From: Cerasicoccus arenae
GTDB taxonomy: Bacteria > Verrucomicrobiota > Verrucomicrobiia > Opitutales > Cerasicoccaceae
DNA length: 64,000 bases
Assembly (NCBI RefSeq): GCF_014651635.1
Contig: NZ_BMXG01000002.1
Coordinates: 62,001-126,000, forward strand
Reading direction: 5' to 3'
Shown here: one piece after another, positions 1-64,000 of the stretch
How the letters are laid out: the number at the start of each line of letters is the position of its first letter
Numbering within the stretch: the stretch's first letter is position 1
Made by a program: the position numbers and the translations under genes
The notes under the pieces: model-generated
Database searches by the model: none
Seen by the model: only the letters and a program-made list of their open reading frames with translations
What the model was told of the DNA's origin: nothing

Positions 1-953
1 ACACGCCGGGCCAGCCGAAGGATGATATAGGCTTTAGCTTTGCAACGCAAAGCGATTCGAAAATACGTCCGAATGATTAATCGCCGAGCAAGGCTTAGAT
101 TGTAGTTGGCCTGCATCGATTGAAGCGTATCAGCGATTGCCATATCTGCATGGTTCATGTTGAACAAGAGAAATTCTGCTTCGATGAAATACTGACCTTC
201 CCACAGCAATTGAAGCACTGGGGAAGCATTGCTTTTTCGCAATGAATCCGCTCCCTCGTTCAATCGAATGGCGCGCGAAGCGACCAGTTTTTCGATGGCA
301 CTGTTGGTGATGCGAGCTTGTTCGCTGCGGCGGATGAATACATCGGGCAATGACTGGTCAAATTTTCTGTAAGTCAGCCCAGCCAGTATTGCACGTGTAT
401 GCACATCGGAATCGTCGCCATAGAAAACTCGTTCATTGAACCCCCCAATCTTTAGAAAGGATTTTCGGCACCAGAGAGGAGAGGATGTTTGCCAGACGGA
501 ATCAGCTGTGAGAAAGCGATTGAGATCGGGCGCGTCGTTACTCAGTTGATTCCAAAGGCAATCCAAGTCGCCGATTTTTTCGTGAAATAGGGCGACAGGA
601 AATACTAAGAAATCCGCTGCGTTCTCTTTAATTTTAGCGGTTCGATTTTCCAGGCACCATGGTGCCATGAGATCATCTGAATCGAGGAAGAGCAACCACT
701 CCCCATGCGCATGTTGGGCACCGATATTACGGCAGGTCGATGGCCCCTTTAGGCCTTCGTTGCGTTGCAAAATATGTATCCGGTCGGCTTCGGCCAATTG
801 GGATACTGTCGCCCAAGTTTCATCGCTCGAGCCATCATCGACGATCCATGCCTCCCAATTTGAGTAGGACTGAGAACGTATCGTCTGCAGCGTTTGTTGC
901 AGCAACTCAACCCGCTCAAAGTGGGGGATGATGATGGAGATGCGCGGCTTCAA
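1..953 (-). CDS. Family 2 glycosyltransferase, 3' end beyond window
   Basis: Reading frame open from a TTG at 953-951 to the left edge, at least 317 codons. The TTG overlaps the TGA of the upstream glycosyltransferase gene (950-952), which argues for translational coupling. The N-terminus has the GT2 (GT-A fold) pattern: a strand ISIIIPHF at about residues 5-12, VDDGSSDET near residue 40, a NxG..xxRN-like segment, and LFLDSDD near residue 95, which supplies the metal- and nucleotide-sugar-binding aspartates. It should transfer a sugar from a nucleotide donor at the inner membrane face to the growing polysaccharide. The specific sugar cannot be read from sequence. It is the last gene visible of the polysaccharide operon, and its C-terminus lies outside the window. 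Confidence 0.85.
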   Translation of the reverse strand, partial: MKPRISIIIPHFERVELLQQTLQTIRSQSYSNWEAWIVDDGSSDETWATVSQLAEADRIHILQRNEGLKGPSTCRNIGAQHAHGEWLLFLDSDDLMAPWCLENRTAKIKENAADFLVFPVALFHEKIGDLDCLWNQLSNDAPDLNRFLTADSVWQTSSPLWCRKSFLKIGGFNERVFYGDDSDVHTRAILAGLTYRKFDQSLPDVFIRRSEQARITNSAIEKLVASRAIRLNEGADSLRKSNASPVLQLLWEGQYFIEAEFLLFNMNHADMAIADTLQSMQANYNLSLARRLIIRTYFRIALRCKAKAYIILRLARR

Positions 954-2146
954 ATTTGTTGATAAAGCGATGCGTATTGTTGGGCAGCTACTGCGCTAGC
1001 GTAGCGAATTCTGGCTCGGTGCGAGATGGCTTCGCGATCAAATTTTTGTGACATGGCTTGATGCAACGCGTTGACCAAGGCATTGGCGTCGATTTCGGAA
1101 ACGAGAATTCCGTCTTCGTCATTGTTGATCATTTCAGGAATGCCACCTACTGCAAAACTGATGACCGGCAAACCACAGCAAAGCGCTTCGCTGATAACAT
1201 TGGGCAAGTTATCTTGTCGGCTGGGCAGCACGAAAAGATCGGCTGCGTTGTAGAGGATTGCCATCAGTCGTTCATCTTGTATTGAACCCAAACGGTGGAC
1301 CTTGCCTAGGCCATCAGGGAGTGCGCCTTTTCCGGCCACTGCGATGGACCAATCTTCTGGCAAAGGCTTGCTGGTGAGCGCCGTGTGCAGCAGGTCGCCA
1401 CCTTTTCGGTAGTCGTCGATGTTTTCCGCCACAAAAGCTAAGATTTTCCCTTCAGTTGGTAATCCAAGTGCCTCGCGGGCGAAGGTCTGTTGGAGTGGGC
1501 GAAAGACATCTGTGTTTAACCCGTTGGCGATGACTTTATGCTGCGTCGGCTGGAGCCCAGTCGAAGCGGCTGCTTCAGTATTCAACCATTCCGAAGGAGA
1601 CACGCAGGTCAAATTCGATGGCGTGCGCAGCAAATTGCGCTGCTGGGTGATGACCGATTCGTTTTGCTTTTGAAGCGACTGCGGAGCACGTTCCAGATCG
1701 ATACTGTAATGAAAGCCGCCGAGAAAGGTATGCATGTCGTGGAACGTCCAGACGATCGGGCAGGGGGCGTTTTTAAAAAACGTTGGCCAGTCTAAAATGC
1801 CAGACGTCCAATGAAGATTTATGATGTCTGCCTGTGCAATAAAGGGCACGCTGAGAAGGTCGTAATCGGCTTCAATGGACGAGTAAAAAACGTCCGTATT
1901 CTGGCGGCGCATGAACTGCTGGTGGCTTGCATCTTTAGTTGCAGCAATATTGAATTTAAACAACGCACGTTCGTGAAAACGAAGGTAACGTTTGGGCAGT
2001 TGCTTGATCCCCTCCGCGACGTTGGTCCCACAGTCGAGTGCCGCAAATGTGGAATCGACACCGAGCTGACGGAGCGCCTGATGCGTGCGGTATGCAGCGA
2101 CGCCTGCACCTCCATTGCGGAACTTCGTTATGTGGACAACTTTCAT
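950..2146 (-). CDS. Family 4 glycosyltransferase
   Basis: 398 residues beginning MKVVHITKF. A longer frame exists up to 2218, but this start is preferred because its ATG overlaps the TGA of the upstream gene (ATGA at 2146-2143) and the N-terminal strand begins immediately. The N-terminal half has a GxGVAAYR-type loop, and the second half has the GT4 donor-binding region with a typical E-x7-E element (ISEALCCGLPVISFAVGGIPE, glutamates near residues 335 and 350). This is a GT-B retaining transferase acting in the cytoplasm on a lipid-linked glycan. Neighbours on both sides are glycosyltransferases with overlapping stops and starts. The sugar specificity is not inferable. Confidence 0.87.
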   Translation of the reverse strand: MKVVHITKFRNGGAGVAAYRTHQALRQLGVDSTFAALDCGTNVAEGIKQLPKRYLRFHERALFKFNIAATKDASHQQFMRRQNTDVFYSSIEADYDLLSVPFIAQADIINLHWTSGILDWPTFFKNAPCPIVWTFHDMHTFLGGFHYSIDLERAPQSLQKQNESVITQQRNLLRTPSNLTCVSPSEWLNTEAAASTGLQPTQHKVIANGLNTDVFRPLQQTFAREALGLPTEGKILAFVAENIDDYRKGGDLLHTALTSKPLPEDWSIAVAGKGALPDGLGKVHRLGSIQDERLMAILYNAADLFVLPSRQDNLPNVISEALCCGLPVISFAVGGIPEMINNDEDGILVSEIDANALVNALHQAMSQKFDREAISHRARIRYASAVAAQQYASLYQQI

Positions 2147-3099
2147 TGTAGGAGGCCCATTTTCTTCCAGAGGCGATGCTTCCAGCGGCCCAGATTGCCT
2201 TTCAAATGATTGGCCCAAGTGGATGTTGAGCCCCAGCGAAGCGATTGCTGTAAGCTGAATTCGCCCAAGCGAGAAATTTTTGCTTTTCGCTTACGAACGC
2301 AAATGGAATCCGTGAGATTAATCGCCATACTTGAGCTGACATCTTGCGTAAAGTTTTCGCCAGTCCCATCGACTCCTATATTTCTAACCAACGAACGACG
2401 CGGGCTAAGGCAGAGTCCATCTTGGAGGAAAATTGATGCCGCCCAGAAAATTGCCCACGTTTTTATGCGGCAACATTGGTTTTCGAGTAGCTGATTGGAA
2501 AACCCATTACAGCCGCCGAGATTAAATTGCTTGTGCATTTTCTCGGAAGCATTGATGTCAGCGATTAGCTTATCGACATCCCATCGCGCACGCTCCCATG
2601 AGTCTTCCCATGTGCCCCAACCCCAGCACTGCATGTAGCGCGTAAAGAAGGTTTCTGGAAGTAGGGACTCGTAAGGCGTCGCGTGACAATACGCATTAAT
2701 ATGGCGAACGGCTGGCGTTGATTCATAGGCAAAAAGTGCCGTGTTCATATATTCGAGGAATCCCGGTGAAGTCACCAAGTCATCTTCTAAAACAATGACG
2801 CGACCATGCCGATTAACGACTTCTGAAACGCCTCGCTTGATCGATTCTGCTAAGCCGAGGTTTATCCCGGCCTCAATGATTTCGACCTGCCCACACCATT
2901 GCTGAGAACGAATCAACTGGCGAACTTGTGCAACAGCACTCGCGGTAGATTCATTCTTGCTGGCGTCAGAGTACACATAAAGCTGTGTCTGATCGGCCAG
3001 CCGATTTTTAGCAAGAGCTTCTAGGGTTTGGCGAGTATGGTCGGGCCGCGCATAAACAAACAGGACGACTGGCGCTAGCTGTGAAGAGTCTGACATCAT
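2143..3099 (-). CDS. GT2/GNT-I-like glycosyltransferase
   Basis: 318 residues (or 317 from the second Met at 3096). The opening PVVLFVYARPDHTRQTLEAL, the central GLAESIKRGVSEVV and then VIVLEDDLVTSPGFLEYMN (acidic EDD triad) are the pattern of GT-A transferases related to the GNT-I/GT13-like group often annotated as sugar transferases in capsule clusters. The EDD should bind the metal and nucleotide-sugar diphosphate. The gene sits 29 bases after the epimerase gene and overlaps the next transferase by ATGA. The basic C-terminus (GRWKHRLWKK) may contact the membrane, which is inference. Acceptor and donor are unknown. Confidence 0.75.
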   Translation of the reverse strand: MMSDSSQLAPVVLFVYARPDHTRQTLEALAKNRLADQTQLYVYSDASKNESTASAVAQVRQLIRSQQWCGQVEIIEAGINLGLAESIKRGVSEVVNRHGRVIVLEDDLVTSPGFLEYMNTALFAYESTPAVRHINAYCHATPYESLLPETFFTRYMQCWGWGTWEDSWERARWDVDKLIADINASEKMHKQFNLGGCNGFSNQLLENQCCRIKTWAIFWAASIFLQDGLCLSPRRSLVRNIGVDGTGENFTQDVSSSMAINLTDSICVRKRKAKISRLGEFSLQQSLRWGSTSTWANHLKGNLGRWKHRLWKKMGLLQ

Positions 3100-3128
3100 G
3101 CGCCGGTTGAAGGAAATCGCGACTCACC

Positions 3129-4115
3129 TCAAGCCACGGGCTGGCCGTAGGATTTCAGGGCTTTGCGAATGCCTTCGCGGAAAGGAACCTTATACTCGAA
3201 GCCGAACTGTTTCTGTTTGGTGGTGTCACCGCCACGAGCGAATACGCCAGCAGGTTTGTCGGACAGGCCCACGACTTCCGGCTCATAACCACACTCTTCA
3301 GCGGCGATTCGTGCAAATTGTTTGAAGCTCGTGTAAATGCCAGTCGAAAGATTAACGGCATCGCCATCATCGATTTTATCAATGGTGGCCATCACGCCAT
3401 CGACGCAATCTTCGATGTATATAAAGTCGCGCATCTGGTCGCCTGTGCCCCAAACCGTAAGGGTCTCTTCGCCGATGTGCGCCATCGCGCGTTTGCAGAT
3501 GCTAGGGAACGGATAACTATCGTCCTGATCCTCACCATAGCCAGAGAAAGGGCGGTAGCAGGTGGATTTTAGCCCGTGCTTTTGGTAAGCAAGACGGGCG
3601 AGATATTCACAAGTAAGCTTGGCCCAGCCATAAGACATATCAGGCATGCCGATGTCATTATCGAAGGCGATCATATCCTCGCTAAGCAGCTCGTAGTTCT
3701 CCTCTCGTTGACGAGCAATTGGGTATGCTGCGCTGGAACTGAAGCAGGCGGTTTTGGCTGGGCGCGCTTTTTCGGCCCACTGCCAGTATTCCGCGTCGAT
3801 TGAAAGGTCGTCGGCGACTGCGAGTGGATGGTTTTCAATCATCGCTCTTCCGCCGACCATTGCGGCGAGGTGAAAGACGTAATCAAAATCGTCATCCGCC
3901 CGTTGTTTGAACCATTCGCGGCAATCTTGGCGATAGAAATTGAAATTTGGGAAATCGCGGGGAGAAAACAGTGGCCAACTGTTGTCCGGGTCGATACCAC
4001 CAGTGAATTCGGCAACTGGGTCTACGCAGTGAACCTCGGCTCCCTGATCCAGAAAACGTTTGCAGAATCGGCGACCGACAAATCCGGCGCCACCAGTGAT
4101 CAATACTTTTTGCAT
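3129..4115 (-). CDS. NAD-dependent epimerase/dehydratase, extended SDR
   Basis: 328 residues. TGGAGFVG at residues 7-14 is the Rossmann dinucleotide site, and SSSAAYP followed by SYGWAK gives the Ser/Tyr-x3-Lys catalytic set of extended SDR nucleotide-sugar epimerases. The segment YRPFSGYGEDQD and the later RDFIYIEDCVDG are also typical of the family. Its likely role is to convert a nucleotide sugar (UDP-, GDP- or dTDP-linked) into a donor for one of the flanking transferases. The substrate cannot be assigned. It lies one base or less from the upstream transferase stop (4116), so it is co-transcribed. Length is normal for the family. Confidence 0.85.
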   Translation of the reverse strand: MQKVLITGGAGFVGRRFCKRFLDQGAEVHCVDPVAEFTGGIDPDNSWPLFSPRDFPNFNFYRQDCREWFKQRADDDFDYVFHLAAMVGGRAMIENHPLAVADDLSIDAEYWQWAEKARPAKTACFSSSAAYPIARQREENYELLSEDMIAFDNDIGMPDMSYGWAKLTCEYLARLAYQKHGLKSTCYRPFSGYGEDQDDSYPFPSICKRAMAHIGEETLTVWGTGDQMRDFIYIEDCVDGVMATIDKIDDGDAVNLSTGIYTSFKQFARIAAEECGYEPEVVGLSDKPAGVFARGGDTTKQKQFGFEYKVPFREGIRKALKSYGQPVA

Positions 4116-5225
4116 TTAGCGTGTAGTGTTTTGGTTTACTTGAACTGATTCGTAAATATCGCAATACATACGGGCGCATTGAGCGGGCGTCCATTCATTC
4201 AAGGCCCGTTGACGATTTTTTTCCCCGAGATTTGTTTTTGCCAATTCAAATGCTTTTTCAAGCGCTTGCTTAGCAGTGGATGGATGCCCAGGGTCAAACA
4301 CGGGATTACCGGTTTCGCGAAGAAGCTCGCCGACGTCCCAGGAATCTGGTCCAACAACGATCTTACCGAAAGTCAGGCCAAGGGTGATATTGCCCGAATT
4401 AAGCACTTTGAGGCGGGGGATGAACAACACATCCGCGGCGTTCAAGTAGAGCTGAGCGTCCTCTTCCTGCACGAAGCTATAGTTGAAGTTATAGCTCGGA
4501 TGTAGCCGATAATAGAGTCGAGTGAGATCCCGCAGCCAATACTTTAGCCGGATCCATGAGACTTTGGCGAGCTTCTCGCGCCAGCGTGACACCAGCAGGA
4601 TTTTATCGCCGACTTGGGCACCTTGAAATGTGTTCATGATCAAATCGCGTTCTTCCATGCTGCGAATGGCACCAAAGACTAACATGACTTTCGCTTTTTC
4701 GGAGATTCCGAGCTGCTTCCTAGCCGCTTGCCGGGAAATGTTATTTGGCAGCGAGGCGTAGTTGGCATGAGGGATGATGACATGTTTGGGCTCAACACCA
4801 CGGTAAAAAACAGTGTTCGCGTAGCGGCTTTTGAACTCATCAATGCTTGCTTGGGCGAAATGAACAACCGCGTCTGCGTAGCGGTAAAAAAGTTCATACA
4901 TTCGCTCCCAAACTGGGTTTTTGACTGCGTCGTGGGGCAGAAGGACGTGTCTGGTAATGACGATGTGTGAGCGGTCAGCCCAATGCTTTAGTCGCACTGC
5001 CACTTGCTCGACGAGTTCTTCGGTGAGCCCTTCTTGATAGGCTTTCTCGATTTCATGGGTAACGTATTCTGGGAAGTGCAGGTGGACGACATTGAAGTCG
5101 CCTTCCTGATTCCAGAATGTCTCGTGCGAATGCACGATTGTGACATCGTTTTTTTCCATGGCCTCGTGTAGGTCGACGAGGAATCGATTTCCAGGAAGCG
5201 GAATATTGGCGACAAGAATCTTCAT
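4116..5225 (-). CDS. GT-B glycosyltransferase
   Basis: 369 residues from MKILVANIPLPGN. A frame extends to 5258, but that would overlap the upstream gene, which stops at 5227. The ATG at 5225 follows that stop directly. The N-terminal domain contains VVHLHFPEYV and the C-terminal domain contains VMLVFGAIRSMEERDLI and AADVLFIPRLKVLNSGNITLGL, the arrangement of GT-B transferases distantly related to GT4 and beta-mannosyl/glucuronosyl-type enzymes. The classical E-x7-E is not obvious: an NSGNITLGLTFG stretch occupies its place. Function within the polysaccharide operon is assigned by context; the sugar is unknown. Confidence 0.75.
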   Translation of the reverse strand: MKILVANIPLPGNRFLVDLHEAMEKNDVTIVHSHETFWNQEGDFNVVHLHFPEYVTHEIEKAYQEGLTEELVEQVAVRLKHWADRSHIVITRHVLLPHDAVKNPVWERMYELFYRYADAVVHFAQASIDEFKSRYANTVFYRGVEPKHVIIPHANYASLPNNISRQAARKQLGISEKAKVMLVFGAIRSMEERDLIMNTFQGAQVGDKILLVSRWREKLAKVSWIRLKYWLRDLTRLYYRLHPSYNFNYSFVQEEDAQLYLNAADVLFIPRLKVLNSGNITLGLTFGKIVVGPDSWDVGELLRETGNPVFDPGHPSTAKQALEKAFELAKTNLGEKNRQRALNEWTPAQCARMYCDIYESVQVNQNTTR

Positions 5226-5226
5226 C

Positions 5227-6378
5227 CTAGTGGTGTGACTTTTTTCGAGCATCATCAATGACTGACTGTAATCGATGTATATGCTGTTGGCTGTTGAAAT
5301 TATTTTTAGTATGCTTGCGTGCTGCTGAACCCATTTGTCGGCAGAGTTCAGGATTACGGAGTAGGTGACTCATGTGAGCGCCCATGGTGTCGACATCCAG
5401 TTCGTCAACGAGCATGCCTGTTTTGCCTTCTATCACGACATCTTTTATACCAGCGTGTCGAGTACTGACTATCGGGAGCCCAGCCGCGGCTGCTTCAAGT
5501 ATGGTATTGGGCGTGCCCTCGGCGTCTCCGTAAGATGGGATCACGGAATGCTGGGCGAAGCAGCAGGCATTGGCAAAATATTGAGCGATCTCCTGATGTG
5601 GAATGGCACCCTTGAAAATGACGTTTTTCTCAATGCCCAAAACTTTGGCCAGAGTAATACATGTTTCGAGAAGCTCGCCGTCACCGATCTGGACTAGCTG
5701 AGCATTTGGCACCTCTTTAAGCGCTTTGCTAAAGGCCAATAGCGTCAGATGATTCGCTTTGATGTTCGTAAACCGGCCGACTGATAAAACGATTGGCTGA
5801 TAGCTGGATTGGATTTCATAAAATGAATCCCGTGGCCCGTAGGGATTGTAAACCAGCTTCTTTTCATTGCATCCAAGTCCGGCAAGGGCATCGATCATGA
5901 ACCGAGAGACGCCGAGTACGCTATGCGCATAGTCGAACATTGCGCAATATTTCGCAAGCCGCTCCGGAGTCAACTCTGGCTGGCGATGTGCATCATGCCC
6001 GTGGAAATGCACGATTAGGGGGATGCCAAGCTGCTTCGCAATCGGTGTGATCGCGGCTCCGGTTGCCCCAAACTCAGCCAAGATTACATCGACATTATGA
6101 CTGGCAAAAAAGCCTCCCAATGCATCAAGGACTGCGGGGGGGGATAATTCCTTGGCTGTAATCAGACGATGATAGAGTGCTTGTGGCAGGAGTCTCGCGG
6201 CTTTTTTCAGGAATGGTTTTTGGCTATAAAAATAGCGAATGGTCTTTCCCTGATAGGCATAGTCTGGATACGCGCGACTGACGCAGACTTTTTCTCCGCT
6301 GAGGGACTCTACGTGGATTCGAATAAAGTCCTTAATGACTTTATTGTCGTCAAATCCAACAATGCAGGTTGTTCCCAT
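5227..6378 (-). CDS. Family 4 glycosyltransferase, WcaL/AmsK-like
   Basis: 383 residues. N-terminal half has VDVILAEFGATGAAITPIAKQLG and LIVHFHGHDAH, and the C-terminal half has VLSVGRFTNIKANHLTLLAF and EGTPNTILEAAAAGLPIVST (E-x7-E), a pattern I associate with colanic-acid-type GT4 enzymes such as WcaL and AmsK. The donor sugar is not inferable. A G8 run on the plus strand at 6136-6143 encodes the Ser-Pro-Pro of SPPAVLD. The frame is intact through it. Stop and start spacing to both neighbours is 1-4 bases, so translation is probably coupled. Confidence 0.87.
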   Translation of the reverse strand: MGTTCIVGFDDNKVIKDFIRIHVESLSGEKVCVSRAYPDYAYQGKTIRYFYSQKPFLKKAARLLPQALYHRLITAKELSPPAVLDALGGFFASHNVDVILAEFGATGAAITPIAKQLGIPLIVHFHGHDAHRQPELTPERLAKYCAMFDYAHSVLGVSRFMIDALAGLGCNEKKLVYNPYGPRDSFYEIQSSYQPIVLSVGRFTNIKANHLTLLAFSKALKEVPNAQLVQIGDGELLETCITLAKVLGIEKNVIFKGAIPHQEIAQYFANACCFAQHSVIPSYGDAEGTPNTILEAAAAGLPIVSTRHAGIKDVVIEGKTGMLVDELDVDTMGAHMSHLLRNPELCRQMGSAARKHTKNNFNSQQHIHRLQSVIDDARKKSHH

Positions 6379-6381
6379 CCT

Positions 6382-7680
6382 TTAGCTCTCCTGTTTCGAT
6401 TGATGCAGAAACATGCGTTTAATTTTTCCAGCGAACATACGGCTGCGAACAATGCGGCGCTTGAGGAATGTAGCGATAAGCTTTTCACGCTGCCCCGCAT
6501 TATTTAGCTTATCGTTCTCTGCGGGCAGGGATATCCAACATGGAATGCTGATATTGCCTGGTCGTCGCCAATGCTTAATCTGATCGCGAAACGTCTCAGC
6601 CCATAGATCCGCACCAATGTCTTTGGTGTATTCACGGCGTATTTTATCTCGGCTTTCATTGGAAAATTTTTGCCAGAGCACGGGATCGTTGACCAGTTGT
6701 TGAATCGCCTTCGGGAGTGCATCCGGAGCGTCATCGAGAATGAATCCGTTAACGCCATCTTCAATCAATTCAGGGATACCGCTCTTATTGTAACGACAAA
6801 CTGGAACGCATCCGCACGCCATTGCTTCCATGATCGCGATGGGTAGCCCTTCATAGTCAGACAGCAGGACAATAACATGGGATTCCCGCATCTTATCCTG
6901 AACTTGCTGGCTTGGTACGGCCCCCCCAAGATAAACTGAGAGGCCGCTCCCTTCTTTGGCTAGAATTGCCGCAACTTCTGCCTTTTCCGGGCCATCACCA
7001 TAGATAATCGCTTCGACACTCGGCAACTGTTTGACAGTGCGGCAAAATGCCCGAGCAAGATCTTGGATGCGTTTCTGCTCGGTCACGAGGCGTCCGAAAA
7101 ACGCGATGCGGAATTTGCCGTGTGGAGGAGCGACAAACTGATCAACGACAGGCGCACCATAGGGGATACGATAGACTGAGGTGTCGCGCGTTTTACAGTT
7201 AGTTAACTGCTGTTCCAGTTCGCGCGAGACGCCGACCATTCCAGTAAGTCGGTGGGACTTTTTTCCGGCGACAAATTCTTCCTGCAGGCCGTCGCAGTAT
7301 GCGTGATCGGAATGTAGAATTCCCACCGTTGCAATGCCTGCTTTGCGTATCCAACGGCAAGCGTAATAGGCGGATGTAACGACATTGGGAAAGAAGATGT
7401 CTGTCGGCTTTGCTTTAAGCTGTTCGAGCGTCCACCGGATGCTGTCTTCAGTAGTTAGTGGATTAATGGTCTTGGAGTATTCGATGCCATTCTCATCGAG
7501 GAAATTGATGAGGGGGCCTTCGCCCAAATGCATGTAGACCAAGCAGCGAATACGGAAACCACGCTCAATGAGTGCAGGCATCAACCATAGTAACCATGAC
7601 ACGGGGCCACCGATAATGCCTGGCTTATCAAATGCGCAAATGGTGATGAGAGGCTTGCTGGAATCGATTGCCATTATCAA
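6382..7680 (-). CDS. Family 4 glycosyltransferase
   Basis: 432 residues, ATG at 7680 overlapping the stop of the upstream gene at 7677. ICAFDKPGIIGGPVSWL near the N-terminus is the acceptor-side glycine loop, RIAFFGRLVTEQKRIQDL starts the donor-binding domain, and YEGLPIAIMEAMACGCVPV is the E-x7-E signature. A basic C-terminal tail (KRRIVRSRMFAGKIKRMF) could associate with the membrane. It is a cytoplasmic retaining transferase of the polysaccharide operon with unknown donor. A second in-frame ATG at codon 3 is a possible start. Confidence 0.87.
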   Translation of the reverse strand: MIMAIDSSKPLITICAFDKPGIIGGPVSWLLWLMPALIERGFRIRCLVYMHLGEGPLINFLDENGIEYSKTINPLTTEDSIRWTLEQLKAKPTDIFFPNVVTSAYYACRWIRKAGIATVGILHSDHAYCDGLQEEFVAGKKSHRLTGMVGVSRELEQQLTNCKTRDTSVYRIPYGAPVVDQFVAPPHGKFRIAFFGRLVTEQKRIQDLARAFCRTVKQLPSVEAIIYGDGPEKAEVAAILAKEGSGLSVYLGGAVPSQQVQDKMRESHVIVLLSDYEGLPIAIMEAMACGCVPVCRYNKSGIPELIEDGVNGFILDDAPDALPKAIQQLVNDPVLWQKFSNESRDKIRREYTKDIGADLWAETFRDQIKHWRRPGNISIPCWISLPAENDKLNNAGQREKLIATFLKRRIVRSRMFAGKIKRMFLHQSKQES

Positions 7681-8864
7681 TTGTCTTGGGCCTCAGCCAG
7701 TATTTCTCGGACTTTCGACAAGCTAGGTTCGGCGTAAACGATGTCCAACGTTTTTGCGACTTGTCGCCAGTCGTATTCTTTTAAAACGCGGTTCCGGGAT
7801 TCAGTACAGCGATTGGTGTCGACGAGAGCATCACGCGTTTTCTGAGCAAGGTCTAAGATGTTATCTGGCTCGTAGACAAAGCCGTAGCGGCCATTATCAA
7901 TTGCCTCCAAGCATCCTGCTTCCTCTGGGACGACAATTGGTTTCCCGTGTGTCATTGCTTCAAGGACTAGCGTTGGCAATCCTTCTCGCTTGCTCGTGAC
8001 AACGACTGCCGCACTCGCGGCGATAGCGTCCTGAACGCCTCGATGGTCTGTGGCTCCGTAGATGGATACGTTGCTGGGCGTTTCCTGATTAAACTCGCTC
8101 AGCATCGTTTCTGCGCTGAGCCCTTGACCAAGCATAACAAATGAACGCTCTGGCATTTGTTGGGCCAATTGCACAAATGCGGCTGGGTTCTTGACTGGGT
8201 CGTTGCGCCCGACATAGAGAACGAAATCGTTCTGCTGTGTTTTCTTTACGAAGCGTTCCGCGCAACCTAGATCGCAGTTTTCTACATCGACGCCATTGGG
8301 CAAGTAATAGGTTTCAATACCATTTTGATTACGTAAATCATCCCGTTGCCACTTTGCGACGGAGAGCCTGATGTCGGCCTGCGGCGCTTCATGCAGCAAA
8401 GCTTCATTGATTTGCTCCTGCCATGGCTCTAAGCCAACTTTGCCATGCTCCGGGAAGTAATTGAGGTGGTAAGTGTGTATCCAGCGTATCCCATTTTTCT
8501 GAGCATTATGGCCCCAGTGAATCATCCAAGGAAAGACGTGAGAGTGAATCGCCAGACACTGATTCGGGACATACTGGATCAGCTCCTCCCGTAGGTGTGG
8601 GGGGATATTATCGAAGCCCGGAAAGGCTTGCTCGTTCGGCGTTAATTCCACACGCAGCTTTGAGTGCTTTTGAATGGCCATCAGGTGATGGCGGATTCCG
8701 CCGAAGCTCAGATTGACTCCGGCAAATACCTGTGGATGAGTTTGAGCAAGTCGAGCCATCCAAGCCGCGTATAGCTTTTGTTCATGGGCACGTTTATGAT
8801 GAAACTTGCGCATTGCTAGCTTGTGCTGCGCAAATTTCCGGTAGCCCGCGAACTTCTCTGACAA
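7677..8864 (-). CDS. Family 4 glycosyltransferase, TTG start
   Basis: 395 residues if begun at the TTG at 8864-8862; no upstream ATG is available before the previous stop at 8894, and an ATT three codons earlier is the only other candidate. The first 40 residues are very basic (KFAGYRKFAQHKLAMRKFHH), then NLSFGGIRHHLMAI forms the glycine loop, IRWIHTYHLNYF and VLYVGRNDPVKNPAAFVQL mark the two GT-B domains, and KREGLPTLVLEAMTHGKPIVVPE is the E-x7-E motif. Function: sugar transfer in assembly of the exported glycan; specificity unknown. The basic leader probably attaches the enzyme to the inner membrane surface, which is inference. Confidence 0.84.
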   Translation of the reverse strand: MSEKFAGYRKFAQHKLAMRKFHHKRAHEQKLYAAWMARLAQTHPQVFAGVNLSFGGIRHHLMAIQKHSKLRVELTPNEQAFPGFDNIPPHLREELIQYVPNQCLAIHSHVFPWMIHWGHNAQKNGIRWIHTYHLNYFPEHGKVGLEPWQEQINEALLHEAPQADIRLSVAKWQRDDLRNQNGIETYYLPNGVDVENCDLGCAERFVKKTQQNDFVLYVGRNDPVKNPAAFVQLAQQMPERSFVMLGQGLSAETMLSEFNQETPSNVSIYGATDHRGVQDAIAASAAVVVTSKREGLPTLVLEAMTHGKPIVVPEEAGCLEAIDNGRYGFVYEPDNILDLAQKTRDALVDTNRCTESRNRVLKEYDWRQVAKTLDIVYAEPSLSKVREILAEAQDN

Positions 8865-8893
8865 GTAGCTAATGAGGAATTCTTTCTTGGAGG

Positions 8894-10060
8894 TTAGCTA
8901 GCTTTCTGGATGAGGCGGAAAAGGAATTCGTTCATGCCTTGGATCGAGAAGCTTGTTTTGATTCGCTGTAGATTGGCCGCTCCAAGTTCCTTTCGTAATG
9001 CCTCGTCATGCAGGAGCGTATTTATCTTATCAGCGAGGTCAACCGGGTCATGAGGCTTGGCGTAGACCAGTTCAACGTGATCGTCGCCCAAGGCCTGACG
9101 AATACCAGATATGTCGGTTCCAACAACCGCGCGGCCTAGCGCCATTGCTTCGCAAACTGCATTCGGGCAACCTTCTTTTATCGAGCTATGAACGACTATG
9201 TCGGACTCATAAAGCAGTTCGTTGGTCGTATCGATTGGGCCCAGAAAGCGGACAGAATCTCCCAGGCCAAGGTCGAATGCCAAGGCTTTTAATCCTAAAA
9301 CGTGCTTTGCGTCTAGCAGATGCCCAGCTAAAGCCAATATCGGAAGAGGGAGGGATGTCGTGCGCGCCGATTTGATGACTAGGCTCCAGGCCCGAAAAAG
9401 CGTATCATGGTCTTTAAACGGGATAATGTTTGCGACCATTGAAACCAATAACTGGTTTTGTTTGACGCCAATTTTATCCCGCCAGATTGGCTTTAGCTTG
9501 TGTGCTTCGGGAATCGGTGTGCCGTTGTTGTAAACAACGATGTTTTCATACGGGATGTCGTAATTTTCGCTGATAAATTCAGCGCCTGCACGTGAATTAG
9601 AAGTTATGTGGACGGCATTATTCAGTGCTCGTTGTTCCATCTTGGATTTAAATAATCCTCTCCCTTCGTCCTGTTGATTCCACCAGATGTAGTGCGCGCC
9701 CGTCCATTTCCAAATAAGGCAGACTGGCTTGCTGTGGACAGAAACAAAAGGGAGAATGACATCGGGTTTGATCTGATGCCGAATGAATTGGGCAAGCTGA
9801 TACAGCATTAAGAATTTTCGCCGTCCAGTCTTTTTCTCATTGTAAGGGAAATGAAAAATTTCGCAGCCCAACTCTCGTAGTGGCATTGTTAATGGCCCTT
9901 CGCCAAACCAGCCGAGCACCGCAACGGGTACGTTGAGTGTTGTGCGGAGGTATTCAATGAAATGAAACGCCTGTCGCTCGGCCCCACCCATGTGATGGAA
10001 ATTGCCAAGAACGATTAGATACCGACACTGATTTGTTTGATTATCTAAAGAGGCCGTCAT
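8894..10060 (-). CDS. Family 4 glycosyltransferase
   Basis: 388 residues. VLGNFHHMGGAERQAFHFI is the classical GT4 N-terminal loop (GGAER), LVSMVANIIPFKDHDTLF begins the donor domain, and SIKEGCPNAVCEAMALGRAVVGTD carries E-x7-E. A retaining GT-B transferase of the polysaccharide operon. The ATG lies one base after the stop of the sulfotransferase-like gene (10062), and the next gene follows after about 30 bases, the widest spacing among the inner genes of this operon together with 3100-3128. Donor and acceptor cannot be stated. Confidence 0.88.
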   Translation of the reverse strand: MTASLDNQTNQCRYLIVLGNFHHMGGAERQAFHFIEYLRTTLNVPVAVLGWFGEGPLTMPLRELGCEIFHFPYNEKKTGRRKFLMLYQLAQFIRHQIKPDVILPFVSVHSKPVCLIWKWTGAHYIWWNQQDEGRGLFKSKMEQRALNNAVHITSNSRAGAEFISENYDIPYENIVVYNNGTPIPEAHKLKPIWRDKIGVKQNQLLVSMVANIIPFKDHDTLFRAWSLVIKSARTTSLPLPILALAGHLLDAKHVLGLKALAFDLGLGDSVRFLGPIDTTNELLYESDIVVHSSIKEGCPNAVCEAMALGRAVVGTDISGIRQALGDDHVELVYAKPHDPVDLADKINTLLHDEALRKELGAANLQRIKTSFSIQGMNEFLFRLIQKAS

Positions 10061-10061
10061 C

Positions 10062-11063
10062 TCAAATTCCTAACAATTGCTTAACTCGTGACTTGAATGA
10101 ATGAATCACTCGTTGTGAAGCAGTTTTGCTCGGCGTGGCTGTGTTTTTTTGAGGGGCGTAGAATTCTTCTTCCCAACTTTTGATCATTGCGATGCCTTCG
10201 GGTGTTAATTTTTTCTCAGCCGAATCAATTTCCTGATTAAACATCTCAACTCCATATTCCTGGGCCAGAGATTTACCATTCAGAGACGGCTCCCAATTGG
10301 GGTTGTCTTCCGGTAGGTTGAGGAATTTTTGTAGTTTACTATGCAGCAATTGAGGGTTGTTCACGACATCCTCAAAATTGATTAGCAATACCTTTTCAGG
10401 AAAACGCGCAGCATATTCTTTGGCCACTTTCTGGCGTTCAAAAATTTCAAAGACCATCTTACGATCGATTCCTAAGTCGCCCATCATTGAGCGTATTCCC
10501 TCGACTGGCTTGCGCTGGCTGATCGACGCCATAATGCCTTGTGCTGAGCGCAACATATAGATGAGCGAAAAATCGAAATCGTTTGATTCCAAGTGCCTGA
10601 ATATCGTTCCGTCATTACCCTCTAGTGCTACAATCGTATGAATATCTTCTACGGCTTGTTTTCCTAGATGATGCTTGATCAGAGTCTCATAAAGGGTGTC
10701 GAAAATGAAATTGAAGTTCCAGTCAGAGCCTTGGCGTAGTTTATTGAATAGCTCTAAATCGAAATCCTGAAATGAGAATTTGAAAGGTTCGAGATGGACA
10801 TTCTCTCTTGAGAAATAGAAAGGAAAATGCCCCAGGTGGGAAAATGTTTCCAAGCGGTAATAGCCGTTGGCGCAAATGCTGGATCTCAGGGCAAAGGTTT
10901 CTCGTTCGCGAAGCCAAGTTTGCTCAGTCAACGCGGCTTTATTGATGCCAGAAAATGCATTGAGCTGGAAGAAATCGACATAGTGCCCGGGCGTATTGTC
11001 CAAGGTGTACGCGGCCATGCCTTTGCCGGACCCCCACCAACCATCAATGGCAACGTATCTCAT
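10062..11063 (-). CDS. P-loop sulfotransferase-like protein
   Basis: 333 residues. The N-terminus carries a P-loop-like GWWGSGKG at residues 8-15, in the place where sulfotransferases bind the 5'-phosphosulfate of PAPS. DFSLIYMLRSAQGIMASIS at about 185-203 resembles the 3'-phosphate-binding strand-helix (RxP..xxS), and VLLINFEDVVNNPQLLHSKLQKFLNLP near 235-260 matches the usual C-terminal YEDL-type segment followed by the xxFLGLP helix. Together these support a carbohydrate sulfotransferase-like fold; a kinase is the alternative. If correct, the exported polysaccharide would be sulfated. Its ATG overlaps the TAA of the cytidylyltransferase gene (TAATG), a sign of coupling. Confidence 0.6.
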   Translation of the reverse strand: MRYVAIDGWWGSGKGMAAYTLDNTPGHYVDFFQLNAFSGINKAALTEQTWLRERETFALRSSICANGYYRLETFSHLGHFPFYFSRENVHLEPFKFSFQDFDLELFNKLRQGSDWNFNFIFDTLYETLIKHHLGKQAVEDIHTIVALEGNDGTIFRHLESNDFDFSLIYMLRSAQGIMASISQRKPVEGIRSMMGDLGIDRKMVFEIFERQKVAKEYAARFPEKVLLINFEDVVNNPQLLHSKLQKFLNLPEDNPNWEPSLNGKSLAQEYGVEMFNQEIDSAEKKLTPEGIAMIKSWEEEFYAPQKNTATPSKTASQRVIHSFKSRVKQLLGI

Positions 11064-11812
11064 TAACCTTTCAGGTCGGAGTAATGATAGAAATCGTTTG
11101 GCTGGATCGAGTTGAGATACCAGACGCTAGCGGCGATATCAATCCACGTGTGTATATCGCGACCGGTCACCCAAGGCCGTTCGATCATCCTGCAACGCTC
11201 ACCGAGCCACACCCAAGGCGTTGGCCCTTTTTGCTCGATCGCACACTCTTTTTTGAACCCCCAAATACCTTGATCGTAAAAGAAAACATCGGGATACGCC
11301 TGTCGGTTTGATCCTGCTTCAACGTTAAGGAACGATTCCATGAAGCCGTCTTCGTTGCACTTCATTGCGCGGTAGGGGTGATCATCCTGAGCCTTCCAGG
11401 CAGTGAGGACTGAATCACAACTGCCATCGTCGAGTAGTTCAAATGCGCGGTCAATAATCCCTGGAGTCACCATTACCGTATTGCCGAGTAGGATAATGAC
11501 ATTCTCCAACTCGGGGTGCAGCAGGGTCACGGCTTCCACGGCATGCTTAATAACGTCTTTGTGCAGTGACGATGATTGGCTCAGTTCAGCGGGACGATCG
11601 ATAATTTCCGCTCCTTCCATCCGAGCAATGTGCGAAATGTAAGGATCTTCTGTCGTTACATAAATGGCTTCACAGTGGCGTGAATGTTTGGCTGCTCGGA
11701 GTGGGTAAGACATGACTGGCACGTTCTGTACCGGTATGACGTTTTTGTTACCTACGCTATGGTTGCCGCCTTTTGCAGTCAGGATTACGGCGTTGCGAAT
11801 TGGTTTGGACAT
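11063..11812 (-). CDS. NeuA-like acylneuraminate cytidylyltransferase family protein
   Basis: 249 residues. VILTAKGGNHSVGNKNV at residues 9-25 is a variant of the RGGSKGIPxKN nucleotide-binding signature of CMP-sialic acid/CMP-Kdo synthetases; the usual Arg is a Lys. VYVTTED-like and SVLTAWKAQDDHPYRAMK are in the expected places (the latter matches the VxxxxxHPxxxxK region), and TWIDIAASVW is near the end. It should activate a nonulosonic-type acid as its CMP derivative for the transferases downstream. No neuB- or neuC-type synthase is in the window, so the substrate's origin is unknown. Confidence 0.75.
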   Translation of the reverse strand: MSKPIRNAVILTAKGGNHSVGNKNVIPVQNVPVMSYPLRAAKHSRHCEAIYVTTEDPYISHIARMEGAEIIDRPAELSQSSSLHKDVIKHAVEAVTLLHPELENVIILLGNTVMVTPGIIDRAFELLDDGSCDSVLTAWKAQDDHPYRAMKCNEDGFMESFLNVEAGSNRQAYPDVFFYDQGIWGFKKECAIEQKGPTPWVWLGERCRMIERPWVTGRDIHTWIDIAASVWYLNSIQPNDFYHYSDLKG

Positions 11813-11833
11813 AGTGCTGTGGGGGGATGATGG

Positions 11834-13093
11834 TTAGTTCCAATTAGCTGGTTGAAGAATGGCTGCCGCGGTTGTGGATATGCCCTCTACTTGCAGTGAA
11901 ACGATATTATCATGACGGCAATAAACCATTGATTGGTCGACGGATGTCGCGACCGCACTCAGGAAGTAACGGCCACAATTCAGGTGCAGGGGAGGGCATT
12001 CAATTTTTAGAACAACTTCTTGTTTTCCGGTTTCCTTAAAATTGACAACGCGCCCTTGGTAGTCGGCATTTATGATATTAACGACTGGCAGCATATCCAT
12101 GTTCCAGATGGTGATCTGAAAGCGTGCACTTTGCACCTGTTCAGTGGCCTTCACCCTCAGCTCGATATACAGTCCTTGAGCGTGTGAAATCTGTAGTTCA
12201 CTGGATGTGCTGCTCGCTGATTCAATGCTCGTGCCAGCCTTAATCAGGTTAAATTGAATGTCCCGCGTGCCGCTGATCATGGCTTCTCCGCCGCCGCACA
12301 TTGAGTAATACTTTTCAATTCCAAGCCCGACGTTGCCACCGTTGTATGTGCTTTTTCCGTGATCCATCAGCAGGATTTGGCTGCAGACACGTGCGACTTG
12401 AGGCATGGAGTGAGACACAAAAATCACGGCTGATTTGCTTAATATTCCAGCCATTGCGTTGACACATTTATGGCGGAACGCGATATCGCCTACGGCGAGC
12501 ACTTCATCGAGCAATAGAATATCTGGCTCCATTTGAATCGCGACGGCGAATCCCAAGCGAACTTTCATCCCGGAGCTATAGTTTTGAACGGGCATATCAA
12601 TGAACTGATCCAGCTCAGAGAAGGCTACAATTTCGTCCAGTTTCTCGTCGATTTCCTTCTTGCGAATGCCGAGCAGTGCGCCGGAATTATAGATGTTTTC
12701 TCGGCCAGTGAGAATAGGATTGAATCCGGCACCGAGCTCAATCAATGCACATACTCGGCCACGCATGCGTATGTGGCCAGTGTCTGGTTTGATCAAGCCA
12801 TTGAGTACTTTGAGGAGCGTGCTCTTGCCTGCGCCATTGTGCCCGATTAGGCCAACGCACTCACCTCGCCGAAGTTGGAAACTGATGTTTTGAATTGCCC
12901 AAAATTCATCTTTTCTAAGCTCAGGGATTTTATTTCTACTGTCAGAAATACCCGTTTTGAGCAGAGGGTTCATGGCCCGCACGATGTCTTTGGCTCCGTA
13001 CATGAGGGAACGCTTGAGCGAGCGGCAGAATTTCTTCCCGACCTGGTGTACGTCGATCAGGACATCGCTATCGTTTGGCAAATGAGAACCCAT
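11834..13093 (-). CDS. ABC transporter ATP-binding protein for polysaccharide export (Wzt type)
   Basis: 419 residues. Walker A GHNGAGKST at 84-92, ABC signature YSSGM at 172-176, Walker B DILLLDE at 191-197 and H-loop His228 form a complete ABC ATPase. Residues from about 270 form the extra beta-rich C-terminal domain characteristic of Wzt proteins, which in O-antigen systems recognises the modified end of the finished chain. It powers export of the undecaprenyl-linked glycan across the inner membrane together with the permease encoded one base upstream. The position of this pair at the head of the operon fits an ABC-dependent (not Wzx/Wzy) assembly route. Confidence 0.93.
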   Translation of the reverse strand: MGSHLPNDSDVLIDVHQVGKKFCRSLKRSLMYGAKDIVRAMNPLLKTGISDSRNKIPELRKDEFWAIQNISFQLRRGECVGLIGHNGAGKSTLLKVLNGLIKPDTGHIRMRGRVCALIELGAGFNPILTGRENIYNSGALLGIRKKEIDEKLDEIVAFSELDQFIDMPVQNYSSGMKVRLGFAVAIQMEPDILLLDEVLAVGDIAFRHKCVNAMAGILSKSAVIFVSHSMPQVARVCSQILLMDHGKSTYNGGNVGLGIEKYYSMCGGGEAMISGTRDIQFNLIKAGTSIESASSTSSELQISHAQGLYIELRVKATEQVQSARFQITIWNMDMLPVVNIINADYQGRVVNFKETGKQEVVLKIECPPLHLNCGRYFLSAVATSVDQSMVYCRHDNIVSLQVEGISTTAAAILQPANWN

Positions 13094-13094
13094 A

Positions 13095-13937
13095 TCAGGA
13101 AGATAGTCGTTCGATGAGATAAGGAACGGCGATTTTATAGGCCAAAATCGCGAAGCACAATGCGATCAGCGTTATTATGCTCAGCAGAATAAATGGCTGT
13201 AGCATGATTGGCCCTTCGCCAAGTAGCCAACTGCGGCTCGTCACCAAAAGAGGGGTGACGGGATTGACGTCACTGATAAACTTTGCGAGTCCAGCAGCCG
13301 GCAATGGGTAAACGACTGGGGTGACGAAAAAACCGAACTTTAGAATCAACTGAACACCTCTGCTGACGTCGCCGTAAAGTGTGGCAATTGGCAATAGGAG
13401 TATGGCGATCGTTGCGCCAAACAAAATCATTACGATGACCCCGAGTGGAAAAAGTAACATCGTGGCATGAAACTCGTTCACATAAAAAGGGAGCACCGGG
13501 ATAAGTATGACCAATGGGAGCATGGCATTTACCGCCGACTTCCCAAGGGCTGTGAGGAGCAGGGCTTCGTGTGGAAAGTTAATCTTCGACAGGAGGGCAC
13601 GGGATTCATTCACCGTATTCAACATGCTGGTGAGGGTCGCGTTAAAGGCCGTCCACAGGAGATTGCCTGTCAGCACAAAGGCAGGGTAGGAGATGCCACC
13701 AGTGTCGACCTTGATGACGTCCTGGCTGTTTAAATACACCCAGATCAAAGTATTGGCGATTGGAGGCAAAAATATCCAAATATAGCCGAGAATGCTCTGC
13801 CGATACATCGCACGCATATCTCGGATAAACATGCGCGTAGCTAGCTCCCACGTCAGACTGGCATTCTTCCGCATGTTCCGTATGCTATGACGGATCGAAA
13901 GAATTCCGTCTTCCGGCGTGATTATCGTTTCTTGCAT
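13095..13937 (-). CDS. ABC-2 type polysaccharide export permease (Wzm type)
   Basis: 280 residues with an amphipathic, charged N-terminus (about 45 residues) followed by six hydrophobic segments. The motif FIRDMRAMYRQSILGYIWIFLPP before the first membrane segment is typical of Wzm/KpsM/TagG-like ABC-2 permeases. It forms the channel for lipid-linked polysaccharide with the Wzt-type ATPase encoded immediately downstream (one base between stop and start). It is the first gene of the minus-strand operon; a good promoter lies about 125 bases upstream of its ATG. Confidence 0.92.
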   Translation of the reverse strand: MQETIITPEDGILSIRHSIRNMRKNASLTWELATRMFIRDMRAMYRQSILGYIWIFLPPIANTLIWVYLNSQDVIKVDTGGISYPAFVLTGNLLWTAFNATLTSMLNTVNESRALLSKINFPHEALLLTALGKSAVNAMLPLVILIPVLPFYVNEFHATMLLFPLGVIVMILFGATIAILLLPIATLYGDVSRGVQLILKFGFFVTPVVYPLPAAGLAKFISDVNPVTPLLVTSRSWLLGEGPIMLQPFILLSIITLIALCFAILAYKIAVPYLIERLSS

Positions 13938-14241
13938 GACCTAATGGATATCAACATTCAAACACGCTGCCGCCTTTGGTCGGAACCGTCGATATCGGAA
14001 AACCAATCAATAATAGTAGCGTATGTTGAGGTAATGGCGGGCAATACCATCAAAAGATTCAATATCTATTGAACAAAAAGTTCTGTCAACGGCAAATACC
14101 CCCCCCTCGCTAATGCATCGCCCGTAATAATCAGCTATTGGGCGTCAATTTTGTTGGTTTTACTGCCAATCTGATCCCCCCCCTTTGAGAGGGAAGCGGT
14201 CAAATTTTCCCCCGCCAGCCTCCTCAGCTTGTCGCTGCTTA
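13938..14241 (-). other. Intergenic region with operon promoter and two C tracts
   Basis: About 300 bases without a gene between the PIG-L gene and wzm. It holds the promoter described separately, a C8 run at 14099-14106, a C9 run at 14176-14184, and a copy of TTTACTGCCAAT at 14159-14170 that recurs exactly at 28188-28199. No hairpin with a T-run was found for termination of the upstream nagB/PIG-L transcription unit. Confidence 0.6.
14061..14089 (-). promoter_or_regulatory. Sigma70-type promoter for the polysaccharide operon
   Basis: On the minus strand a perfect -35 hexamer TTGACA (14089-14084) is followed after 17 bases by GATATT (14066-14061), four of six matches to the -10 consensus. 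It points toward wzm, whose ATG is at 13937, leaving an untranslated leader of roughly 115-120 bases. It is the only convincing promoter seen upstream of the fourteen-kilobase minus-strand gene run. Confidence 0.5.
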
Positions 14242-15096
14242 TTAGTGGGTAATCTGGCCGAGTAACGAAGTCACTTCGTCTGTGAATTGCTCCAGAATTT
14301 CGCTGATGAATACCTCAACGGTTAGTGTGTCGTCTTGAATCAATGGTGTGAGATCAATCGCGTAGGCGGCACGCTGGCAGGCGTCGACTGAGTGAGAGTC
14401 GAAATAGGTGGCATTGGCGCAGTGTCGCCCTTCTACGGCGAGATCGTAACGCTTGCCGCCCGCAATTTGGGAATCGAATACCCCGGCCAGAGCCGCAGCA
14501 AGGTTGGGGTGGGCGTCGACTGGCTGAATGACCTTTAGGTGATCGGGCAGCCAGTCCAGCCCGCGCCAGACTTCACAGCCGAACAATTGTTGCGGGCGTT
14601 CGTTTTGGGGCAATCGTCGGATAGCCTCAAGCAGCGCGATCAGGACGCCGATGTGGGTGGCATGTTTGTCAAAGGGCTGATGCGTGTAGACAGCCTGAGG
14701 GCGTGTAAAGAGCAAGAGCGTTTCCAGATCGTCCACCAGTGGTTGGCGCTGGGTGGGTGCCTTGGCAGTAGTGCTCGGGTGACCAAGTTGCGCCATAAAA
14801 CTGTATTGGCCAATAGTGGCGGCGACTTTTTGCTCATGCACGCGGACGCGCTTCATCTCGGAGTCTGTGTAGTTAGCATAAGGACCGCTGCGTGCACTCC
14901 CCCCCCCATCAGTGCAGGTGACGCCACCGAACCACTGATCCGCGCGTTGAAAGCACTCAAGGATGCCGTGTAGGGCCATGAACTCAAGGTCGTCTTGGTG
15001 GGCACCTACGCCCAGATGCGTCGTACGCTCCAGCGCGTTTGCTTCGGCTTCGTGGTCTGGAATGAAGAGGTCTTGATTATTCAGTCGAAATTTCAT
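14242..15096 (-). CDS. PIG-L family deacetylase
   Basis: 284 residues. The metal and catalytic motif appears as GAHQDDLE at 31-38 (canonical AHPDDE: metal His and both Asp kept, Pro replaced by Gln) and the second metal site as HATH at 145-148. PIG-L/LmbE proteins hydrolyse N-acetyl groups from N-acetylglucosamine derivatives. The ATG overlaps the TGA of the upstream NagB-PIG-L fusion gene (ATGA at 15096-15093), so the two are translated together, pointing to amino-sugar metabolism. The actual substrate is unknown. A C9 run at 14899-14907 on the plus strand encodes the Gly-Gly-Gly of CTDGGGSA; the frame is intact. Confidence 0.8.
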   Translation of the reverse strand: MKFRLNNQDLFIPDHEAEANALERTTHLGVGAHQDDLEFMALHGILECFQRADQWFGGVTCTDGGGSARSGPYANYTDSEMKRVRVHEQKVAATIGQYSFMAQLGHPSTTAKAPTQRQPLVDDLETLLLFTRPQAVYTHQPFDKHATHIGVLIALLEAIRRLPQNERPQQLFGCEVWRGLDWLPDHLKVIQPVDAHPNLAAALAGVFDSQIAGGKRYDLAVEGRHCANATYFDSHSVDACQRAAYAIDLTPLIQDDTLTVEVFISEILEQFTDEVTSLLGQITH

Positions 15097-16997
15097 GAGC
15101 GGAATCGTTTGAAGCCTTCGATGGCTTCGTATTCAGCAAGGCCAAGGGCGTCGTATGCTTGCGCGGTGGCGCGGTTAAGGGCGCTGGCGAGGTTCCAGGA
15201 ATTGGCGTCCTGTTTACTGCCACCGGGCGACTGACTGCGCTGGGTCTGATGTTGGTAAATACCTTTGATTTTAAAGTCGAGCTCATCAGGGGAGAGGGGC
15301 ACGGCCATGTCCATTTCATGGATTTCCCATTCGACTCCCGGGCCGCGATAGAGCCAGATCCAGCAGTCTTTTAGCCAGTCCGCTCCGGCGCACGCACGCA
15401 AAGCGATTTGTAGGACTTCGAAGCTCAGTGCGGGGACTGAGAGTGGGTCGTGCCCGTGGCCAGTGGCAAAAATTTGGTGCGGTCGAATCTCATTGAGTAA
15501 CGTAACCATCGCCGCGACGTCAGCCTTGGTGATCTGGAAACGCCGGTAGCGTCCTGTTTCGTAAAAAGGCAGGTCTAAGAAGCGTAACTGGGCCGGATCG
15601 ATACCGAGCAACCGGGCAGAGGAGCGTGCTTCGCCGCGGCGGATGAGGCCCTTGAGACGACGTAAATCAGATGAGTCTTCGCCAAACTGGCCTTTGGCGT
15701 CGAGTTGCTGCTCCACCTTGCGCGCAAAGTGCACCTCGGCCACGTCGTCGAGGCGTTCGCCAAGTTCGATGATTAGTTCAATGGAGCGTCGGACGTCGGT
15801 GTCGGGCACCGCGAGGTTACCCGAAGTCAGGTAGGCGACAGTCAGTTGGTGTTTTTGGTTGGCCAAGCGGTGGAGGACGCCGCCCATGCAGAAGACATCG
15901 TCGGTCGGCTCGGAACTGAGCACGAGGGAACGTTTCGGGAAGGGGATGCGGCGTTCGGGCCGATAGGAGTCATCGGCGTCTGGCTTGCCGCCGGGCCAGC
16001 CCGTAATCGTGTGTTGGGTCGTGTTAAAAATCCGGATGTTCAGGTCGTAGGCTGAACCTTTCTCGGTCAACAGGTCGGCCATGGCGTTTTCTGTATAATC
16101 CTCGTCGGTGAGGCGGAGCAAGGGCTTGTTAGACTTCTGGGCAAGCCAGACAACGGCCTTTCGTGTCATGGTTTCTGTCCAATCTACTGGTCCAACTAGC
16201 CAAGGGTAGCGCAAACGGGTGAGGTGGCTGGCAGCGGCCTCGTCGACACAAAACACACAATTGGGGTGGCCTTGCAAAAAGCTTGCAGGGATGGACTCAG
16301 AGGGGGGGGCTTCGACGGACTCCGCGATGACGCGGGCTTTGGCCTCCCCCCAAGCGAGTAGGAAAATCTGCCGTGCGTCGAGAATCGTGCCAACCCCCAT
16401 CGTGATGGCGTGCCGGGGAACATTTTCTTCACCCAGAAAGTCGCGTGCGGCGTCACGGCGCGTCAGACTGTCGAGTGTCACAAGGCGGGTGCGGGATTCA
16501 GGTCCTGAGCCGGGTTCGTTAAAGCCAATATGTCCTGTGCGGCCGATGCCCAGAATCTGAATGTCCAAGCCGCCTGCCTCACGCATGGCGGCTTCATAGT
16601 CTGAACAGGACTCGAAGACTTCGTCCTTTGCTGCGAGGCCATCGGGCACGTGTGTGTTCTCCGGAAGGATGTCTATATGGTCAAAAAGCTGGTCCTGCAT
16701 GAACCGGCGGTAGCTCTCGGGGTGGTCGCCGGAAAGGCCGTAATATTCGTCGAGATTGAAAGTGATTACACGCTGAAAAGACAGACCCGCCTGACAGCGG
16801 CGGATGAGTTCGCGGTAAAGTCGCACGGGGGTGGAACCGGTTGCCAGACCAAGCACGGTCGGTTGTCCAGCGGCATTACGTTCGCTAACGAGGTCGGTGA
16901 TGGCATCGGCGACATAGGTGCAGGCTTGGTCCGCCGATGGATAGATTTGCGTCGTGATGACTTCGCGTTGCGTGTAGCTAGGGGCACCGTTCTTCAT
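15093..16997 (-). CDS. Glucosamine-6-phosphate deaminase-like/PIG-L fusion protein
   Basis: 634 residues. Residues about 14-275 are NagB-like: GLATGSTP at 50-57 (phosphate loop), NLDEYYGL at 81-88 (the Asp matching E. coli Asp72) and GIGRTGHIGFNEPGS at 150-164. In E. coli NagB the last segment reads GxGxDGHIAFNEP: here His156 and Glu161 are kept but the catalytic-triad Asp is Thr154. Residues about 355-634 are PIG-L-like, but the zinc motif is SSEPTDDV at 361-368, where the metal His is Glu and the first Asp is Thr. NagB converts glucosamine-6-phosphate to fructose-6-phosphate and ammonia; whether this protein does so is uncertain. Such long two-domain proteins are known, especially in Bacteroidota. 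Confidence 0.8.
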   Translation of the reverse strand: MKNGAPSYTQREVITTQIYPSADQACTYVADAITDLVSERNAAGQPTVLGLATGSTPVRLYRELIRRCQAGLSFQRVITFNLDEYYGLSGDHPESYRRFMQDQLFDHIDILPENTHVPDGLAAKDEVFESCSDYEAAMREAGGLDIQILGIGRTGHIGFNEPGSGPESRTRLVTLDSLTRRDAARDFLGEENVPRHAITMGVGTILDARQIFLLAWGEAKARVIAESVEAPPSESIPASFLQGHPNCVFCVDEAAASHLTRLRYPWLVGPVDWTETMTRKAVVWLAQKSNKPLLRLTDEDYTENAMADLLTEKGSAYDLNIRIFNTTQHTITGWPGGKPDADDSYRPERRIPFPKRSLVLSSEPTDDVFCMGGVLHRLANQKHQLTVAYLTSGNLAVPDTDVRRSIELIIELGERLDDVAEVHFARKVEQQLDAKGQFGEDSSDLRRLKGLIRRGEARSSARLLGIDPAQLRFLDLPFYETGRYRRFQITKADVAAMVTLLNEIRPHQIFATGHGHDPLSVPALSFEVLQIALRACAGADWLKDCWIWLYRGPGVEWEIHEMDMAVPLSPDELDFKIKGIYQHQTQRSQSPGGSKQDANSWNLASALNRATAQAYDALGLAEYEAIEGFKRFRS

Positions 16998-17085
16998 GAT
17001 AGTGCATTCTAACAGAATCGATTAGTGAAAAGGTTGCTCTTATCGGCTGTTTTTTGATTAAATCGGAAGTCGACCGATTTGCCAA

Positions 17086-17400
17086 TCAACTTTCTGTGGA
17101 TGTCTGTTGTTCGAGGCACATGGTATTCGGCTGAGTTGCACTTGTTTCGTCTTCCAAAGGTGGATCGATAGCGTCCTTGATTGCTTTGAGTGTTAGGCCA
17201 AAAGCCTCGGGAGCGAGCACTAAGATCTGGACAGGTAAAGTGACTACGTCGAAGGCTGCGGCAAGCGCCACGCCTTCTGGCTCTGGGTTGGCTGCTCCCC
17301 AACCTCCTCCCGAGGTGACATATGCCGTAGCACAGCCCGAGAGGCCAAGTGAATTGATTAACAGGATAGCGATGAGAAGATACGAACTGGATTTTTTCAT
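17086..17400 (-). CDS. Small lipoprotein of unknown function
   Basis: 104 residues. A basic start (MKKSSS), a hydrophobic stretch and the lipobox LSGC (Cys22) make a lipoprotein signal. The mature part has GGGWGAANPEPEG and FDVVTLPVQILVL, faintly like the YceK/YidQ lipoproteins; I cannot confirm membership. The C-terminal 25 residues are polar. It stands alone on the minus strand between the nagB-type gene (95 bases downstream) and metY. Between its start and the metY stop lie about 200 bases in which no gene or clear terminator was seen. Confidence 0.6.
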   Translation of the reverse strand: MKKSSSYLLIAILLINSLGLSGCATAYVTSGGGWGAANPEPEGVALAAAFDVVTLPVQILVLAPEAFGLTLKAIKDAIDPPLEDETSATQPNTMCLEQQTSTES

Positions 17401-17602
17401 GTCCGCGTCATCGCGTGTCTCGTGCCAACTACGCCTGGGGAATTATAAGTCCCTGATTAAAAAAGACATAAATTCCATAGGAAATAACTGCATGAATCTC
17501 TAGCTATACGATTTGTGTCGGATGCATTCATTTAATGAACGCAAATGGTAGGTGTCGCGCCTCATCTTACGCGCTAAACCATACCAATGAACGTTGCTGA
17601 CT

Positions 17603-18907
17603 TTAGACCTGCGCGAGCGCTTGGTCGAGGTCGGCTATGATGTCTTCCGGGTCTTCGATACCAATGGAGAGGCGAACGTAGTCCTCGGTGACCCCTGCTG
17701 TAACTTGTTCGTCGGACGAGAGCTGGCTGTGGGTCGTGCTGGCAGGATGGATCGCGAGGCTCTTGGCGTCGCCGATGTTCGCCAAATGGCTGAAGAGCTT
17801 GAGCGATTCGATGAACTTACGACCCTCGGCCATGCCGCCCTTGACTCCGAAGCCGAGTAACGCACCCGCGCCGCCGATCAGGTATTTCTCGGCTAGCTCG
17901 TGACTTGGGTGGTCGGGCATGCCTGGGTAGTTGACCCAGCTGGTTTTATCATGATCCCGGAGGAATTCGGCGACCTTCATCGCATTGCTGCAATGTTGGC
18001 GCATGCGCAGGTGTAGCGTCTCAATGCCGAGTAGCGTTAGGAAACTGTTGTGCGGGGATTGGCACGCTCCCAGGTCGCGCAAGAGTTGCAATCGCATTTT
18101 CATGGCAAAGGCGATGTTTGCGCCGCCTGCCGGTTCAAAGGACTTGAAGGCGTCCCAGTGGACAAGTCCGTGGTAGCTCGGGTCCGCTGTGGTAAAGCCT
18201 GGGTGTCGGCCCTGTCCCCAGTCAAAATTACCTCCGTCAACGATCATACCGCCGATCGCGACGCCGTGGCCGCCGAGGAACTTTGTTGTCGAATGGACGA
18301 CAATATTGGCACCGTGCTCAAGCGGGCGGCAAATGGCCGGTGAAAGGGCAGTGTTATCAATGATCAGCGGGATTCCGTTGGCGGCGGCAATTGCGCCGAC
18401 TTCTTCAAACGGGAAAATGTTCAGGCGTGGGTTGCCAAGACTTTCGCCAAAGAAGGCCTTGGTGTTGGGCTTGATCGCAGCGGCGAAACTAGCTGGGTCC
18501 TCTGCGTCAACAAAGCTGACCTCGATGCCGAGCTTGGGTAGAGTGTGGTGGAAAAGGTTGTAAGTGCCGCCGTAGAGCTGAGCCACAGAGACGATGTGGT
18601 CACCTGCCCCAGCCAGATTAAGAATGCAGTTGGAAATTGCCGCCGAACCACTTGCGTAGGCCAAGCCTGCTGTGCCACCTTCGAGCGCCGCAACCCGTTT
18701 TTCGAGCACGTCGGTGGTGGGATTCATGATGCGGGTGTAGATATTACCTAGCTCTTTGAGGCCGAAAAGATTCGCTGCGTGTTCAGTGTCGCGAAACACG
18801 TAGCTCGTGGTCTGATAGATTGGCACCGCGCGGCTTAGTGTGTCGGAGTCGGGCGTATGGCCTGCGTGAAGAGAAAGGGTTCCAGTTCCGGGCTTTTGGT
18901 GGCTCAT
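17603..18907 (-). CDS. metY: O-acetylhomoserine sulfhydrylase (Cys/Met metabolism PLP enzyme)
   Basis: 434 residues, the full length of MetY-type enzymes and longer than typical MetB/Met[24 protein letters not shown] is the family signature, LIIDNT at 181-186 gives the cofactor-pairing Asp, and [11 protein letters not shown] carries the PLP lysine (Lys209). It makes homocysteine from O-acetylhomoserine and sulfide, the direct sulfhydrylation route to methionine. Downstream is a lipoprotein gene and upstream, after 85 bases, arfB on the same strand. No convincing S-adenosylmethionine riboswitch was found in the short leader. Confidence 0.93.
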
Positions 18908-18992
18908 AAGGGTGTTTTATTAGGAGGGATTTGCCGAGAGGTAAACCTTGAATTCGGCACGTGTTACATGAAAAAAATGCTTCTTGGCGGGC

Positions 18993-19403
18993 TTATTCTG
19001 GGCGGCGGCGCATGGCCTTTTTCTCGCCCTGCTTTTTCTTTGATTCGACACGGCGCTTTTGGGAATTGCGAGTCGGTCGGGTGGGGCGGCGCTTCTTTTC
19101 GATTTTGGTCGCCGCTAGAATGATTTCCCTGAGGCGTTTGAGTGCGAGTTCACGGTTCATCTCCAGCGAACGCGAATCCTGCGCCTTGATGATGATGACG
19201 CCACTATCGGTGATACGGTGGTCCTGATGGCCGAGTAGGCGTTCCCGATAAAAAGTCGGTAGAGAGGAGGCTCGGATATCGAAGAAGAGCTGTGCGGCGC
19301 AAGAGGTCTTGTTGACGTGTTGTCCGCCGGGACCTTGCGCACGCACCATCTGCCACTGGATTTCAGTGTCTGGAATGATGACTTTGGTGGAGAGGCGCAG
19401 CAT
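18993..19403 (-). CDS. arfB: Alternative ribosome-rescue factor / peptidyl-tRNA hydrolase ArfB
   Basis: 136 residues. The release-factor GGQ motif occurs as AQGPGGQHVNK with Gln28, and the C-terminal 45 residues are rich in Lys and Arg (KKRRPTRPTRNSQKRRVESK), the tail that enters the empty mRNA channel of stalled ribosomes. Length matches E. coli YaeJ (about 140). It hydrolyses peptidyl-tRNA on non-stop complexes. A 12-base G tract lies about 45 bases upstream of its ATG. Confidence 0.93.
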   Translation of the reverse strand: MLRLSTKVIIPDTEIQWQMVRAQGPGGQHVNKTSCAAQLFFDIRASSLPTFYRERLLGHQDHRITDSGVIIIKAQDSRSLEMNRELALKRLREIILAATKIEKKRRPTRPTRNSQKRRVESKKKQGEKKAMRRRPE

Positions 19404-19445
19404 TTCGCTTTTAGGGAAGTTCGGTTGGTGGTAGGCGGCGAGTTC

Positions 19446-19457
19446 GGGGGGGGGGGG
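19446..19457. repeat. G12 homopolymer tract in the arfB/iclR-like intergenic region
   Basis: Twelve consecutive G on the plus strand, between the divergently transcribed arfB (ATG at 19403) and the IclR-like gene (ATG at 19609). Length change in such a tract could alter promoter spacing; whether it varies is unknown. Confidence 0.9.
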
Positions 19458-19592
19458 AGATTTAGCTCATGCGTTTAAAGATAAGGCTGTCTCGCCAATT
19501 CGCGCAAAACAAAACCATGCGGAGTACCATCGTGATGTTTTCACTGTTCATTGTTGACTTGGTAGCTGGATGTTCCTTTGGTGGAATAAATG

Positions 19593-19605
19593 TTCTATAT
19601 ATGAA
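19593..19605. promoter_or_regulatory. Candidate operator before the IclR-like gene
   Basis: TTC-N7-GAA dyad with an AT-rich centre (TTCTATATATGAA), three bases before the chosen ATG of the IclR-like regulator. IclR-family proteins often bind dyads overlapping their own promoter, so this may be an autoregulatory site. The match is short and the call is weak. Confidence 0.25.
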
Positions 19606-19608
19606 ATA

Positions 19609-20358
19609 ATGAGTGTAAAAGCCGACCATTCAAGTGACGCAAAGATTGATCCTGCTCCCGCTCTGACGCGTGGTTTGGCGCTGCTTGCTATTTTGGGGCG
19701 TGATGGGCAGAGCTCACTGGAAGCGTTGGTGCGGAAGACTGGTTGGCCAAAGTCGTCTGTATGGCGCTATTTACAGGCCCTAGAGTCTTTGGGGGCTGTG
19801 CATCAAGACGATGGATCAAAGCTTTGGGAAGCGCGGCAGGCATTAAGATCGGTCGCTAGCCTAGAGAGTCTGGCGCTCGAAGAGGCGCGCCGGATTTTGC
19901 CCGTTTGGGCGAAGGAAGTGAAATGCTGCGTAGAGCTTTATCGCGTGGGCGTTGCCTCTTTGGTGCTAATTGATAGAGCCGAACCAGAAGACGAAATTGT
20001 ATCGATACGTGCGCGGATTGGTTTTCAGCGCGATCTAGAGGAGTTGGAGGCCACGGTCTTAATTTATTTCGCTTTCCAGAATATGGTGCTACCCGAAGCC
20101 AATACATGGGTATGGGATGAGGGGCGGAAGCGCAAGGTCGATCCATCTGCTGCCGCAATGCGTATTAATGAAGCCCGCACTTTCAATTGGGCGCAGGACA
20201 ATGATTTTAATGAATTTGGCATCCGCCGCTTTGCTTGCCCGATACTCGATGGCGATCAGCTCGTTGGTGTGATCGCCATTGCGCAAAGGCAGACGCCACG
20301 TGCTGAGCGGGACAAGCTGCTATTGATAGAAACCATCCGAACCAACCTTAACCCATGA
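19609..20358 (+). CDS. IclR-like transcriptional regulator
   Basis: 249 residues from ATG 19609 (MSVKADHSS); an in-frame ATG at 19570 would add 13 hydrophobic and aromatic residues that do not look like part of a regulator. Residues about 15-75 form a winged helix-turn-helix (ALTRGLALLAIL ... SLEALVRKTGWPKSSVWRYLQALESLG), the IclR pattern. The C-terminal part ends FACPILDGDQLVGVIAIAQ, like the end of the IclR effector domain. The stop overlaps the ATG of the sulfatase gene by four bases (ATGA), so the regulator and sulfatase are one unit. It probably controls sulfatase and perhaps the neighbouring uronate operon; the effector is unknown. Confidence 0.75.
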   Translation: MSVKADHSSDAKIDPAPALTRGLALLAILGRDGQSSLEALVRKTGWPKSSVWRYLQALESLGAVHQDDGSKLWEARQALRSVASLESLALEEARRILPVWAKEVKCCVELYRVGVASLVLIDRAEPEDEIVSIRARIGFQRDLEELEATVLIYFAFQNMVLPEANTWVWDEGRKRKVDPSAAAMRINEARTFNWAQDNDFNEFGIRRFACPILDGDQLVGVIAIAQRQTPRAERDKLLLIETIRTNLNP

Positions 20359-21863
20359 ATATCCTCTACATCGATATCGATTCGTTACGGCCTGACCATC
20401 TTGGCTGCTATGGCTACCATCGTGAGACTAGCCCTAATCTTGACGCGATTGCCGCCGAAGGCTTGCGCTTCACTAACTGCTATGCGCCGGATGCCCCATG
20501 CCTCCCAAGTCGCACTGCGATGACGACAGGTCGCTGCGGCATCCACACGGGAGTTATCAATCATGGCGGTGTGGCATCTCAACCGTTTATATGGGGAGAA
20601 GATCGGCATTTCTTCTGCGACATGACTCAGCCCAATTGGGCCAACCAATTTCAGAAAAAGGGTTACCACACCGTAGCCTTTAGTCCGTTTGCACAACGGC
20701 ATGGTGCCTGGCATTGGTACGCTGGTTTTATGGAAATCCACAATACTGGTGGTAACGGCCAAGAAACTGCGGATATGATTGCGCCTCAGGTGACCGATTG
20801 GTTCGAGCGAAAAGGCAGTGACGAAAAACCGTTCTTCATGTGGGTGAATGTTTGGGACCCACACACGCCGTATCGCACCCCATTGGACTACGGAAACCCC
20901 TTCGCTGACGAACCGATTCCCGAATGGTACTCCGAGGAGGTTCGTCAGGAGCATTGGAAGCAAGCGGGGCCGCACTCTGCACAAGAGGTTAACGGTTACT
21001 CGCCCCGCCCAGAGTGGATGTTTAATGGCTCGCGGCCAGATGTAGAAGCTCGACAGCCGGTCTCCATCGATAGCATGAAGGAGGCGCGCGCAATGTTTGA
21101 TGGCTATGACTGTGGCGTGGCTTATGCGGACTACTACGTTGGCCAGATTATCCAGTCACTGAAGGATCAAGGGCTCTATGAAAACACGGCTATCATCATT
21201 TCTGCCGACCACGGTGAAAATCTGGGCGAGCTGAATGTCTATGGCGACCACCAGACGGCTGACCAATTCACCTGCAATATTCCCATGATCGTACGTTGGC
21301 CCGGCGTTACTGATGATCGTGCCGGTCAATCCGATGATCGCTTGATGTATTCACTCGATATGGCGGCAACATCGCTTGAGCTATCGGGCAGGGCAGTGCC
21401 GGATTGCTGGGATGGCATAGGCTTTGCGTCGCAACTGAATGAGCCGAATAAAGCCCATCGCGACACTCTGGTCATTTCGCAGGCAGCTTGGTGCTGTCAA
21501 CGCGCCGCCCGTTGGGATGACTACATATTTATCGAGACCTATCACGATTCCTGGCATGACTACCCGGACTTAATGCTTTTCGATTTGGCGAATGACCCGC
21601 ACGAGCAAAATAACCTTGCCGAATCAAAACCCGAACTCCTGCAGAAGGGACAGGGTATCATTGCAAAGTGGAAAGAAGAAATGATGGTGTCTTCGCGTTT
21701 TGACATTGATCCGATGAATACCGTGCTCGCCGAAGGTGGCTCACTGCACAGCAAGGAAGATGGAGTAAAATATCTGAAGCGTCTGCGTGAAACGGGGCGT
21801 GGTGAAGCCGCGGATCGTCTTGCCAAGAAACATGGTGTGGTGGAGTCGCAACCCACTGCATAA
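20355..21863 (+). CDS. Type I (formylglycine) sulfatase, arylsulfatase family
   Basis: 502 residues. DIDSLRPDHLGCYG at 7-20 supplies metal ligands, CLPSRTAMTTGR starting at Cys49 is the C-x-P-S-R signature whose Cys is converted to formylglycine, and ISADHGENLGE near 283 holds the Asp/His metal pair. No signal peptide is visible, so it is predicted cytoplasmic, unlike many polysaccharide sulfatases; it would then act on imported small sugars. A cytoplasmic GH88 hydrolase is encoded in the facing operon, fitting desulfation of sulfated unsaturated oligosaccharides. Substrate unproven. Maturation would need an anaerobic or FGE-type enzyme not seen here. Confidence 0.9.
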   Translation: MNILYIDIDSLRPDHLGCYGYHRETSPNLDAIAAEGLRFTNCYAPDAPCLPSRTAMTTGRCGIHTGVINHGGVASQPFIWGEDRHFFCDMTQPNWANQFQKKGYHTVAFSPFAQRHGAWHWYAGFMEIHNTGGNGQETADMIAPQVTDWFERKGSDEKPFFMWVNVWDPHTPYRTPLDYGNPFADEPIPEWYSEEVRQEHWKQAGPHSAQEVNGYSPRPEWMFNGSRPDVEARQPVSIDSMKEARAMFDGYDCGVAYADYYVGQIIQSLKDQGLYENTAIIISADHGENLGELNVYGDHQTADQFTCNIPMIVRWPGVTDDRAGQSDDRLMYSLDMAATSLELSGRAVPDCWDGIGFASQLNEPNKAHRDTLVISQAAWCCQRAARWDDYIFIETYHDSWHDYPDLMLFDLANDPHEQNNLAESKPELLQKGQGIIAKWKEEMMVSSRFDIDPMNTVLAEGGSLHSKEDGVKYLKRLRETGRGEAADRLAKKHGVVESQPTA

Positions 21864-21878
21864 ACAAATTATCTAAAG

Positions 21879-21911
21879 TAAAGCGCCCGGACTATTCGTC
21901 CGGGCGCTTTA
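21879..21911. terminator. Bidirectional Rho-independent terminator
   Basis: A perfect 13-base-pair stem (left arm 21880-21892, right arm 21898-21910) with a five-base loop TATTC, bounded by A-rich and T-rich ends so that it works for both strands. It sits between the convergent sulfatase and KDPG aldolase genes. Confidence 0.9.
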
Positions 21912-21936
21912 TTATTAACGATTGAAAAGGTAGAGT

Positions 21937-22563
21937 TTAAACTTCGGCTGCTTTTGCGAGAGCGTCTTTGACCTGTTGCGTAATGCCAGCCCAGTCACCT
22001 GAAGCAATCTGCGCCTTCGTCGCCAACCAGGAACCACCGATGGCGAATACTTCCGGCATGGCCAGATACTCCAGCATGTTGTCGAGCGATACGCCGCCAG
22101 TGGGGCAGAACTTTACGCCAAGATTGCTGTAGGGCGCGCACATCGCCTTGAGCATCTTCGTGCCGCCAGCAGCGCCGGCGGGGAAGAATTTCAAGCGTTT
22201 GCAACCTGCCTTGTAGGCCATCTGGATATCAGTGGGAGTCATCACGCCGGGAATGAATGGGACATTCTTGCTCTTGAAGTAGGCGATGGTTTCGGGGTCT
22301 GTGCCCGGTGCCAAGCCAAACTTACTGCCAGCGTCGATTGCGCGTTGCGCCTGCTCAGCAGTAACGACGGTGCCAGCGCCCACGAGCATATCAGGAAACT
22401 TGTTCGCGATGCGCTCGATAGCCTCGGCGGCGGCGGCGGTGCGGAATGTGACTTCAATGATATTAAGCCCACCCGCGATAAGTGCTTCGGCCAAAGGCAC
22501 GGCGTCGTTCGCGTTATCGATGACGATGACCGGTATGACCGGAAATTGATCTAAGTCTGCCAT
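21937..22563 (-). CDS. eda: KDPG/KHG aldolase
   Basis: 208 residues. IIEVTFRT at 35-42 gives the catalytic Glu37 and Arg41, and RLKFFPA at 123-129 gives the Schiff-base Lys125; these match E. coli Eda Glu45 and Lys133. It cleaves 2-keto-3-deoxy-6-phosphogluconate to pyruvate and glyceraldehyde-3-phosphate. It is the last gene of the seven-gene GH88 operon, consistent with the end point of uronate breakdown, but no KDG kinase gene is nearby, so the phosphorylated substrate must come from elsewhere or the substrate differs. The bidirectional terminator follows 26 bases on. Confidence 0.93.
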   Translation of the reverse strand: MADLDQFPVIPVIVIDNANDAVPLAEALIAGGLNIIEVTFRTAAAAEAIERIANKFPDMLVGAGTVVTAEQAQRAIDAGSKFGLAPGTDPETIAYFKSKNVPFIPGVMTPTDIQMAYKAGCKRLKFFPAGAAGGTKMLKAMCAPYSNLGVKFCPTGGVSLDNMLEYLAMPEVFAIGGSWLATKAQIASGDWAGITQQVKDALAKAAEV

Positions 22564-22582
22564 AATGTTGTTGGTTGTTTAA

Positions 22583-23356
22583 TTAAAGCCGAGGCATAGT
22601 CAATGCGCCATCGATCATAATCACTTGGCCGGTGGAGTAGGGGAAGTCTCCGCGTGATAATGCGCCAACAGCCTTGCCGATATCCTCAGGTAAGCCCCAA
22701 CGCTTTGTAACGCAAAGTCCGTCACTGATGAGCTTATCATATTTGTCGGTTACGCCGCTGGTCATATCGGTTTTGATGACGCCTGGGCGAATCTCATAGA
22801 CCGGAATGTTATACTCACCAAGCCGCGCCGCGAAGAGCTGAGACATCATTGCTATGCCAGCCTTGGATACGCAGTATTCACCGCGATTTACGGAGACGAC
22901 TGTTGCCGAGATCGAGCCGACATTGATAATCGTAAAGAACTCATCAGGGTTGGCTTCCTTCTGCTCGATCATCCAGTTGGCCGCACTTTGCGATAGAAAA
23001 TAAGGGCCCTTGACGTTGGTGCCCACGACGTAATCGAAGCTTTCCTCGGTGGCTTCCAGTATATCCTTACGCTCTTTCGGTGCGACGCCCGCGTTGTTCA
23101 CGAGGACGTTGAGTTTGCCGAAACGCTCCTTGATGGAGCCGAGCATGGAAGCACGGGCATCGGCGGAACCGATGTCACCCTGACAGTAAAGCACTTCTGC
23201 GCCGAGTGCCTTGAGTTTTTCAATCGGCTCGCTGACTTGAGACTCGTCGCGCATCCCGTTGATGGCGACGTTGAAGCCCAATTCTGCCAGCCGAGCGGCG
23301 CAGCCGAAGCCAATGCCTCGACTGCCGCCCGTAACAAATGCAACTGGTTTGCTCAT
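22583..23356 (-). CDS. Short-chain dehydrogenase/reductase in uronate operon
   Basis: 257 residues, classical SDR. TGGSRGIG at 9-16 binds the cofactor, NNAG at 87-90, and Ser148, Tyr161 (YCVSK) and Lys165 form the catalytic set. General annotation would be 3-ketoacyl-ACP reductase, but its place between a Gfo/Idh oxidoreductase (stop two bases before its ATG) and KDPG aldolase makes sugar-acid oxidation or reduction more likely, for example a role like KduD on a deoxy-keto-uronate. The cofactor preference is not certain: Asn33-Gly-Met-Arg36 after strand two would tolerate NADP. Confidence 0.85.
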   Translation of the reverse strand: MSKPVAFVTGGSRGIGFGCAARLAELGFNVAINGMRDESQVSEPIEKLKALGAEVLYCQGDIGSADARASMLGSIKERFGKLNVLVNNAGVAPKERKDILEATEESFDYVVGTNVKGPYFLSQSAANWMIEQKEANPDEFFTIINVGSISATVVSVNRGEYCVSKAGIAMMSQLFAARLGEYNIPVYEIRPGVIKTDMTSGVTDKYDKLISDGLCVTKRWGLPEDIGKAVGALSRGDFPYSTGQVIMIDGALTMPRL

Positions 23357-23358
23357 GA

Positions 23359-24510
23359 TTATGCCTGTAGTTCAGGAAGGTCGAGCCAGCGGCGCTCTTC
23401 CGAGCTCTTGAGGCCGTATTCTGCGAGCTGAACGCCCTTGGCACCTTCGAGGAGGTTCCAGCGGAATGGTTCGTCAAGCACGACGTGGCGAAGGAACATT
23501 TCCCACTGGATCTTAAACGCATTGTCGTAAGTTTCCTGTTCTGGAACCTTCTGCCAGCCGTCAAAGAAGTCGATTGGGTTCTTGATGTCAGGGTTCCAGA
23601 CTGGGCGCGGCGTGTTGCCGTAGTGCTGGGTCCAAACGTCACGCAAGCCGACAATGGCGCTGCCCTTTGTACCGTCGATCTGCATGGTTAGTAGGTCGTC
23701 ACGGCGGACACGGACATTCCAAGACGAATTGAAGTGGCAGATGACGCCGTTTTCCAACTCGAAGGTTGAGTAGGCAGAGTCGTCAGCGGTGCACTTGTAG
23801 GGCTTACCTTCTTCGTCGATTCGCTCCGGAATGTGTGTCGCTGCGAGACATGACACGCTCTTGACCGGACCAAAGAGATTGTCGATCACGTAGCGCCAGT
23901 GGCAGAGCATGTCGATGATCATGCCGCCGCCGTCTTCCTTGCGATAGTTCCAGGATGGGCGTTGAGGTGGCACAGTGTGGCCTTCAAATACCCAATAACC
24001 GAACTCACCGCGGACCGACATGATTTCGCCGAAGAAACCGTTTTCCATGAGGCGCTTGGCCTTGACGAGACCGGGCAGCCAGAGCTTGTCCTGAACAACA
24101 CCGTTCTTCACACCAGCATCACGGCAGATTTCATAAAGCTTGTGTGCATCCTCAGTCGTGATCGCAGTCGGCTTTTCGCAGTAGACGTGCTTGCCAGCAG
24201 CGGCGGCTTTCTTGACGGCGTCGAAGCGGCGCAGTGTGGTTTGCGCGTCGAAGTAAATTGGATATGCCGGATCATTCATCACGCTGTCGAGATCGGTCGT
24301 GTATTTCTCGACTGAAGTCTTAGCGATGAGTTCCTTGAGCTTGATTTCATTACGGCCAACGAGGATGGGGTCAGGCATGATGACCTCGGTTGGGCTTACC
24401 TTGACGCCGCCTTGCTTGATGATCGCGTCGATGGAACGAAGCAGATGCTGGTTGGTGCCCATGCGTCCCGTGACGCCGTTCATGATGATGCCGATTCTAT
24501 GTGTTTTCAT
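23359..24510 (-). CDS. Gfo/Idh/MocA family oxidoreductase
   Basis: 383 residues from ATG 24510 (MKTHRIGIIMNG). A frame runs up to 24663, but that would overlap the upstream isomerase gene by more than 100 bases and the added residues are low-complexity. The N-terminal Rossmann site reads GIIMNGVTGRMG, an unusual form with an insertion reminiscent of dihydrodipicolinate reductase; KHVYCEKPTAI is the standard Gfo/Idh EKP motif. The C-terminal half (WNYRKEDGGGMIIDMLCHWRYVID) contains the conserved GGG-Asp-x3-His-type active region. It should oxidise or reduce a sugar or sugar acid with NAD(P). Part of the GH88 operon. Confidence 0.87.
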   Translation of the reverse strand: MKTHRIGIIMNGVTGRMGTNQHLLRSIDAIIKQGGVKVSPTEVIMPDPILVGRNEIKLKELIAKTSVEKYTTDLDSVMNDPAYPIYFDAQTTLRRFDAVKKAAAAGKHVYCEKPTAITTEDAHKLYEICRDAGVKNGVVQDKLWLPGLVKAKRLMENGFFGEIMSVRGEFGYWVFEGHTVPPQRPSWNYRKEDGGGMIIDMLCHWRYVIDNLFGPVKSVSCLAATHIPERIDEEGKPYKCTADDSAYSTFELENGVICHFNSSWNVRVRRDDLLTMQIDGTKGSAIVGLRDVWTQHYGNTPRPVWNPDIKNPIDFFDGWQKVPEQETYDNAFKIQWEMFLRHVVLDEPFRWNLLEGAKGVQLAEYGLKSSEERRWLDLPELQA

Positions 24511-24541
24511 ATCGATATTTGGTAAATTGTTGGAGGAGAGG

Positions 24542-25354
24542 TTAGACGTGGGTTTTATAAGCGGAGATAATCTTTTCGAGATACTCATCTTGATCAGTCG
24601 CCCAGTGACGGGCGGAGAAAACTTCGACTTCGATCCAGCCGTTGAAGCCGGTGGACTCGACAAGCTGGCGAATGCCGCGGTTATCGATGCAGCCTTCGCC
24701 CATCAAGCCACGGTCGTTGAGCATGTCGGCAGTGGGGGTCATCCAATCGCAGACATGAAAGCCAATGATGCGTTTGCCTGCGCGCTTGATTTCCTGCTCA
24801 AGCTGTGGGTCCCACCAGATGTGGTAAACATCGGCAGCGATGCCAACCCACTCGTCGCCGAGCTGGTCGATCATGTCGTTGCATTGGCCAATGGTATTTA
24901 CCGCACTGCGGCAGTCGGCATACATCGGGTGCAGTGGTTCGATGGAAAGCATGACGCCGACCTTGCTTGCGTGCTCAATCAGTGAACTAATGCCTTCGGT
25001 GATCTGCTTGCGGTTCTCGGTAATGCTCAACTCAGGCTTGGCTCCACAGACAAGCACGACTTGTGGCGCGCCAACGGCGGCAGCTTCGTCGAGCGCCTTG
25101 ATGTTGTCATCGAACGCGGCTTGCCTTTCGGCGGCATTGAGATGCGGATAAAAACCACTGCGCACGAGCGACACTGCTTTGAGGCCATGGTCATCGAGCA
25201 TCTTTTTGGACTCCGCGAGCGGCCGGCTGTCGAGCCATTGGCGCCAGAGGCCGACGCCGGGCACGCCAGCAGCGGAATACTTGGCGCAAGCCGTGGGGAG
25301 GTCCCAAGGCTTGGTGGTCATCGTGTGAATCGCGAGTCGGTCGAGGTTTTCCAT
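24542..25354 (-). CDS. TIM-barrel sugar isomerase/epimerase (second of two)
   Basis: 270 residues of the xylose-isomerase-like AP endonuclease 2 fold. Metal-site pattern: SIEPLHPMY (Glu), ADVYHIWW (Asp-x2-His), IGFHVCDWM (His-x2-Asp) and WIEVEVFS (Glu) in the usual order. These enzymes isomerise or epimerise keto-sugars and inosose-like compounds. It lies two bases after the stop of a related isomerase gene at 25357; the two share only the fold and residue pattern, so they probably do different steps. Substrate unknown; context is unsaturated uronate catabolism. Confidence 0.85.
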   Translation of the reverse strand: MENLDRLAIHTMTTKPWDLPTACAKYSAAGVPGVGLWRQWLDSRPLAESKKMLDDHGLKAVSLVRSGFYPHLNAAERQAAFDDNIKALDEAAAVGAPQVVLVCGAKPELSITENRKQITEGISSLIEHASKVGVMLSIEPLHPMYADCRSAVNTIGQCNDMIDQLGDEWVGIAADVYHIWWDPQLEQEIKRAGKRIIGFHVCDWMTPTADMLNDRGLMGEGCIDNRGIRQLVESTGFNGWIEVEVFSARHWATDQDEYLEKIISAYKTHV

Positions 25355-25356
25355 GA

Positions 25357-26115
25357 CTATGAATTGATTAGGGCGTGTAATGTCTTGGCGTCGTCGCGGA
25401 GTTGGTCTGGCTGGTCACCTTTAACAAACTCAAAGATGATGTAGCGGTCGCCATCGGCTTCGCGGATGATTTTCAAATATTCGGTCCAAGGCTCGACGCC
25501 ATCTGCCAGTGGGTGACGATCCTTCCAGCCAGCGGGGCCCCAATGAAAGCAATGCACGTGCGCCATGTGGGGGAGGGCAGCCTTTAGCTCAGGAATGTCG
25601 CCTTCGAACGTGCCACCTGTCCGTGGTTGCCAGTAGAGTTTAAGCTCTGGTCGACCAACTTCGGCGAGTAATTGATGCGCGGATTCCTGCGTGTCCGTCA
25701 ATGTACCGCCGTGGTATTCCAGTGCAACTGTGACGCCAACTGCCTTGGCCGCATCAACTGCTTTTTGCAGGGAAATAACCACCTCGGCGCGTTCTTCCAT
25801 GAAGGCGTCGGCAGAGCCTTTCTCACCAGCCCAAACGCGGATCACCGGTGCACCAAGTGCTTGCGCAGTGGCTAGCGTGTCCTCGAAGGTGCCTGACTCT
25901 GCATTGCATCGGTAATATGAGCCGTAGGATGGAATTGCTAAGCCCGCCGCTTTGGTCTTTGCTTTGATTTCCTTTGCGAGGGCAAGTTCACCAGGCTTGG
26001 CGTGAACATCACCGCCCCACTCAATCCCGTCGATACCGCACTCCTTGGTGAGTGCGATGATCTCGTCGACGGAAAGTGGGCGAAAGGTGATAGAGGTGAG
26101 GCCAGTTTTTAGCAT
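25357..26115 (-). CDS. TIM-barrel sugar isomerase/epimerase (first of two)
   Basis: 252 residues from ATG 26115 (MLKTGLTSITFRPL). A longer frame to 26211 would overlap the GH88 gene and encodes a non-conserved leader, so it is rejected. CGIDGIEWGGDVH, VALEYHGG (metal Glu), HVHCFHWG (His) and YIIFEFVKGD (Glu) are in the order expected of the sugar phosphate isomerase/epimerase family. It follows the GH88 gene after 11 bases. The substrate could be the keto-form of a product of the GH88 reaction; this is inference from position. Confidence 0.83.
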   Translation of the reverse strand: MLKTGLTSITFRPLSVDEIIALTKECGIDGIEWGGDVHAKPGELALAKEIKAKTKAAGLAIPSYGSYYRCNAESGTFEDTLATAQALGAPVIRVWAGEKGSADAFMEERAEVVISLQKAVDAAKAVGVTVALEYHGGTLTDTQESAHQLLAEVGRPELKLYWQPRTGGTFEGDIPELKAALPHMAHVHCFHWGPAGWKDRHPLADGVEPWTEYLKIIREADGDRYIIFEFVKGDQPDQLRDDAKTLHALINS

Positions 26116-26126
26116 GACGGATCCCT

Positions 26127-27500
26127 TTACGCGAAGAACGTGTAATACGGAGCCTTCTTGATGAGGCGTTGCAGATAGACAGCGAGTTCCATCGCGTGGT
26201 AATCGCCCCACATGGAGGACTCGCCATAAGCGGCCTTGCCAGACTCGGGTTTATGATCCCAGCCATTTGGCTCGTGGTAAATGGAGTGGAGGATGAGGCC
26301 GTGGTGCTTAGGATCGGTGGAAAGATAAGGCTCGGCGAAAAGCGAGTCCGACATCTTGAGACCAGCGTCAATGTATTTCTCAGCAACGGCGGAGTCTCCC
26401 TTGGCCATCAAGTAATGACCGAGGCGGAGCATTCCCTGCGCGCTGATTGCGGCGGCGGAGCTGTCGACTGGCTCGTAGGCATTGTAAGGATCGGCTGGGC
26501 GGTCCATGTAGTCACCGAGCAAGTGGAGCTTCGGCGCGCCAGTGTCCCAGTACGGAATGCCACAGACGGGTGTGTTTTCGATGCAATGGTCAGCGGTTGC
26601 AGTGGCGGCCTTCAGCATCATTGCTTCGATCTCGGAACGGCCACCGAAAGGCGCGAGTTCTTCGTCGGAGAATTCTTTCAGCAGCTCAAGCTCTTCGGCG
26701 AAACCAACGATGGCCCAGGCCTGTCCGCGGGTCCAGGTACTGAAGCCCGTGTAACCCTGCTGGCTGTTCGGGCAACGATAGGCACCGTCCTTGGTGTTGA
26801 AAATTGCTTCGTGCGTGGTGCGTCCACGTTCGTCGTAGCTATCGCGGCCTTCACCATAGAAGACGGAATATTTCGCGGTCGACTCGATGTGCTGCAAGGC
26901 GCGCTCAAGCAAGTTGATGGGCTTGTCGCCTTCGCCCATGAGCACGTGGCCGAGGCGGTGTGCAACCATCAGGATGCGGCAACTGCGGATGGTGTCGACG
27001 AAGAGCGAGTGCGGGCCGTTGAAAGAGTGGATGAAGCCGCCGCCCTGACGCTCGGTCCAACGTGCTGCTTGGACGGCACCGGAAACCTTGATGGCGAGCT
27101 CGTAGAAATTCTTTTCCCACTCGTTGTCTGGGATACGACCTTCGAGCATGAGGCGGCGGAGGTTGCCGTAGGTCGAGAGGTTGTTGAAACCGTGGTCGTG
27201 CACGCCGATATGGCTGACGTGCGTTGCCATCTTGGAAACGGTTTGGTCGCGGCCCGACTTCAGGCTGGATTCATCGCCCGTGGCGTCGAAGTGCAACACG
27301 GAAATGCCGTAGCGGAAACCCTCGGTCCACTCAGTCCAACCGCGCGTGGTGTATTTGCCTTCCACGGTAAACACGGGTGATCCCTTGCTGTTGTCATACT
27401 CAGCGTCAATGGCCGTGATCTTGGTCTTGGCCAAGTCGAAGAATTGGTTGAGCTTCGGCTCAAGGGCTTTGAGCTCAGGGGCGGATTTTAGGTCGATCAT
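26127..27500 (-). CDS. Unsaturated glucuronyl hydrolase (GH88)
   Basis: 457 residues, slightly longer than Bacillus UGL. Asp102 in HDHGF and Asp169 in LFVDTIRSC correspond to the two catalytic aspartates (Asp88 and Asp149 of Bacillus UGL); WTRGQAW at 256-262 and VDSSAAAISAQGML and MWGDYHAMEL are family signatures. GH88 removes 4,5-unsaturated uronic acid from the non-reducing end of oligosaccharides left by polysaccharide lyases, by vinyl ether hydration. No signal peptide, so cytoplasmic. It is the first enzyme gene after the regulator. The lyase and importer that should feed it are not in the window. Sulfated glycosaminoglycans or ulvan-type sugars would fit the adjoining sulfatase. Confidence 0.93.
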   Translation of the reverse strand: MIDLKSAPELKALEPKLNQFFDLAKTKITAIDAEYDNSKGSPVFTVEGKYTTRGWTEWTEGFRYGISVLHFDATGDESSLKSGRDQTVSKMATHVSHIGVHDHGFNNLSTYGNLRRLMLEGRIPDNEWEKNFYELAIKVSGAVQAARWTERQGGGFIHSFNGPHSLFVDTIRSCRILMVAHRLGHVLMGEGDKPINLLERALQHIESTAKYSVFYGEGRDSYDERGRTTHEAIFNTKDGAYRCPNSQQGYTGFSTWTRGQAWAIVGFAEELELLKEFSDEELAPFGGRSEIEAMMLKAATATADHCIENTPVCGIPYWDTGAPKLHLLGDYMDRPADPYNAYEPVDSSAAAISAQGMLRLGHYLMAKGDSAVAEKYIDAGLKMSDSLFAEPYLSTDPKHHGLILHSIYHEPNGWDHKPESGKAAYGESSMWGDYHAMELAVYLQRLIKKAPYYTFFA

Positions 27501-27506
27501 AGGATT

Positions 27507-28043
27507 TTAGAATCGGTGGGATTTTTCGAGGTGTATGATGGTGATTTCGCTGTCTTCGAGGATCTCGTAGGTGTGCTCGAGCGCAGCGTCAAATTTAAGG
27601 GCTTGCCCAGGCTCCAACAGGTGTTTTTCGCGCGGGAGATTGATCTGGAGCTTGCCGCTCTTGAGCCAGCAAATTTCAAACTCGTCGCCGTGGGCTTCTG
27701 GCTTGGAAAGCTTGGCACCGACTTTGGCCGTGGCGGTAAAGCAGTCGATGCCCTTGAAACCAATGTGGTCGAAGTGGAAAGGGCCCGAGGAATAGCTGTC
27801 TTTGTCTTTCTTCGTCGCGGAGCAAGATTCCGCAAGGTTGAGCAGATCCGTTGCTGAGAGGCCAAACACCCGCGCGAGGCGGTAGAGGGTGTCCAGCTCG
27901 ATCATGTTCTGATTGCGCTCAAGCTTCGACAGGCCCGCGATCGTGATGCCGCAGAGCTTGGAAACGTCTTCAAGTGTCATGCCCGCCCGCTTGCGCATAT
28001 CGCGGACAATGGAGAAATCCAGGGTAGTTTCGTTTGAAGCCAT
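27507..28043 (-). CDS. XRE-type regulator with C-terminal cupin
   Basis: 178 residues. Residues about 9-67 form a Cro/C1-type helix-turn-helix (MRKRAGMTLEDVSKLCGITIAGLSKLERNQ), and residues about 90-178 a cupin beta-barrel (GDEFEICWLKSGKLQINLPREKHLLEPGQALKF). In this protein class the cupin senses a small molecule and adjusts DNA binding. It is the promoter-proximal gene of the GH88 operon (six bases before the GH88 ATG), so it probably controls its own operon in response to a sugar acid. The 200-base region upstream is very AT-rich and carries palindromes described separately. Confidence 0.88.
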   Translation of the reverse strand: MASNETTLDFSIVRDMRKRAGMTLEDVSKLCGITIAGLSKLERNQNMIELDTLYRLARVFGLSATDLLNLAESCSATKKDKDSYSSGPFHFDHIGFKGIDCFTATAKVGAKLSKPEAHGDEFEICWLKSGKLQINLPREKHLLEPGQALKFDAALEHTYEILEDSEITIIHLEKSHRF

Positions 28044-28182
28044 GAGGTAAATGTCGTTGTGGAATAAAAAAACAGATATTTTTTATTTTTAAAGAAAAAA
28101 ATGGCGCAATTCGAATAATCGCCGCACAGATTTTAGTAGGTTGATTAATCTATCTAATGTCTGGTTGTTTCTATATTAAAAC

Positions 28183-28212
28183 GGCAATTTACTGCCAATA
28201 AGAGGCTTGGCA
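28183..28212. promoter_or_regulatory. Overlapping inverted repeats, candidate operator
   Basis: GGCA-N6-TGCC (28183-28196) overlaps a second dyad TGCCAA-N8-TTGGCA (28193-28212). It lies between the divergent XRE-cupin operon (ATG 28043) and the secreted-protein gene (ATG 28244). The 12-mer TTTACTGCCAAT within it is repeated upstream of the polysaccharide operon. Binding protein unknown. Confidence 0.35.
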
Positions 28213-28243
28213 TTTCACTGCTAATCTGTTCCTCTTGCTGGAA

Positions 28244-29533
28244 ATGAAGCGTTTGGGGATGTTTTGTCTGTTGTCTCCCTTGCTGGTGGTAAGCCTGCAT
28301 GGGCAGTATTCACATGGTTATTTTGATAGTGAGAATGCTTTTGATGCACCCATTCCCGGCTTCATTGGCCCAGATGGGGATGGGGCTGTGATTTATAAGC
28401 CTGATAGTGGATCGCCCAATGGCGAATCTCCTGACTTGGCCTACCTTAACCCGATTTTCTTGAACTGGGCAGATTCGGTTGAAAGCTACTCGCCAACATC
28501 TACGGTAGCCGATGATTGGCAGTTTAAAGCCAACGCAGTAGGATCGGCAATCGGCGAGCAACAAGTGGTGGTTTCATTGGGCGACTTATTACCCGAGGAG
28601 ATCGACAATGGCGTCAATCCGGGCGAGATCGTCTTGGCTTTTAATGAGCGTATCTACAATGCCCCTGGCGCGGATTTCGCGGTATTTGAAAACGGTTATA
28701 TTACTACAGATGACCAAGGCGGTTTTGGGGTCGGTGGTATCTGGGCTGAATTGGCTTACGTCGAAGTTTCAACGGATGGCGAGAATTTTGCTCGTTTTCC
28801 AAGTGTGTCCTTAACGGAGGACATCGTGTCGCCCTACGGTTCCATCGATCCAACGCTCGTCTTCAATTTGGCTGGAAAGCACGTGAATGCTGATGGTGAA
28901 TCCTGGGGGACGCCTTTTGATTTATCACAGCTGTTGGTTGATCCGCTCGTGATTTCTGGGGCAGTGGATTTGGACAACATATTCTATATTCGGATTATCG
29001 ATATTCCAGGAAGAGGCGATTTCCTGGATTCGTTGGGCAATCCCATTTATGATGCCTGGTATACGTTTGGTAGCGGCGGGGCGGATATTGACGGTATTGG
29101 CGTTGTGAGCAATGCACTCAGTTATGATGAGTGGGATGCGGAGCGTAATCTTGTTCCTGGAGATAATGATGACGGAGATCTCTGGCCGAACCTAGTTGAA
29201 TACGCATTTGGATACGATCCCGAGCTACACGAAAGTGAAGAAGCTGTCCGCCTGGAGGTTTTAGAGGATCGCTTAGTTTACTGTTTTCCTCGTGAAATGA
29301 GGACCTCAGATTGTCGTATTTTGGTGGAGACGTCGCTCGATTTAGATAACTGGGAAACCGTCGCAACGCTTGGGCCGCTCAATGAAATTTCTCTGACGGA
29401 ATCCGTGTTGGGGATCGGAAGCACTTCCCGCCACACTCAGGCGAGTCTTGGCGTCTTGCGGGACTTCCGCCTCGATTTTGCATTGCCGGAAACGCAAGTT
29501 TTCTTCCGCCTTACTGTGGAGCCGATTGAATAA
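28244..29533 (+). CDS. Secreted surface protein, unrecognised family
   Basis: 429 residues from ATG 28244; a TTG three codons earlier is the alternative. A hydrophobic segment ending VSLHG-QYSHG is a type I signal peptide. The mature part contains a repeated-looking beta pattern, with VVSLGDLL..., GEIVLAFNERI.NAPGADFAVFENG and LAYVEVSTDGENFARFPS; this resembles cell-surface proteins found near TonB receptors in Bacteroidota and Verrucomicrobiota, from memory. Near residue 320 a WPNLVEYAFGYDP segment is typical of verrucomicrobial exported proteins. No C-terminal anchor (PEP-CTERM) seen. The pseudopilin gene follows after three bases, so they are co-transcribed. Confidence 0.7.
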   Translation: MKRLGMFCLLSPLLVVSLHGQYSHGYFDSENAFDAPIPGFIGPDGDGAVIYKPDSGSPNGESPDLAYLNPIFLNWADSVESYSPTSTVADDWQFKANAVGSAIGEQQVVVSLGDLLPEEIDNGVNPGEIVLAFNERIYNAPGADFAVFENGYITTDDQGGFGVGGIWAELAYVEVSTDGENFARFPSVSLTEDIVSPYGSIDPTLVFNLAGKHVNADGESWGTPFDLSQLLVDPLVISGAVDLDNIFYIRIIDIPGRGDFLDSLGNPIYDAWYTFGSGGADIDGIGVVSNALSYDEWDAERNLVPGDNDDGDLWPNLVEYAFGYDPELHESEEAVRLEVLEDRLVYCFPREMRTSDCRILVETSLDLDNWETVATLGPLNEISLTESVLGIGSTSRHTQASLGVLRDFRLDFALPETQVFFRLTVEPIE

Positions 29534-29536
29534 CGC

Positions 29537-30334
29537 ATGAAAGCCCGAAACGCATTTACATTGGTCGAGATACTGACGGTTGGTACGATTGTGGGAATAC
29601 TCACGGCGATCATGATCCCCGCCGTTGGCCGAGTTCGGCAATCGGCGCTCACGAGCCAGTCCGTAAATAATATTCGTCAGCTGTCGATGGCCAATCTCGC
29701 ATGCTTGGCGGATACGGGGCATTTTGTACAGAGTATGAGTGGCAACAATCGGACACACTGGTATGGCAAAAAAAAAGGCAAAGAATATTTACCGGAGGGC
29801 GGCTATTTAATTCCTTATCTCCAAAGCGGTGCAGTAACCCGTTGCCCAGTCTTTGATCAGATTCTGGGCGACAGTGTGAACGAAGACGCACAATTCAATG
29901 CGGGTGCTGGTGGATACGGTTATAATTCGCTCTATTTAGGATCCAGTCCGCAGCTATCTGAGAGGGGAGTATCTACTTGGTGGACAACCCCGAATGTGCC
30001 AGCAAATGTCCCTGATCCAAGCAAGACCGTGATGTTTACCTCGACGGCGATCACGAACGGGGAAGGCATTGTGGAATACGGCTTCAGTGAGCCACCGTTT
30101 AACCTGAGCGGGGGAAAACTGGCTGGGCGCGCCACGCCGTCCGTGCATTTTCGATTCAACGGCGAGGCGCTGGTGGCTTGGGCCGATGGTCGTGTGTCCT
30201 TTGAGTCACCGAGCGGCGACTCAAAGCATAATCACTGGGGCGCAGATAACGAAAAAGCGCAGATTGGCTGGTTTGGCCCCGAAGATTTCAACGGTTACTG
30301 GAATCCGCACTTTCAGGACAAACGCCCGTATTAG
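29537..30334 (+). CDS. Type II secretion pseudopilin-like protein
   Basis: 265 residues. KARNAFTLVEILTVGTIVGILTAIMIPAV at the N-terminus is a prepilin leader (Ala-Phe at the cleavage site, Glu at +5) with the hydrophobic pilin helix. The C-terminal part (VHFRFNGEALVAWADGRVSF) is the H-x-G..x-x-x-D-G pattern of the abundant DUF1559-like pseudopilins of Planctomycetes and Verrucomicrobiota. It is processed by a prepilin peptidase and inserted in the inner membrane; its exact job is unknown. Its TAG overlaps the TAA of the convergent exbD gene (30331-30334). Confidence 0.85.
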   Translation: MKARNAFTLVEILTVGTIVGILTAIMIPAVGRVRQSALTSQSVNNIRQLSMANLACLADTGHFVQSMSGNNRTHWYGKKKGKEYLPEGGYLIPYLQSGAVTRCPVFDQILGDSVNEDAQFNAGAGGYGYNSLYLGSSPQLSERGVSTWWTTPNVPANVPDPSKTVMFTSTAITNGEGIVEYGFSEPPFNLSGGKLAGRATPSVHFRFNGEALVAWADGRVSFESPSGDSKHNHWGADNEKAQIGWFGPEDFNGYWNPHFQDKRPY

Positions 30335-30723
30335 CGGCCCATGAGGCGGACTTTGCCCAAGTCGACCTTGCGCGTTTGATCCATCACGAAGGAGACGTAT
30401 TTAAAGGGAGCATCTTGGTCAGCCTGGACTAAAATGCTAGGCTTGTCATCCAGCTTGGAAGCCTCTGAGAATGCGGAGATAATTTCGTCTTCAGTGACAA
30501 CCTCGTTGTTGAGGTAGTATTCGCCTTCGGCATTGATGCCGATTACGATCTGGTCGAGTTGCCCAGATTTGCCCGCCGTTTCCATTTTGGGCGGCGTGAT
30601 GTTGAGCACGTTCAAGTTCCGGAACTGCATCGTCATCAAGAAGAAGAAAATCAGCACAATCAGCACGTCGATCAACGGAACAATGTTGATCTCAGCTTTG
30701 CGGCGTTGGCGGCGGCGATACAT
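30331..30723 (-). CDS. ExbD/TolR-like biopolymer transport protein
   Basis: 130 residues. A basic start (YRRRQRRKAEINIVPLIDVLIVLI) with the single transmembrane helix bearing the conserved Asp (Asp19), then a periplasmic domain. With the MotA/TolQ/ExbB partner encoded upstream it forms a proton-driven motor that energises TonB- or Tol-type outer membrane processes. No tonB gene is nearby, so the outer membrane partner is unknown. Spacing to the exbB-like gene is about 40 bases. Confidence 0.9.
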   Translation of the reverse strand: MYRRRQRRKAEINIVPLIDVLIVLIFFFLMTMQFRNLNVLNITPPKMETAGKSGQLDQIVIGINAEGEYYLNNEVVTEDEIISAFSEASKLDDKPSILVQADQDAPFKYVSFVMDQTRKVDLGKVRLMGR

Positions 30724-30765
30724 GTTGGGAAAGGTTTAAGTGGGAAGATTAAAGGTGAGGGCCCT

Positions 30766-31347
30766 TTAAGCTTTAGCTTTATTACTTTTCGCCAAATCGA
30801 CCATACGCTCGACGCCGACGTAGATTTGCGCCGTCAGCATGTCCACCCGGCGACTTAAGTAACTGGCGCCGACGAGGGCAGGGATGGCAATGGACAGCCC
30901 GAGCATAGTAGTGGTCAGCGCCATGGCGATGCCTTGCATGAACTGAGTGGGGTCTGGCAGGCCGCTTTCAGGGTCGATGCCACTAAAAACGTCGATGAGG
31001 CCCGTCACTGTGCCAAGTAGGCCGAGTAACGGTGCCGCGCCAACCACGATATCGAGGATAAACATCCCTCGTTCCAGACGGGCGGTTTCCAAAGAGGCGA
31101 AAGCCTTGAGCGCATCTGGGTCAGGTCGATTTAGCTGATAGAAGAAGAGAATGCGGCCAGCGACGGACTCATGATCTCCTTCTAGTTCAAGCACTTCGCC
31201 CGTAACAAAGCTGTCCACGATTGCCTTGGGCAGTATCTTGGAATTACGCAGCGCAAATAGGCGTTCGGCCAAAATAAACACCATTAAGATCGAACACAGC
31301 CCTAGCGGAATTACAAACCAACCCGCGCCTTCCAGAATACCATTCAT
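30766..31347 (-). CDS. MotA/TolQ/ExbB proton channel family protein
   Basis: 193 residues from ATG 31347 (MNGILEGAG); a TTG 11 codons earlier (31380) is a possible longer start. Three hydrophobic segments, with LFALRNSKILPKAIVD after the first and GAAPLLGLLGTVTGLIDVF and MGIAMALTTTMLGLSIAIPALV-like helices at the end, match ExbB/TolQ. It surrounds the ExbD dimer in the inner membrane and conducts protons. Encoded just before exbD on the same strand. Confidence 0.9.
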   Translation of the reverse strand: MNGILEGAGWFVIPLGLCSILMVFILAERLFALRNSKILPKAIVDSFVTGEVLELEGDHESVAGRILFFYQLNRPDPDALKAFASLETARLERGMFILDIVVGAAPLLGLLGTVTGLIDVFSGIDPESGLPDPTQFMQGIAMALTTTMLGLSIAIPALVGASYLSRRVDMLTAQIYVGVERMVDLAKSNKAKA

Positions 31348-31595
31348 GGGCAATGGAGATTGGGCCTCACTTGCGCGCAAGCAATGTTTAATTTCGCCAC
31401 ATTTTCTGTGAATGGCGGAAATCTGTAATTTGCACGGTCATTTAGCCATTCGGTTCTCTAATTGATATTCAATTATCACTTGAGCCCCCCCCCTTCTGGA
31501 TTTTTTTGTGCTTGGGTGTCCGCAAAGAGAGTCTAGTCTTACGAGCAATCTACATCTATTCGGATGACGTAGATAAACTTCGAACCTGCATTTTC

Positions 31596-32195
31596 TTGAA
31601 CCTGCCAAATCTCCTCAGTCTGTCCCGCATCGCGTTCTTGTTCCTGATCGCGGCGCTCCTGTTTTTGAACGTAAAAGGGGCGGTCATGGCGGCGCTAGTG
31701 TGTTTTATTATTGCTGCGCTGACGGATTGGGCGGACGGCTACGTGGCACGCCGCTTCAAGCTGATTACCGATTTTGGTAAGCTGATGGATGCACTGGCCG
31801 ACAAGGTATTGATGGTTGGCATGTTTGTTATCTTGGTATCGATACCCGGTTTTTTACCACGTTGGAGCCTGTTTCTGGTCCTAATAATCATTGGCCGAGA
31901 GTTTCTAATCACTGGCTTACGCTTGGTGGCGGCGAGCCGAGGCGTAGTGTTAGCAGCCGAGAAGGGTGGTAAGATCAAGACTGTGTTCCAAATCTTAGCG
32001 GCTTCTGTGTTATTGCTGGCCCTCTCATTGGCGCGCGATTTCGGCATGGATGGTGTGGTGTTAAAAACACTTTTTTGGACTGGCATGGGGCTCTTTGTAT
32101 TCGCGACTGGACTCACATTACAATCCGGGGCGACTTACTTGACTAAATACTGGTTTTTGTTCAAGCCGGTGGAGAATGAAAATTCGCAAAAATGA
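31596..32195 (+). CDS. pgsA: CDP-diacylglycerol-glycerol-3-phosphate 3-phosphatidyltransferase
   Basis: 199 residues from a TTG at 31596 (LNLPNLLSLSRI), which matches the normal PgsA beginning; the frame extends to a TTG at 31506 but that adds 30 non-conserved residues. No strong ribosome-binding site decides between them. DWADGYVARRFKLITDFGKLMDALADK holds the CDP-alcohol phosphatidyltransferase signature (D-x2-DG-x2-AR-x8-G-x3-D-x3-D). Several transmembrane helices. It makes phosphatidylglycerol phosphate at the inner membrane; the product is dephosphorylated by PgpA, whose gene overlaps this stop by four bases. Confidence 0.88.
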   Translation: MNLPNLLSLSRIAFLFLIAALLFLNVKGAVMAALVCFIIAALTDWADGYVARRFKLITDFGKLMDALADKVLMVGMFVILVSIPGFLPRWSLFLVLIIIGREFLITGLRLVAASRGVVLAAEKGGKIKTVFQILAASVLLLALSLARDFGMDGVVLKTLFWTGMGLFVFATGLTLQSGATYLTKYWFLFKPVENENSQK

Positions 32196-32719
32196 CCCCT
32201 GAGAAATGGCATCCATGGACCGTGTTATTACCGAGTCCAATCATCACTAATGTCGCTACGCTGGGCAAGCTCGGCTATTTGGGGAAGGCACCCGGGACCA
32301 ATGGTTCTGTGGCTGGTGTGTTGTTGTACACGGTAATGTTTTACCCGCTTGAGCCGTTCTTCTATTTCCTGATTTTGGCGGCTTGGATCTACCTAGCGAT
32401 AGCCTTTTGCGGTGAGGCGGAGAACCGCCTGTTTAAGCGTGATCCCGGCGAAGTCATCCTCGACGAGGTCGTCGCGATGCCGGTGTGCTTCATTGGCTTA
32501 CAAGGTGCCATTGCGGCATTTGGTGCTTGGGCGTGGACAATTCTGCTGCTGGGCTTTGGGCTTTTTCGGCTTTTCGACATCCTCAAACCCTTCGGAATCA
32601 AGAAACTGCAAGACTTGCCGGGCGGCCTTGGGGTGGTTGTTGACGACCTTGCCGCTGGCGTAGCAACTTGCATTTGCCTCCATTTCGCGGTCTATTTTGC
32701 GGCTCCATATATAGTCTGA
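32192..32719 (+). CDS. pgpA: Phosphatidylglycerophosphatase A
   Basis: 175 residues. KAPGTNGSVAG near residue 32, ILDEVVAMPV near 90, LFRLFDILKPF and LPGGLGVVVDDLAAG are the PgpA signature segments with the conserved acidic residues. A multi-pass inner membrane phosphatase producing phosphatidylglycerol. The ATG overlaps the pgsA stop, so the two consecutive steps are translationally coupled. Confidence 0.94.
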   Translation: MTPEKWHPWTVLLPSPIITNVATLGKLGYLGKAPGTNGSVAGVLLYTVMFYPLEPFFYFLILAAWIYLAIAFCGEAENRLFKRDPGEVILDEVVAMPVCFIGLQGAIAAFGAWAWTILLLGFGLFRLFDILKPFGIKKLQDLPGGLGVVVDDLAAGVATCICLHFAVYFAAPYIV

Positions 32720-32724
32720 GCGCC

Positions 32725-32937
32725 ATGAATGTTTTTAGCCTGATCCTTTTTTCTGTATTACTCGTTCTATCCTCGGGATGTTCATCATTGGACTGTCCGG
32801 AGCCCGGAGCGGACGAGGCTATCGTCGACAAGGACTATTACGATGAGTATCAACGGCAGCAAATGAGGCAGCAGGAAGCAAAAGAACAGAATCAACGGAT
32901 TCAGAATCAGTTCAACGAATTCCAGAAGCACCTCTGA
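32725..32937 (+). CDS. Small lipoprotein with Gln-rich coiled tail
   Basis: 70 residues from ATG 32725, five bases after the pgpA stop. A signal with lipobox LSSGC (Cys19) then an acidic linker and a Gln/Glu/Arg-rich amphipathic stretch (YQRQQMRQQEAKEQNQRIQ) that may form a coiled coil. Function unknown. It appears to be the last gene of the pgsA-pgpA unit. Confidence 0.65.
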   Translation: MNVFSLILFSVLLVLSSGCSSLDCPEPGADEAIVDKDYYDEYQRQQMRQQEAKEQNQRIQNQFNEFQKHL

Positions 32938-33005
32938 GGGGAGCCCTATTATAGCTCGCTCGCTTGCGTTGTTGCGCAAATACCTCGATCCAACGAGATT
33001 GTTGG

Positions 33006-33455
33006 TTAAATGAGGTCTGGTGAACTGGGGTGCCTGACTAGCCATTCGAGCGCGTGGAGATAGCCGTCGAGTCCGAGCCCAGCGATGATGCCTTTGGCCA
33101 AAGGAGCCGTGTAAGATTTATGGCGGAATTCCTCGCGGGCATAGACATTGGAAATGTGCACCTCGACAAAGGCCAAGTCACTGCTCGCGATGGCGTCGCG
33201 CAGAGCAATTGAAGTATGAGTGAATGCCGCGCCGTTGAGCACAAATCCGTTGAATTGGCATTCGGCCCAATGATGGATCTTCTCAATGAGATCGCCTTCA
33301 TGGTTGGATTGGAAGCACTCGACGGTAACGCCCAATTCCTTGGCCTTGTCTATAATCGACTGCTCCAGGTCCGCCAGTGTCTGTGATCCGTAGATCGCAG
33401 GCTCGCGTTGGCCAAGTCGGTTCAAGTTGGGACCATTGAGAATACCGAATTTCAT
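33006..33455 (-). CDS. aroQ: Type II 3-dehydroquinate dehydratase
   Basis: 149 residues, normal length. LNGPNLNRLGQREPAIYG at 6-23 is the AroQ signature with the catalytic Tyr (Tyr22), QSNHEGDLIEKIH follows, NGAAFTHTSIALRDAI carries substrate-binding residues and VHISNVYAREEFRHKS contains the catalytic His and the Arg. Third step of the shikimate pathway. It converges on the small lipoprotein gene; 70 bases between them hold nothing recognisable. Confidence 0.95.
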   Translation of the reverse strand: MKFGILNGPNLNRLGQREPAIYGSQTLADLEQSIIDKAKELGVTVECFQSNHEGDLIEKIHHWAECQFNGFVLNGAAFTHTSIALRDAIASSDLAFVEVHISNVYAREEFRHKSYTAPLAKGIIAGLGLDGYLHALEWLVRHPSSPDLI

Positions 33456-33587
33456 GGAAGGAGCTAATAGTAAAATGATTCCGGGAAAAAGATTAAATTT
33501 TCCCTGTAATTCGTCGGTTGAGGCATTGTCGTTAACTGAACTTTCGTGCTTGTGACAGTTTGCCCGAGTCCTAGAGTTCCTGTTTTT

Positions 33588-35420
33588 ATGTCAAGCACCT
33601 CGTCTTCAAAGCCACTCATTAACGTGAAGGATTCCCTCACGGGCTGGAAGCGTGCGCTTTATTCCATGGGTGGAAAGCCATTGGAGGACTTCATCGGTAT
33701 ATCGGCGCTCAATGATATTTATCGTCGGGTGACTGAGGATCATTCGACAATCAACTTTTTCGAGCGTTCGTTAAGGTCGCTCAATGTCGCCTACGAAGTG
33801 AGTGAAGAAGACTTGGCCAAGGTGCCCAAGGACGGTCCGGTGCTGATTGTGAGTAATCACCCCTTTGGCATCGTGGATGGCGTGGTCTTTGGTGCTCTGG
33901 TGACTGGTTTGCGGGATGACGCTAAGCTGCTCGCCAATTATTTGCTGACCAAGATGCCCGAAATTCAGCCGTGGCTCATCGCGGTGGACCCATTTGGTGG
34001 CCCGGAAGCAGCCCGCAGCAATTTCGCAGCAATGAAGGAGACTATCCGCTTTTTGCGCGACGGTGGCTGTATTGGCACGTTTCCCTCGGGAACGGTGTCG
34101 CATTGGCATTGGAAAACCCGCCAGATCACCGATCCACCCTGGCTCGACAATACTGCACGCTTGGTGCAGAAGTCGCAGGCCACGGTGGTGCCAGTCTTCA
34201 TTGAAGGCCACAACAGCCTCGCTTATCAGATTGCTGGCATGATTAGCCCGATGCTTCGCACGGCCTCGTTGACTCGGGAAATGTCCAAGCAGGTCGACGG
34301 AGTTGTCCGCCTACGCATTGGTCAGCCTTTAGCCTATCGCCAATTGAAAGACTTTCCCACGAGTCAGGCGCTGACTGACTTTTTACGGGTGAAAACCTAT
34401 ATTTTGGCCAAACGAGAGGGGGATGAAAAACCCCGCCGCCGGTTCGCTTTTCCTCGTCTACCTAAGCGTGAGGTGCCGATGACGCCTGTGGCTGAATCAG
34501 CCCCCCCCGAAGTCTTAGCCAAAGAAATTGTCGGATTGCCCGAAGATCGTCTGTTGACGGAACATGGGGACTTTAAGGTCTATTGGGCGCACGCCTCTGA
34601 AATTCCTGAAGTGCTCGAAGAACTTGGCCGCTTGCGTGAGCGGACGTTCCGCGTAGTGGGGGAGGGCACAGGCGAATCGACGGACCTCGACCGCTTCGAT
34701 CTCTACTATCGCCACCTCTTTATGTGGGACGCTGGTGCCAACGCGATTGTCGGCTCCTACCGCATTGGGCTGACTGATGAAATCTTACTCACCAAAGGCC
34801 GCCAAGGGCTCTACACCGCCTCGCTATTCAAGTTTAAACCCGAGTTCTTCGAACGTCTCGGCCCCGCACTGGAGGTTGGTCGTTCGTTCATCGCTGTTGA
34901 CTACCAGAAAAAGCATGCCTCACTGTCGTTGATTTGGCGCGGAATCGGTCTGTTCGTGGTCCGCCACCCACAGTATCGCACGTTATTCGGTCCGGTTAGT
35001 ATTAGTCAGGAATACAACGCGGTCTCGAAGGACCTGATGGTGAAATTTCTCAAGAAGAATAAGCTCCACCATGAACTCGCAAGCCTCGTCAAGGCCAAGC
35101 ACCCCCCGCGGGGGGGCACCAAAATGGGGGCCAGCGAAAAAGAAGCCATGCTCGCTTCCGTGCGCAGCATTGACGACGTTTCAGCGTTGATCTCAGAGAT
35201 TGAGCAGGACCAAAAAGGCGTTCCTGTTCTTCTGCGCCACTATCTGAAGCTCAACGGTACCTTGCTTTCTTTTAACGTTGATGCGGACTTTGGGCACTGC
35301 CTCGACGGTCTAATCGTTGTCGACTTGACCAAGTCTGATCAGCGTTTGCTTAAGAACTACCTCACTCCGAAAGGACTCGAAAGCTTCCTAACCTACCACG
35401 AGGTGAAATACACCGGATAA
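33588..35420 (+). CDS. Two-domain acyltransferase, OlsF-like (PlsC domain plus GNAT N-acyltransferase)
   Basis: 610 residues from ATG 33588 (MSSTSSSKP); a longer frame to 33546 adds 14 residues. Residues about 80-260 are a lysophospholipid acyltransferase domain: SNHPFGIVDG is the NHx4D motif, and GTFPSGTVS is the F-P-x-G-T-x-S region. Residues about 335-540 are an OlsB-like N-acyltransferase domain (ELGRLRERTFRVVGEG, DLYYRHLFMWDAGANAIVGSYRIG, ALEVGRSFI). Fusions of this order are known as OlsF, which makes ornithine or glycine lipids in one protein. The amino acid acylated here is unknown. A C8 run at 34501-34508 lies in the Pro-rich linker. Confidence 0.82.
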   Translation: MSSTSSSKPLINVKDSLTGWKRALYSMGGKPLEDFIGISALNDIYRRVTEDHSTINFFERSLRSLNVAYEVSEEDLAKVPKDGPVLIVSNHPFGIVDGVVFGALVTGLRDDAKLLANYLLTKMPEIQPWLIAVDPFGGPEAARSNFAAMKETIRFLRDGGCIGTFPSGTVSHWHWKTRQITDPPWLDNTARLVQKSQATVVPVFIEGHNSLAYQIAGMISPMLRTASLTREMSKQVDGVVRLRIGQPLAYRQLKDFPTSQALTDFLRVKTYILAKREGDEKPRRRFAFPRLPKREVPMTPVAESAPPEVLAKEIVGLPEDRLLTEHGDFKVYWAHASEIPEVLEELGRLRERTFRVVGEGTGESTDLDRFDLYYRHLFMWDAGANAIVGSYRIGLTDEILLTKGRQGLYTASLFKFKPEFFERLGPALEVGRSFIAVDYQKKHASLSLIWRGIGLFVVRHPQYRTLFGPVSISQEYNAVSKDLMVKFLKKNKLHHELASLVKAKHPPRGGTKMGASEKEAMLASVRSIDDVSALISEIEQDQKGVPVLLRHYLKLNGTLLSFNVDADFGHCLDGLIVVDLTKSDQRLLKNYLTPKGLESFLTYHEVKYTG

Positions 35421-35423
35421 AGA

Positions 35424-35433
35424 GGGGGGGGGG
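35424..35433. repeat. G10 homopolymer tract
   Basis: Ten consecutive G, four bases after the stop of the OlsF-like gene, in the gap before the convergent TPR lipoprotein gene. Confidence 0.9.
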
Positions 35434-35501
35434 CAACTGTTGGCGATGCAAACGGTTTGGCGGTTTCTTGTTCCCGTCTTACTGATGCTATCTAGAATAA
35501 T

Positions 35502-37403
35502 CTAGTAGCGCGGCAGCTTTTCGAGTTTTTTCCTGATTTCGTCGGTCCGAGGGTGATTAGGGGCCATGGTGACGAACTCCTCATAGAGGAAGCGGGCATT
35601 GCGTGTATTGCCCATAATGACTTCGTAGGCGCGGCCAAGTGCCAGCGTGATGTCTGGGCTGTTCGGAAAACGTTCCTTAGCGCGGACAAGCTCACGCATG
35701 AGCGCTTCACGGCTCATCGTGCGTTGGATGGCGCGTAGATAGTTGAGGGTGAAGCGGACGTCATTGGGGCTGAGCCGTGTCGCCTCGGAAGCGTAGATTT
35801 CTGCCTCGCGGTATTGCCCGTTATTAAAATATGCGCGGGAAAGGTCGTAGGACAACTCGGCGTTATTACTCTCTGTGGCCAGAGCCTGTCGGTAAAAACG
35901 GATTGCCGTGACGTAATCCTCCGCCTCGTAAGCCAAGGTGGCGCGCTGGGCTGGGGTCATGTTGCGATCTGGAGGATCAATTTCAATAATTCCGATTGTC
36001 TCTGTAACCGTTTCTCCTGCTGCGCTGGTCGTTTCAGTGATTTCAGCGACGGTGAGTTCGCCGCCGTCTGTGGTTTCAATGGTTTCTGTTTCCGTGATGG
36101 CTACTTCGGTCATTTCAGCGGCTGTGTCGCTCAATGTAGTCTCTGTGATTTCGACATCCGTAGCGGTTAATGCGCCAGCATCGGTGGTGACAACGGGGGT
36201 GTGTGTTTGCAATTCGGCGGTAATGTCGACCATTGTTTCTGTTGGAAAGGCCTTGGCTAGCGCAGGGTCATTGGGATCAGTGAGGTTACCAAGCGTTGTG
36301 GCTGAGGCGATAGCACTCGTTGTCGTGCTGGTTGCGGTCGACGTAGAAGTTGCGGGTGTCGTTGTTGGCTTTGGTGTCGTTGCTGCTTGTTCGGTAGAAA
36401 GAGGGGGGGGGGGGACTGCGACGTTGCTGCTTGAAACCACCACTGGCATGTCGGCGCTGGCGGCGAGCAAATCTTCAGTTGAAAGCATATTACTGGCGTT
36501 CGTTGACACCTGTGGGGCGCTGCTGGTGGCTGTTGAGGCCCCGCTGACGGGGATGCTGGAGGGGGGAGGGGTGTCAACTGCTTGGGATAATGCGGCCTCT
36601 TGAAGGGCATTTTGTGCTGTGCGCCATTTAATCAATTCTGTGCGGGATGAGGCATAAGGGCCGGCTGCCAGTTCGCCCGGGAACTCTGATTCGATCTGGA
36701 TCATTAGTTCGTTGGCGCGGGGCCACTCGTGGGCACGCAGGGCAAGTTCAAACAGGCCAAGCTGTGCGGTGAGGCGGTCTGTGGGGGCACCACCGGGGCG
36801 CAGGGCCTGCATATACCATTTGGTGGCTTGGGCGGAGTTACCAACGGCGTGGTAGAGATGCCCGACCATGGCCGCTTCCTCGTGGGTGGGTGTCTGTCGG
36901 CTGCGACGGAAGGCCTCCAAATAGGCGTCCAGTGCCGCTTGGTTGCGTTTTAATTCATACTCTGCGCTGGCAAGCGCTTTCCAGGCAACGGCGTCATCTG
37001 GATTTGTTTTAAGATAAGTGCCGTAGGCGCTTGCTGCGGATTTGGGGTCGCCGTTTTCAAGATGAGACTGCGCCGCATAAAGCGCGAGGTCTGCGTTGGC
37101 GGGGTTCATTCGGTAGGCCTGATCAAAATAAATCGCGGCCATGGCGGGATCTGGCTGTTTAGCGTAGGCAAAGGCCATGGCTTCAATGACCAGTGGGTTG
37201 CCGGGGGCTTGCTTTTCAAGCTCCTCCAGGCGGGTGATGGCCAGATCGACCTGGTTCTCGTAAACCAGTTCATTGGCCGCGTCGAGGGCTTGTTGGATAG
37301 CGGCTTCATCCGGCATACGCTCTTTCCCACCGCATGCGGCTAGAAAAAGTGTTGCCAGCAAAACCAAAAGGCAGGCAAGCTGGGTGCTGTATTGCTGTTT
37401 CAT
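35502..37403 (-). CDS. TPR lipoprotein with Thr/Ala-rich central region
   Basis: 633 residues. Lipobox LAAC with Cys24. Residues about 30-270 hold TPRs (for example ALDAANELVYENQVDLAITRLEEL and FDQAYRMNPANADLAL), residues about 280-490 are low complexity (Thr, Ala, Ser, Val and a tract rich in EITET repeats), and residues about 500-633 hold further TPRs. Such proteins are scaffolds on the periplasmic side of a membrane; no specific partner can be named. A run of twelve C in the coding strand (36414-36403) encodes PPPP near residue 330 in the low-complexity region, a place where a slip would truncate the second TPR block. Confidence 0.78.
   Translation of the reverse strand: MKQQYSTQLACLLVLLATLFLAACGGKERMPDEAAIQQALDAANELVYENQVDLAITRLEELEKQAPGNPLVIEAMAFAYAKQPDPAMAAIYFDQAYRMNPANADLALYAAQSHLENGDPKSAASAYGTYLKTNPDDAVAWKALASAEYELKRNQAALDAYLEAFRRSRQTPTHEEAAMVGHLYHAVGNSAQATKWYMQALRPGGAPTDRLTAQLGLFELALRAHEWPRANELMIQIESEFPGELAAGPYASSRTELIKWRTAQNALQEAALSQAVDTPPPSSIPVSGASTATSSAPQVSTNASNMLSTEDLLAASADMPVVVSSSNVAVPPPPLSTEQAATTPKPTTTPATSTSTATSTTTSAIASATTLGNLTDPNDPALAKAFPTETMVDITAELQTHTPVVTTDAGALTATDVEITETTLSDTAAEMTEVAITETETIETTDGGELTVAEITETTSAAGETVTETIGIIEIDPPDRNMTPAQRATLAYEAEDYVTAIRFYRQALATESNNAELSYDLSRAYFNNGQYREAEIYASEATRLSPNDVRFTLNYLRAIQRTMSREALMRELVRAKERFPNSPDITLALGRAYEVIMGNTRNARFLYEEFVTMAPNHPRTDEIRKKLEKLPRY
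36403..36414. repeat. 12-base homopolymer tract inside the TPR lipoprotein gene
   Basis: Twelve G on the plus strand (twelve C in the coding strand), encoding VPPPPLS. The present length keeps the reading frame open on both sides, which argues that it is not a simple base-call error here. Confidence 0.9.
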
Positions 37404-37428
37404 TCAGAGGCAGTTATAACCTTCGGCT

Positions 37429-38505
37429 ATGCCGAAATTGAGTCAAGCGCTGATAATGTTGGGAATACGTCAATTTACGAAATTTATTGCAGTCATGCTA
37501 CTGGCCTCCCCTGTCTGGGGCCAGTCCTATCGCCCGACGACGGCGGAAAAGGATTATGTCTGGGAGTATCCCTTGAACGGCTTCACTGAGGTGGATTACG
37601 ATGCGGGGGTGGAATCGCTGATTTCTCATTGGGAATCTGTGTCCGGTAAAACCTTGAAGCCGGGGTCTAATGGCAGGGTTGGGATTAAGGTTTTTACCCA
37701 ATCAGGACCAGGTCTTATGACTCCATTGGCCTTGACTAAGGCCGTGATCGATTCTCTGGAAAAGCGCGGCTATTCGCGCTCTATGTTATTTATCATCGAC
37801 GGTAGTGAACAGCGACTGCGGGAGTGCGGCTACCTGCCCAGCCGTAAGGGGTTGGGCGACGAAACTTTCAACGACGTGCCGGTTTATTCGCTGGATACCA
37901 CCTCGGGAATTACCAACGATTTGTGGTTCTACGACAGTAATTTGCCATCGCGTGAGCGCATGGCCCGCGCGATTTCAGCTGGGCGGGGCTTTTCTTTTGA
38001 AGAAGATCCGAACGACCGCAAGAGCTACTTGGCCTCAACGCTTTTTCTGGACACTGATTTTTGGATCAATCTGCCAATGGCGTCCGATAACGAGGCGCTC
38101 GGGATTAGCGGTGCACTGGCCAACGCCACTCTTTGGAATGTGACCAACAACCAGCGCTTTTTCCTCAGCCCGGCGAATGCGCCCGTGGCTACAGCGGAAA
38201 TGGCCGCCATTCCTGAACTCAACGACAAATGGGTCTTCACGATCCTCTCGCTGGAGCGTTATCAGTTCCTCGGTGGGCCGCGTTTCAATGCTTTATATAC
38301 CGGCAGAGAGCAAAAACTTTGGCTCAGTGCTAATCCTGTCGCCTTGGACTACCTGATGTGGCGCAAGCTGATCAAGGGCCGCCGCGCCGCCAATTTCGAT
38401 GTGCCTAACGGCGAGCCACCACTCTTTGAATATGCATCAAAGCTGGGATTGGGGCCATATCGGCTCAATGAGCTGAAGCTGCGAAAGCTTGGGCCCATGA
38501 ATTAA
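37429..38505 (+). CDS. Secreted protein, DUF362-like at best
   Basis: 358 residues with a signal peptide ending VWG-QSYRP (cleavage near residue 31); an ATG at codon 10 is another possible start. The body contains GRVGIKVFTQSGPGLMTPLALTKAVIDSLEKRGYS and FIIDGSEQRLRECGYLP, an arrangement that faintly recalls DUF362 proteins (a strand-helix activating a secreted iron-sulfur or oxidase-like domain), but I do not recognise it firmly. Only one Cys is obvious in the central part (RECGY). It stands alone between the divergent TPR lipoprotein gene and serA. Function unknown. Confidence 0.65.
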   Translation: MPKLSQALIMLGIRQFTKFIAVMLLASPVWGQSYRPTTAEKDYVWEYPLNGFTEVDYDAGVESLISHWESVSGKTLKPGSNGRVGIKVFTQSGPGLMTPLALTKAVIDSLEKRGYSRSMLFIIDGSEQRLRECGYLPSRKGLGDETFNDVPVYSLDTTSGITNDLWFYDSNLPSRERMARAISAGRGFSFEEDPNDRKSYLASTLFLDTDFWINLPMASDNEALGISGALANATLWNVTNNQRFFLSPANAPVATAEMAAIPELNDKWVFTILSLERYQFLGGPRFNALYTGREQKLWLSANPVALDYLMWRKLIKGRRAANFDVPNGEPPLFEYASKLGLGPYRLNELKLRKLGPMN

Positions 38506-38648
38506 TTGCGTTGGGTTGGTGGGGTGCCTTGGCGAGTATGTCGCCTAATGGAGGTTATTAGTTTTTCCTCTCAATTTGACATTAGGAGAGATCGGATTTT
38601 CTACGGTTGCATTTCAGCGACGGCAGCGTTCAATCACCTGCTTCCATT

Positions 38649-40256
38649 ATGAAAATCCTGGTCGCCGATAAGATCTCGCCTACGGGCATCGAATATTTCA
38701 AGCAGCAACCCGGCTACGAGGTCGTCGTTGCATGGGAAGTCATTGCCGACTGGTCCGCATCCCCCGAACAGGTTATTTCCTTGATCGGTGATGTGGACGG
38801 CATTGCGGTGCGCTCTGAAACGACCGTTAGCGAGGAAGTCATCGCCGCCGCGCCGAAGCTCAAGGTTGTTGGCCGCGCCGGGGTCGGTGTGGACAATGTC
38901 AACATCCCTGCGGCCACTGAGCGCGGGGTGATCGTCATGAACACTCCCGGCGGCAACACCATTGCTACCGCAGAATTGACGTTCACGCATATGCTTTGCG
39001 GGAGCCGCCCAATTGCGCGCGCCGATGCGGAGATGAAAGCTGGCGGCTGGCCGCGCAAGACGCTCCCGAAGGGTGCGGAACTTTACCAAAAGGTACTCGG
39101 TGTTTGCGGTCTTGGCCGCATCGGTGCAGAAGTCGCCAAGCGTGCGCAAGGCTTTGGCATGACCGTGCTGGCCTACGATCCCTACTTGACTGAAAGCCGT
39201 GCGGAAACGCTGGGCCTGAAGAAGGTCGACCTCGACACTCTGGTCAAGCAGAGCGATTACATCACGGTTCACATGCCATTGACGCCTGAGACCAAATACA
39301 TGATCGACGAGGCCGCCATCGCCAAGATGAAGAAGGGGGTACGCCTCTTTAACTGCGCTCGCGGTGGAATTATCAAGGAATCTGCCCTGATCGAAGGTTT
39401 GCAGAGCGGTAAGGTCGCTGCGGCTGGCTTAGACGTTTACGAAGACGAGCCACTTGCCAAGGACTGCCCGTTTCGCTCGATGGACAATGTGGTTCTCACC
39501 CCGCACCTTGGTGCCTCGACTTCCGAAGCACAAGAAAGCGTGGGTATCGAAATCGCCGAACAGATGGTCGACGCGCTCAATGGCGGTATGGTCCGCAACG
39601 CGATTAACATGCCGTCGATCGACCCAAAGGATCTGGAAAAGCTCAAGCCTTACCTGAATCTCGGCGAAAAGCTCGGCAGCTTCATCCAACAGCTTTCCAA
39701 TGACGGGGTGGAGAAGATCAAGATCAGCTATTTTGGCAAGATTATCAACCTCGACACGACTCCGCTGTCCCGCGCGATCCAGCGTGGCTATCTCGCCCGC
39801 ATTTCGCCGAATGTCAATGACGTGAACGCTCCCAGCAAGCTGGAGCAGCTCGGCGTCGACGTAGAGACGACGAGGAGTAGCACGGACGCAAATTATACTG
39901 AGTTAATCGAGGTGCAGGCCATCGAAAGTAGCGGTAAGACGCGCACGGTTGCTGGCACATTGTTTGGCAAGTCGCAGAGCCCGCGCATCGTTTCGATCGA
40001 CGGCCACGGCGTGGAGGTCAACACCTCCGGTACGCTACTCGTCGTTAAAAACAAGGATGTTCCCGGCATGGTCGGCTACCTCGGTACCGTGCTCGGTAAG
40101 GACGGCGTGAATATCGCCAATCTGTCGCTGGCCCGCGATCAGGGCGAAGGTTTCGCCATTAGCGTGGTTGAGCTCGATAGCGCTCCTTCCGCCGCGACAC
40201 AGGCCGAAATCTCTGGCCATGAGCACATTGAGAAGTTTAAAGTGATCGAATTATAA
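38649..40256 (+). CDS. serA: D-3-phosphoglycerate dehydrogenase
   Basis: 535 residues from ATG 38649 (MKILVADKIS); an upstream frame adds 14 residues and is unlikely. GLGRIG at 154-159 is the NAD site, Arg238 (CARGGII), Glu265-267 (YEDEP) and His286 (LTPHLGAST) form the catalytic triad of the D-2-hydroxyacid dehydrogenase family. The C-terminal part after residue 320 has the ASB and ACT regulatory domains (VKNKDVPGMVGYLGTVLGKDGVNI). It starts serine synthesis by oxidising 3-phosphoglycerate and is normally inhibited by serine through the ACT domain. Confidence 0.95.
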   Translation: MKILVADKISPTGIEYFKQQPGYEVVVAWEVIADWSASPEQVISLIGDVDGIAVRSETTVSEEVIAAAPKLKVVGRAGVGVDNVNIPAATERGVIVMNTPGGNTIATAELTFTHMLCGSRPIARADAEMKAGGWPRKTLPKGAELYQKVLGVCGLGRIGAEVAKRAQGFGMTVLAYDPYLTESRAETLGLKKVDLDTLVKQSDYITVHMPLTPETKYMIDEAAIAKMKKGVRLFNCARGGIIKESALIEGLQSGKVAAAGLDVYEDEPLAKDCPFRSMDNVVLTPHLGASTSEAQESVGIEIAEQMVDALNGGMVRNAINMPSIDPKDLEKLKPYLNLGEKLGSFIQQLSNDGVEKIKISYFGKIINLDTTPLSRAIQRGYLARISPNVNDVNAPSKLEQLGVDVETTRSSTDANYTELIEVQAIESSGKTRTVAGTLFGKSQSPRIVSIDGHGVEVNTSGTLLVVKNKDVPGMVGYLGTVLGKDGVNIANLSLARDQGEGFAISVVELDSAPSAATQAEISGHEHIEKFKVIEL

Positions 40257-40339
40257 GTTCGATTGCTTGTCCGTTTGAAGGTTCGTGGGGTTTTTCTCAC
40301 GAGCCTTTGAGCGAGAGAAACTGACGAATAGATTACTTC

Positions 40340-40954
40340 ATGAACTTGTTCACTCTCATTGGCGTTATGCTGGTCGGGTATTTGCTCGGCGCGATCCCGT
40401 TTGCGGTGATTATTGCGCGTCGTCATGGAGTCGACATTCTGAAGGCTGGCAGCGGCAATCCCGGTGCCACCAACGTCAAGCGCGTGCTTGGCAAGACGGC
40501 AGGGAATGCCTGTTTTGCGTTGGATGTGCTCAAGGGCTTCATTGCCACGATTTTGCCTCGGCTTTTGATTGCAGATGAGTCCGCACTGGCCTTTGCCATT
40601 CTCGGGCTCGTTGGAGCCATTCTCGGGCACAGCTTCTCGGTTTTCATTGGTTTCAAGGGTGGTAAAGGTGTCGCCGTGACCATGGGCGGCCTGCTGGCGC
40701 TCGCGCCGCTGGTGCTGCTCTGTGGCCTGCTGATCTGGGTGGCGACATTTTACACTTCGCGCTACGTTTCCCTGGCTTCAATCGTCTTTGGCGTGAGCTT
40801 GCCGCTAATTGCCCTGATGACTGGTTCGCCGGGACTATTGATCGGTTTCTTGGTCCTGTTGGCCGCGTTGATTGTTTTGCGCCACCGGAGCAATATTCAG
40901 CGTCTCATCGCCGGAACCGAAAATCGTTTTTCCAAAAAAGACAAGCCGGAGTAG
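40340..40954 (+). CDS. plsY: Acyl-phosphate:glycerol-3-phosphate acyltransferase
   Basis: 204 residues. LGAIPFAVIIAR and DILKAGSGNPGATNVKRVLG near residues 30-50, HSFSVFIGFKGGKGVAVTMGG near 100-120 and the membrane helices between are the PlsY signatures. It acylates glycerol-3-phosphate with acyl-phosphate at the inner membrane, the first step of phospholipid synthesis. Same strand as serA, 80 bases after it. Confidence 0.93.
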   Translation: MNLFTLIGVMLVGYLLGAIPFAVIIARRHGVDILKAGSGNPGATNVKRVLGKTAGNACFALDVLKGFIATILPRLLIADESALAFAILGLVGAILGHSFSVFIGFKGGKGVAVTMGGLLALAPLVLLCGLLIWVATFYTSRYVSLASIVFGVSLPLIALMTGSPGLLIGFLVLLAALIVLRHRSNIQRLIAGTENRFSKKDKPE

Positions 40955-41080
40955 CTAACTGGTTCGATGAAGGGGAGGCTGTGTAAGCCGATATTACCTG
41001 AAATCAGGACGTTCTGAACTAAAAAAGCCTTTACACCGACCCGGAAATGCTGTGTTTTCCTCAGCTTTTCCACAATTCTT

Positions 41081-41278
41081 ATGTCACAGAAAACACGCAA
41101 AGCAATGGCCAAGCGGTTCAAAATTACCGGCACGGGCAAGGTGCGTCGCTTCAAAGCGAATCACCGGCACCTCCTGCGTAATAAGAGCCAAAAGCAAAAG
41201 CGCTCGATGCGTCAGAGTCACAGCCTAGGTGAGGGTCAATCCCGCCAGGTTCTCCGTGCTCTGCCACACTCGCACTAA
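41081..41278 (+). CDS. rpmI: Ribosomal protein L35
   Basis: 65 residues, basic, with KTRKAMAKRFKITGTGKV and HLLRNKSQKQKR, the L35 family pattern. It is followed after 94 bases by rplT. The infC and thrS genes that often precede it are not in the window, which is compatible with a reduced cluster. Confidence 0.95.
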   Translation: MSQKTRKAMAKRFKITGTGKVRRFKANHRHLLRNKSQKQKRSMRQSHSLGEGQSRQVLRALPHSH

Positions 41279-41372
41279 GCTTAGGCCTTAACCATACTGA
41301 TTAATCCGGGCGCGTTCGAGGTGAATTCATAGGCGACCTCGCCGCCCACGAAACGAAGGAACATACAACAAC

Positions 41373-41756
41373 ATGCCACGCGCAACCAATGCACCCGCTA
41401 CCCGGGCCCGCCGCAAGAACAAGCTAAAGCAGGCCAAGGGTTATTTCGGCAATAAATCGCGTCTCTATCGTTACGCGAAGGACGCCGTCTCGCGTTCCGG
41501 TAAGTTCGCTTACCGCGACCGTCGTAAGAAAAAGTCTGAGTTTCGTCAACTCTGGATCATCCGTATCAACGCTGCCTGCCGTCCTCTGGACATCTCTTAC
41601 AGCCGTTTGATGGAAGGTCTCAAGCAAGCCGAAATCGGTCTTGACCGTAAGGCAATTAGCGAAATGGCTATCCACGACGAAGCCGCGTTCCAGTCTTTGG
41701 TTGAAAAAGCCAAAAACGCACTGGTTGAAAAAGCAAAAGCTGCTAAAGCCGAGTAA
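41373..41756 (+). CDS. rplT: Ribosomal protein L20
   Basis: 127 residues. [33 protein letters not shown] is the N-terminal RNA-binding tail and [25 protein letters not shown] the globular part. Binds 23S rRNA early in assembly. A terminator-like hairpin follows before pheS. Confidence 0.96.
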
Positions 41757-41785
41757 CGCAACGTCCTGCTTGACGAATTCACGGA

Positions 41786-41811
41786 GGCGGCCCACGATGG
41801 CCGCCTTTTTT
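41786..41811 (+). terminator. Terminator/attenuator between rplT and pheS
   Basis: Stem of seven base pairs (GGCGGCC at 41786-41792 with GGCCGCC at 41799-41805), six-base loop, followed by six T. It lies 24 bases before the pheS ATG and may attenuate read-through from the L35/L20 genes. Confidence 0.85.
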
Positions 41812-41834
41812 ATTGCGCACAATTCGCATCCCTC

Positions 41835-42875
41835 ATGAAGGAACAACTCCAGGCAATTCTCACCGAAGTCGAAAACGCTATCCCGGGCATCGTTAAACGC
41901 TCGGATTTCGAGGCGTTTAAGGCGACCATTTCCGGCCCTAAGGGCAAGCTAACGGACATTCTCAAAGGCATGAAAAATGTGCCTAAGGAAGACCGTCCTG
42001 CCATGGGCAAGCTGATCAATGAGTATAAAACGCAGATCGAAGCGTTTTATACACAGGCCTTGGAAAACCTCGACGCGTTGGAGCTGGCGGCTCTCATCGG
42101 CCCGCCGATCGATCCATCGTTGCCCAGCCCGGACCCCGCGCCCGGCCTCCTGCACCCACTCACCCAGACTCGTCGTCGGATGGACGACGTGTTCCGCAAG
42201 ATCGGGTTCACCGTTGCCGAAGGCCCGGAGGTTGAAACGGAATGGTTCTGCTTCGATGCGCTTAATACGCCAGAAGACCACCCGGCACGTGACGAGCAAG
42301 ATACGCTGTTCATGCCGGAAGACGCCAAGATGGGCAATGTATCGAAACGCGGGGAAGAGCGCTATATTCTCCGCTCGCACACCTCTACGGTGCAGATCCG
42401 CACGATGCTCGCCGAGAAGCCGCCACTGCGGATTATTTCGCCCGGTCGTGTGTTCCGCCGCGACACCTCCGACGCTACGCATAGCGCAAATTTCCACCAA
42501 TGCGAAGGCCTTTACATCGACCGCGAGGTGACGATCAAGGACCTTAAGGCTGTGCTTGATTACTTTGTGGCAGAAATCTTTGGCAAGGGCTCCAAGGTCC
42601 GTTTGCGCCCGAGCTTTTTCCCGTTCACCGAGCCGTCATTCGAGCTGGATATGATGACGCCCAACCTTGGCAAACTCTCGAACCAATGGATCGAACTGGG
42701 CGGTTGCGGCATGGTTGACCCGAAGGTCTTCGACGCGGTCGGCATCAATTCAGGGAAATGGACGGGTTTTGCCTTCGGTATGGGCGTGGAACGCATTGCC
42801 ATGATTCTCCACGGCATTGACGATATCCGTCACTTCTACAACAACGACCTACGCTTCCTGCGGCAGTTCGCGTAA
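41835..42875 (+). CDS. pheS: Phenylalanine-tRNA ligase alpha subunit
   Basis: 346 residues. N-terminal coiled-coil (LTEVENAIPGIVKRSDFEAFK), then class II synthetase motifs: motif 1 near RRMDDVFRKIGFTVAEGPEVE, motif 2 with GRVFRRDTSDATHSANFHQCEGLYID, motif 3 at GMGVERIAMILHGIDDIRHF. Charges tRNA-Phe together with PheT. Unlike the usual arrangement, pheT does not follow directly. Confidence 0.96.
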   Translation: MKEQLQAILTEVENAIPGIVKRSDFEAFKATISGPKGKLTDILKGMKNVPKEDRPAMGKLINEYKTQIEAFYTQALENLDALELAALIGPPIDPSLPSPDPAPGLLHPLTQTRRRMDDVFRKIGFTVAEGPEVETEWFCFDALNTPEDHPARDEQDTLFMPEDAKMGNVSKRGEERYILRSHTSTVQIRTMLAEKPPLRIISPGRVFRRDTSDATHSANFHQCEGLYIDREVTIKDLKAVLDYFVAEIFGKGSKVRLRPSFFPFTEPSFELDMMTPNLGKLSNQWIELGGCGMVDPKVFDAVGINSGKWTGFAFGMGVERIAMILHGIDDIRHFYNNDLRFLRQFA

Positions 42876-42882
42876 AGGATTT

Positions 42883-42904
42883 TGAACAGAAGGAAGCAAA
42901 GATA
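42883..42904 (+). repeat. Left arm of inverted repeat flanking the GxxExxY remnant
   Basis: TGAACAGAAGGAAGCAAAGA..., an A/G-rich repeat. Its reverse complement recurs with few mismatches at 43129-43150, on the other side of the decayed gene. Repeats of this GAACAGAAGGAAGCAAAG type are, from memory, common near GxxExxY genes. Confidence 0.7.
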
Positions 42905-42912
42905 ACAAAGCC

Positions 42913-43114
42913 ATGCATCCGAAGTTTGAGAAGGTGAACGGTTTAAGCCGTCAAGCCATTGGCGCAGGGATCGAAGTCCACCGCGATCCATAAAGCACAA
43001 CTCATGAGTTATATGAAGATACTGGATATACCGCTTGGCTTACTCATGAATTTTAATTCCATAAAACTAGTTGACGATATTCATCGCCCCATGCTCCTAG
43101 GTTCCAATTCATAA
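42913..43114 (+). pseudogene. Decayed GxxExxY-family gene
   Basis: Two fragments recall the two ends of GxxExxY proteins (about 125 residues, unknown function). Frame one, 42913-42993, reads MHPKFEKVNGLSRQAIG then AGIEVHRD and stops; the family consensus is ...xIIGAAIEVHRELGPGLLE. Frame two, about 42992-43114, reads KAQLMSYMKILDIPLGLLM then NFNSIKLVDDIHR and stops, matching the conserved C-terminus AQLLTYLKLxxLPLGLLxNFN. The middle half is missing and the frames differ, so the gene is deleted and frameshifted. It is a remnant, not an expressed protein. Confidence 0.75.
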
Positions 43115-43128
43115 GATCCATACTCTGC

Positions 43129-43150
43129 TTTCTTCGCTGCCTTCTGTTCA
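43129..43150 (-). repeat. Right arm of inverted repeat flanking the GxxExxY remnant
   Basis: Reverse complement reads TGAACAGAAGGCAGCGAAGA..., matching the left arm at about nineteen of twenty-two positions. The bracketed segment is about 270 bases long in total. Confidence 0.7.
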
Positions 43151-43180
43151 AAAACACTGCCTCACCGAAAACAAAAATCC

Positions 43181-43765
43181 ATGTCCCATTTTCCTGAAGT
43201 CCTGATTATTGGCGATTCCATTTCAATCGGTTACACGCCGTTTGTTGAAAAAGCCTTTCTTGGGCGCGCCAACGTTTCCCGGAACGAGGGTAATGCATCC
43301 TCGACTATTTATACGCTAGAGCATATCGATGCTTGGCTGGGCGATACTCACTGGGATGTGATCCACTTCAACTGGGGGTTACACGACCTGAAGTTCGTCG
43401 ACGAGGATTTGACGATGGTTTCCGTTTCCGAAGGCCGTCAGTTGCTCTCGTTGGATGATTACGAAAAGAATCTCCGTGTGCTCGTTGCCCGTTTACAAAA
43501 GACCGGTGCCAAACTAATTTGGGCAATGACGACGCCTATCCCAGAGGGGGTAAGTGGCCGCATTCCGGGAGACGAAATTGCCTACAATGCTGTTGCCCGC
43601 AAGGTGATGGAAGAGACTGGAGTTGCCATCAGTGACTTGTATGCAGTCATGGCTGAAGATCGTGGCAACAAAGGCGGCAAGGTGGCTGATGTCCACTATA
43701 CGGACGAAGGCTCCGAGCTGCTGTCTCGGCAGGTTATCCAATATATCGAAGACGCGCTTAAATAG
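43181..43765 (+). CDS. SGNH/GDSL hydrolase
   Basis: 194 residues. GDSIS at 11-15 is block I with the nucleophile Ser13, NWGLHD contains the block III Asn, and DVHYTDEG near 170 the catalytic Asp-x2-His. No signal peptide, so cytoplasmic esterase/lipase-type hydrolase; the substrate could be an acylated or acetylated sugar, which cannot be told. It is encoded between pheS and pheT, with the pheT ATG ten bases after its stop. Confidence 0.88.
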   Translation: MSHFPEVLIIGDSISIGYTPFVEKAFLGRANVSRNEGNASSTIYTLEHIDAWLGDTHWDVIHFNWGLHDLKFVDEDLTMVSVSEGRQLLSLDDYEKNLRVLVARLQKTGAKLIWAMTTPIPEGVSGRIPGDEIAYNAVARKVMEETGVAISDLYAVMAEDRGNKGGKVADVHYTDEGSELLSRQVIQYIEDALK

Positions 43766-43774
43766 AAATTTCCC

Positions 43775-46201
43775 ATGAAAGTATCTTTAAACTGGCTGAA
43801 TAATTATGTCGATCTCGACGCCTCTGTTGATGCAATCTGCGAGGCCCTGCCGATGATCGGCCTAGAAGTGGAGGCTGTCGAAACCAAAGGACTGCCGCCG
43901 ATTGATAATCTCGTCGTAGGCGAAGTCCTGAGTCGCGAGCAGCATCCGGACGCAGATCGTTTAGGCGTGTGCATGGTCAAGTATTCTCCGACGGAAGAGC
44001 CTACGCAGATTGTTTGTGGAGCGACGAATTACAAGGTCGGCGACCGTGTGCCGGTAGCGTTGGTGGGCGCAAAGCTCCCTGGTGATTTCAAGATCAAGAA
44101 GAGCAAACTGCGTGGCGTTGAAAGCAATGGCATGATGTGCTCGGCCAAGGAACTTGGGATGGGAGATGACCATAGCGGCCTAATGATCCTGACCGACCGG
44201 CCAGAGATCGGCACGTCGATGAACGATCTTTTCAAGGACAGCGACACCGTCATCGAACTCGAGCTGACCGCCAACCGCGGCGACTGCCTGAGCCACATTG
44301 GCGTAGCTCGTGAGCTGGCCGCATATTTCGGTAAGAAATTGAAAACGCCCGTCGTGAAAACAATGGCAGGACAGGGGAGGGGGCTGATCGATTCCGTTGA
44401 GGTTACCAGTGCTACCTGCCCTTACTACACTGCTTGGAGCATTAAGGGCGTCAAAATTGCCGAAAGCCCGGAGTGGCTCAAGAAGGCGCTCACTGCAATT
44501 GGGCAACGGCCAATCAACAACGTGGTCGATGTTACCAATTATGTGCTGATGGAAACTGGCCAGCCGCTGCATGCCTTTGATGCGGGTAAGATTCGCGGCG
44601 GTAAGCTGCTGGTCCGCCAAGCCACTGATGGCGAGCCGATCACGACCCTGGACGAGAAGCAGCGCAAGCTTTCGGCCAAGATGATGGTCATCGCCGATGC
44701 TGAGCGTCCACTAGTCGTCGCTGGCGTCATGGGCAGCCTAGATGCAGAAGTGGATGGGGCGACGACGGACATCGTGCTGGAAAGCGCGTGGTTCGAGCCG
44801 GGTTCGGTTCGCTGGAGTAGTCGTCGGCTAAATCTCTTTTCCGATAGCTCGCATCGCTTCACGCGTGACGTCGATCCTGCGGGTGTGGATTATGCCGCCA
44901 AGCGCGCCATTGATTTGATACTCGAAATTGCTGGTGGCGAAATTATTGGTGCGCCGATTGTTGTTGGCCAAGCTCCTCGCGGTGACCGCACGATCTTGAT
45001 CACTGGCGACTATGTGCGCAAAGTTTGCGGATTCGACGTCAAGGACAGCGAAATCTCATCTGCATTTGTGAGCCTTGGCTTTGCGTTGGAAAATGATACT
45101 TCTGTTCAAGCTGATGGTGCATGGCAAGTCACGGTACCGAGTTTCCGTCCAGAAGTTGACCGCCCAATCGACCTTGTCGAAGAGTTTATCCGTCTTTACG
45201 GCACTGCGAGAATTCCAACTTCTGCCGTTAAGGCTACGGGCTTGACTCGTGACGACGCTCCGTTGGCAAAATATAATCGCGCTGCTGCGAACCTCCTTTC
45301 GGCAAATGGCTTTGCGGAGTGCTCGCACTACACCTTGGTTGATGGCGATCAACTGACGGCTTTCGAATACGAAGACCAGTATGCAAATCTGAAACTGGCC
45401 AATCCGCTCACATCCGAGATGGGGCACTTGCGTGCCTCGTTGATTCCTGGGCTTGTGCGTGCGGTGCAGCTTAACCAGAGCCGTGGCAACGCACCGACGC
45501 AGCTCTTTGAGACCGGTCGGGTATTCCGCTACGGCGAAGGCGATATCTTCGAAATAGCTTCGCTGGCTTTTGTCTGGCGCGCGGATGCGGCAGGCCGTCA
45601 ATGGCGCGAACGCGGTGCTCCGGATTTTTATTCGGCTAAGGCGATGGCGGAAAACCTGCTTGGCCTAGGCGGCTTCGCACCGCAGGACTGGGATACCACG
45701 AATCACCCAGCTTGGCAGGAAGGTCAGTCCGGGGGGGCGGGTTGCTGGTTCACCGGCGCAGTCATGGTTCGTGCAGGCCTTCTCTCGATGGCGATGCTTA
45801 AAGAAATGGAAGTCGATGGTCTCTGGTTGGGGGGCGAAATCCTCTTCCGCGCTGATCGTTTGCCCAAGAACGACAAGGCGACTCGATTTGCGGGGTTCAG
45901 TGATTTCCCCGGCAGCGAAAAAGATATCGCATTGGTGGTCGACTCTGGGCTGGCTGCCGAAAGCGTGCGCTCCACGCTTGCGAAGGCCGCGAAGGAATCA
46001 ACCGCTGGTGCCTTTGACGTCGACTCGGTCGATGTGTTCGATGTTTACGCCGGTGAGGGACTTCCCGAAGGCAAAAAGAGCCTAGCCTTCAGCATTCGCT
46101 ACCGCAGCCCTGAGCGCACGCTCAAGGACAAGGAAGTGAACTCAGCCTTCGACGCAGTTCAGAAGGCAATGACCGCAGTTGGCTATCAGGTGCGTAGTTA
46201 A
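43775..46201 (+). CDS. pheT: Phenylalanine-tRNA ligase beta subunit
   Basis: 808 residues. Residues about 40-155 are a tRNA-binding EMAP-like domain, followed by the B3/B4 editing domain, the B5 domain, the catalytic-like core (GLVRAVQLNQSRGNAPTQLFETGRVFR) and a C-terminal FDX-ACB anticodon-binding domain (FSDFPGSEKDIALVVD ... FSIRYRSPERTLKDKEV). Acts with PheS as a tetramer. A G7 run at 45731-45737 lies in the central region with intact frame. Confidence 0.96.
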   Translation: MKVSLNWLNNYVDLDASVDAICEALPMIGLEVEAVETKGLPPIDNLVVGEVLSREQHPDADRLGVCMVKYSPTEEPTQIVCGATNYKVGDRVPVALVGAKLPGDFKIKKSKLRGVESNGMMCSAKELGMGDDHSGLMILTDRPEIGTSMNDLFKDSDTVIELELTANRGDCLSHIGVARELAAYFGKKLKTPVVKTMAGQGRGLIDSVEVTSATCPYYTAWSIKGVKIAESPEWLKKALTAIGQRPINNVVDVTNYVLMETGQPLHAFDAGKIRGGKLLVRQATDGEPITTLDEKQRKLSAKMMVIADAERPLVVAGVMGSLDAEVDGATTDIVLESAWFEPGSVRWSSRRLNLFSDSSHRFTRDVDPAGVDYAAKRAIDLILEIAGGEIIGAPIVVGQAPRGDRTILITGDYVRKVCGFDVKDSEISSAFVSLGFALENDTSVQADGAWQVTVPSFRPEVDRPIDLVEEFIRLYGTARIPTSAVKATGLTRDDAPLAKYNRAAANLLSANGFAECSHYTLVDGDQLTAFEYEDQYANLKLANPLTSEMGHLRASLIPGLVRAVQLNQSRGNAPTQLFETGRVFRYGEGDIFEIASLAFVWRADAAGRQWRERGAPDFYSAKAMAENLLGLGGFAPQDWDTTNHPAWQEGQSGGAGCWFTGAVMVRAGLLSMAMLKEMEVDGLWLGGEILFRADRLPKNDKATRFAGFSDFPGSEKDIALVVDSGLAAESVRSTLAKAAKESTAGAFDVDSVDVFDVYAGEGLPEGKKSLAFSIRYRSPERTLKDKEVNSAFDAVQKAMTAVGYQVRS

Positions 46202-46224
46202 CGCGCTTGTTTTGGGTTCGATTT

Positions 46225-46256
46225 AGTAGCCGTTTTTTGGTCGGGCTACTTATTTG
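46225..46256 (+). terminator. Weak hairpin after pheT
   Basis: AGTAGCC (46225-46231) pairs with GGCTACT (46244-46250) across a twelve-base loop, followed by TATTT. Plausible but weak pheT terminator. Confidence 0.4.
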
Positions 46257-46283
46257 GTCAGTGCTTCATCTCTCTATCGAAAC

Positions 46284-46303
46284 AGGGGGCTAATGCCCCC
46301 TTT
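46284..46303. terminator. GC-rich hairpin downstream of pheT
   Basis: Seven-base-pair stem with five G-C pairs plus flanking (AGGGGGC / GCCCCCT), loop TAAT, followed by TTTG. A likely terminator for pheT transcription; the remaining bases to the next ATG at 46497 hold a candidate operator and nothing else recognised. Confidence 0.6.
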
Positions 46304-46452
46304 GTAAATACGTGCATATTGCCATATTATGGACGAAAGTCGATGGCATTTTGCAACTTATTGAGAGACTCAGAAATTCGGCTGGAATTTTTGCTCACTG
46401 AATATCAATGACTTGTGTGATCGATGGGCGGATTGGCACCTAGGTTGCGTAA

Positions 46453-46476
46453 TATATTCTGTTTACACGGAATATA
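46453..46476. promoter_or_regulatory. Palindrome upstream of the DUF892 gene
   Basis: Perfect seven-base inverted repeat TATATTC-N10-GAATATA, 20 bases before the ATG of the DUF892 gene. Could be an operator or a transcript hairpin; the binding protein is unknown. Confidence 0.35.
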
Positions 46477-46496
46477 AACCTAAACCAAGAACCCAC

Positions 46497-46997
46497 ATGA
46501 ACCTCAGAGAACTATACATCGAGCAACTTCAAGACATCTACAGTGCCGAAACCCAGTTGGTGGATTTTCTACATCAACTATCGTGGAAAGCGCGCAGCAC
46601 GGGGCTCAAGCAAGCTTTGGGTAATCACTTGGATGAGACCAAGGGACAAGTTGACCGGCTCAAACAAGTGTTTGCCAACCACTCCGGTGCCAATCCTGAT
46701 GGCCATACTTGCCAAGCGATGAAAGGCTTGGTGCGTGAAGGTAAAGAAGCTTTGGACACCCACGGCAAAAGCGAAATCATTGATGCACATCTCGTCGCCA
46801 ATGCGAGCCGAATTGAGCACTACGAAATAGCCGCTTACACAACCGCAATCTCCATCGCGACGTCGCTCGACTATAAGGCTGACGTCGAATTGCTGAAGGA
46901 AAGTCTGAAGCAGGAAAAGGCCGCAAGCAATGACCTCGAAAAAATGGCTGGTGGCGGGATATTCTCGCAGGGCCTACACGCTGCCGCCGCAAAATAA
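46497..46997 (+). CDS. DUF892 (YciE-like) ferritin-fold protein
   Basis: 166 residues from ATG 46497 (MNLRELYIEQL); a longer frame to 46413 is not supported. LYIEQLQDIYSAETQLVDFL and later RIEHYEIAAYTTAISIATSL are the hallmark helices of the DUF892 family, with Glu and His that would bind metal in a four-helix bundle. YciE-type proteins are stress-induced and may handle iron. The DUF2383 gene follows after 21 bases on the same strand, so the two are one unit. Confidence 0.87.
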   Translation: MNLRELYIEQLQDIYSAETQLVDFLHQLSWKARSTGLKQALGNHLDETKGQVDRLKQVFANHSGANPDGHTCQAMKGLVREGKEALDTHGKSEIIDAHLVANASRIEHYEIAAYTTAISIATSLDYKADVELLKESLKQEKAASNDLEKMAGGGIFSQGLHAAAAK

Positions 46998-47018
46998 CCA
47001 TCCAACCACAATAATACC

Positions 47019-47465
47019 ATGAGTAACTTAAAATCCAAACTAGCGAACAATCTCTCAAGCATCAATGAATACTGTAATGATTCAGTGAAAGGCTTCGAAG
47101 AGGCAGCAGATTCAATCCAAGATACCAATGCTCGACTGGCCGCCAACTTCAAGGTCCGGGCTAATGAACGACGCGTCTTTTCCGAGCGTTTATCGGAGCG
47201 TCTGCTATGCATCGGTGAAGACCGCGAGGATGGTGGCTCACTTAGTGGCGCGATCCACCGAGGCATTCTTAAGCTGAAGGAGGCATTTACGAGCGACGAT
47301 GTAAGCGCCGTCATCAATGAATGCATCCGCGGCGAAGAGGGGCTACGTGATGAAGTCGATGAAGCGTTGAACTCCAAGGCTGACCCCGAAACCACCTCCG
47401 TCCTCCTTGACCTGAAGCAGCACGTAAGTGTCTCTATCGGCGACCTTAATTTGCTGAAACAGTAG
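47019..47465 (+). CDS. DUF2383 / PA2169-like four-helix protein
   Basis: 148 residues. The sequence is helical and charged throughout (NEYCNDSVKGFEEAADSIQD, ALNSKADPETTSVLLDLKQHVSVS), the pattern of PA2169 family proteins, which have a ferritin-like bundle fold. Function unknown; co-transcribed with the DUF892 gene, suggesting a stress or metal role. A Rho-independent terminator follows the stop directly. Confidence 0.8.
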   Translation: MSNLKSKLANNLSSINEYCNDSVKGFEEAADSIQDTNARLAANFKVRANERRVFSERLSERLLCIGEDREDGGSLSGAIHRGILKLKEAFTSDDVSAVINECIRGEEGLRDEVDEALNSKADPETTSVLLDLKQHVSVSIGDLNLLKQ

Positions 47466-47490
47466 GTCACAGTCAGTCACATTTCTCGAG

Positions 47491-47518
47491 TCCCCGGCTA
47501 TATTGCCGGGGATTTTTT
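47491..47518 (+). terminator. Rho-independent terminator of the DUF892/DUF2383 unit
   Basis: CCCCGGC (47492-47498) pairs with GCCGGGG (47505-47511), loop TATATT, flanked by a further A-T pair and followed by six T. Confidence 0.92.
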
Positions 47519-47617
47519 ATGCAATAGTTAGCCGGTGCGCTCCGGATCAAGGCATCGGTTCGTTAAAATACACCCTCGACAGCATCGCCTCGCCAACTTT
47601 CTTATTAAGCATTCATC

Positions 47618-47905
47618 ATGGCCCATACCGAAATTGACATCGACAAAGTCGCGCGCCTCGCGCGCTTGGATCTTTCCGACGAAGAAAAGCGCACCTATTC
47701 GGCGCAGCTTGGCCAAGTGCTGGAGCACATGGATAAGCTCAATGCGCTTGATCTGGACGGCGTAGAACCGACCGCACACTCCTTTCCCTTGAGCAATGTA
47801 CTCGACGAAGACGAGGAGCAGCCAGGTTTTACGGTGGAGGAAGCGTTACGCAACGCGCCTAAAGCCCGTGATAACCAAGTCGTTGTGCCAAAGGTCGTTG
47901 AGTAA
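47618..47905 (+). CDS. gatC: Asp-tRNA(Asn)/Glu-tRNA(Gln) amidotransferase subunit C
   Basis: 95 residues. KVARLARLDLSDEEKRTYSAQLGQVLEHMDKLNALDLDGVEPTAH is the GatC signature. Binds and stabilises GatA. gatA follows 57 bases later. Confidence 0.94.
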   Translation: MAHTEIDIDKVARLARLDLSDEEKRTYSAQLGQVLEHMDKLNALDLDGVEPTAHSFPLSNVLDEDEEQPGFTVEEALRNAPKARDNQVVVPKVVE

Positions 47906-47961
47906 GCTTTTGCTGCTCTTCGATTTTCTATTCAAAACACGTTTCATTAGTTTTTCTAACA

Positions 47962-49422
47962 ATGCCCGAACTTTACGAATCAACCGCCGCCGAATTGAGT
48001 ACCCTACTGGCCAGTGGACAAACGAGCGCCAAGGAAATCATGGCTGCCTATTTGTCGCGTATTGAGCAGGTAGATGGAAATGTCCGGGCCTTCAATTCTT
48101 ATGACCACGACGATGCGCTTCGACAGGCGGATGCCTCAGATACCCGCCGTCGTGAAGAACGAGCAATGGGGCCGCTTGATGGCATACCGGTCGCGTTGAA
48201 AGATGTCATCGCGGTTAAAGATCAGCCGCTTACGGCGTCCAGCAAGATGCTGAAGGACTTTGTCTCGCCCTACGATTCGCACGTTACTGAGCTGCTCAAA
48301 CGTCAGGGAGCGGTGTTATTCGGACGGTTGAACCTGGACGAGTTTGCGATGGGTTCGTCGACCGAAAATAGCGGTTTCCAACGCACCTGCAATCCATGGG
48401 ACCTAGAGCGGATTCCGGGTGGCAGCTCTGGTGGTAGCGCTGCCGCAATTGCTGCATGTGAAGCGCCATTGACCTTGGGTAGTGATACAGGCGGCTCGAT
48501 TCGCCAACCGGCGGCATTGTGTGGAGTGGTGGGAATGAAGCCGACTTACGGCTTGGTGTCGCGTTATGGCTTGATTGCCTTTGCCTCGTCGCTTGATCAG
48601 ATCGGGCCGTTTGCTCAAACGGTGGAAGACGCCGCAATTTTATTGCAGGGCATTGTTGGCCATGACCGGCGTGACTCGACTTCGATCAAAATGGCGGTTC
48701 CGGATTACCGTGCGGCATTGAAGACTGACAAGAAATGGCGTCTTGGCGTGCCCAAGGAATACTTTGGCGAAGGTCTCGATGCAGAGGTCCGTGCCGCAGT
48801 GGAAGCAGCGATTAAGACCTATGAAGGCCTTGGTCACGAGATCGTAGAAGTCAGCCTGCCGACGACTGACCTTGCGGTGCCGGTGTATTACATTCTTGCG
48901 CCTGCTGAGGCCTCGTCGAACCTCTCCCGCTACGACGGCATCCGCTACGGGCACCGTAGTTCCAACGCGGCGGACGCGATCGACGTTTACTATAAGAGCC
49001 GGGCGGAGGGTTTTGGCCCAGAGGTAAAACGCCGGATTATTTTGGGCTCCTATGTGCTTTCGAGTGGCTATTACGACGCCTATTATTTGAAAGCGCAAAA
49101 GGCACGCACGATCATTCGCAACGACTTCAATTCCGCCTTTGAGCAGTGTGATGCGTTATTGACGCCAACTGCGCCGACTGCGGCCTTTAAGGCAGGTGAG
49201 AAGACCAACGATCCACTTTCGATGTATCTCTCGGACATCTTCACGATCAATGTGAATCTAGCGGGCCTACCGGGTGTCAGTGTGCCCTGCGGCTTTACCT
49301 CGACGGGGTTGCCGATTGGCTTGCAGATCATTGGGAAAGCCTTCGAGGAAGCGGAGATGTTGGCCATTGCGCACGCCTACGAGCAGCAGCATGATTGGGG
49401 TAAGCAGCGGCCTTCGCTGTAG
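47962..49422 (+). CDS. gatA: Asp-tRNA(Asn)/Glu-tRNA(Gln) amidotransferase subunit A
   Basis: 486 residues. Amidase signature with catalytic Lys80, cis-Ser155 (GGSSGGS) and nucleophile Ser179 (DTGGSI), matching the Lys79-Ser154-Ser178 set of S. aureus GatA. It releases ammonia from glutamine for conversion of misacylated tRNA. The gatB partner is not encoded after it here; the next gene is an rRNA methyltransferase. Confidence 0.95.
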   Translation: MPELYESTAAELSTLLASGQTSAKEIMAAYLSRIEQVDGNVRAFNSYDHDDALRQADASDTRRREERAMGPLDGIPVALKDVIAVKDQPLTASSKMLKDFVSPYDSHVTELLKRQGAVLFGRLNLDEFAMGSSTENSGFQRTCNPWDLERIPGGSSGGSAAAIAACEAPLTLGSDTGGSIRQPAALCGVVGMKPTYGLVSRYGLIAFASSLDQIGPFAQTVEDAAILLQGIVGHDRRDSTSIKMAVPDYRAALKTDKKWRLGVPKEYFGEGLDAEVRAAVEAAIKTYEGLGHEIVEVSLPTTDLAVPVYYILAPAEASSNLSRYDGIRYGHRSSNAADAIDVYYKSRAEGFGPEVKRRIILGSYVLSSGYYDAYYLKAQKARTIIRNDFNSAFEQCDALLTPTAPTAAFKAGEKTNDPLSMYLSDIFTINVNLAGLPGVSVPCGFTSTGLPIGLQIIGKAFEEAEMLAIAHAYEQQHDWGKQRPSL

Positions 49423-49524
49423 AATCGCGTGGAATGATTTTTCCTTTGGGCTGGCCAAGGAGGGGTAGCTAGTTAGCTTCCGCTGTTCGATCGAACCGCA
49501 CACAATCAACAAATTTATCATCAT

Positions 49525-50676
49525 ATGCTTCCGGCACTACAATTAAAACCGGGCACTGGGCCACGCTCTTTGCAAGGACACCCTTGGGCTTACGCTAGTG
49601 ACGTGCGCGAACTGCTCCCCGCTAAAATAAACGGTCAAGCCGTCGAACTGAAGGACACACGTGGTCGTAGCCTTGGCGCTGGGCTCTACAATGGGCAGTC
49701 ACAGATTGTGTGGCGCCGGTTTAGTCGCGAAGCCAAGCCGTTTGACCATGCCTTCATTTCTCATGCCATCCCGGCAGCCATTGCTCGTCGTGAACCAAGG
49801 GCCTTTCGTCGCTTGGTATGGTCGGAGGCAGATGCATTGCCTGGCCTCGTGATTGACCAGTTTGACGATGTGCTGGTCGTTCAATTACTGACCCTTGGGA
49901 TGGACGCTCGTCGAGAAGATATTGAAAGTGTGCTCGAGGAATGCCTGTCTCCACGGGAAATAATCTATCGTAATGACGCGCCGACGCGGCAGCATGAGGG
50001 GCTTATCATGAAAGTGTCCTCACGATCAGGAGAGTCATTCCCAGCCCAGTGGTTTACGATCGATGGTGTAGAGTATTTCCTGGATCTTTACGAAGGTCAG
50101 AAGACAGGGTTCTACCTGGATCAACGGTCAGAGCATTTGCGAGTTGCTGCTATGGCGCAGGGTCGCCGAGTGCTTGATGCGTTTTGTAATCAAGGAGCTT
50201 TCGGGCTGCAATGCGCGCGTGCGGGTGCCGCTTCGGTGCTGGCAGTCGACATCTCTCAGGACTGTGTGAAAGCGACCAAAACGAATGCCGGTAGAAACCA
50301 CCTTACAGTGGAGGCTCATCAGGCAAATATGTTTGATTGGTTCACGGAGAATCGCAAAGAAACCTTTGATTTAATCATTCTCGATCCGCCGAGTTTTGCT
50401 CGTAACAAGCGGGCAGTTGATGGTGCCTTACGCGGCTATAAAGAGCTGAATCTGCGCGCCCTTCGGCTTCTAGCGCCGGGCGGTGTTTTGGCGACTTATT
50501 CTTGTTCGCAAAATGTGACTTTGGCAGATTTTATGGCGGTAGCGCAGCATGCCGCCAGTGATGCGAGGCGGGATGTCCGATTGATCGAGATCACGGGGCA
50601 ACCTGTGGATCATCCGGCGCTGTTGAATATGCCGGAGAGCTATTATTTGAAGGGCATGATCCTAGAGGCGCGATAA
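49525..50676 (+). CDS. Class I rRNA large subunit methyltransferase, RlmI-like
   Basis: 383 residues. N-terminal PUA-type domain (about 1-75, HPWAYASDVRELLPA), then a Rossmann methyltransferase: VLDAFCNQGAFGLQCARAG is motif I, ILDPPSFARNKRAV motif IV and TYSCSQNVT contains the catalytic Cys region. This is the RlmI family, which makes 5-methylcytosine in 23S rRNA. Exact target base not proven here. Confidence 0.9.
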   Translation: MLPALQLKPGTGPRSLQGHPWAYASDVRELLPAKINGQAVELKDTRGRSLGAGLYNGQSQIVWRRFSREAKPFDHAFISHAIPAAIARREPRAFRRLVWSEADALPGLVIDQFDDVLVVQLLTLGMDARREDIESVLEECLSPREIIYRNDAPTRQHEGLIMKVSSRSGESFPAQWFTIDGVEYFLDLYEGQKTGFYLDQRSEHLRVAAMAQGRRVLDAFCNQGAFGLQCARAGAASVLAVDISQDCVKATKTNAGRNHLTVEAHQANMFDWFTENRKETFDLIILDPPSFARNKRAVDGALRGYKELNLRALRLLAPGGVLATYSCSQNVTLADFMAVAQHAASDARRDVRLIEITGQPVDHPALLNMPESYYLKGMILEAR

Positions 50677-50726
50677 TGCATAATTCGCTTGGATGTCCAG
50701 CTCGGTGGTCGTAGATTTTATTTGAT

Positions 50727-51368
50727 ATGGAAACAGATCAAGTCTCCGCCGGTGTCTGGATGATGCTTGTCGTCATGGTTTTGCTGTTGTTGGGTGTCGC
50801 GATCGTCGCGATCAGCTTCAACTTGCGTCAGCATAGCAAACTGGTGGAGCAGTTCCGCAGACTGGGAGAGAAATTCGATTTGGAGCTGACGATTCCCAAG
50901 GCGACCTTGGGCGGGCTTTATCGCCGTAATCCCACACTTTACGGCCGTTATCTCGGTCACGAAATGTCGATTTACCCCAAGGGCTATGGATTGGACAATA
51001 CCCGCCAAACAGATACGGCAGTGCGTATTACTACGATGGCCGATTCCAAACTTCACCTGACAATCGCCCGCCGAAACTTAACTGGTAAGATGGGGCAGAT
51101 TGGCCGCTTGAAAGAATGCAAGACCGGCGATACTTCATTTGATGAAGTATTCTCACTGCGTAGTAACGACCCAGCGCAGGCGGTAAAAGTTTTCAATGAT
51201 CAATGGCGCGCGAAGCTTTCGGCAGAGTGGCCGAAGCTGGATAGTTTCCTAACCTTGCAGGACGGCATTATTACGCATCTACGTTCTGGCCTGCCGTATG
51301 AGGATGAATCCCGCGAAGACATCGAACGAATGGTCACATTTTGCGCAGCTTTATCGGAATCGTTCTGA
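50727..51368 (+). CDS. Membrane-anchored protein of unknown function
   Basis: 213 residues. One transmembrane segment at about 9-29 (VWMMLVVMVLLLLGVAIVAI) preceded by acidic residues, then a soluble region with a basic and Tyr-rich stretch (LGGLYRRNPTLYGRYLGHEM). The remainder has no motif I recognise; it is somewhat like small membrane proteins that read out a folded cytoplasmic or periplasmic domain. Its TGA abuts the stop of the convergent TPR protein gene with no gap. Confidence 0.7.
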   Translation: METDQVSAGVWMMLVVMVLLLLGVAIVAISFNLRQHSKLVEQFRRLGEKFDLELTIPKATLGGLYRRNPTLYGRYLGHEMSIYPKGYGLDNTRQTDTAVRITTMADSKLHLTIARRNLTGKMGQIGRLKECKTGDTSFDEVFSLRSNDPAQAVKVFNDQWRAKLSAEWPKLDSFLTLQDGIITHLRSGLPYEDESREDIERMVTFCAALSESF

Positions 51369-52616
51369 CTATCGTTTTAGCGCCGACGGCCCGACCCAGC
51401 TAAAGATCACCAATGCATATATTGCCAAGTCGCGGAGGTTTCCTGTTTTTTCGGGCTCTGCGCCAGTGAAGAATAAAATGGCTGATGCAACGAGCGCCAC
51501 TGTGCAACCAGCTGCCAAGCCCAATGTTAGCTTAAAGTTGCGGCCGCGAAGCTGCCCAGCATAGGCTAGGGGTAGGCAAAGTAGCAGGAAGCCGATAGCG
51601 GTCATAAAGAGTGGGCTAAGGTCCGGTGAACTGAAGGATAGCCCCAGTCCAGTAAAACCAATCGTGAGCACAGCACCGACTCCAGTGGAAATCCATTTCT
51701 GTTGGGTCGAAAGGATCATCCGGCCTCGTTTATTGAGCAGGAGAAGAAGATTGAAAATTGCGTCGCCAGCCCAAGTCAGTAATACAAGGGCAACCCATAT
51801 CGCCATCACAATGCCAGCTAGCAGGAAGTGGCCGCTGGCTTCCAGTGACCGGACGATGATCTGATAGCCAATGAAGCCGCCGAGGATGATCGCGATTCGC
51901 TTGCCTTGAGGCAGACTCGTCATGAAAAATGAATAAGAAAGCAGCGCCCCGTAAATCGGGCTTTTCGCCTTCATGGCGCTGATGAGGCCTTGGCGGGCGT
52001 ATTCAAAATGGGGCTCACGGCGGAGTGCTTCGGTGAAGTGATCCAGTGCGGCTTCTCGTTGCCCAGCCTGCAATTTTGCCCAACCGGCGTTTGCGTGAGT
52101 ATAGGCGTCTTCGGGGTCGCGGGCTAAGGCGGAGTCAATGCTCTGAAAGGCACGCTCGTTTTGCTTAAGAAACATCAGTGCGCGTGTGCGAGCGTTGATG
52201 CAATTGCTTTCATCGGGATCAAGGGCGAGGCCATGCTCTGCCTGTTCTAGCGTTTCCCGCCAGCGTCCCTCGGCGGCGTAAGTCCAGGCAAGGACGCCAA
52301 AAATATCGGCATCGTGCGGGTCCAACTCCAGCGCCTGTTCACAGTCTGTTCGCGCGAGCTTGTGCTTGTTCAGGGTCAGGTAAATACGGGCCCGAGCGAT
52401 GTAACATAAGGGTGAGTTGGGCTCTAGGCTAATAGCGCGATTAACGGCCTCCAATGCTTCGCGAGGCTGGTCTTGATTCAGGGCCGCTTGGGCAATGATC
52501 AGATGTGCGCCGACGGAGTCCGGGTTGGTTGCCAGTGCCTCTTGCGCCGCTTGTTGGGCTTCTTTGAAGCGGCGGATATTTAGCAGTGCCCAAGCGCGGT
52601 TAAGTGAATCCGACAT
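51369..52616 (-). CDS. TPR protein with C-terminal membrane domain
   Basis: 415 residues. Residues 1-225 are six or so TPRs (ALLNIRRFKEAQQAAQEALATNPD, ALEAVNRAISLEPNSPLCY, DCEQALELDPHDADIFGVL, HFTEALRREPHFEYARQGL); from about 240 there are five or six membrane helices. Its ATG overlaps the TAA of the AAA+ ATPase gene upstream (TAATG). AAA+/TPR pairs of this kind recur in several phyla, from memory, with unclear roles. It probably anchors a complex at the inner membrane. Confidence 0.82.
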   Translation of the reverse strand: MSDSLNRAWALLNIRRFKEAQQAAQEALATNPDSVGAHLIIAQAALNQDQPREALEAVNRAISLEPNSPLCYIARARIYLTLNKHKLARTDCEQALELDPHDADIFGVLAWTYAAEGRWRETLEQAEHGLALDPDESNCINARTRALMFLKQNERAFQSIDSALARDPEDAYTHANAGWAKLQAGQREAALDHFTEALRREPHFEYARQGLISAMKAKSPIYGALLSYSFFMTSLPQGKRIAIILGGFIGYQIIVRSLEASGHFLLAGIVMAIWVALVLLTWAGDAIFNLLLLLNKRGRMILSTQQKWISTGVGAVLTIGFTGLGLSFSSPDLSPLFMTAIGFLLLCLPLAYAGQLRGRNFKLTLGLAAGCTVALVASAILFFTGAEPEKTGNLRDLAIYALVIFSWVGPSALKR

Positions 52617-53983
52617 TAACGTTTCATCTTCAGATGTTCGAGGATGTCGTCATAGAGACCACTCTGATTGGCGTAGAGTGCGTAGTTTTTTGCCGTGGAG
52701 AACCACTCACGCGTGCTTGGCTTAATGCGTTTAGCGGCCTTGAGTAGATCCTTGGTGGTGAGGGGGACGAGGTCGCCCTTTTTCATAGCCTCTTCGAGTT
52801 TGGCTTCGATTGCGTCATCAATTAGGCCCTTGAGATCGGCACCGGAAAAGCCATCCGTTTTCTTGGCTACGGCTTCGAAGTCGATGCGATCTGCCGGTTT
52901 GTTCCGCACCATGACCTCGAGGATTGCGGCACGGGCGGGCAGGTCGGGGGGGGGGACGAAGATGATGCGGTCGAAGCGGCCGGGGCGGCGGAATGCGGAG
53001 TCCAAGTGCCACGGTGCATTGGTGGCGGCTAGGATGAGTAGCCCGTTGTTGTCAGAGTCAATGCCGTCCAGCTCCGAGAGGAACTGGTTGATCGTGTTGC
53101 GGCCAGCGCTCTGCTTGAGATCAGAACGGCTGGCACCGAGTGCGTCGACTTCGTCAAAAAACAGCACACTGGGGGCATGCATACGCGCCTGAGAAAATAC
53201 CTCGTGGAGGTTCTTTTCGCTCTGGCCAATCCACATATCGAGCACGTCGTGGAGGCCGACGGCCATGAAGCTCGCCTTGACTTCACCAGCGGTCGCTCTG
53301 GCAAGGAGGGTTTTACCGCAGCCGGGTGGGCCGTAGAGCAGGATGCCGCCGCCAACACTTTTGCCGTAGGCTTTGAAAAGCTCGGCGTTGGCCATTGGGT
53401 GAATGACTTTCATCCGGATTTGCTCTTTCACATCGTCCATTCCGCCGACGTCCTTAAAGGTCATGTCGGGCGCTTCCGTCTCTAAATAGCCAGCACCGGG
53501 GATTTCGCCTGCGGGCAAGCGCATGGGCTCGTCTTCGTCGTCGGGGTCATCCATCAGAAATGGCGCGAGTTCTTCGTCGAGGGCCTCGTCACGGAAGTCG
53601 GGATGGTCGTCGAGCAGATCACGGTAAACCTTGGCTGCCTGCATGAGTTCGGTGGTCTGGGAGAGCACGCGGGCAAATAAAAGACGGCCGGGGGGGGGGA
53701 GCTTGCCCGCCCGTTCAAGGGACTCGAGCACTACGAGAGATTCCGAGTGCTTACGCTGCTGGAAATAGGCCTCTGCGAGCAACACATTGAGTTCGCTGTT
53801 ATTTGATTCCCATTTGAGCGCCTCGCGGAATTCCACCTCTGCGGCGGCGAAGCGCCCGAGTTTCAGCAGACGCGACCCCAAATGCTGACGCAGCGTCACA
53901 TTCTCGGGTGAAAATGAGAGCGCTTGTCGGAGAGCTTGGATTTCCTCGGGTTCTTCTTGGGACATAGCTTTTATGATGCTCAT
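52616..53983 (-). CDS. AAA+ ATPase with N-terminal TPRs
   Basis: 455 residues from ATG 53983; a TTG one codon earlier and an ATG seven codons into the frame at 53965 are alternatives. In the longest frame, residues about 18-140 are TPRs (LRQHLGSRLLKLGRFAAAEVEFREAL), then a Cdc48/FtsH-like AAA module: GPPGCGKT at 219-226 (Walker A), LFFDEVDAL at 275-283 (Walker B), then FRRPGRFDR with the arginine-finger region. A single AAA ring-forming ATPase that may unfold or remodel partners recognised by its TPRs. Coupled with the TPR membrane protein downstream. Two G10 tracts lie in its coding sequence. Confidence 0.9.
   Translation of the reverse strand: MSIIKAMSQEEPEEIQALRQALSFSPENVTLRQHLGSRLLKLGRFAAAEVEFREALKWESNNSELNVLLAEAYFQQRKHSESLVVLESLERAGKLPPPGRLLFARVLSQTTELMQAAKVYRDLLDDHPDFRDEALDEELAPFLMDDPDDEDEPMRLPAGEIPGAGYLETEAPDMTFKDVGGMDDVKEQIRMKVIHPMANAELFKAYGKSVGGGILLYGPPGCGKTLLARATAGEVKASFMAVGLHDVLDMWIGQSEKNLHEVFSQARMHAPSVLFFDEVDALGASRSDLKQSAGRNTINQFLSELDGIDSDNNGLLILAATNAPWHLDSAFRRPGRFDRIIFVPPPDLPARAAILEVMVRNKPADRIDFEAVAKKTDGFSGADLKGLIDDAIEAKLEEAMKKGDLVPLTTKDLLKAAKRIKPSTREWFSTAKNYALYANQSGLYDDILEHLKMKR
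52946..52955. repeat. G10 tract in the AAA+ ATPase gene (second)
   Basis: Ten G on the plus strand, ten C in the coding strand, encoding the PPP of FVPPPDLP after the arginine-finger region. Frame intact. Confidence 0.9.
53690..53699. repeat. G10 tract in the AAA+ ATPase gene (first)
   Basis: Ten G on the plus strand, ten C in the coding strand, encoding the PPP of KLPPPGRLL between TPRs. Slippage would remove the whole ATPase domain. Frame intact. Confidence 0.9.
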
Positions 53984-53986
53984 CAA

Positions 53987-54327
53987 CGCGTCGCTGGGGT
54001 CAATTCCGTAGTTTCCTAAACTTGTGCGGCAGAAGGGGGGATTTCATTATCTCTAAACGTACAATTGGAACTGGATTTAATCATATGGTTGATTTGTCGT
54101 GATCGGAAATTGAATGAGTTGGGGGCTAGGAATTGGCAAAGGCGAGGTTGTCCGTGGCAAGGTAGCCATTGCAAGTGGTGACTATTAATCCGCTTATTTG
54201 GTCCAGTTTGCGTTGTCGTTGTAATACCGATCAAACGCGACAGTGCTAGATAACCCGCCTTATCCGAGCGTGTGAACGGCAAGTCTTGCCAAGCCGCCCT
54301 TTCTTCAACCACCATACGTCTTTTTTT
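53987..54327. other. Intergenic region without recognisable gene
   Basis: About 340 bases between the divergent AAA+ and ABC-F genes. No tRNA, small ORF with a recognisable product, terminator or convincing promoter pair was found. Confidence 0.55.
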
Positions 54328-56121
54328 ATGCTACACGTCCGAAATCTTTCCTTGGCCTTTGGCGGTCCATCGCTGTTCGACGGCGCTTCGTTTGAGGTGC
54401 GCCCCGGTGAACGTGTATGTCTCGTTGGCCGTAATGGCGCGGGCAAGTCGTCTTTATTAAAAGTACTTGCGGGTGCGATCGAGCCAGATAAAGGCGAGGT
54501 TTACGTTCCCGCCGGAACACATGTCGCGATGCTTGAGCAGGAGGCCACCATTGAGCTGACGGGCACCGTACGCGAGGTAATGGACAGTGCATTGGACACC
54601 GATAAACTTGAACAATGGGAGTGTGAGGCGCGTGTTGATCGTCTGCTGGGTGACATGCAGCTTGATGGCGAAGTGGACTTCGATTCGCTCTCGGCGGGGA
54701 TGAAGCGTCGCGTGCTGTTGGGGCGCTGCCTGGCAACGGAGCCGGGTGTGCTGCTACTCGATGAGCCGACGAATCACTTGGATGTCGAGGCCATTGCTTG
54801 GATGGAAACCTTTCTCCCGCGCTTTCGGGGTGCCTTGCTCTTTATCACGCACGACCGTGCATTTTTACAAAATGTCGCCACGCGAATTCTCGACCTTGAG
54901 CGCGGGGTGCTGATCAGTTGGGACTGCGATTACCACACCTATTTGGAGCGTAAAGAGGCCTGGCTAAAAGCGGAGGCACGGCAACGGGCTGAGTTTGACA
55001 AGAAGCTCGCCAAGGAAGAAGTCTGGATTCGTCGGGGTGTTGAGGCACGCCGCACGCGCAACGAAGGTCGCGTTCGTGCACTTTTTAAATTGCGCGATGA
55101 GCACCGTGGTCGTCGTGATCGCCAAGGCTCTGTGAACCTTGCCTTGGAAGAAGCGGAGCGGTCCGGCCTGAAAGTGATTTCGACTGAAAACGTGTCGTTC
55201 CGCTATGGCGATGAACCGATTATCGAAGATTTTTCCACGCTTATCCGACGCGGTGACAAGGTGGGCATTGTGGGCAGTAACGGCGCGGGCAAGTCCACGT
55301 TGGTGCGTTTGCTTTTAGGCAAGCTGACACCAAAGAGTGGCTCGGTGAAGCTCGGCTCGAATCTGGAAGTTGCGTATTTTGACCAGCTTCGTGAGGCGTT
55401 GGACCCCGAAATGCGGGTGGTGGACGCAATTGCTGGCGGTCGCGATGAAGTTTCGATCAATGGTGCCCGGCGTCATGTGATGGGCTACCTCGGCGACTTT
55501 CTGTTCTCCCCCGACCGTGCGCGCAGTCAGGTAAAGGTACTCTCCGGCGGTGAGCGTAATCGCTTGTTGCTGGCACGACTCTTTACCAAGCCGTTCAATT
55601 TACTCGTTATGGACGAGCCGACGAACGACCTCGACCTGGAAACTTTGGAACTGCTTGAAGAGCGTTTGCTCGAATATAGCGGCACGCTGTTGCTCGTCAG
55701 CCATGACCGTGCATTTCTGGACAACGTGGTCACGGAGCTTTTCGTGTTGGATGGCAGTGGCAGCGTGCAGCAGATCGTCGGCGGGTATACTGATTATCTG
55801 GCCACGCGTAAAAAACAGATTGCCGCTGCGCCCGCAGCCCCTGCCTCCCCCCCCTCCACACCGACGAAGGGCAAAACTGCAAAACCACGCAAGCTCCTCA
55901 ATCGTGAGCGCTGGGAATGGGAAGCTCTCCCCGCTGAGATTGAGAAACTTGAAACGGAGCAGGCCGAAGTCGCTGAGCTACTTGGCGATCCCGCGACATA
56001 TCAGGATACAGAGAAGTTAATCAAAGCCCAAAACCACTTAGATGACCTCGATGCCAAGCTCTTAAAAAAATACGAGCGCTGGGAAGAACTTGATGCATTG
56101 AAAACCTCACTGGGCGAGTAA
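54328..56121 (+). CDS. ABC-F family ATPase
   Basis: 597 residues from ATG 54328 (MLHVRNLSLAF); an upstream frame adds 14 non-conserved residues. Two ABC cassettes in one chain without membrane segments: GRNGAGKSS and DEPTNHLDVEAIAW in the first, GSNGAGKST and DEPTNDLDLETLELL in the second, with signatures SAGMKRR and SGGERN, and a C-terminal coiled tail after a Pro/Thr/Lys linker (about 520-597). The layout is that of Uup. ABC-F proteins act on ribosomes or DNA rather than as transporters. A C7 run at 55848-55854 lies in the linker. Confidence 0.92.
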   Translation: MLHVRNLSLAFGGPSLFDGASFEVRPGERVCLVGRNGAGKSSLLKVLAGAIEPDKGEVYVPAGTHVAMLEQEATIELTGTVREVMDSALDTDKLEQWECEARVDRLLGDMQLDGEVDFDSLSAGMKRRVLLGRCLATEPGVLLLDEPTNHLDVEAIAWMETFLPRFRGALLFITHDRAFLQNVATRILDLERGVLISWDCDYHTYLERKEAWLKAEARQRAEFDKKLAKEEVWIRRGVEARRTRNEGRVRALFKLRDEHRGRRDRQGSVNLALEEAERSGLKVISTENVSFRYGDEPIIEDFSTLIRRGDKVGIVGSNGAGKSTLVRLLLGKLTPKSGSVKLGSNLEVAYFDQLREALDPEMRVVDAIAGGRDEVSINGARRHVMGYLGDFLFSPDRARSQVKVLSGGERNRLLLARLFTKPFNLLVMDEPTNDLDLETLELLEERLLEYSGTLLLVSHDRAFLDNVVTELFVLDGSGSVQQIVGGYTDYLATRKKQIAAAPAAPASPPSTPTKGKTAKPRKLLNRERWEWEALPAEIEKLETEQAEVAELLGDPATYQDTEKLIKAQNHLDDLDAKLLKKYERWEELDALKTSLGE

Positions 56122-56196
56122 GCTGCGTCGTCGGTTCGCATATAAACGAGGTTTGCAGAAACATTGACGCTGAGCACTGAGCGGCAATGCTTGGCG

Positions 56197-58380
56197 ATGA
56201 TGCATCCGTGGCGATTGTTTTCCTTAATTGCGGTGTCCCTGATTGTGGCGCTGTTTTTGGGATCGTGTAAGCCTTCTCCGAATCGCAAGGTGCCCGCAAA
56301 GCCTGCGCTGAATGATCGTGGCGGTGCCTCTTCACATTTGATGCCGGAGACGCATTTTCCAGAGCGCTTGGCGATGATTGGCCCGCAGGCCTGTGCGGCG
56401 TGCCATCTGGATGCCGTCCATGATTGGGAAGGCACTCACCATGCATTGGCCAATCGTCCCGTCGATCTTACGCTAGATCACACGGCGTTTAATCCAGCGT
56501 GGACATTTACCGATGCAGGGGTGACAACGAGACTAAGTGAACAGAATGGCGAATTTTCGATCTCAGTGGACGAGGCTGACGGGAGCCAGAGCAATCACAT
56601 CCTCGCTGGCGTGATCGCGGTTGACCCGCTTCGGCAATACCTTGCGCCGTTCGCCAACGGCCAATGGCAAACGACTAGCTCGGCCTACGACCCAGCGAAA
56701 AACGAATGGTTTGACGTGTTTACTGGAGAAGATCGTTTACCGGGTGAATGGGGGCACTGGACCGGGCAGGGGATGAACTGGAACGCCAACTGTGCAGCTT
56801 GTCACATGACGGAATTTAAGAAAAACTATGATTGGCAAACCGGAAAATATGCCTCGACCTGGCTTCAGCAGGGCATTGCTTGTGCTCAGTGTCACACAGG
56901 TCTGGAGGCACACATGCGCGATGCAGGCAAATCGGGTTATACCGTCCCGGAGTCCTTAAAATTGAGCAAAGCAGCTGTTATGGATAATTGCGCTAGTTGC
57001 CATTCTCGTCGTGGACAACTGACCAATGACCGTTTTCGGCCAGGCGAACGCTATCATGACCATTATGAGCTGAGTTTGCCCGATCAGCCTAATCTCTATT
57101 ATCCGGATGGGCAGGTGCTCGACGAAGATTTTGTCTACGGATCCTTTATGATGAGTCGCATGGGTCATGCGGGGGTGAGCTGCTTAGATTGCCATAACCC
57201 GCATTCGCTCCAGACTATTTTGCCAGTGGAGAACAACCTGCTCTGCATGCGTTGCCACGAGGTAGGCTTAGACAATGCCCCCATTATCAAGGCTGAGGCG
57301 CATAGCCATCATCCGGCGGGCAGTACTGGTAATCGTTGTGTGGAGTGCCATATGCCACATACGACCTACATGCAGCGCGATCCGCGCCGAGATCACGGCT
57401 TTACTTCGCCCGATCCACTGATGACGCAGGAACTCGGCATCCCCAACGCCTGCAATAGCTGCCATAATACCGAATCGACGGAGTGGGCAGTCGAATGGGC
57501 GGAAAAATGGTATGGCGAACAGTTGGCCTCGAAGCCTCAACGAGCGAGGGCTCGGGCTGTCGCCGCGGCTTATGCTGGAGAATCAACGGCACCGTCGGCT
57601 CTCATGGAGCTTGCGACGATGGAAGACATTCCCGCTTGGCATGCGGTTTACGCGGGATTACTGGCACCTTGGGGCGAGGACCCTGCCGTTTATAGATACT
57701 TGCGGGAACAGCTTTCGGCTAACAGCCCGCTCGTGCGCAGTCGCGCAGTTCGGTCTCTGGCGGAGTCACCAGCCGATATATTTCCTCTCCACAAGGATGA
57801 CTCACGCGCTGTGAGGCTTGCGGTGGCTGACGCATTGATCAATCGCACGCAACTACCCGAGCAAATGATAGCGGAATGGTTTGAATACCAGCAATATAAC
57901 AGCGATCGCCCGCAGCATGCTTTTGTTTTGGCGAATTACCTAATCAATCTTCAGAGAAGTGAAGAGGCGGTGCGGATATTAGTCGATCGGGCGGTAGCGC
58001 TTGATGCACTGTCAGCGCCAGCGCAGCAGCAGGGCGCGGTATTTTACAGTCGAATTGGTGATACAAATGCTGCGGAAGAAGCTTTGCTCAGGGCACTTCA
58101 ACTCGAGCCCCAGAATGTCCAATCGATCTACTTGTTCGCTTTGCTTCGGGCGGAACAGCAGAATTATCCTGAAGCCATTGCGCTGCTGCGTGACGTGACG
58201 GCTCTGGAACCCGGATTTGAACGGGCTTGGTTTAATCTAGCCCTTGCTTATAGCAAGATTGGTCAATGGGGGGAGGCAGACGCTGCACTGCGAGGTGCGC
58301 CGGGGATGAGCAATCTCCCTGCTTGGCGGCAGACTTTCGATGTCATTCAACGACAACTAGGAGCGGTGTCGTCTCCCTAG
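56197..58380 (+). CDS. Octaheme c-type cytochrome lipoprotein with HEAT/TPR C-terminus
   Basis: 727 residues from ATG 56197. A hydrophobic segment ends in LGSC with Cys24, a lipobox, so it is predicted to be attached to a membrane on the periplasmic or outer side. Eight CxxCH heme sites at about residues 66, 199, 229, 265, 329, 350, 381 and 419. Residues about 440-590 contain repeated Leu/Ala helices (HEAT-like) and about 600-727 contain TPRs (NAAEEALLRALQLEPQNVQSIYLF, AIALLRDVTALEPGFERAWFN). The heme arrangement recalls cytochrome c554/hydroxylamine oxidoreductase relatives; whether it is an electron conduit or an enzyme is unknown. No other redox gene is adjacent. Confidence 0.88.
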   Translation: MMHPWRLFSLIAVSLIVALFLGSCKPSPNRKVPAKPALNDRGGASSHLMPETHFPERLAMIGPQACAACHLDAVHDWEGTHHALANRPVDLTLDHTAFNPAWTFTDAGVTTRLSEQNGEFSISVDEADGSQSNHILAGVIAVDPLRQYLAPFANGQWQTTSSAYDPAKNEWFDVFTGEDRLPGEWGHWTGQGMNWNANCAACHMTEFKKNYDWQTGKYASTWLQQGIACAQCHTGLEAHMRDAGKSGYTVPESLKLSKAAVMDNCASCHSRRGQLTNDRFRPGERYHDHYELSLPDQPNLYYPDGQVLDEDFVYGSFMMSRMGHAGVSCLDCHNPHSLQTILPVENNLLCMRCHEVGLDNAPIIKAEAHSHHPAGSTGNRCVECHMPHTTYMQRDPRRDHGFTSPDPLMTQELGIPNACNSCHNTESTEWAVEWAEKWYGEQLASKPQRARARAVAAAYAGESTAPSALMELATMEDIPAWHAVYAGLLAPWGEDPAVYRYLREQLSANSPLVRSRAVRSLAESPADIFPLHKDDSRAVRLAVADALINRTQLPEQMIAEWFEYQQYNSDRPQHAFVLANYLINLQRSEEAVRILVDRAVALDALSAPAQQQGAVFYSRIGDTNAAEEALLRALQLEPQNVQSIYLFALLRAEQQNYPEAIALLRDVTALEPGFERAWFNLALAYSKIGQWGEADAALRGAPGMSNLPAWRQTFDVIQRQLGAVSSP

Positions 58381-58383
58381 AAA

Positions 58384-59397
58384 TTAGCTGGGCTCGCGGA
58401 ATTCGATGCGGATGAATTTGCGGGCGTTTGTCGGCCCAAAGGCGACGGGGTCGCGGATTAAAAGAGAGCCATCGGAAAGTGTTTCAATGACGGCAGCGGA
58501 GACATTTTCTGAAAAGGTGATGTCGGGTGAGAGCCAGCCGAGGACTTGGACATCAGCATCGAGGGAAGGCTGGACGATGACGCCGAGATAGTTGCCCTGC
58601 TCAATTTCCGGTAGGCCGGATTCGCTGGGAGAATGATAAACACTGGGTGAAAAACGGTCGCCTGTGTTGGATTGGACGGGATTGGCGTCTAGGGCGAATT
58701 CAGCCAGGTTATCCAAGTTGTTGCCGTTGGGATCGGCCTCGGGATCGGCATTAACGTCGCCATCGGGGAAGAATCGTTTGACCCAAAGATCGTAGCTGAT
58801 AACCGGGATGGGGGTGTTGTCGTTCACGGGGGAGGTAACCATCTGGTAGCCACTGCCATTAATGTACCCAACAATCGTTTCGGTCGCGGAGCTAACCATC
58901 CAGTTTACTTTTTGCTCTAGCGCTCCATCTGCAGGCCAAGTCCAATTAGGGTCGGAAATGAGAATCCATTCCATGTTTTGGCGAGTACGTCGTACTCCCC
59001 ATATATACCCTTGTTCACCGGTTGGGTCGCTACTGGTAACATCGTGGCGAGCGTTGAAAACTCCATAGGATGGATTGTAGCTGACGGCGTCGACCGTGGT
59101 CCAGTGTTCAGCCCACTCATCAACATTTTCTGAAGTAGGGTCAAAAGGTCCAAATGAGCCTAGGTAAAAGACATAAGTTGAGTCCAGGGGCGTTGTCAGG
59201 TCGCTTTGCAAGTTGACAGCATTGATAGATCCACCCCAGTCCAATGGCCTTGCATCAAGCATTTTAACGGAAAAGAGGACTAAAGACCCCAAAAAGAGCG
59301 CAGAAAACACTTTGGCATTGTGTATTTTTCTTAGGAATAATAACCCATTTCTTAGCTCTATTGAATGTAGTCTCATTTTTTTTATAATGTATTTCAT
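58384..59397 (-). CDS. Secreted protein of unknown function
   Basis: 337 residues. After a long basic stretch, a hydrophobic segment (FSALFLGSLVLFSV) and LDA-RPLDW form a type I signal peptide; an ATG at codon 8 (59376) is another possible start. The mature part is Asn/Asp-rich; near the middle is ADPEADPNGNNLDNLAEFALDANP, a linker often seen in exported verrucomicrobial proteins, which also occurs in spirit in the protein at 28244. No domain is recognised. It converges on the octaheme gene, three bases apart, and faces the giant surface protein. Confidence 0.65.
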   Translation of the reverse strand: MKYIIKKMRLHSIELRNGLLFLRKIHNAKVFSALFLGSLVLFSVKMLDARPLDWGGSINAVNLQSDLTTPLDSTYVFYLGSFGPFDPTSENVDEWAEHWTTVDAVSYNPSYGVFNARHDVTSSDPTGEQGYIWGVRRTRQNMEWILISDPNWTWPADGALEQKVNWMVSSATETIVGYINGSGYQMVTSPVNDNTPIPVISYDLWVKRFFPDGDVNADPEADPNGNNLDNLAEFALDANPVQSNTGDRFSPSVYHSPSESGLPEIEQGNYLGVIVQPSLDADVQVLGWLSPDITFSENVSAAVIETLSDGSLLIRDPVAFGPTNARKFIRIEFREPS

Positions 59398-59486
59398 GCA
59401 AATGACGTTGTTCTTGTCAATGATATCAAGGTGTTCCCTTCATCAGCCAAGAATGCTTCAGCAAGAAGCTCTATATTTTTTTAGAG

Positions 59487-59492
59487 TATAAT
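59487..59492 (+). promoter_or_regulatory. -10-like TATAAT upstream of the surface-protein gene
   Basis: Perfect TATAAT hexamer, 18 bases before the TTG start at 59510. No good -35 is found 17 bases upstream, so it is a partial promoter call. Confidence 0.35.
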
Positions 59493-59509
59493 CCCCAGTA
59501 TTTATTCCA

Positions 59510-62500
59510 TTGAATCGCCAAATTCCAACAGTGTCAGCTACTCTACGCAGCCTTATCGTCTCTTTAACGCTTTGCCTTAGTGCAATGCTCTGGGCGGGCC
59601 CAGAGCCAGTGCAGTATTTTTACTTGCCGCTGCCAGAAGCCTCAATCCAGCGTACATTAGTCGAATTACAGCCTGGCCGTACGATCGGACAGACTATGAA
59701 TAGTGTCACGTCGCTGACGACCACGCGCGACAACACTGTTATCTACTACGACCAATGGGAAAACGGTTACGAGGTTGATATAGCTAATCCGGTGAATGTT
59801 TATAGTGCGTCAAATCCAGGGGGCACTCAAATTTGGGGAGATGGGGACCCGGCTAACGGTATACCGCCCGGTTTTATCAGTGATGTTATTGACGCTGACG
59901 CTGTAATTGCGCTGAGCAACGAAGTACCCACGCCGCGTAATGCATCCGTGATTCTTTTTGACGCGCGTGATAAATTGGCCTCGACGAAGGCCGTGGCAAT
60001 GACTCGCGCGGAATGGGCGACTAACCCCGGCACGGTGCTTGCAGGCGCGGTCGAGGTTTACTCAACAGCATTTCTCGGAAAAATTTATGAATTCCCGATT
60101 GGTCAGGATCTGTCCGGAGCATCTAATCAGATGTTCCAATACGTATCGGTTTACATCATGGCGGTGAAAGACGGCACGACAGTCCAGATTGACTTGGATG
60201 GTGACAGTGTTGTCGACGTGACGCGCACACTGAACGAGGGTGAAAATTACTTTTCCAGTGGCGTGCAGACCGGTGGCACCATCTCTGCGACCGAAAAGGT
60301 GCAGGTCCACCTGATCACTGGTAATTTGAATAACAGTGGCGGTCAACTCGAAGCACGTTGGTTTACGCTGCTGCCAGTCGATACTTGGAGCAACGAATAT
60401 TATAATCCAGTTGGTAGCTCGGGGGCAAATCAGCCTACTGAAATCTATTTATATAATCCGAACGGCTCGGCGATCAATGTGGATTACGAAACCTTCGTGA
60501 GTTCGGGCACAATCAACATTGCGTCGGGCACAGTGGCGGAATTCACGATGCCTTCCAGTTCGGGCGCAGTTTTTGCGAGCCAAGGCGGGGAAGATTTCTT
60601 CGGTGTGGCTTGCGTGGCCGCAGGCCCGACTAATGGTGGCTCCTCAGGAGTGGATAACGATACATGGGACTGGGGCTTCAGCCTTGTGCCGCGCGAGATT
60701 TTGACTCCACAGATTGTTGTCGGTTGGGGCCCGGGTGCAGACGACCGTGACCATAACGGCGTGCCGGATGCGCAGGGTAGCCCTGTTTGGGTCGCTGTCA
60801 CCGAGAGCACGGTCGTTTATGTGGACTATGATGGGGACGCCTCCACTGGCCTGAGCACTGACCCGAACGGCAACAAATACGACGTCGCTTTCAATCTCAA
60901 CCGGCTTCAGCAGACGAAGGTCTACGACAATTCCGATAATGACCAGACGGGCATGAAGCTTTACACAGTCGACGGTACATTGATAACCGCTGCTTGGGGG
61001 CAGGACCCGAGCATTGCTGGCGCTGGTAATCCCTTCCTTGATTTAGGCACGACAGTGCCGCCATTCCCATTCCCACAGTTAGTGAAGACTGCGCAAGAAG
61101 TCTCCGATGGCGATGGCATCTATGAGCCAGGCGACACGGTTGGCTACACAATCAGTGTCACTAATCTTGGTGCGGTGCCATTGGCGGATTTGAAACTTTC
61201 TGATGAACTTCCGGCAAATGTATCCTATGTCCCTGGGACGCTTTTTGTTGGAGGTGTCCTTCAGGCCGACGACGCTTCTGGCTCGGCGTTTCCACTTGAT
61301 GGACTGGGTATTGTATTGCCGACTATTGGCGTTCGCGCAGAACTGCTCGTTACTTTCAATGTGACGCTTAATCCTTCCGCTGCGGGTAGCTTGGTCAACA
61401 CGGCAATCCTCGACATTGGTCCGGAAATTTTGGTTGCCGATTCGTTGTCCTCTTCCAGCCGAATCGACGTGGTGAACAACCGTGTTTCGCCGGACGTTGC
61501 GTTTACTGATAGCGGATACAGTACGGTCTCTATTTATAATGAGGGCGATGATATCTACGTGCAATTGACTGACGCAGACTTGAACGTGAACGCGGTTGTG
61601 GCGGATACTTTTACCGTTGTCGTGAGGAATTCGACCAACGGCGACTTTGAATTGCTTGAGCTGACGGAAACGGGCACAGGCACTGGGATTTTCCGAGGCG
61701 GCCCTTTGAACACCTCTTCTGGTGGTTCAGCGATTGCGCAAGATGGTGTATTGAAAATCAATGTGGGCGACTCACTCAGTGTCACCGCGACCGACCCAGG
61801 TGATCCAATTGGCTTGCCCAACAGCGATACTGCTACAGCTGCGGTTCCAGTACCGACCAATGAAAAACTCCTTTATCTGCGTGACGATGGTGGCAATGGC
61901 TTGAGCCGAATTGAGCCTGGTGACGCTGGGCGCTCGGGAGCCTCGCTTACCTTGGATAATGGAGTTGAGCAGTCTGGCGCTTCGAGTTGGGATACGTTTA
62001 TTGCCGGGACGGATTTTCCCGCAGGCACGCCGTATTTTGACACAGTCACCATGTCGCACACGGTTGGCTCTGGTCCTGATCGTATCCTAATCATCAGTAT
62101 CTTTGGTGAAGAAGATGAAAACTACGATGGTTTTGATGTGGATGCGGTGCGCTACGGTGCCCAAAACGCGACGAAGCTGATCGATCAGGGTTCATCAGAG
62201 GAGGCCTTTGTCGAAATTTGGTTCATTTACAATCCTACGGTGGGAACAGATAATGTCGCTGTTGACCTAGTCGAAGGTAGAGTGAACGGTGGCTCGGAAG
62301 ACTCCGTCATTGTGGTTGCCACGACCTACAACAATGTCGATCTAAGTGTTTTCAATTCTGGCACACAGACCTATTCTGCTTTCGATACGCCTCAGAGCAC
62401 CAGTGGCTACAGCACCAGTGCATCTATCACTGGTGTGCCCGGTGATCCTGGTGACATTGTTTATGGTCTGGTTGCTCTCGACGACGCACGTACAATAACG

Positions 62501-64000
62501 GCAGGCGTAGGTCAGGACAATGTCTTTGGACCGATCAAGGCCGAAGGCGTTACGGGAGACGGCTCAGAAGGGGAGATTTCCTCAAAGGTCATTGGCTCTT
62601 CGGAAAGCTCAGCGGATTTTTCATGGACTTTTGGCGGCAGCGATGCCTTTGCCATCGTTGCCTTCGCGATCAATGGTTCCGTTCAGACCAGCACTACTTT
62701 CACGCAGTCACCGACTATGGCACAGACGTTTTCCATGCCTACCTCAGGTGCTGTGGGGGCAACTTTCTATATCGAAACGACAGCTGTGTTGGGAGGTACA
62801 ATTGATGTTCAAGTAGACCTTGCTGTGGATGGAGTTAGCTTTTTTCAAGATACCACCGCGACAACGACTTTGATTTCATCTGGGGCTACGAATATTTACC
62901 AGCTCGACTGGTCTGGAGTGCTCGGGGCTGATGTTACTGTCGATCCAGGTGAAGCCGTAGAAATTACCGTAGTTAACAACTCAGGCGTGTCTATTGATGT
63001 CTTATACGACAGTGGAACTTATCCGAGTGCACTTTCATTGCCCGCTACGACGGTTATCGATGTTGAATCCGTAGCGGTTTACGATGCATCCTATCCGAAC
63101 GGTAGCATTGCGGCCACTGGCTATGTTGGCCAAAAATTCTATATCCGTACCACGATCAGCGACCCCTTTGGAACGTCGGATATCAGTAATCCGTCCATTC
63201 AAATTACCGATCCAGACAGCAATAATTTGCTCTCACCTGATCCAAGTGATCTGACTCTCGTTGCGACTTTGGCGACGAGTGACAGCGATTCCGTGACCTA
63301 CGAATACGAGTGGCAGACCCCAGCGACAGATGGAACTTACACCATTACCATCTCAGCGGATGAAGGGACTGAGGGTACAGTGTCCGATACGCTTCAAACG
63401 GCTATCACATTGGCTGGGATTGATGGCGGCACACCAGCAAATGTTTCCTTCACCACGGGAGATGACGGACCTGACACGGATGTCTTTACGAGCGCAGAAT
63501 CCATCGGCGTGCGGGTAGTCGATTACGATGAAAACGAAAATCCATTGGCCGTTGATACAATCGAGGTAACGATTACTACCAGTGGCGGTGATTCAGATGT
63601 GGTCACCCTGACTGAGACCGGTTCTAACACCGGCATTTTCACAGCTATTTTTCCTTCTGCCACTGACTCCACAAATGCAGACGATGGAGATATTAATGCC
63701 GCCGCGGGCTCTGGCTTAACCGTGAGCTATGTTGATAACGATGACCCATCGGATACGGCTGAAGACCAAGCTGCTGTGCCACTGACAACTCCCAACACTG
63801 CTGCTGTAGTGGTGGACAAAGCCCTCGTTGAGCCCACAGACAGCGCAATCGTAGGTGATCAGGTTATTTATAATATCACAGTGACCAATGTGGGTAGCGT
63901 TGGGTTGGATACCGTACAATTAACAGATGTCTTTACAGATGCCGAGTTAGCTTTTGTTTCAGCTTCCATCTCGCCGGATTCCAACGGCTTGAGTGTGGGA
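59510..64000 (+). CDS. Giant secreted DUF11-containing surface protein, 3' end beyond window
   Basis: At least 1497 codons, open to the right edge. The start is uncertain: TTG at 59510 gives MNRQIPTVSATLRSLIVSL, and GTG at 59531 gives MSATLRSLIVSLTLCL; either has a signal peptide ending LWA-GPEP. The N-terminal 500 residues form a beta-rich domain of repeated DGT/TVQI strands. A DUF11 repeat is at about 523-640 (YTISVTNLGAVPLADLKLSD), and another begins near 1430 (IYNITVTNVGSVGLDTVQLTD). Between are immunoglobulin-like modules (for instance VSFTTGDDGPDTDVFTSAES). Probably a surface or adhesion protein; the anchor lies outside the window. Confidence 0.8.
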   Translation, partial: MNRQIPTVSATLRSLIVSLTLCLSAMLWAGPEPVQYFYLPLPEASIQRTLVELQPGRTIGQTMNSVTSLTTTRDNTVIYYDQWENGYEVDIANPVNVYSASNPGGTQIWGDGDPANGIPPGFISDVIDADAVIALSNEVPTPRNASVILFDARDKLASTKAVAMTRAEWATNPGTVLAGAVEVYSTAFLGKIYEFPIGQDLSGASNQMFQYVSVYIMAVKDGTTVQIDLDGDSVVDVTRTLNEGENYFSSGVQTGGTISATEKVQVHLITGNLNNSGGQLEARWFTLLPVDTWSNEYYNPVGSSGANQPTEIYLYNPNGSAINVDYETFVSSGTINIASGTVAEFTMPSSSGAVFASQGGEDFFGVACVAAGPTNGGSSGVDNDTWDWGFSLVPREILTPQIVVGWGPGADDRDHNGVPDAQGSPVWVAVTESTVVYVDYDGDASTGLSTDPNGNKYDVAFNLNRLQQTKVYDNSDNDQTGMKLYTVDGTLITAAWGQDPSIAGAGNPFLDLGTTVPPFPFPQLVKTAQEVSDGDGIYEPGDTVGYTISVTNLGAVPLADLKLSDELPANVSYVPGTLFVGGVLQADDASGSAFPLDGLGIVLPTIGVRAELLVTFNVTLNPSAAGSLVNTAILDIGPEILVADSLSSSSRIDVVNNRVSPDVAFTDSGYSTVSIYNEGDDIYVQLTDADLNVNAVVADTFTVVVRNSTNGDFELLELTETGTGTGIFRGGPLNTSSGGSAIAQDGVLKINVGDSLSVTATDPGDPIGLPNSDTATAAVPVPTNEKLLYLRDDGGNGLSRIEPGDAGRSGASLTLDNGVEQSGASSWDTFIAGTDFPAGTPYFDTVTMSHTVGSGPDRILIISIFGEEDENYDGFDVDAVRYGAQNATKLIDQGSSEEAFVEIWFIYNPTVGTDNVAVDLVEGRVNGGSEDSVIVVATTYNNVDLSVFNSGTQTYSAFDTPQSTSGYSTSASITGVPGDPGDIVYGLVALDDARTITAGVGQDNVFGPIKAEGVTGDGSEGEISSKVIGSSESSADFSWTFGGSDAFAIVAFAINGSVQTSTTFTQSPTMAQTFSMPTSGAVGATFYIETTAVLGGTIDVQVDLAVDGVSFFQDTTATTTLISSGATNIYQLDWSGVLGADVTVDPGEAVEITVVNNSGVSIDVLYDSGTYPSALSLPATTVIDVESVAVYDASYPNGSIAATGYVGQKFYIRTTISDPFGTSDISNPSIQITDPDSNNLLSPDPSDLTLVATLATSDSDSVTYEYEWQTPATDGTYTITISADEGTEGTVSDTLQTAITLAGIDGGTPANVSFTTGDDGPDTDVFTSAESIGVRVVDYDENENPLAVDTIEVTITTSGGDSDVVTLTETGSNTGIFTAIFPSATDSTNADDGDINAAAGSGLTVSYVDNDDPSDTAEDQAAVPLTTPNTAAVVVDKALVEPTDSAIVGDQVIYNITVTNVGSVGLDTVQLTDVFTDAELAFVSASISPDSNGLSVG

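Follow-up and report, generated by a model that had tools for sequence, protein, structure and literature searches.

What might a gene for a sulfotransferase-like protein and a gene for a cytidylyltransferase-like protein contribute when both lie between the exporter and the glycosyltransferases of a polysaccharide operon? The question is raised by a locus of Cerasicoccus arenae. We analysed bases 62001-126000 of contig 2, a stretch of 64,000 nucleotides called the window below, in a genome of 4.13 Mb (63 contigs, 97.6% complete).

The gene pair and its operon

The initial annotation had described a sulfotransferase-like gene and a NeuA-like gene at 10062-11812, coupled by TAATG and placed between exporter and transferases. 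Both reading frames are there with one base in common, and the placement holds, with Wzm/Wzt upstream and a run of glycosyltransferases downstream. The features are as follows.

10062..11063, minus strand: 333-residue protein with a predicted sulfotransferase fold and an abnormal donor loop, DGWWGSGK, at residues 7-14 (Pfam, hhalign, predicted fold)
11063..11812, minus strand: 249-residue cytidylyltransferase-family protein of a distinct subfamily with LLGNT, AQDDHPYRA, YDQG and GRDIH (Pfam, signatures)
11834..13093, minus strand: Wzt-type exporter ATPase with a Wzt_C domain (ABC_tran 88.4 bits; Wzt_C 42.5 bits, cut-off 30.4)
13095..13937, minus strand: Wzm-type exporter permease (NCBIfam match below cut-off; relatives in genomes G196, G070 and G040)
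8894..10060, minus strand: GT4-type glycosyltransferase, the first gene after the pair
7677-8864, 6382-7680 and 5227-6378, minus strand: three more GT4-type glycosyltransferases
4116..5258, minus strand: 380-residue protein with no Pfam match above cut-off, glycosyltransferase-like by a weak match alone
3129..4115, minus strand: NAD-dependent epimerase/dehydratase family protein
2143-3099, minus strand: GT2-family glycosyltransferase
950-2218, minus strand: GT4-type glycosyltransferase

The one-base overlap of the pair reads TAATG (coding strand ...GGTTAATGAGA). A Wzt_C ATPase, a permease and adjoining glycosyltransferases stand together, as in a Wzm/Wzt polysaccharide operon. The intergenic gaps in the minus-strand run from the permease (13937) to base 3 are only -76 to +29 bases, so that a single operon is plausible. 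The permease had no match in the Pfam scan and scored 46.5 bits with NCBIfam galactan_ABC_perm, far below the cut-off of 380; it is 35-37% identical to its relatives in G040 and G070. Just upstream of the exporter operon lies a long reading frame (15093-16997) that resembles a fusion of glucosamine-6-phosphate deaminase and PIG-L deacetylase, overlapped by a second and presumably PIG-L-like frame (14242-15096).

It had also been suggested that the C-terminal domain of the Wzt-type protein recognises a capped chain end, and the Klebsiella domain reads the chain terminus, according to an excerpt of PMC11231755. Between the window Wzt and those of G196, G070 and G040, however, the ATPase part is 57-60% identical and the C-terminal domain only 14-16%. 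A common cap is therefore improbable for clusters that have one gene of the pair in common; the suggestion gained no support, and we no longer counted the Wzt domain in favour of such a cap. The Kdo-terminated, ABC-exported O antigens of Klebsiella O4 and O12, as described in the same excerpt (PMC11231755), resemble the window system in this Wzt domain and in having a CMP-activated sugar, which is probable here. They differ in that no Kdo transferase was recognised in the window operon.

Fold of the 333-residue protein

The 333-residue protein scored 14.5 bits with PF00685 (cut-off 22) and 12.6 bits with a second Pfam sulfotransferase model (cut-off 27), both below threshold, and no sulfotransferase match was found in NCBIfam. 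On the other hand, a profile of this protein and its relative from Verrucomicrobia UBA6053 (G196) aligned by hhalign with three Pfam sulfotransferases at 97.2% probability (E 2.9e-11). A first model, built on an alignment that included recognised sulfotransferases (pLDDT 58.9), had a sulfotransferase as its best Foldseek match (E 6.6e-5) and gave sulfotransferase matches by VIA (Z 14.4-12.4, rmsd 3.3-5.1, 172-215 aligned residues). Since the sulfotransferases in that alignment could make the fold match circular, the protein was refolded with the UBA6053 protein alone. This control model was poorer (pLDDT 48.8), and its residues 1-116 were under pLDDT 50, so the donor loop is not confidently modelled; still, all of the best 50 PDB rows of Foldseek (best E 4.5e-4) and all of the best 50 rows of VIA (Z 9.6-7.7, rmsd 3.5-4.8, 167-200 aligned) were of the sulfotransferase family, in which we presumed Teg12/14 and retinol dehydratase to belong.

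Structure prediction had been set beforehand as the test of the proposed resemblance, and it returned a sulfotransferase fold and not a kinase or unrelated fold. The resemblance is real at the level of fold by hhalign, Foldseek and VIA. The likeness of the 333-residue protein to sulfotransferases is weak by Pfam and firm by profile comparison and modelling. The protein shares with PAPS-dependent sulfotransferases (PF00685, PF13469) the overall fold, the C-terminal half, the LDxxP motif after the loop and the 3'-phosphate-site Arg. Its nearest solved folds are tyrosylprotein sulfotransferase, SULT and the CurM sulfotransferase domain. It departs from them in having DGWWGSGK in place of [KR]xGTT, sub-threshold Pfam scores and one clear relative.

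A changed donor loop

The usual donor (5'-phosphosulfate) loop of sulfotransferases is [KR]xGTT, in which the basic Lys or Arg is catalytic. We observed this loop in the sulfotransferase of contig L055 and in the canonical sulfotransferase of the genome itself. The window and UBA6053 proteins have the identical loop DGWWGSGK, with Gly aligned to the basic residue and Lys, three places on, to the first Thr. Thus the catalytic residue is gone and a Walker-A-like Lys appears. R172, which we take to be the 3'-phosphate-site Arg of PAPS sulfotransferases, is kept in both proteins, and S180, presumably the Ser of that site, is present in the window protein and missing in UBA6053.

One reading of these changes is that the donor itself has changed: the Walker-A-like loop would bind an NTP and phosphorylate a sugar or chain end, and the cytidylyltransferase would supply or use the partner sugar. 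A phosphate cap formed in this way would be akin to the methyl-phosphate terminators found in other Wzm/Wzt systems, and some ABC-exported glycans have termini made by kinases, as the excerpt of PMC11231755 describes. The Lys is present in both proteins, GWWGSGKS of UBA6053 fits the Walker-A pattern GxxxxGK[ST], and the Foldseek list of the first model includes kinases, adenylate kinases among them, at rank 19 and below. The window sequence GWWGSGKG, however, has Gly at the Ser/Thr place, and the 3'-phosphate-site Arg is retained. The hhalign match of the pair profile with the APS kinase of the genome, the one kinase compared, reached 14.3% over 19 residues and covers the loop alone. No kinase was among the best 50 Foldseek rows of the control model or the best 50 VIA rows of either model, an absence that by itself excludes nothing. 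We consider a changed donor unlikely, and the missing Ser/Thr and weak APS kinase match led us to reject a plain Walker-A kinase for the window protein. As donor of the 333-residue protein we rank PAPS first and NTP second.

A non-canonical loop is not unique to these two proteins. Pfam sulfotransferases of Rhodospirillaceae (L053:9989-10918) and Gottesmanbacteria (L054:9983-10906), 48% identical to each other, have the loop ENGGNT and lack the basic residue, and the L089 sulfotransferase has His at its position. The gene following the Gottesmanbacteria sulfotransferase is of the phosphotransferase family (APH). The GSGK loop was seen in the window and UBA6053 proteins only.

Distribution of the 333-residue protein

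The only clear relative of the protein is that of UBA6053 (26% identity, E 3.8e-17). Searches of the order (177 genomes) and the class (384 genomes) found the protein itself alone, and a search of the phylum (387 genomes) found it and that of UBA6053. In the phylum 59 genomes gave matches at E<=10, and the remaining matches, all at E>=0.019, were set aside. The two-protein profile also found a Pfam sulfotransferase in G528 (E 9.3e-5). In the collection of genome contigs, the single query gave 21 stretches with no relative, and the alignment gave 23 stretches with four, namely UBA6053 itself and three Pfam sulfotransferases without GSGK. Plasmids yielded one match to the window protein (E 0.8, inside a transposase) and none to the UBA6053 protein, and phages yielded no match to the window protein. 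Viral contigs gave 1 stretch with the single query and 41 with the alignment, with no relative in either. A DNA pattern for DGWWGxGK matched viral contigs five times and none was kept, four being in frames of 11-31 residues and the fifth amid an unrelated 539-residue frame.

Such a sparse distribution, together with the loss of the canonical basic loop residue and a gene G+C of 44.3%, the lowest in the run (operon neighbours 48.0-52.8%), would suit a laterally acquired sulfotransferase that is decaying or already inactive. This seems very improbable to us, because the reading frame is intact, eight loop residues are identical in a protein of only 26% overall identity, and the type of partner and the one-base overlap recur in two distant genomes.

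The cytidylyltransferase belongs to its own subfamily

The 249-residue protein passes the Pfam cut-offs of CTP_transf_3 (28.2 bits, cut-off 22.6) and NTP_transf_3 (29.4 bits, cut-off 27). Relatives with 66-67% identity are encoded in G040 and G070, and relatives with 42-48% identity in G417, G180, G453 and G238, the last with two copies of the gene, each a 147-residue piece. Rows of at least 42% identity were taken as bacterial members, leaving out those of 26-32% (G117, G319, G397, G300, G099 and others). A viral collection contains nine more members (L108-L116) at 37-45% identity, with match positions near base 8001 except in L110 (293) and L112 (7833). Terminase in L108 and major head protein in L109, L113 and L116 are encoded nearby, so at least four of these contigs look like real phages. 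The viral-collection members look like a phage-carried cassette for an activated sugar. Among plasmids (nine records, 27-30% identity) and phages (one record, 27.6%) only distant relatives were found.

To compare signatures, we set 15 members (6 bacterial and 9 viral-collection; the G238 pieces excluded) against eight comparators, three of which are NeuA-HAD proteins. GRDxH was found in 15/15 members, [YF]DQG and LLGN[TS] in 14/15 each and QDDHPxRA in 12/15; each was found in 0/8 comparators. In a quick FastTree the eight comparators group together, apart from the 15 members, with support 0.988. Thus, as judged from its sequence, the 249-residue protein is a member of a distinct CTP_transf_3 subfamily and not an ordinary NeuA. 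It has the same domain as NeuA and PseF (PF02348) and, like them, a KN motif at the nucleotide site, and it differs in its own LLGNT, QDDHPxRA, YDQG and GRDxH.

The initial annotation had read this gene as an orphan NeuA, a CMP-acid synthetase, and had seen no nonulosonic-acid synthase in the window. The latter was confirmed and extended: NeuB (PF03102) is missing throughout the genome, which is 97.6% complete. The former was not supported. Of seven genomes with the subfamily, three have no NeuB (the window genome G000, G238 and G417), two have it on a different contig (G180; G453, at only 29.3 bits) and two have it nearby (G040 and G070). In these last two, the 66-67% relatives lie in operons with their own NeuB and, beside it, a separate NeuA-HAD. 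The seven genomes are 88-99% complete, so the absences of NeuB are not absolute.

An ordinary CMP-nonulosonate synthetase, acting on a scavenged acid or accompanied by a NeuB lost in assembly gaps, would account for PseF being its best NCBIfam match (77.7 bits, short of the equivalog cut-off of 205.7) and NeuA proteins its best PDB matches (E 3.9e-16). The genome being 97.6% complete in 63 contigs leaves room for such a gap, and viral-collection contig L112 carries both the subfamily gene and NeuB. We nevertheless hold this explanation to be rather unlikely, as the subfamily has signatures of its own and its members do not track NeuB and coexist with NeuA-HAD. On these same grounds an ordinary NeuA identity was rejected, and the label of an orphan nonulosonic-acid synthetase is probably wrong.

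Neighbouring genes favour instead a CMP-sugar with its own route. In G180, L111 and L112 a 2-hydroxyacid dehydrogenase and an NAD-epimerase precede the subfamily gene (G180 has a cyclase-HAD protein in between, and L111 a short frame). It adjoins a GT29-family gene in L116 (28.6 bits, cut-off 23) and an MptE-like/DUF115 gene in G040 (35.8 bits, cut-off 34.6). Against such a sugar stand the NeuB gene of L112 and the fact that no CMP-sugar-dependent transferase was recognised in the operon of the window. Elsewhere in the same genome (contig 16, L009:11838-16573), a second cluster contains two further CTP_transf_3 genes around an MptE-like gene (31.2 bits, below the cut-off of 34.6). Next come genes for a SIS-domain protein and a 2-hydroxyacid dehydrogenase, and a frame that reads as a Gfo/Idh-type oxidoreductase.

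The pair in other genomes and the supply of sulfate

In UBA6053, too, the gene of the P-loop protein overlaps the end of a preceding cytidylyltransferase gene by one base (TGATG), in an operon that further contains Wzm, Wzt, NeuB and NeuA-HAD. The partner there is of another subfamily, 15-16% identical to that of the window. Two examples with different partners suggest a functional link that is not tied to one sugar, although two is a small number. Ordinary sulfotransferases occur near window-type cytidylyltransferases, directly after Wzt and one gene away in G040, and two genes away in G417; none was present in the neighbourhoods read in G070, G180 and G453.

The genome has an APS kinase gene on contig 5; the genes after it read as cysD and the beginning of cysN. 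It has two PAPS-reductase-family genes in total, so PAPS may also serve sulfate assimilation. One canonical sulfotransferase is encoded on contig 23 (88.3 bits, loop FRSGTT). A frame at 20355-21863 of the window presumably encodes a sulfatase; the organism may therefore also remove sulfate from glycans.

An acidic glycan with sulfate had been called unusual for this phylum. This is weakened by Pontiella (Kiritimatiellae, Verrucomicrobiota), for which an excerpt of PMC7356697 describes sulfated glycosaminoglycan-like exopolymers and candidate sulfotransferases. Cobetia has an ABC-exported sulfated capsule, and both Kdo and sulfate are said to occur in its polymers (excerpt of PMC11766843). Vibrio likewise has an ABC-exported sulfated capsule (excerpt of PMC11641403). 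As far as these excerpts go, all three systems have a sulfotransferase gene in the polysaccharide locus, as here, and the Cobetia and Vibrio capsules share the ABC exporter with the window locus (PMC11766843, PMC11641403). Cobetia and Vibrio keep PAPS genes within the cluster, whereas the APS kinase of the window genome is on another contig, and no cytidylyltransferase pair is reported in the excerpts for Cobetia, Vibrio or Pontiella (PMC11766843, PMC11641403, PMC7356697). Within the open-licence PMC papers searched, nothing was found on the gene pair, the GSGK loop or the cytidylyltransferase subfamily.

Discussion

We propose that the pair would be a decoration module inside a Wzm/Wzt ABC-exporter polysaccharide operon. 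The 249-residue enzyme would make a nucleotide-activated sugar, most likely a CMP-sugar, that is not a NeuB product. The 333-residue enzyme, translated from the last base of the preceding gene, would be a strongly diverged member of the sulfotransferase fold and most likely would take sulfate from PAPS and, before export, attach it to that sugar or to the chain. For this proposal as a whole we see somewhat better than even chances. Sulfate transfer by the 333-residue protein is likely, and the pair probably gives the exported polysaccharide an unusual decoration; we infer CTP as the nucleotide of the 249-residue enzyme, PAPS as the donor of its partner and a glycan as the acceptor.

In its favour we counted the fold, the kept R172 and S180, the APS kinase and canonical sulfotransferase of the genome and the recurrent one-base overlap, as well as the sulfotransferases near the subfamily in G040 and G417 and, for a CMP-sugar, GT29 (L116) and MptE-like/DUF115 (G040). 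Against it we counted the missing basic loop residue, the sub-threshold Pfam scores, the lack of the 3'-site Ser in UBA6053 and the unconfident loop of the control model, as well as the small number of examples of the pair, two, with different partners. Further points against it are that no CMP-sugar transferase was recognised in the window operon and no sulfotransferase in the neighbourhoods read in G070, G180 and G453.

A bolder view, which we regard as doubtful, is that a branch of the sulfotransferase fold has swapped its PAPS loop for a Walker-A-like one and uses an NTP or the nucleotide sugar of its partner as donor in capping or decorating polysaccharides that leave by an ABC exporter. 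The partner would then represent an undescribed, NeuB-independent subfamily of CMP-sugar synthetases common to bacteria and phages. If the fold does use another donor, this would be a change of chemistry rarely met among sulfotransferases. The changed loop is the very feature by which the family is usually identified, and such proteins score too low to pass family models. As for the cytidylyltransferase subfamily, it indicates an activated sugar other than NeuB products that is encoded by both bacteria and phages. Most likely, however, the role is the familiar one, the decoration of an exported polysaccharide, performed by unusual members of their families. On this ordinary reading, the locus would be a further candidate on the short list of sulfated, ABC-exported polysaccharides of Verrucomicrobiota.
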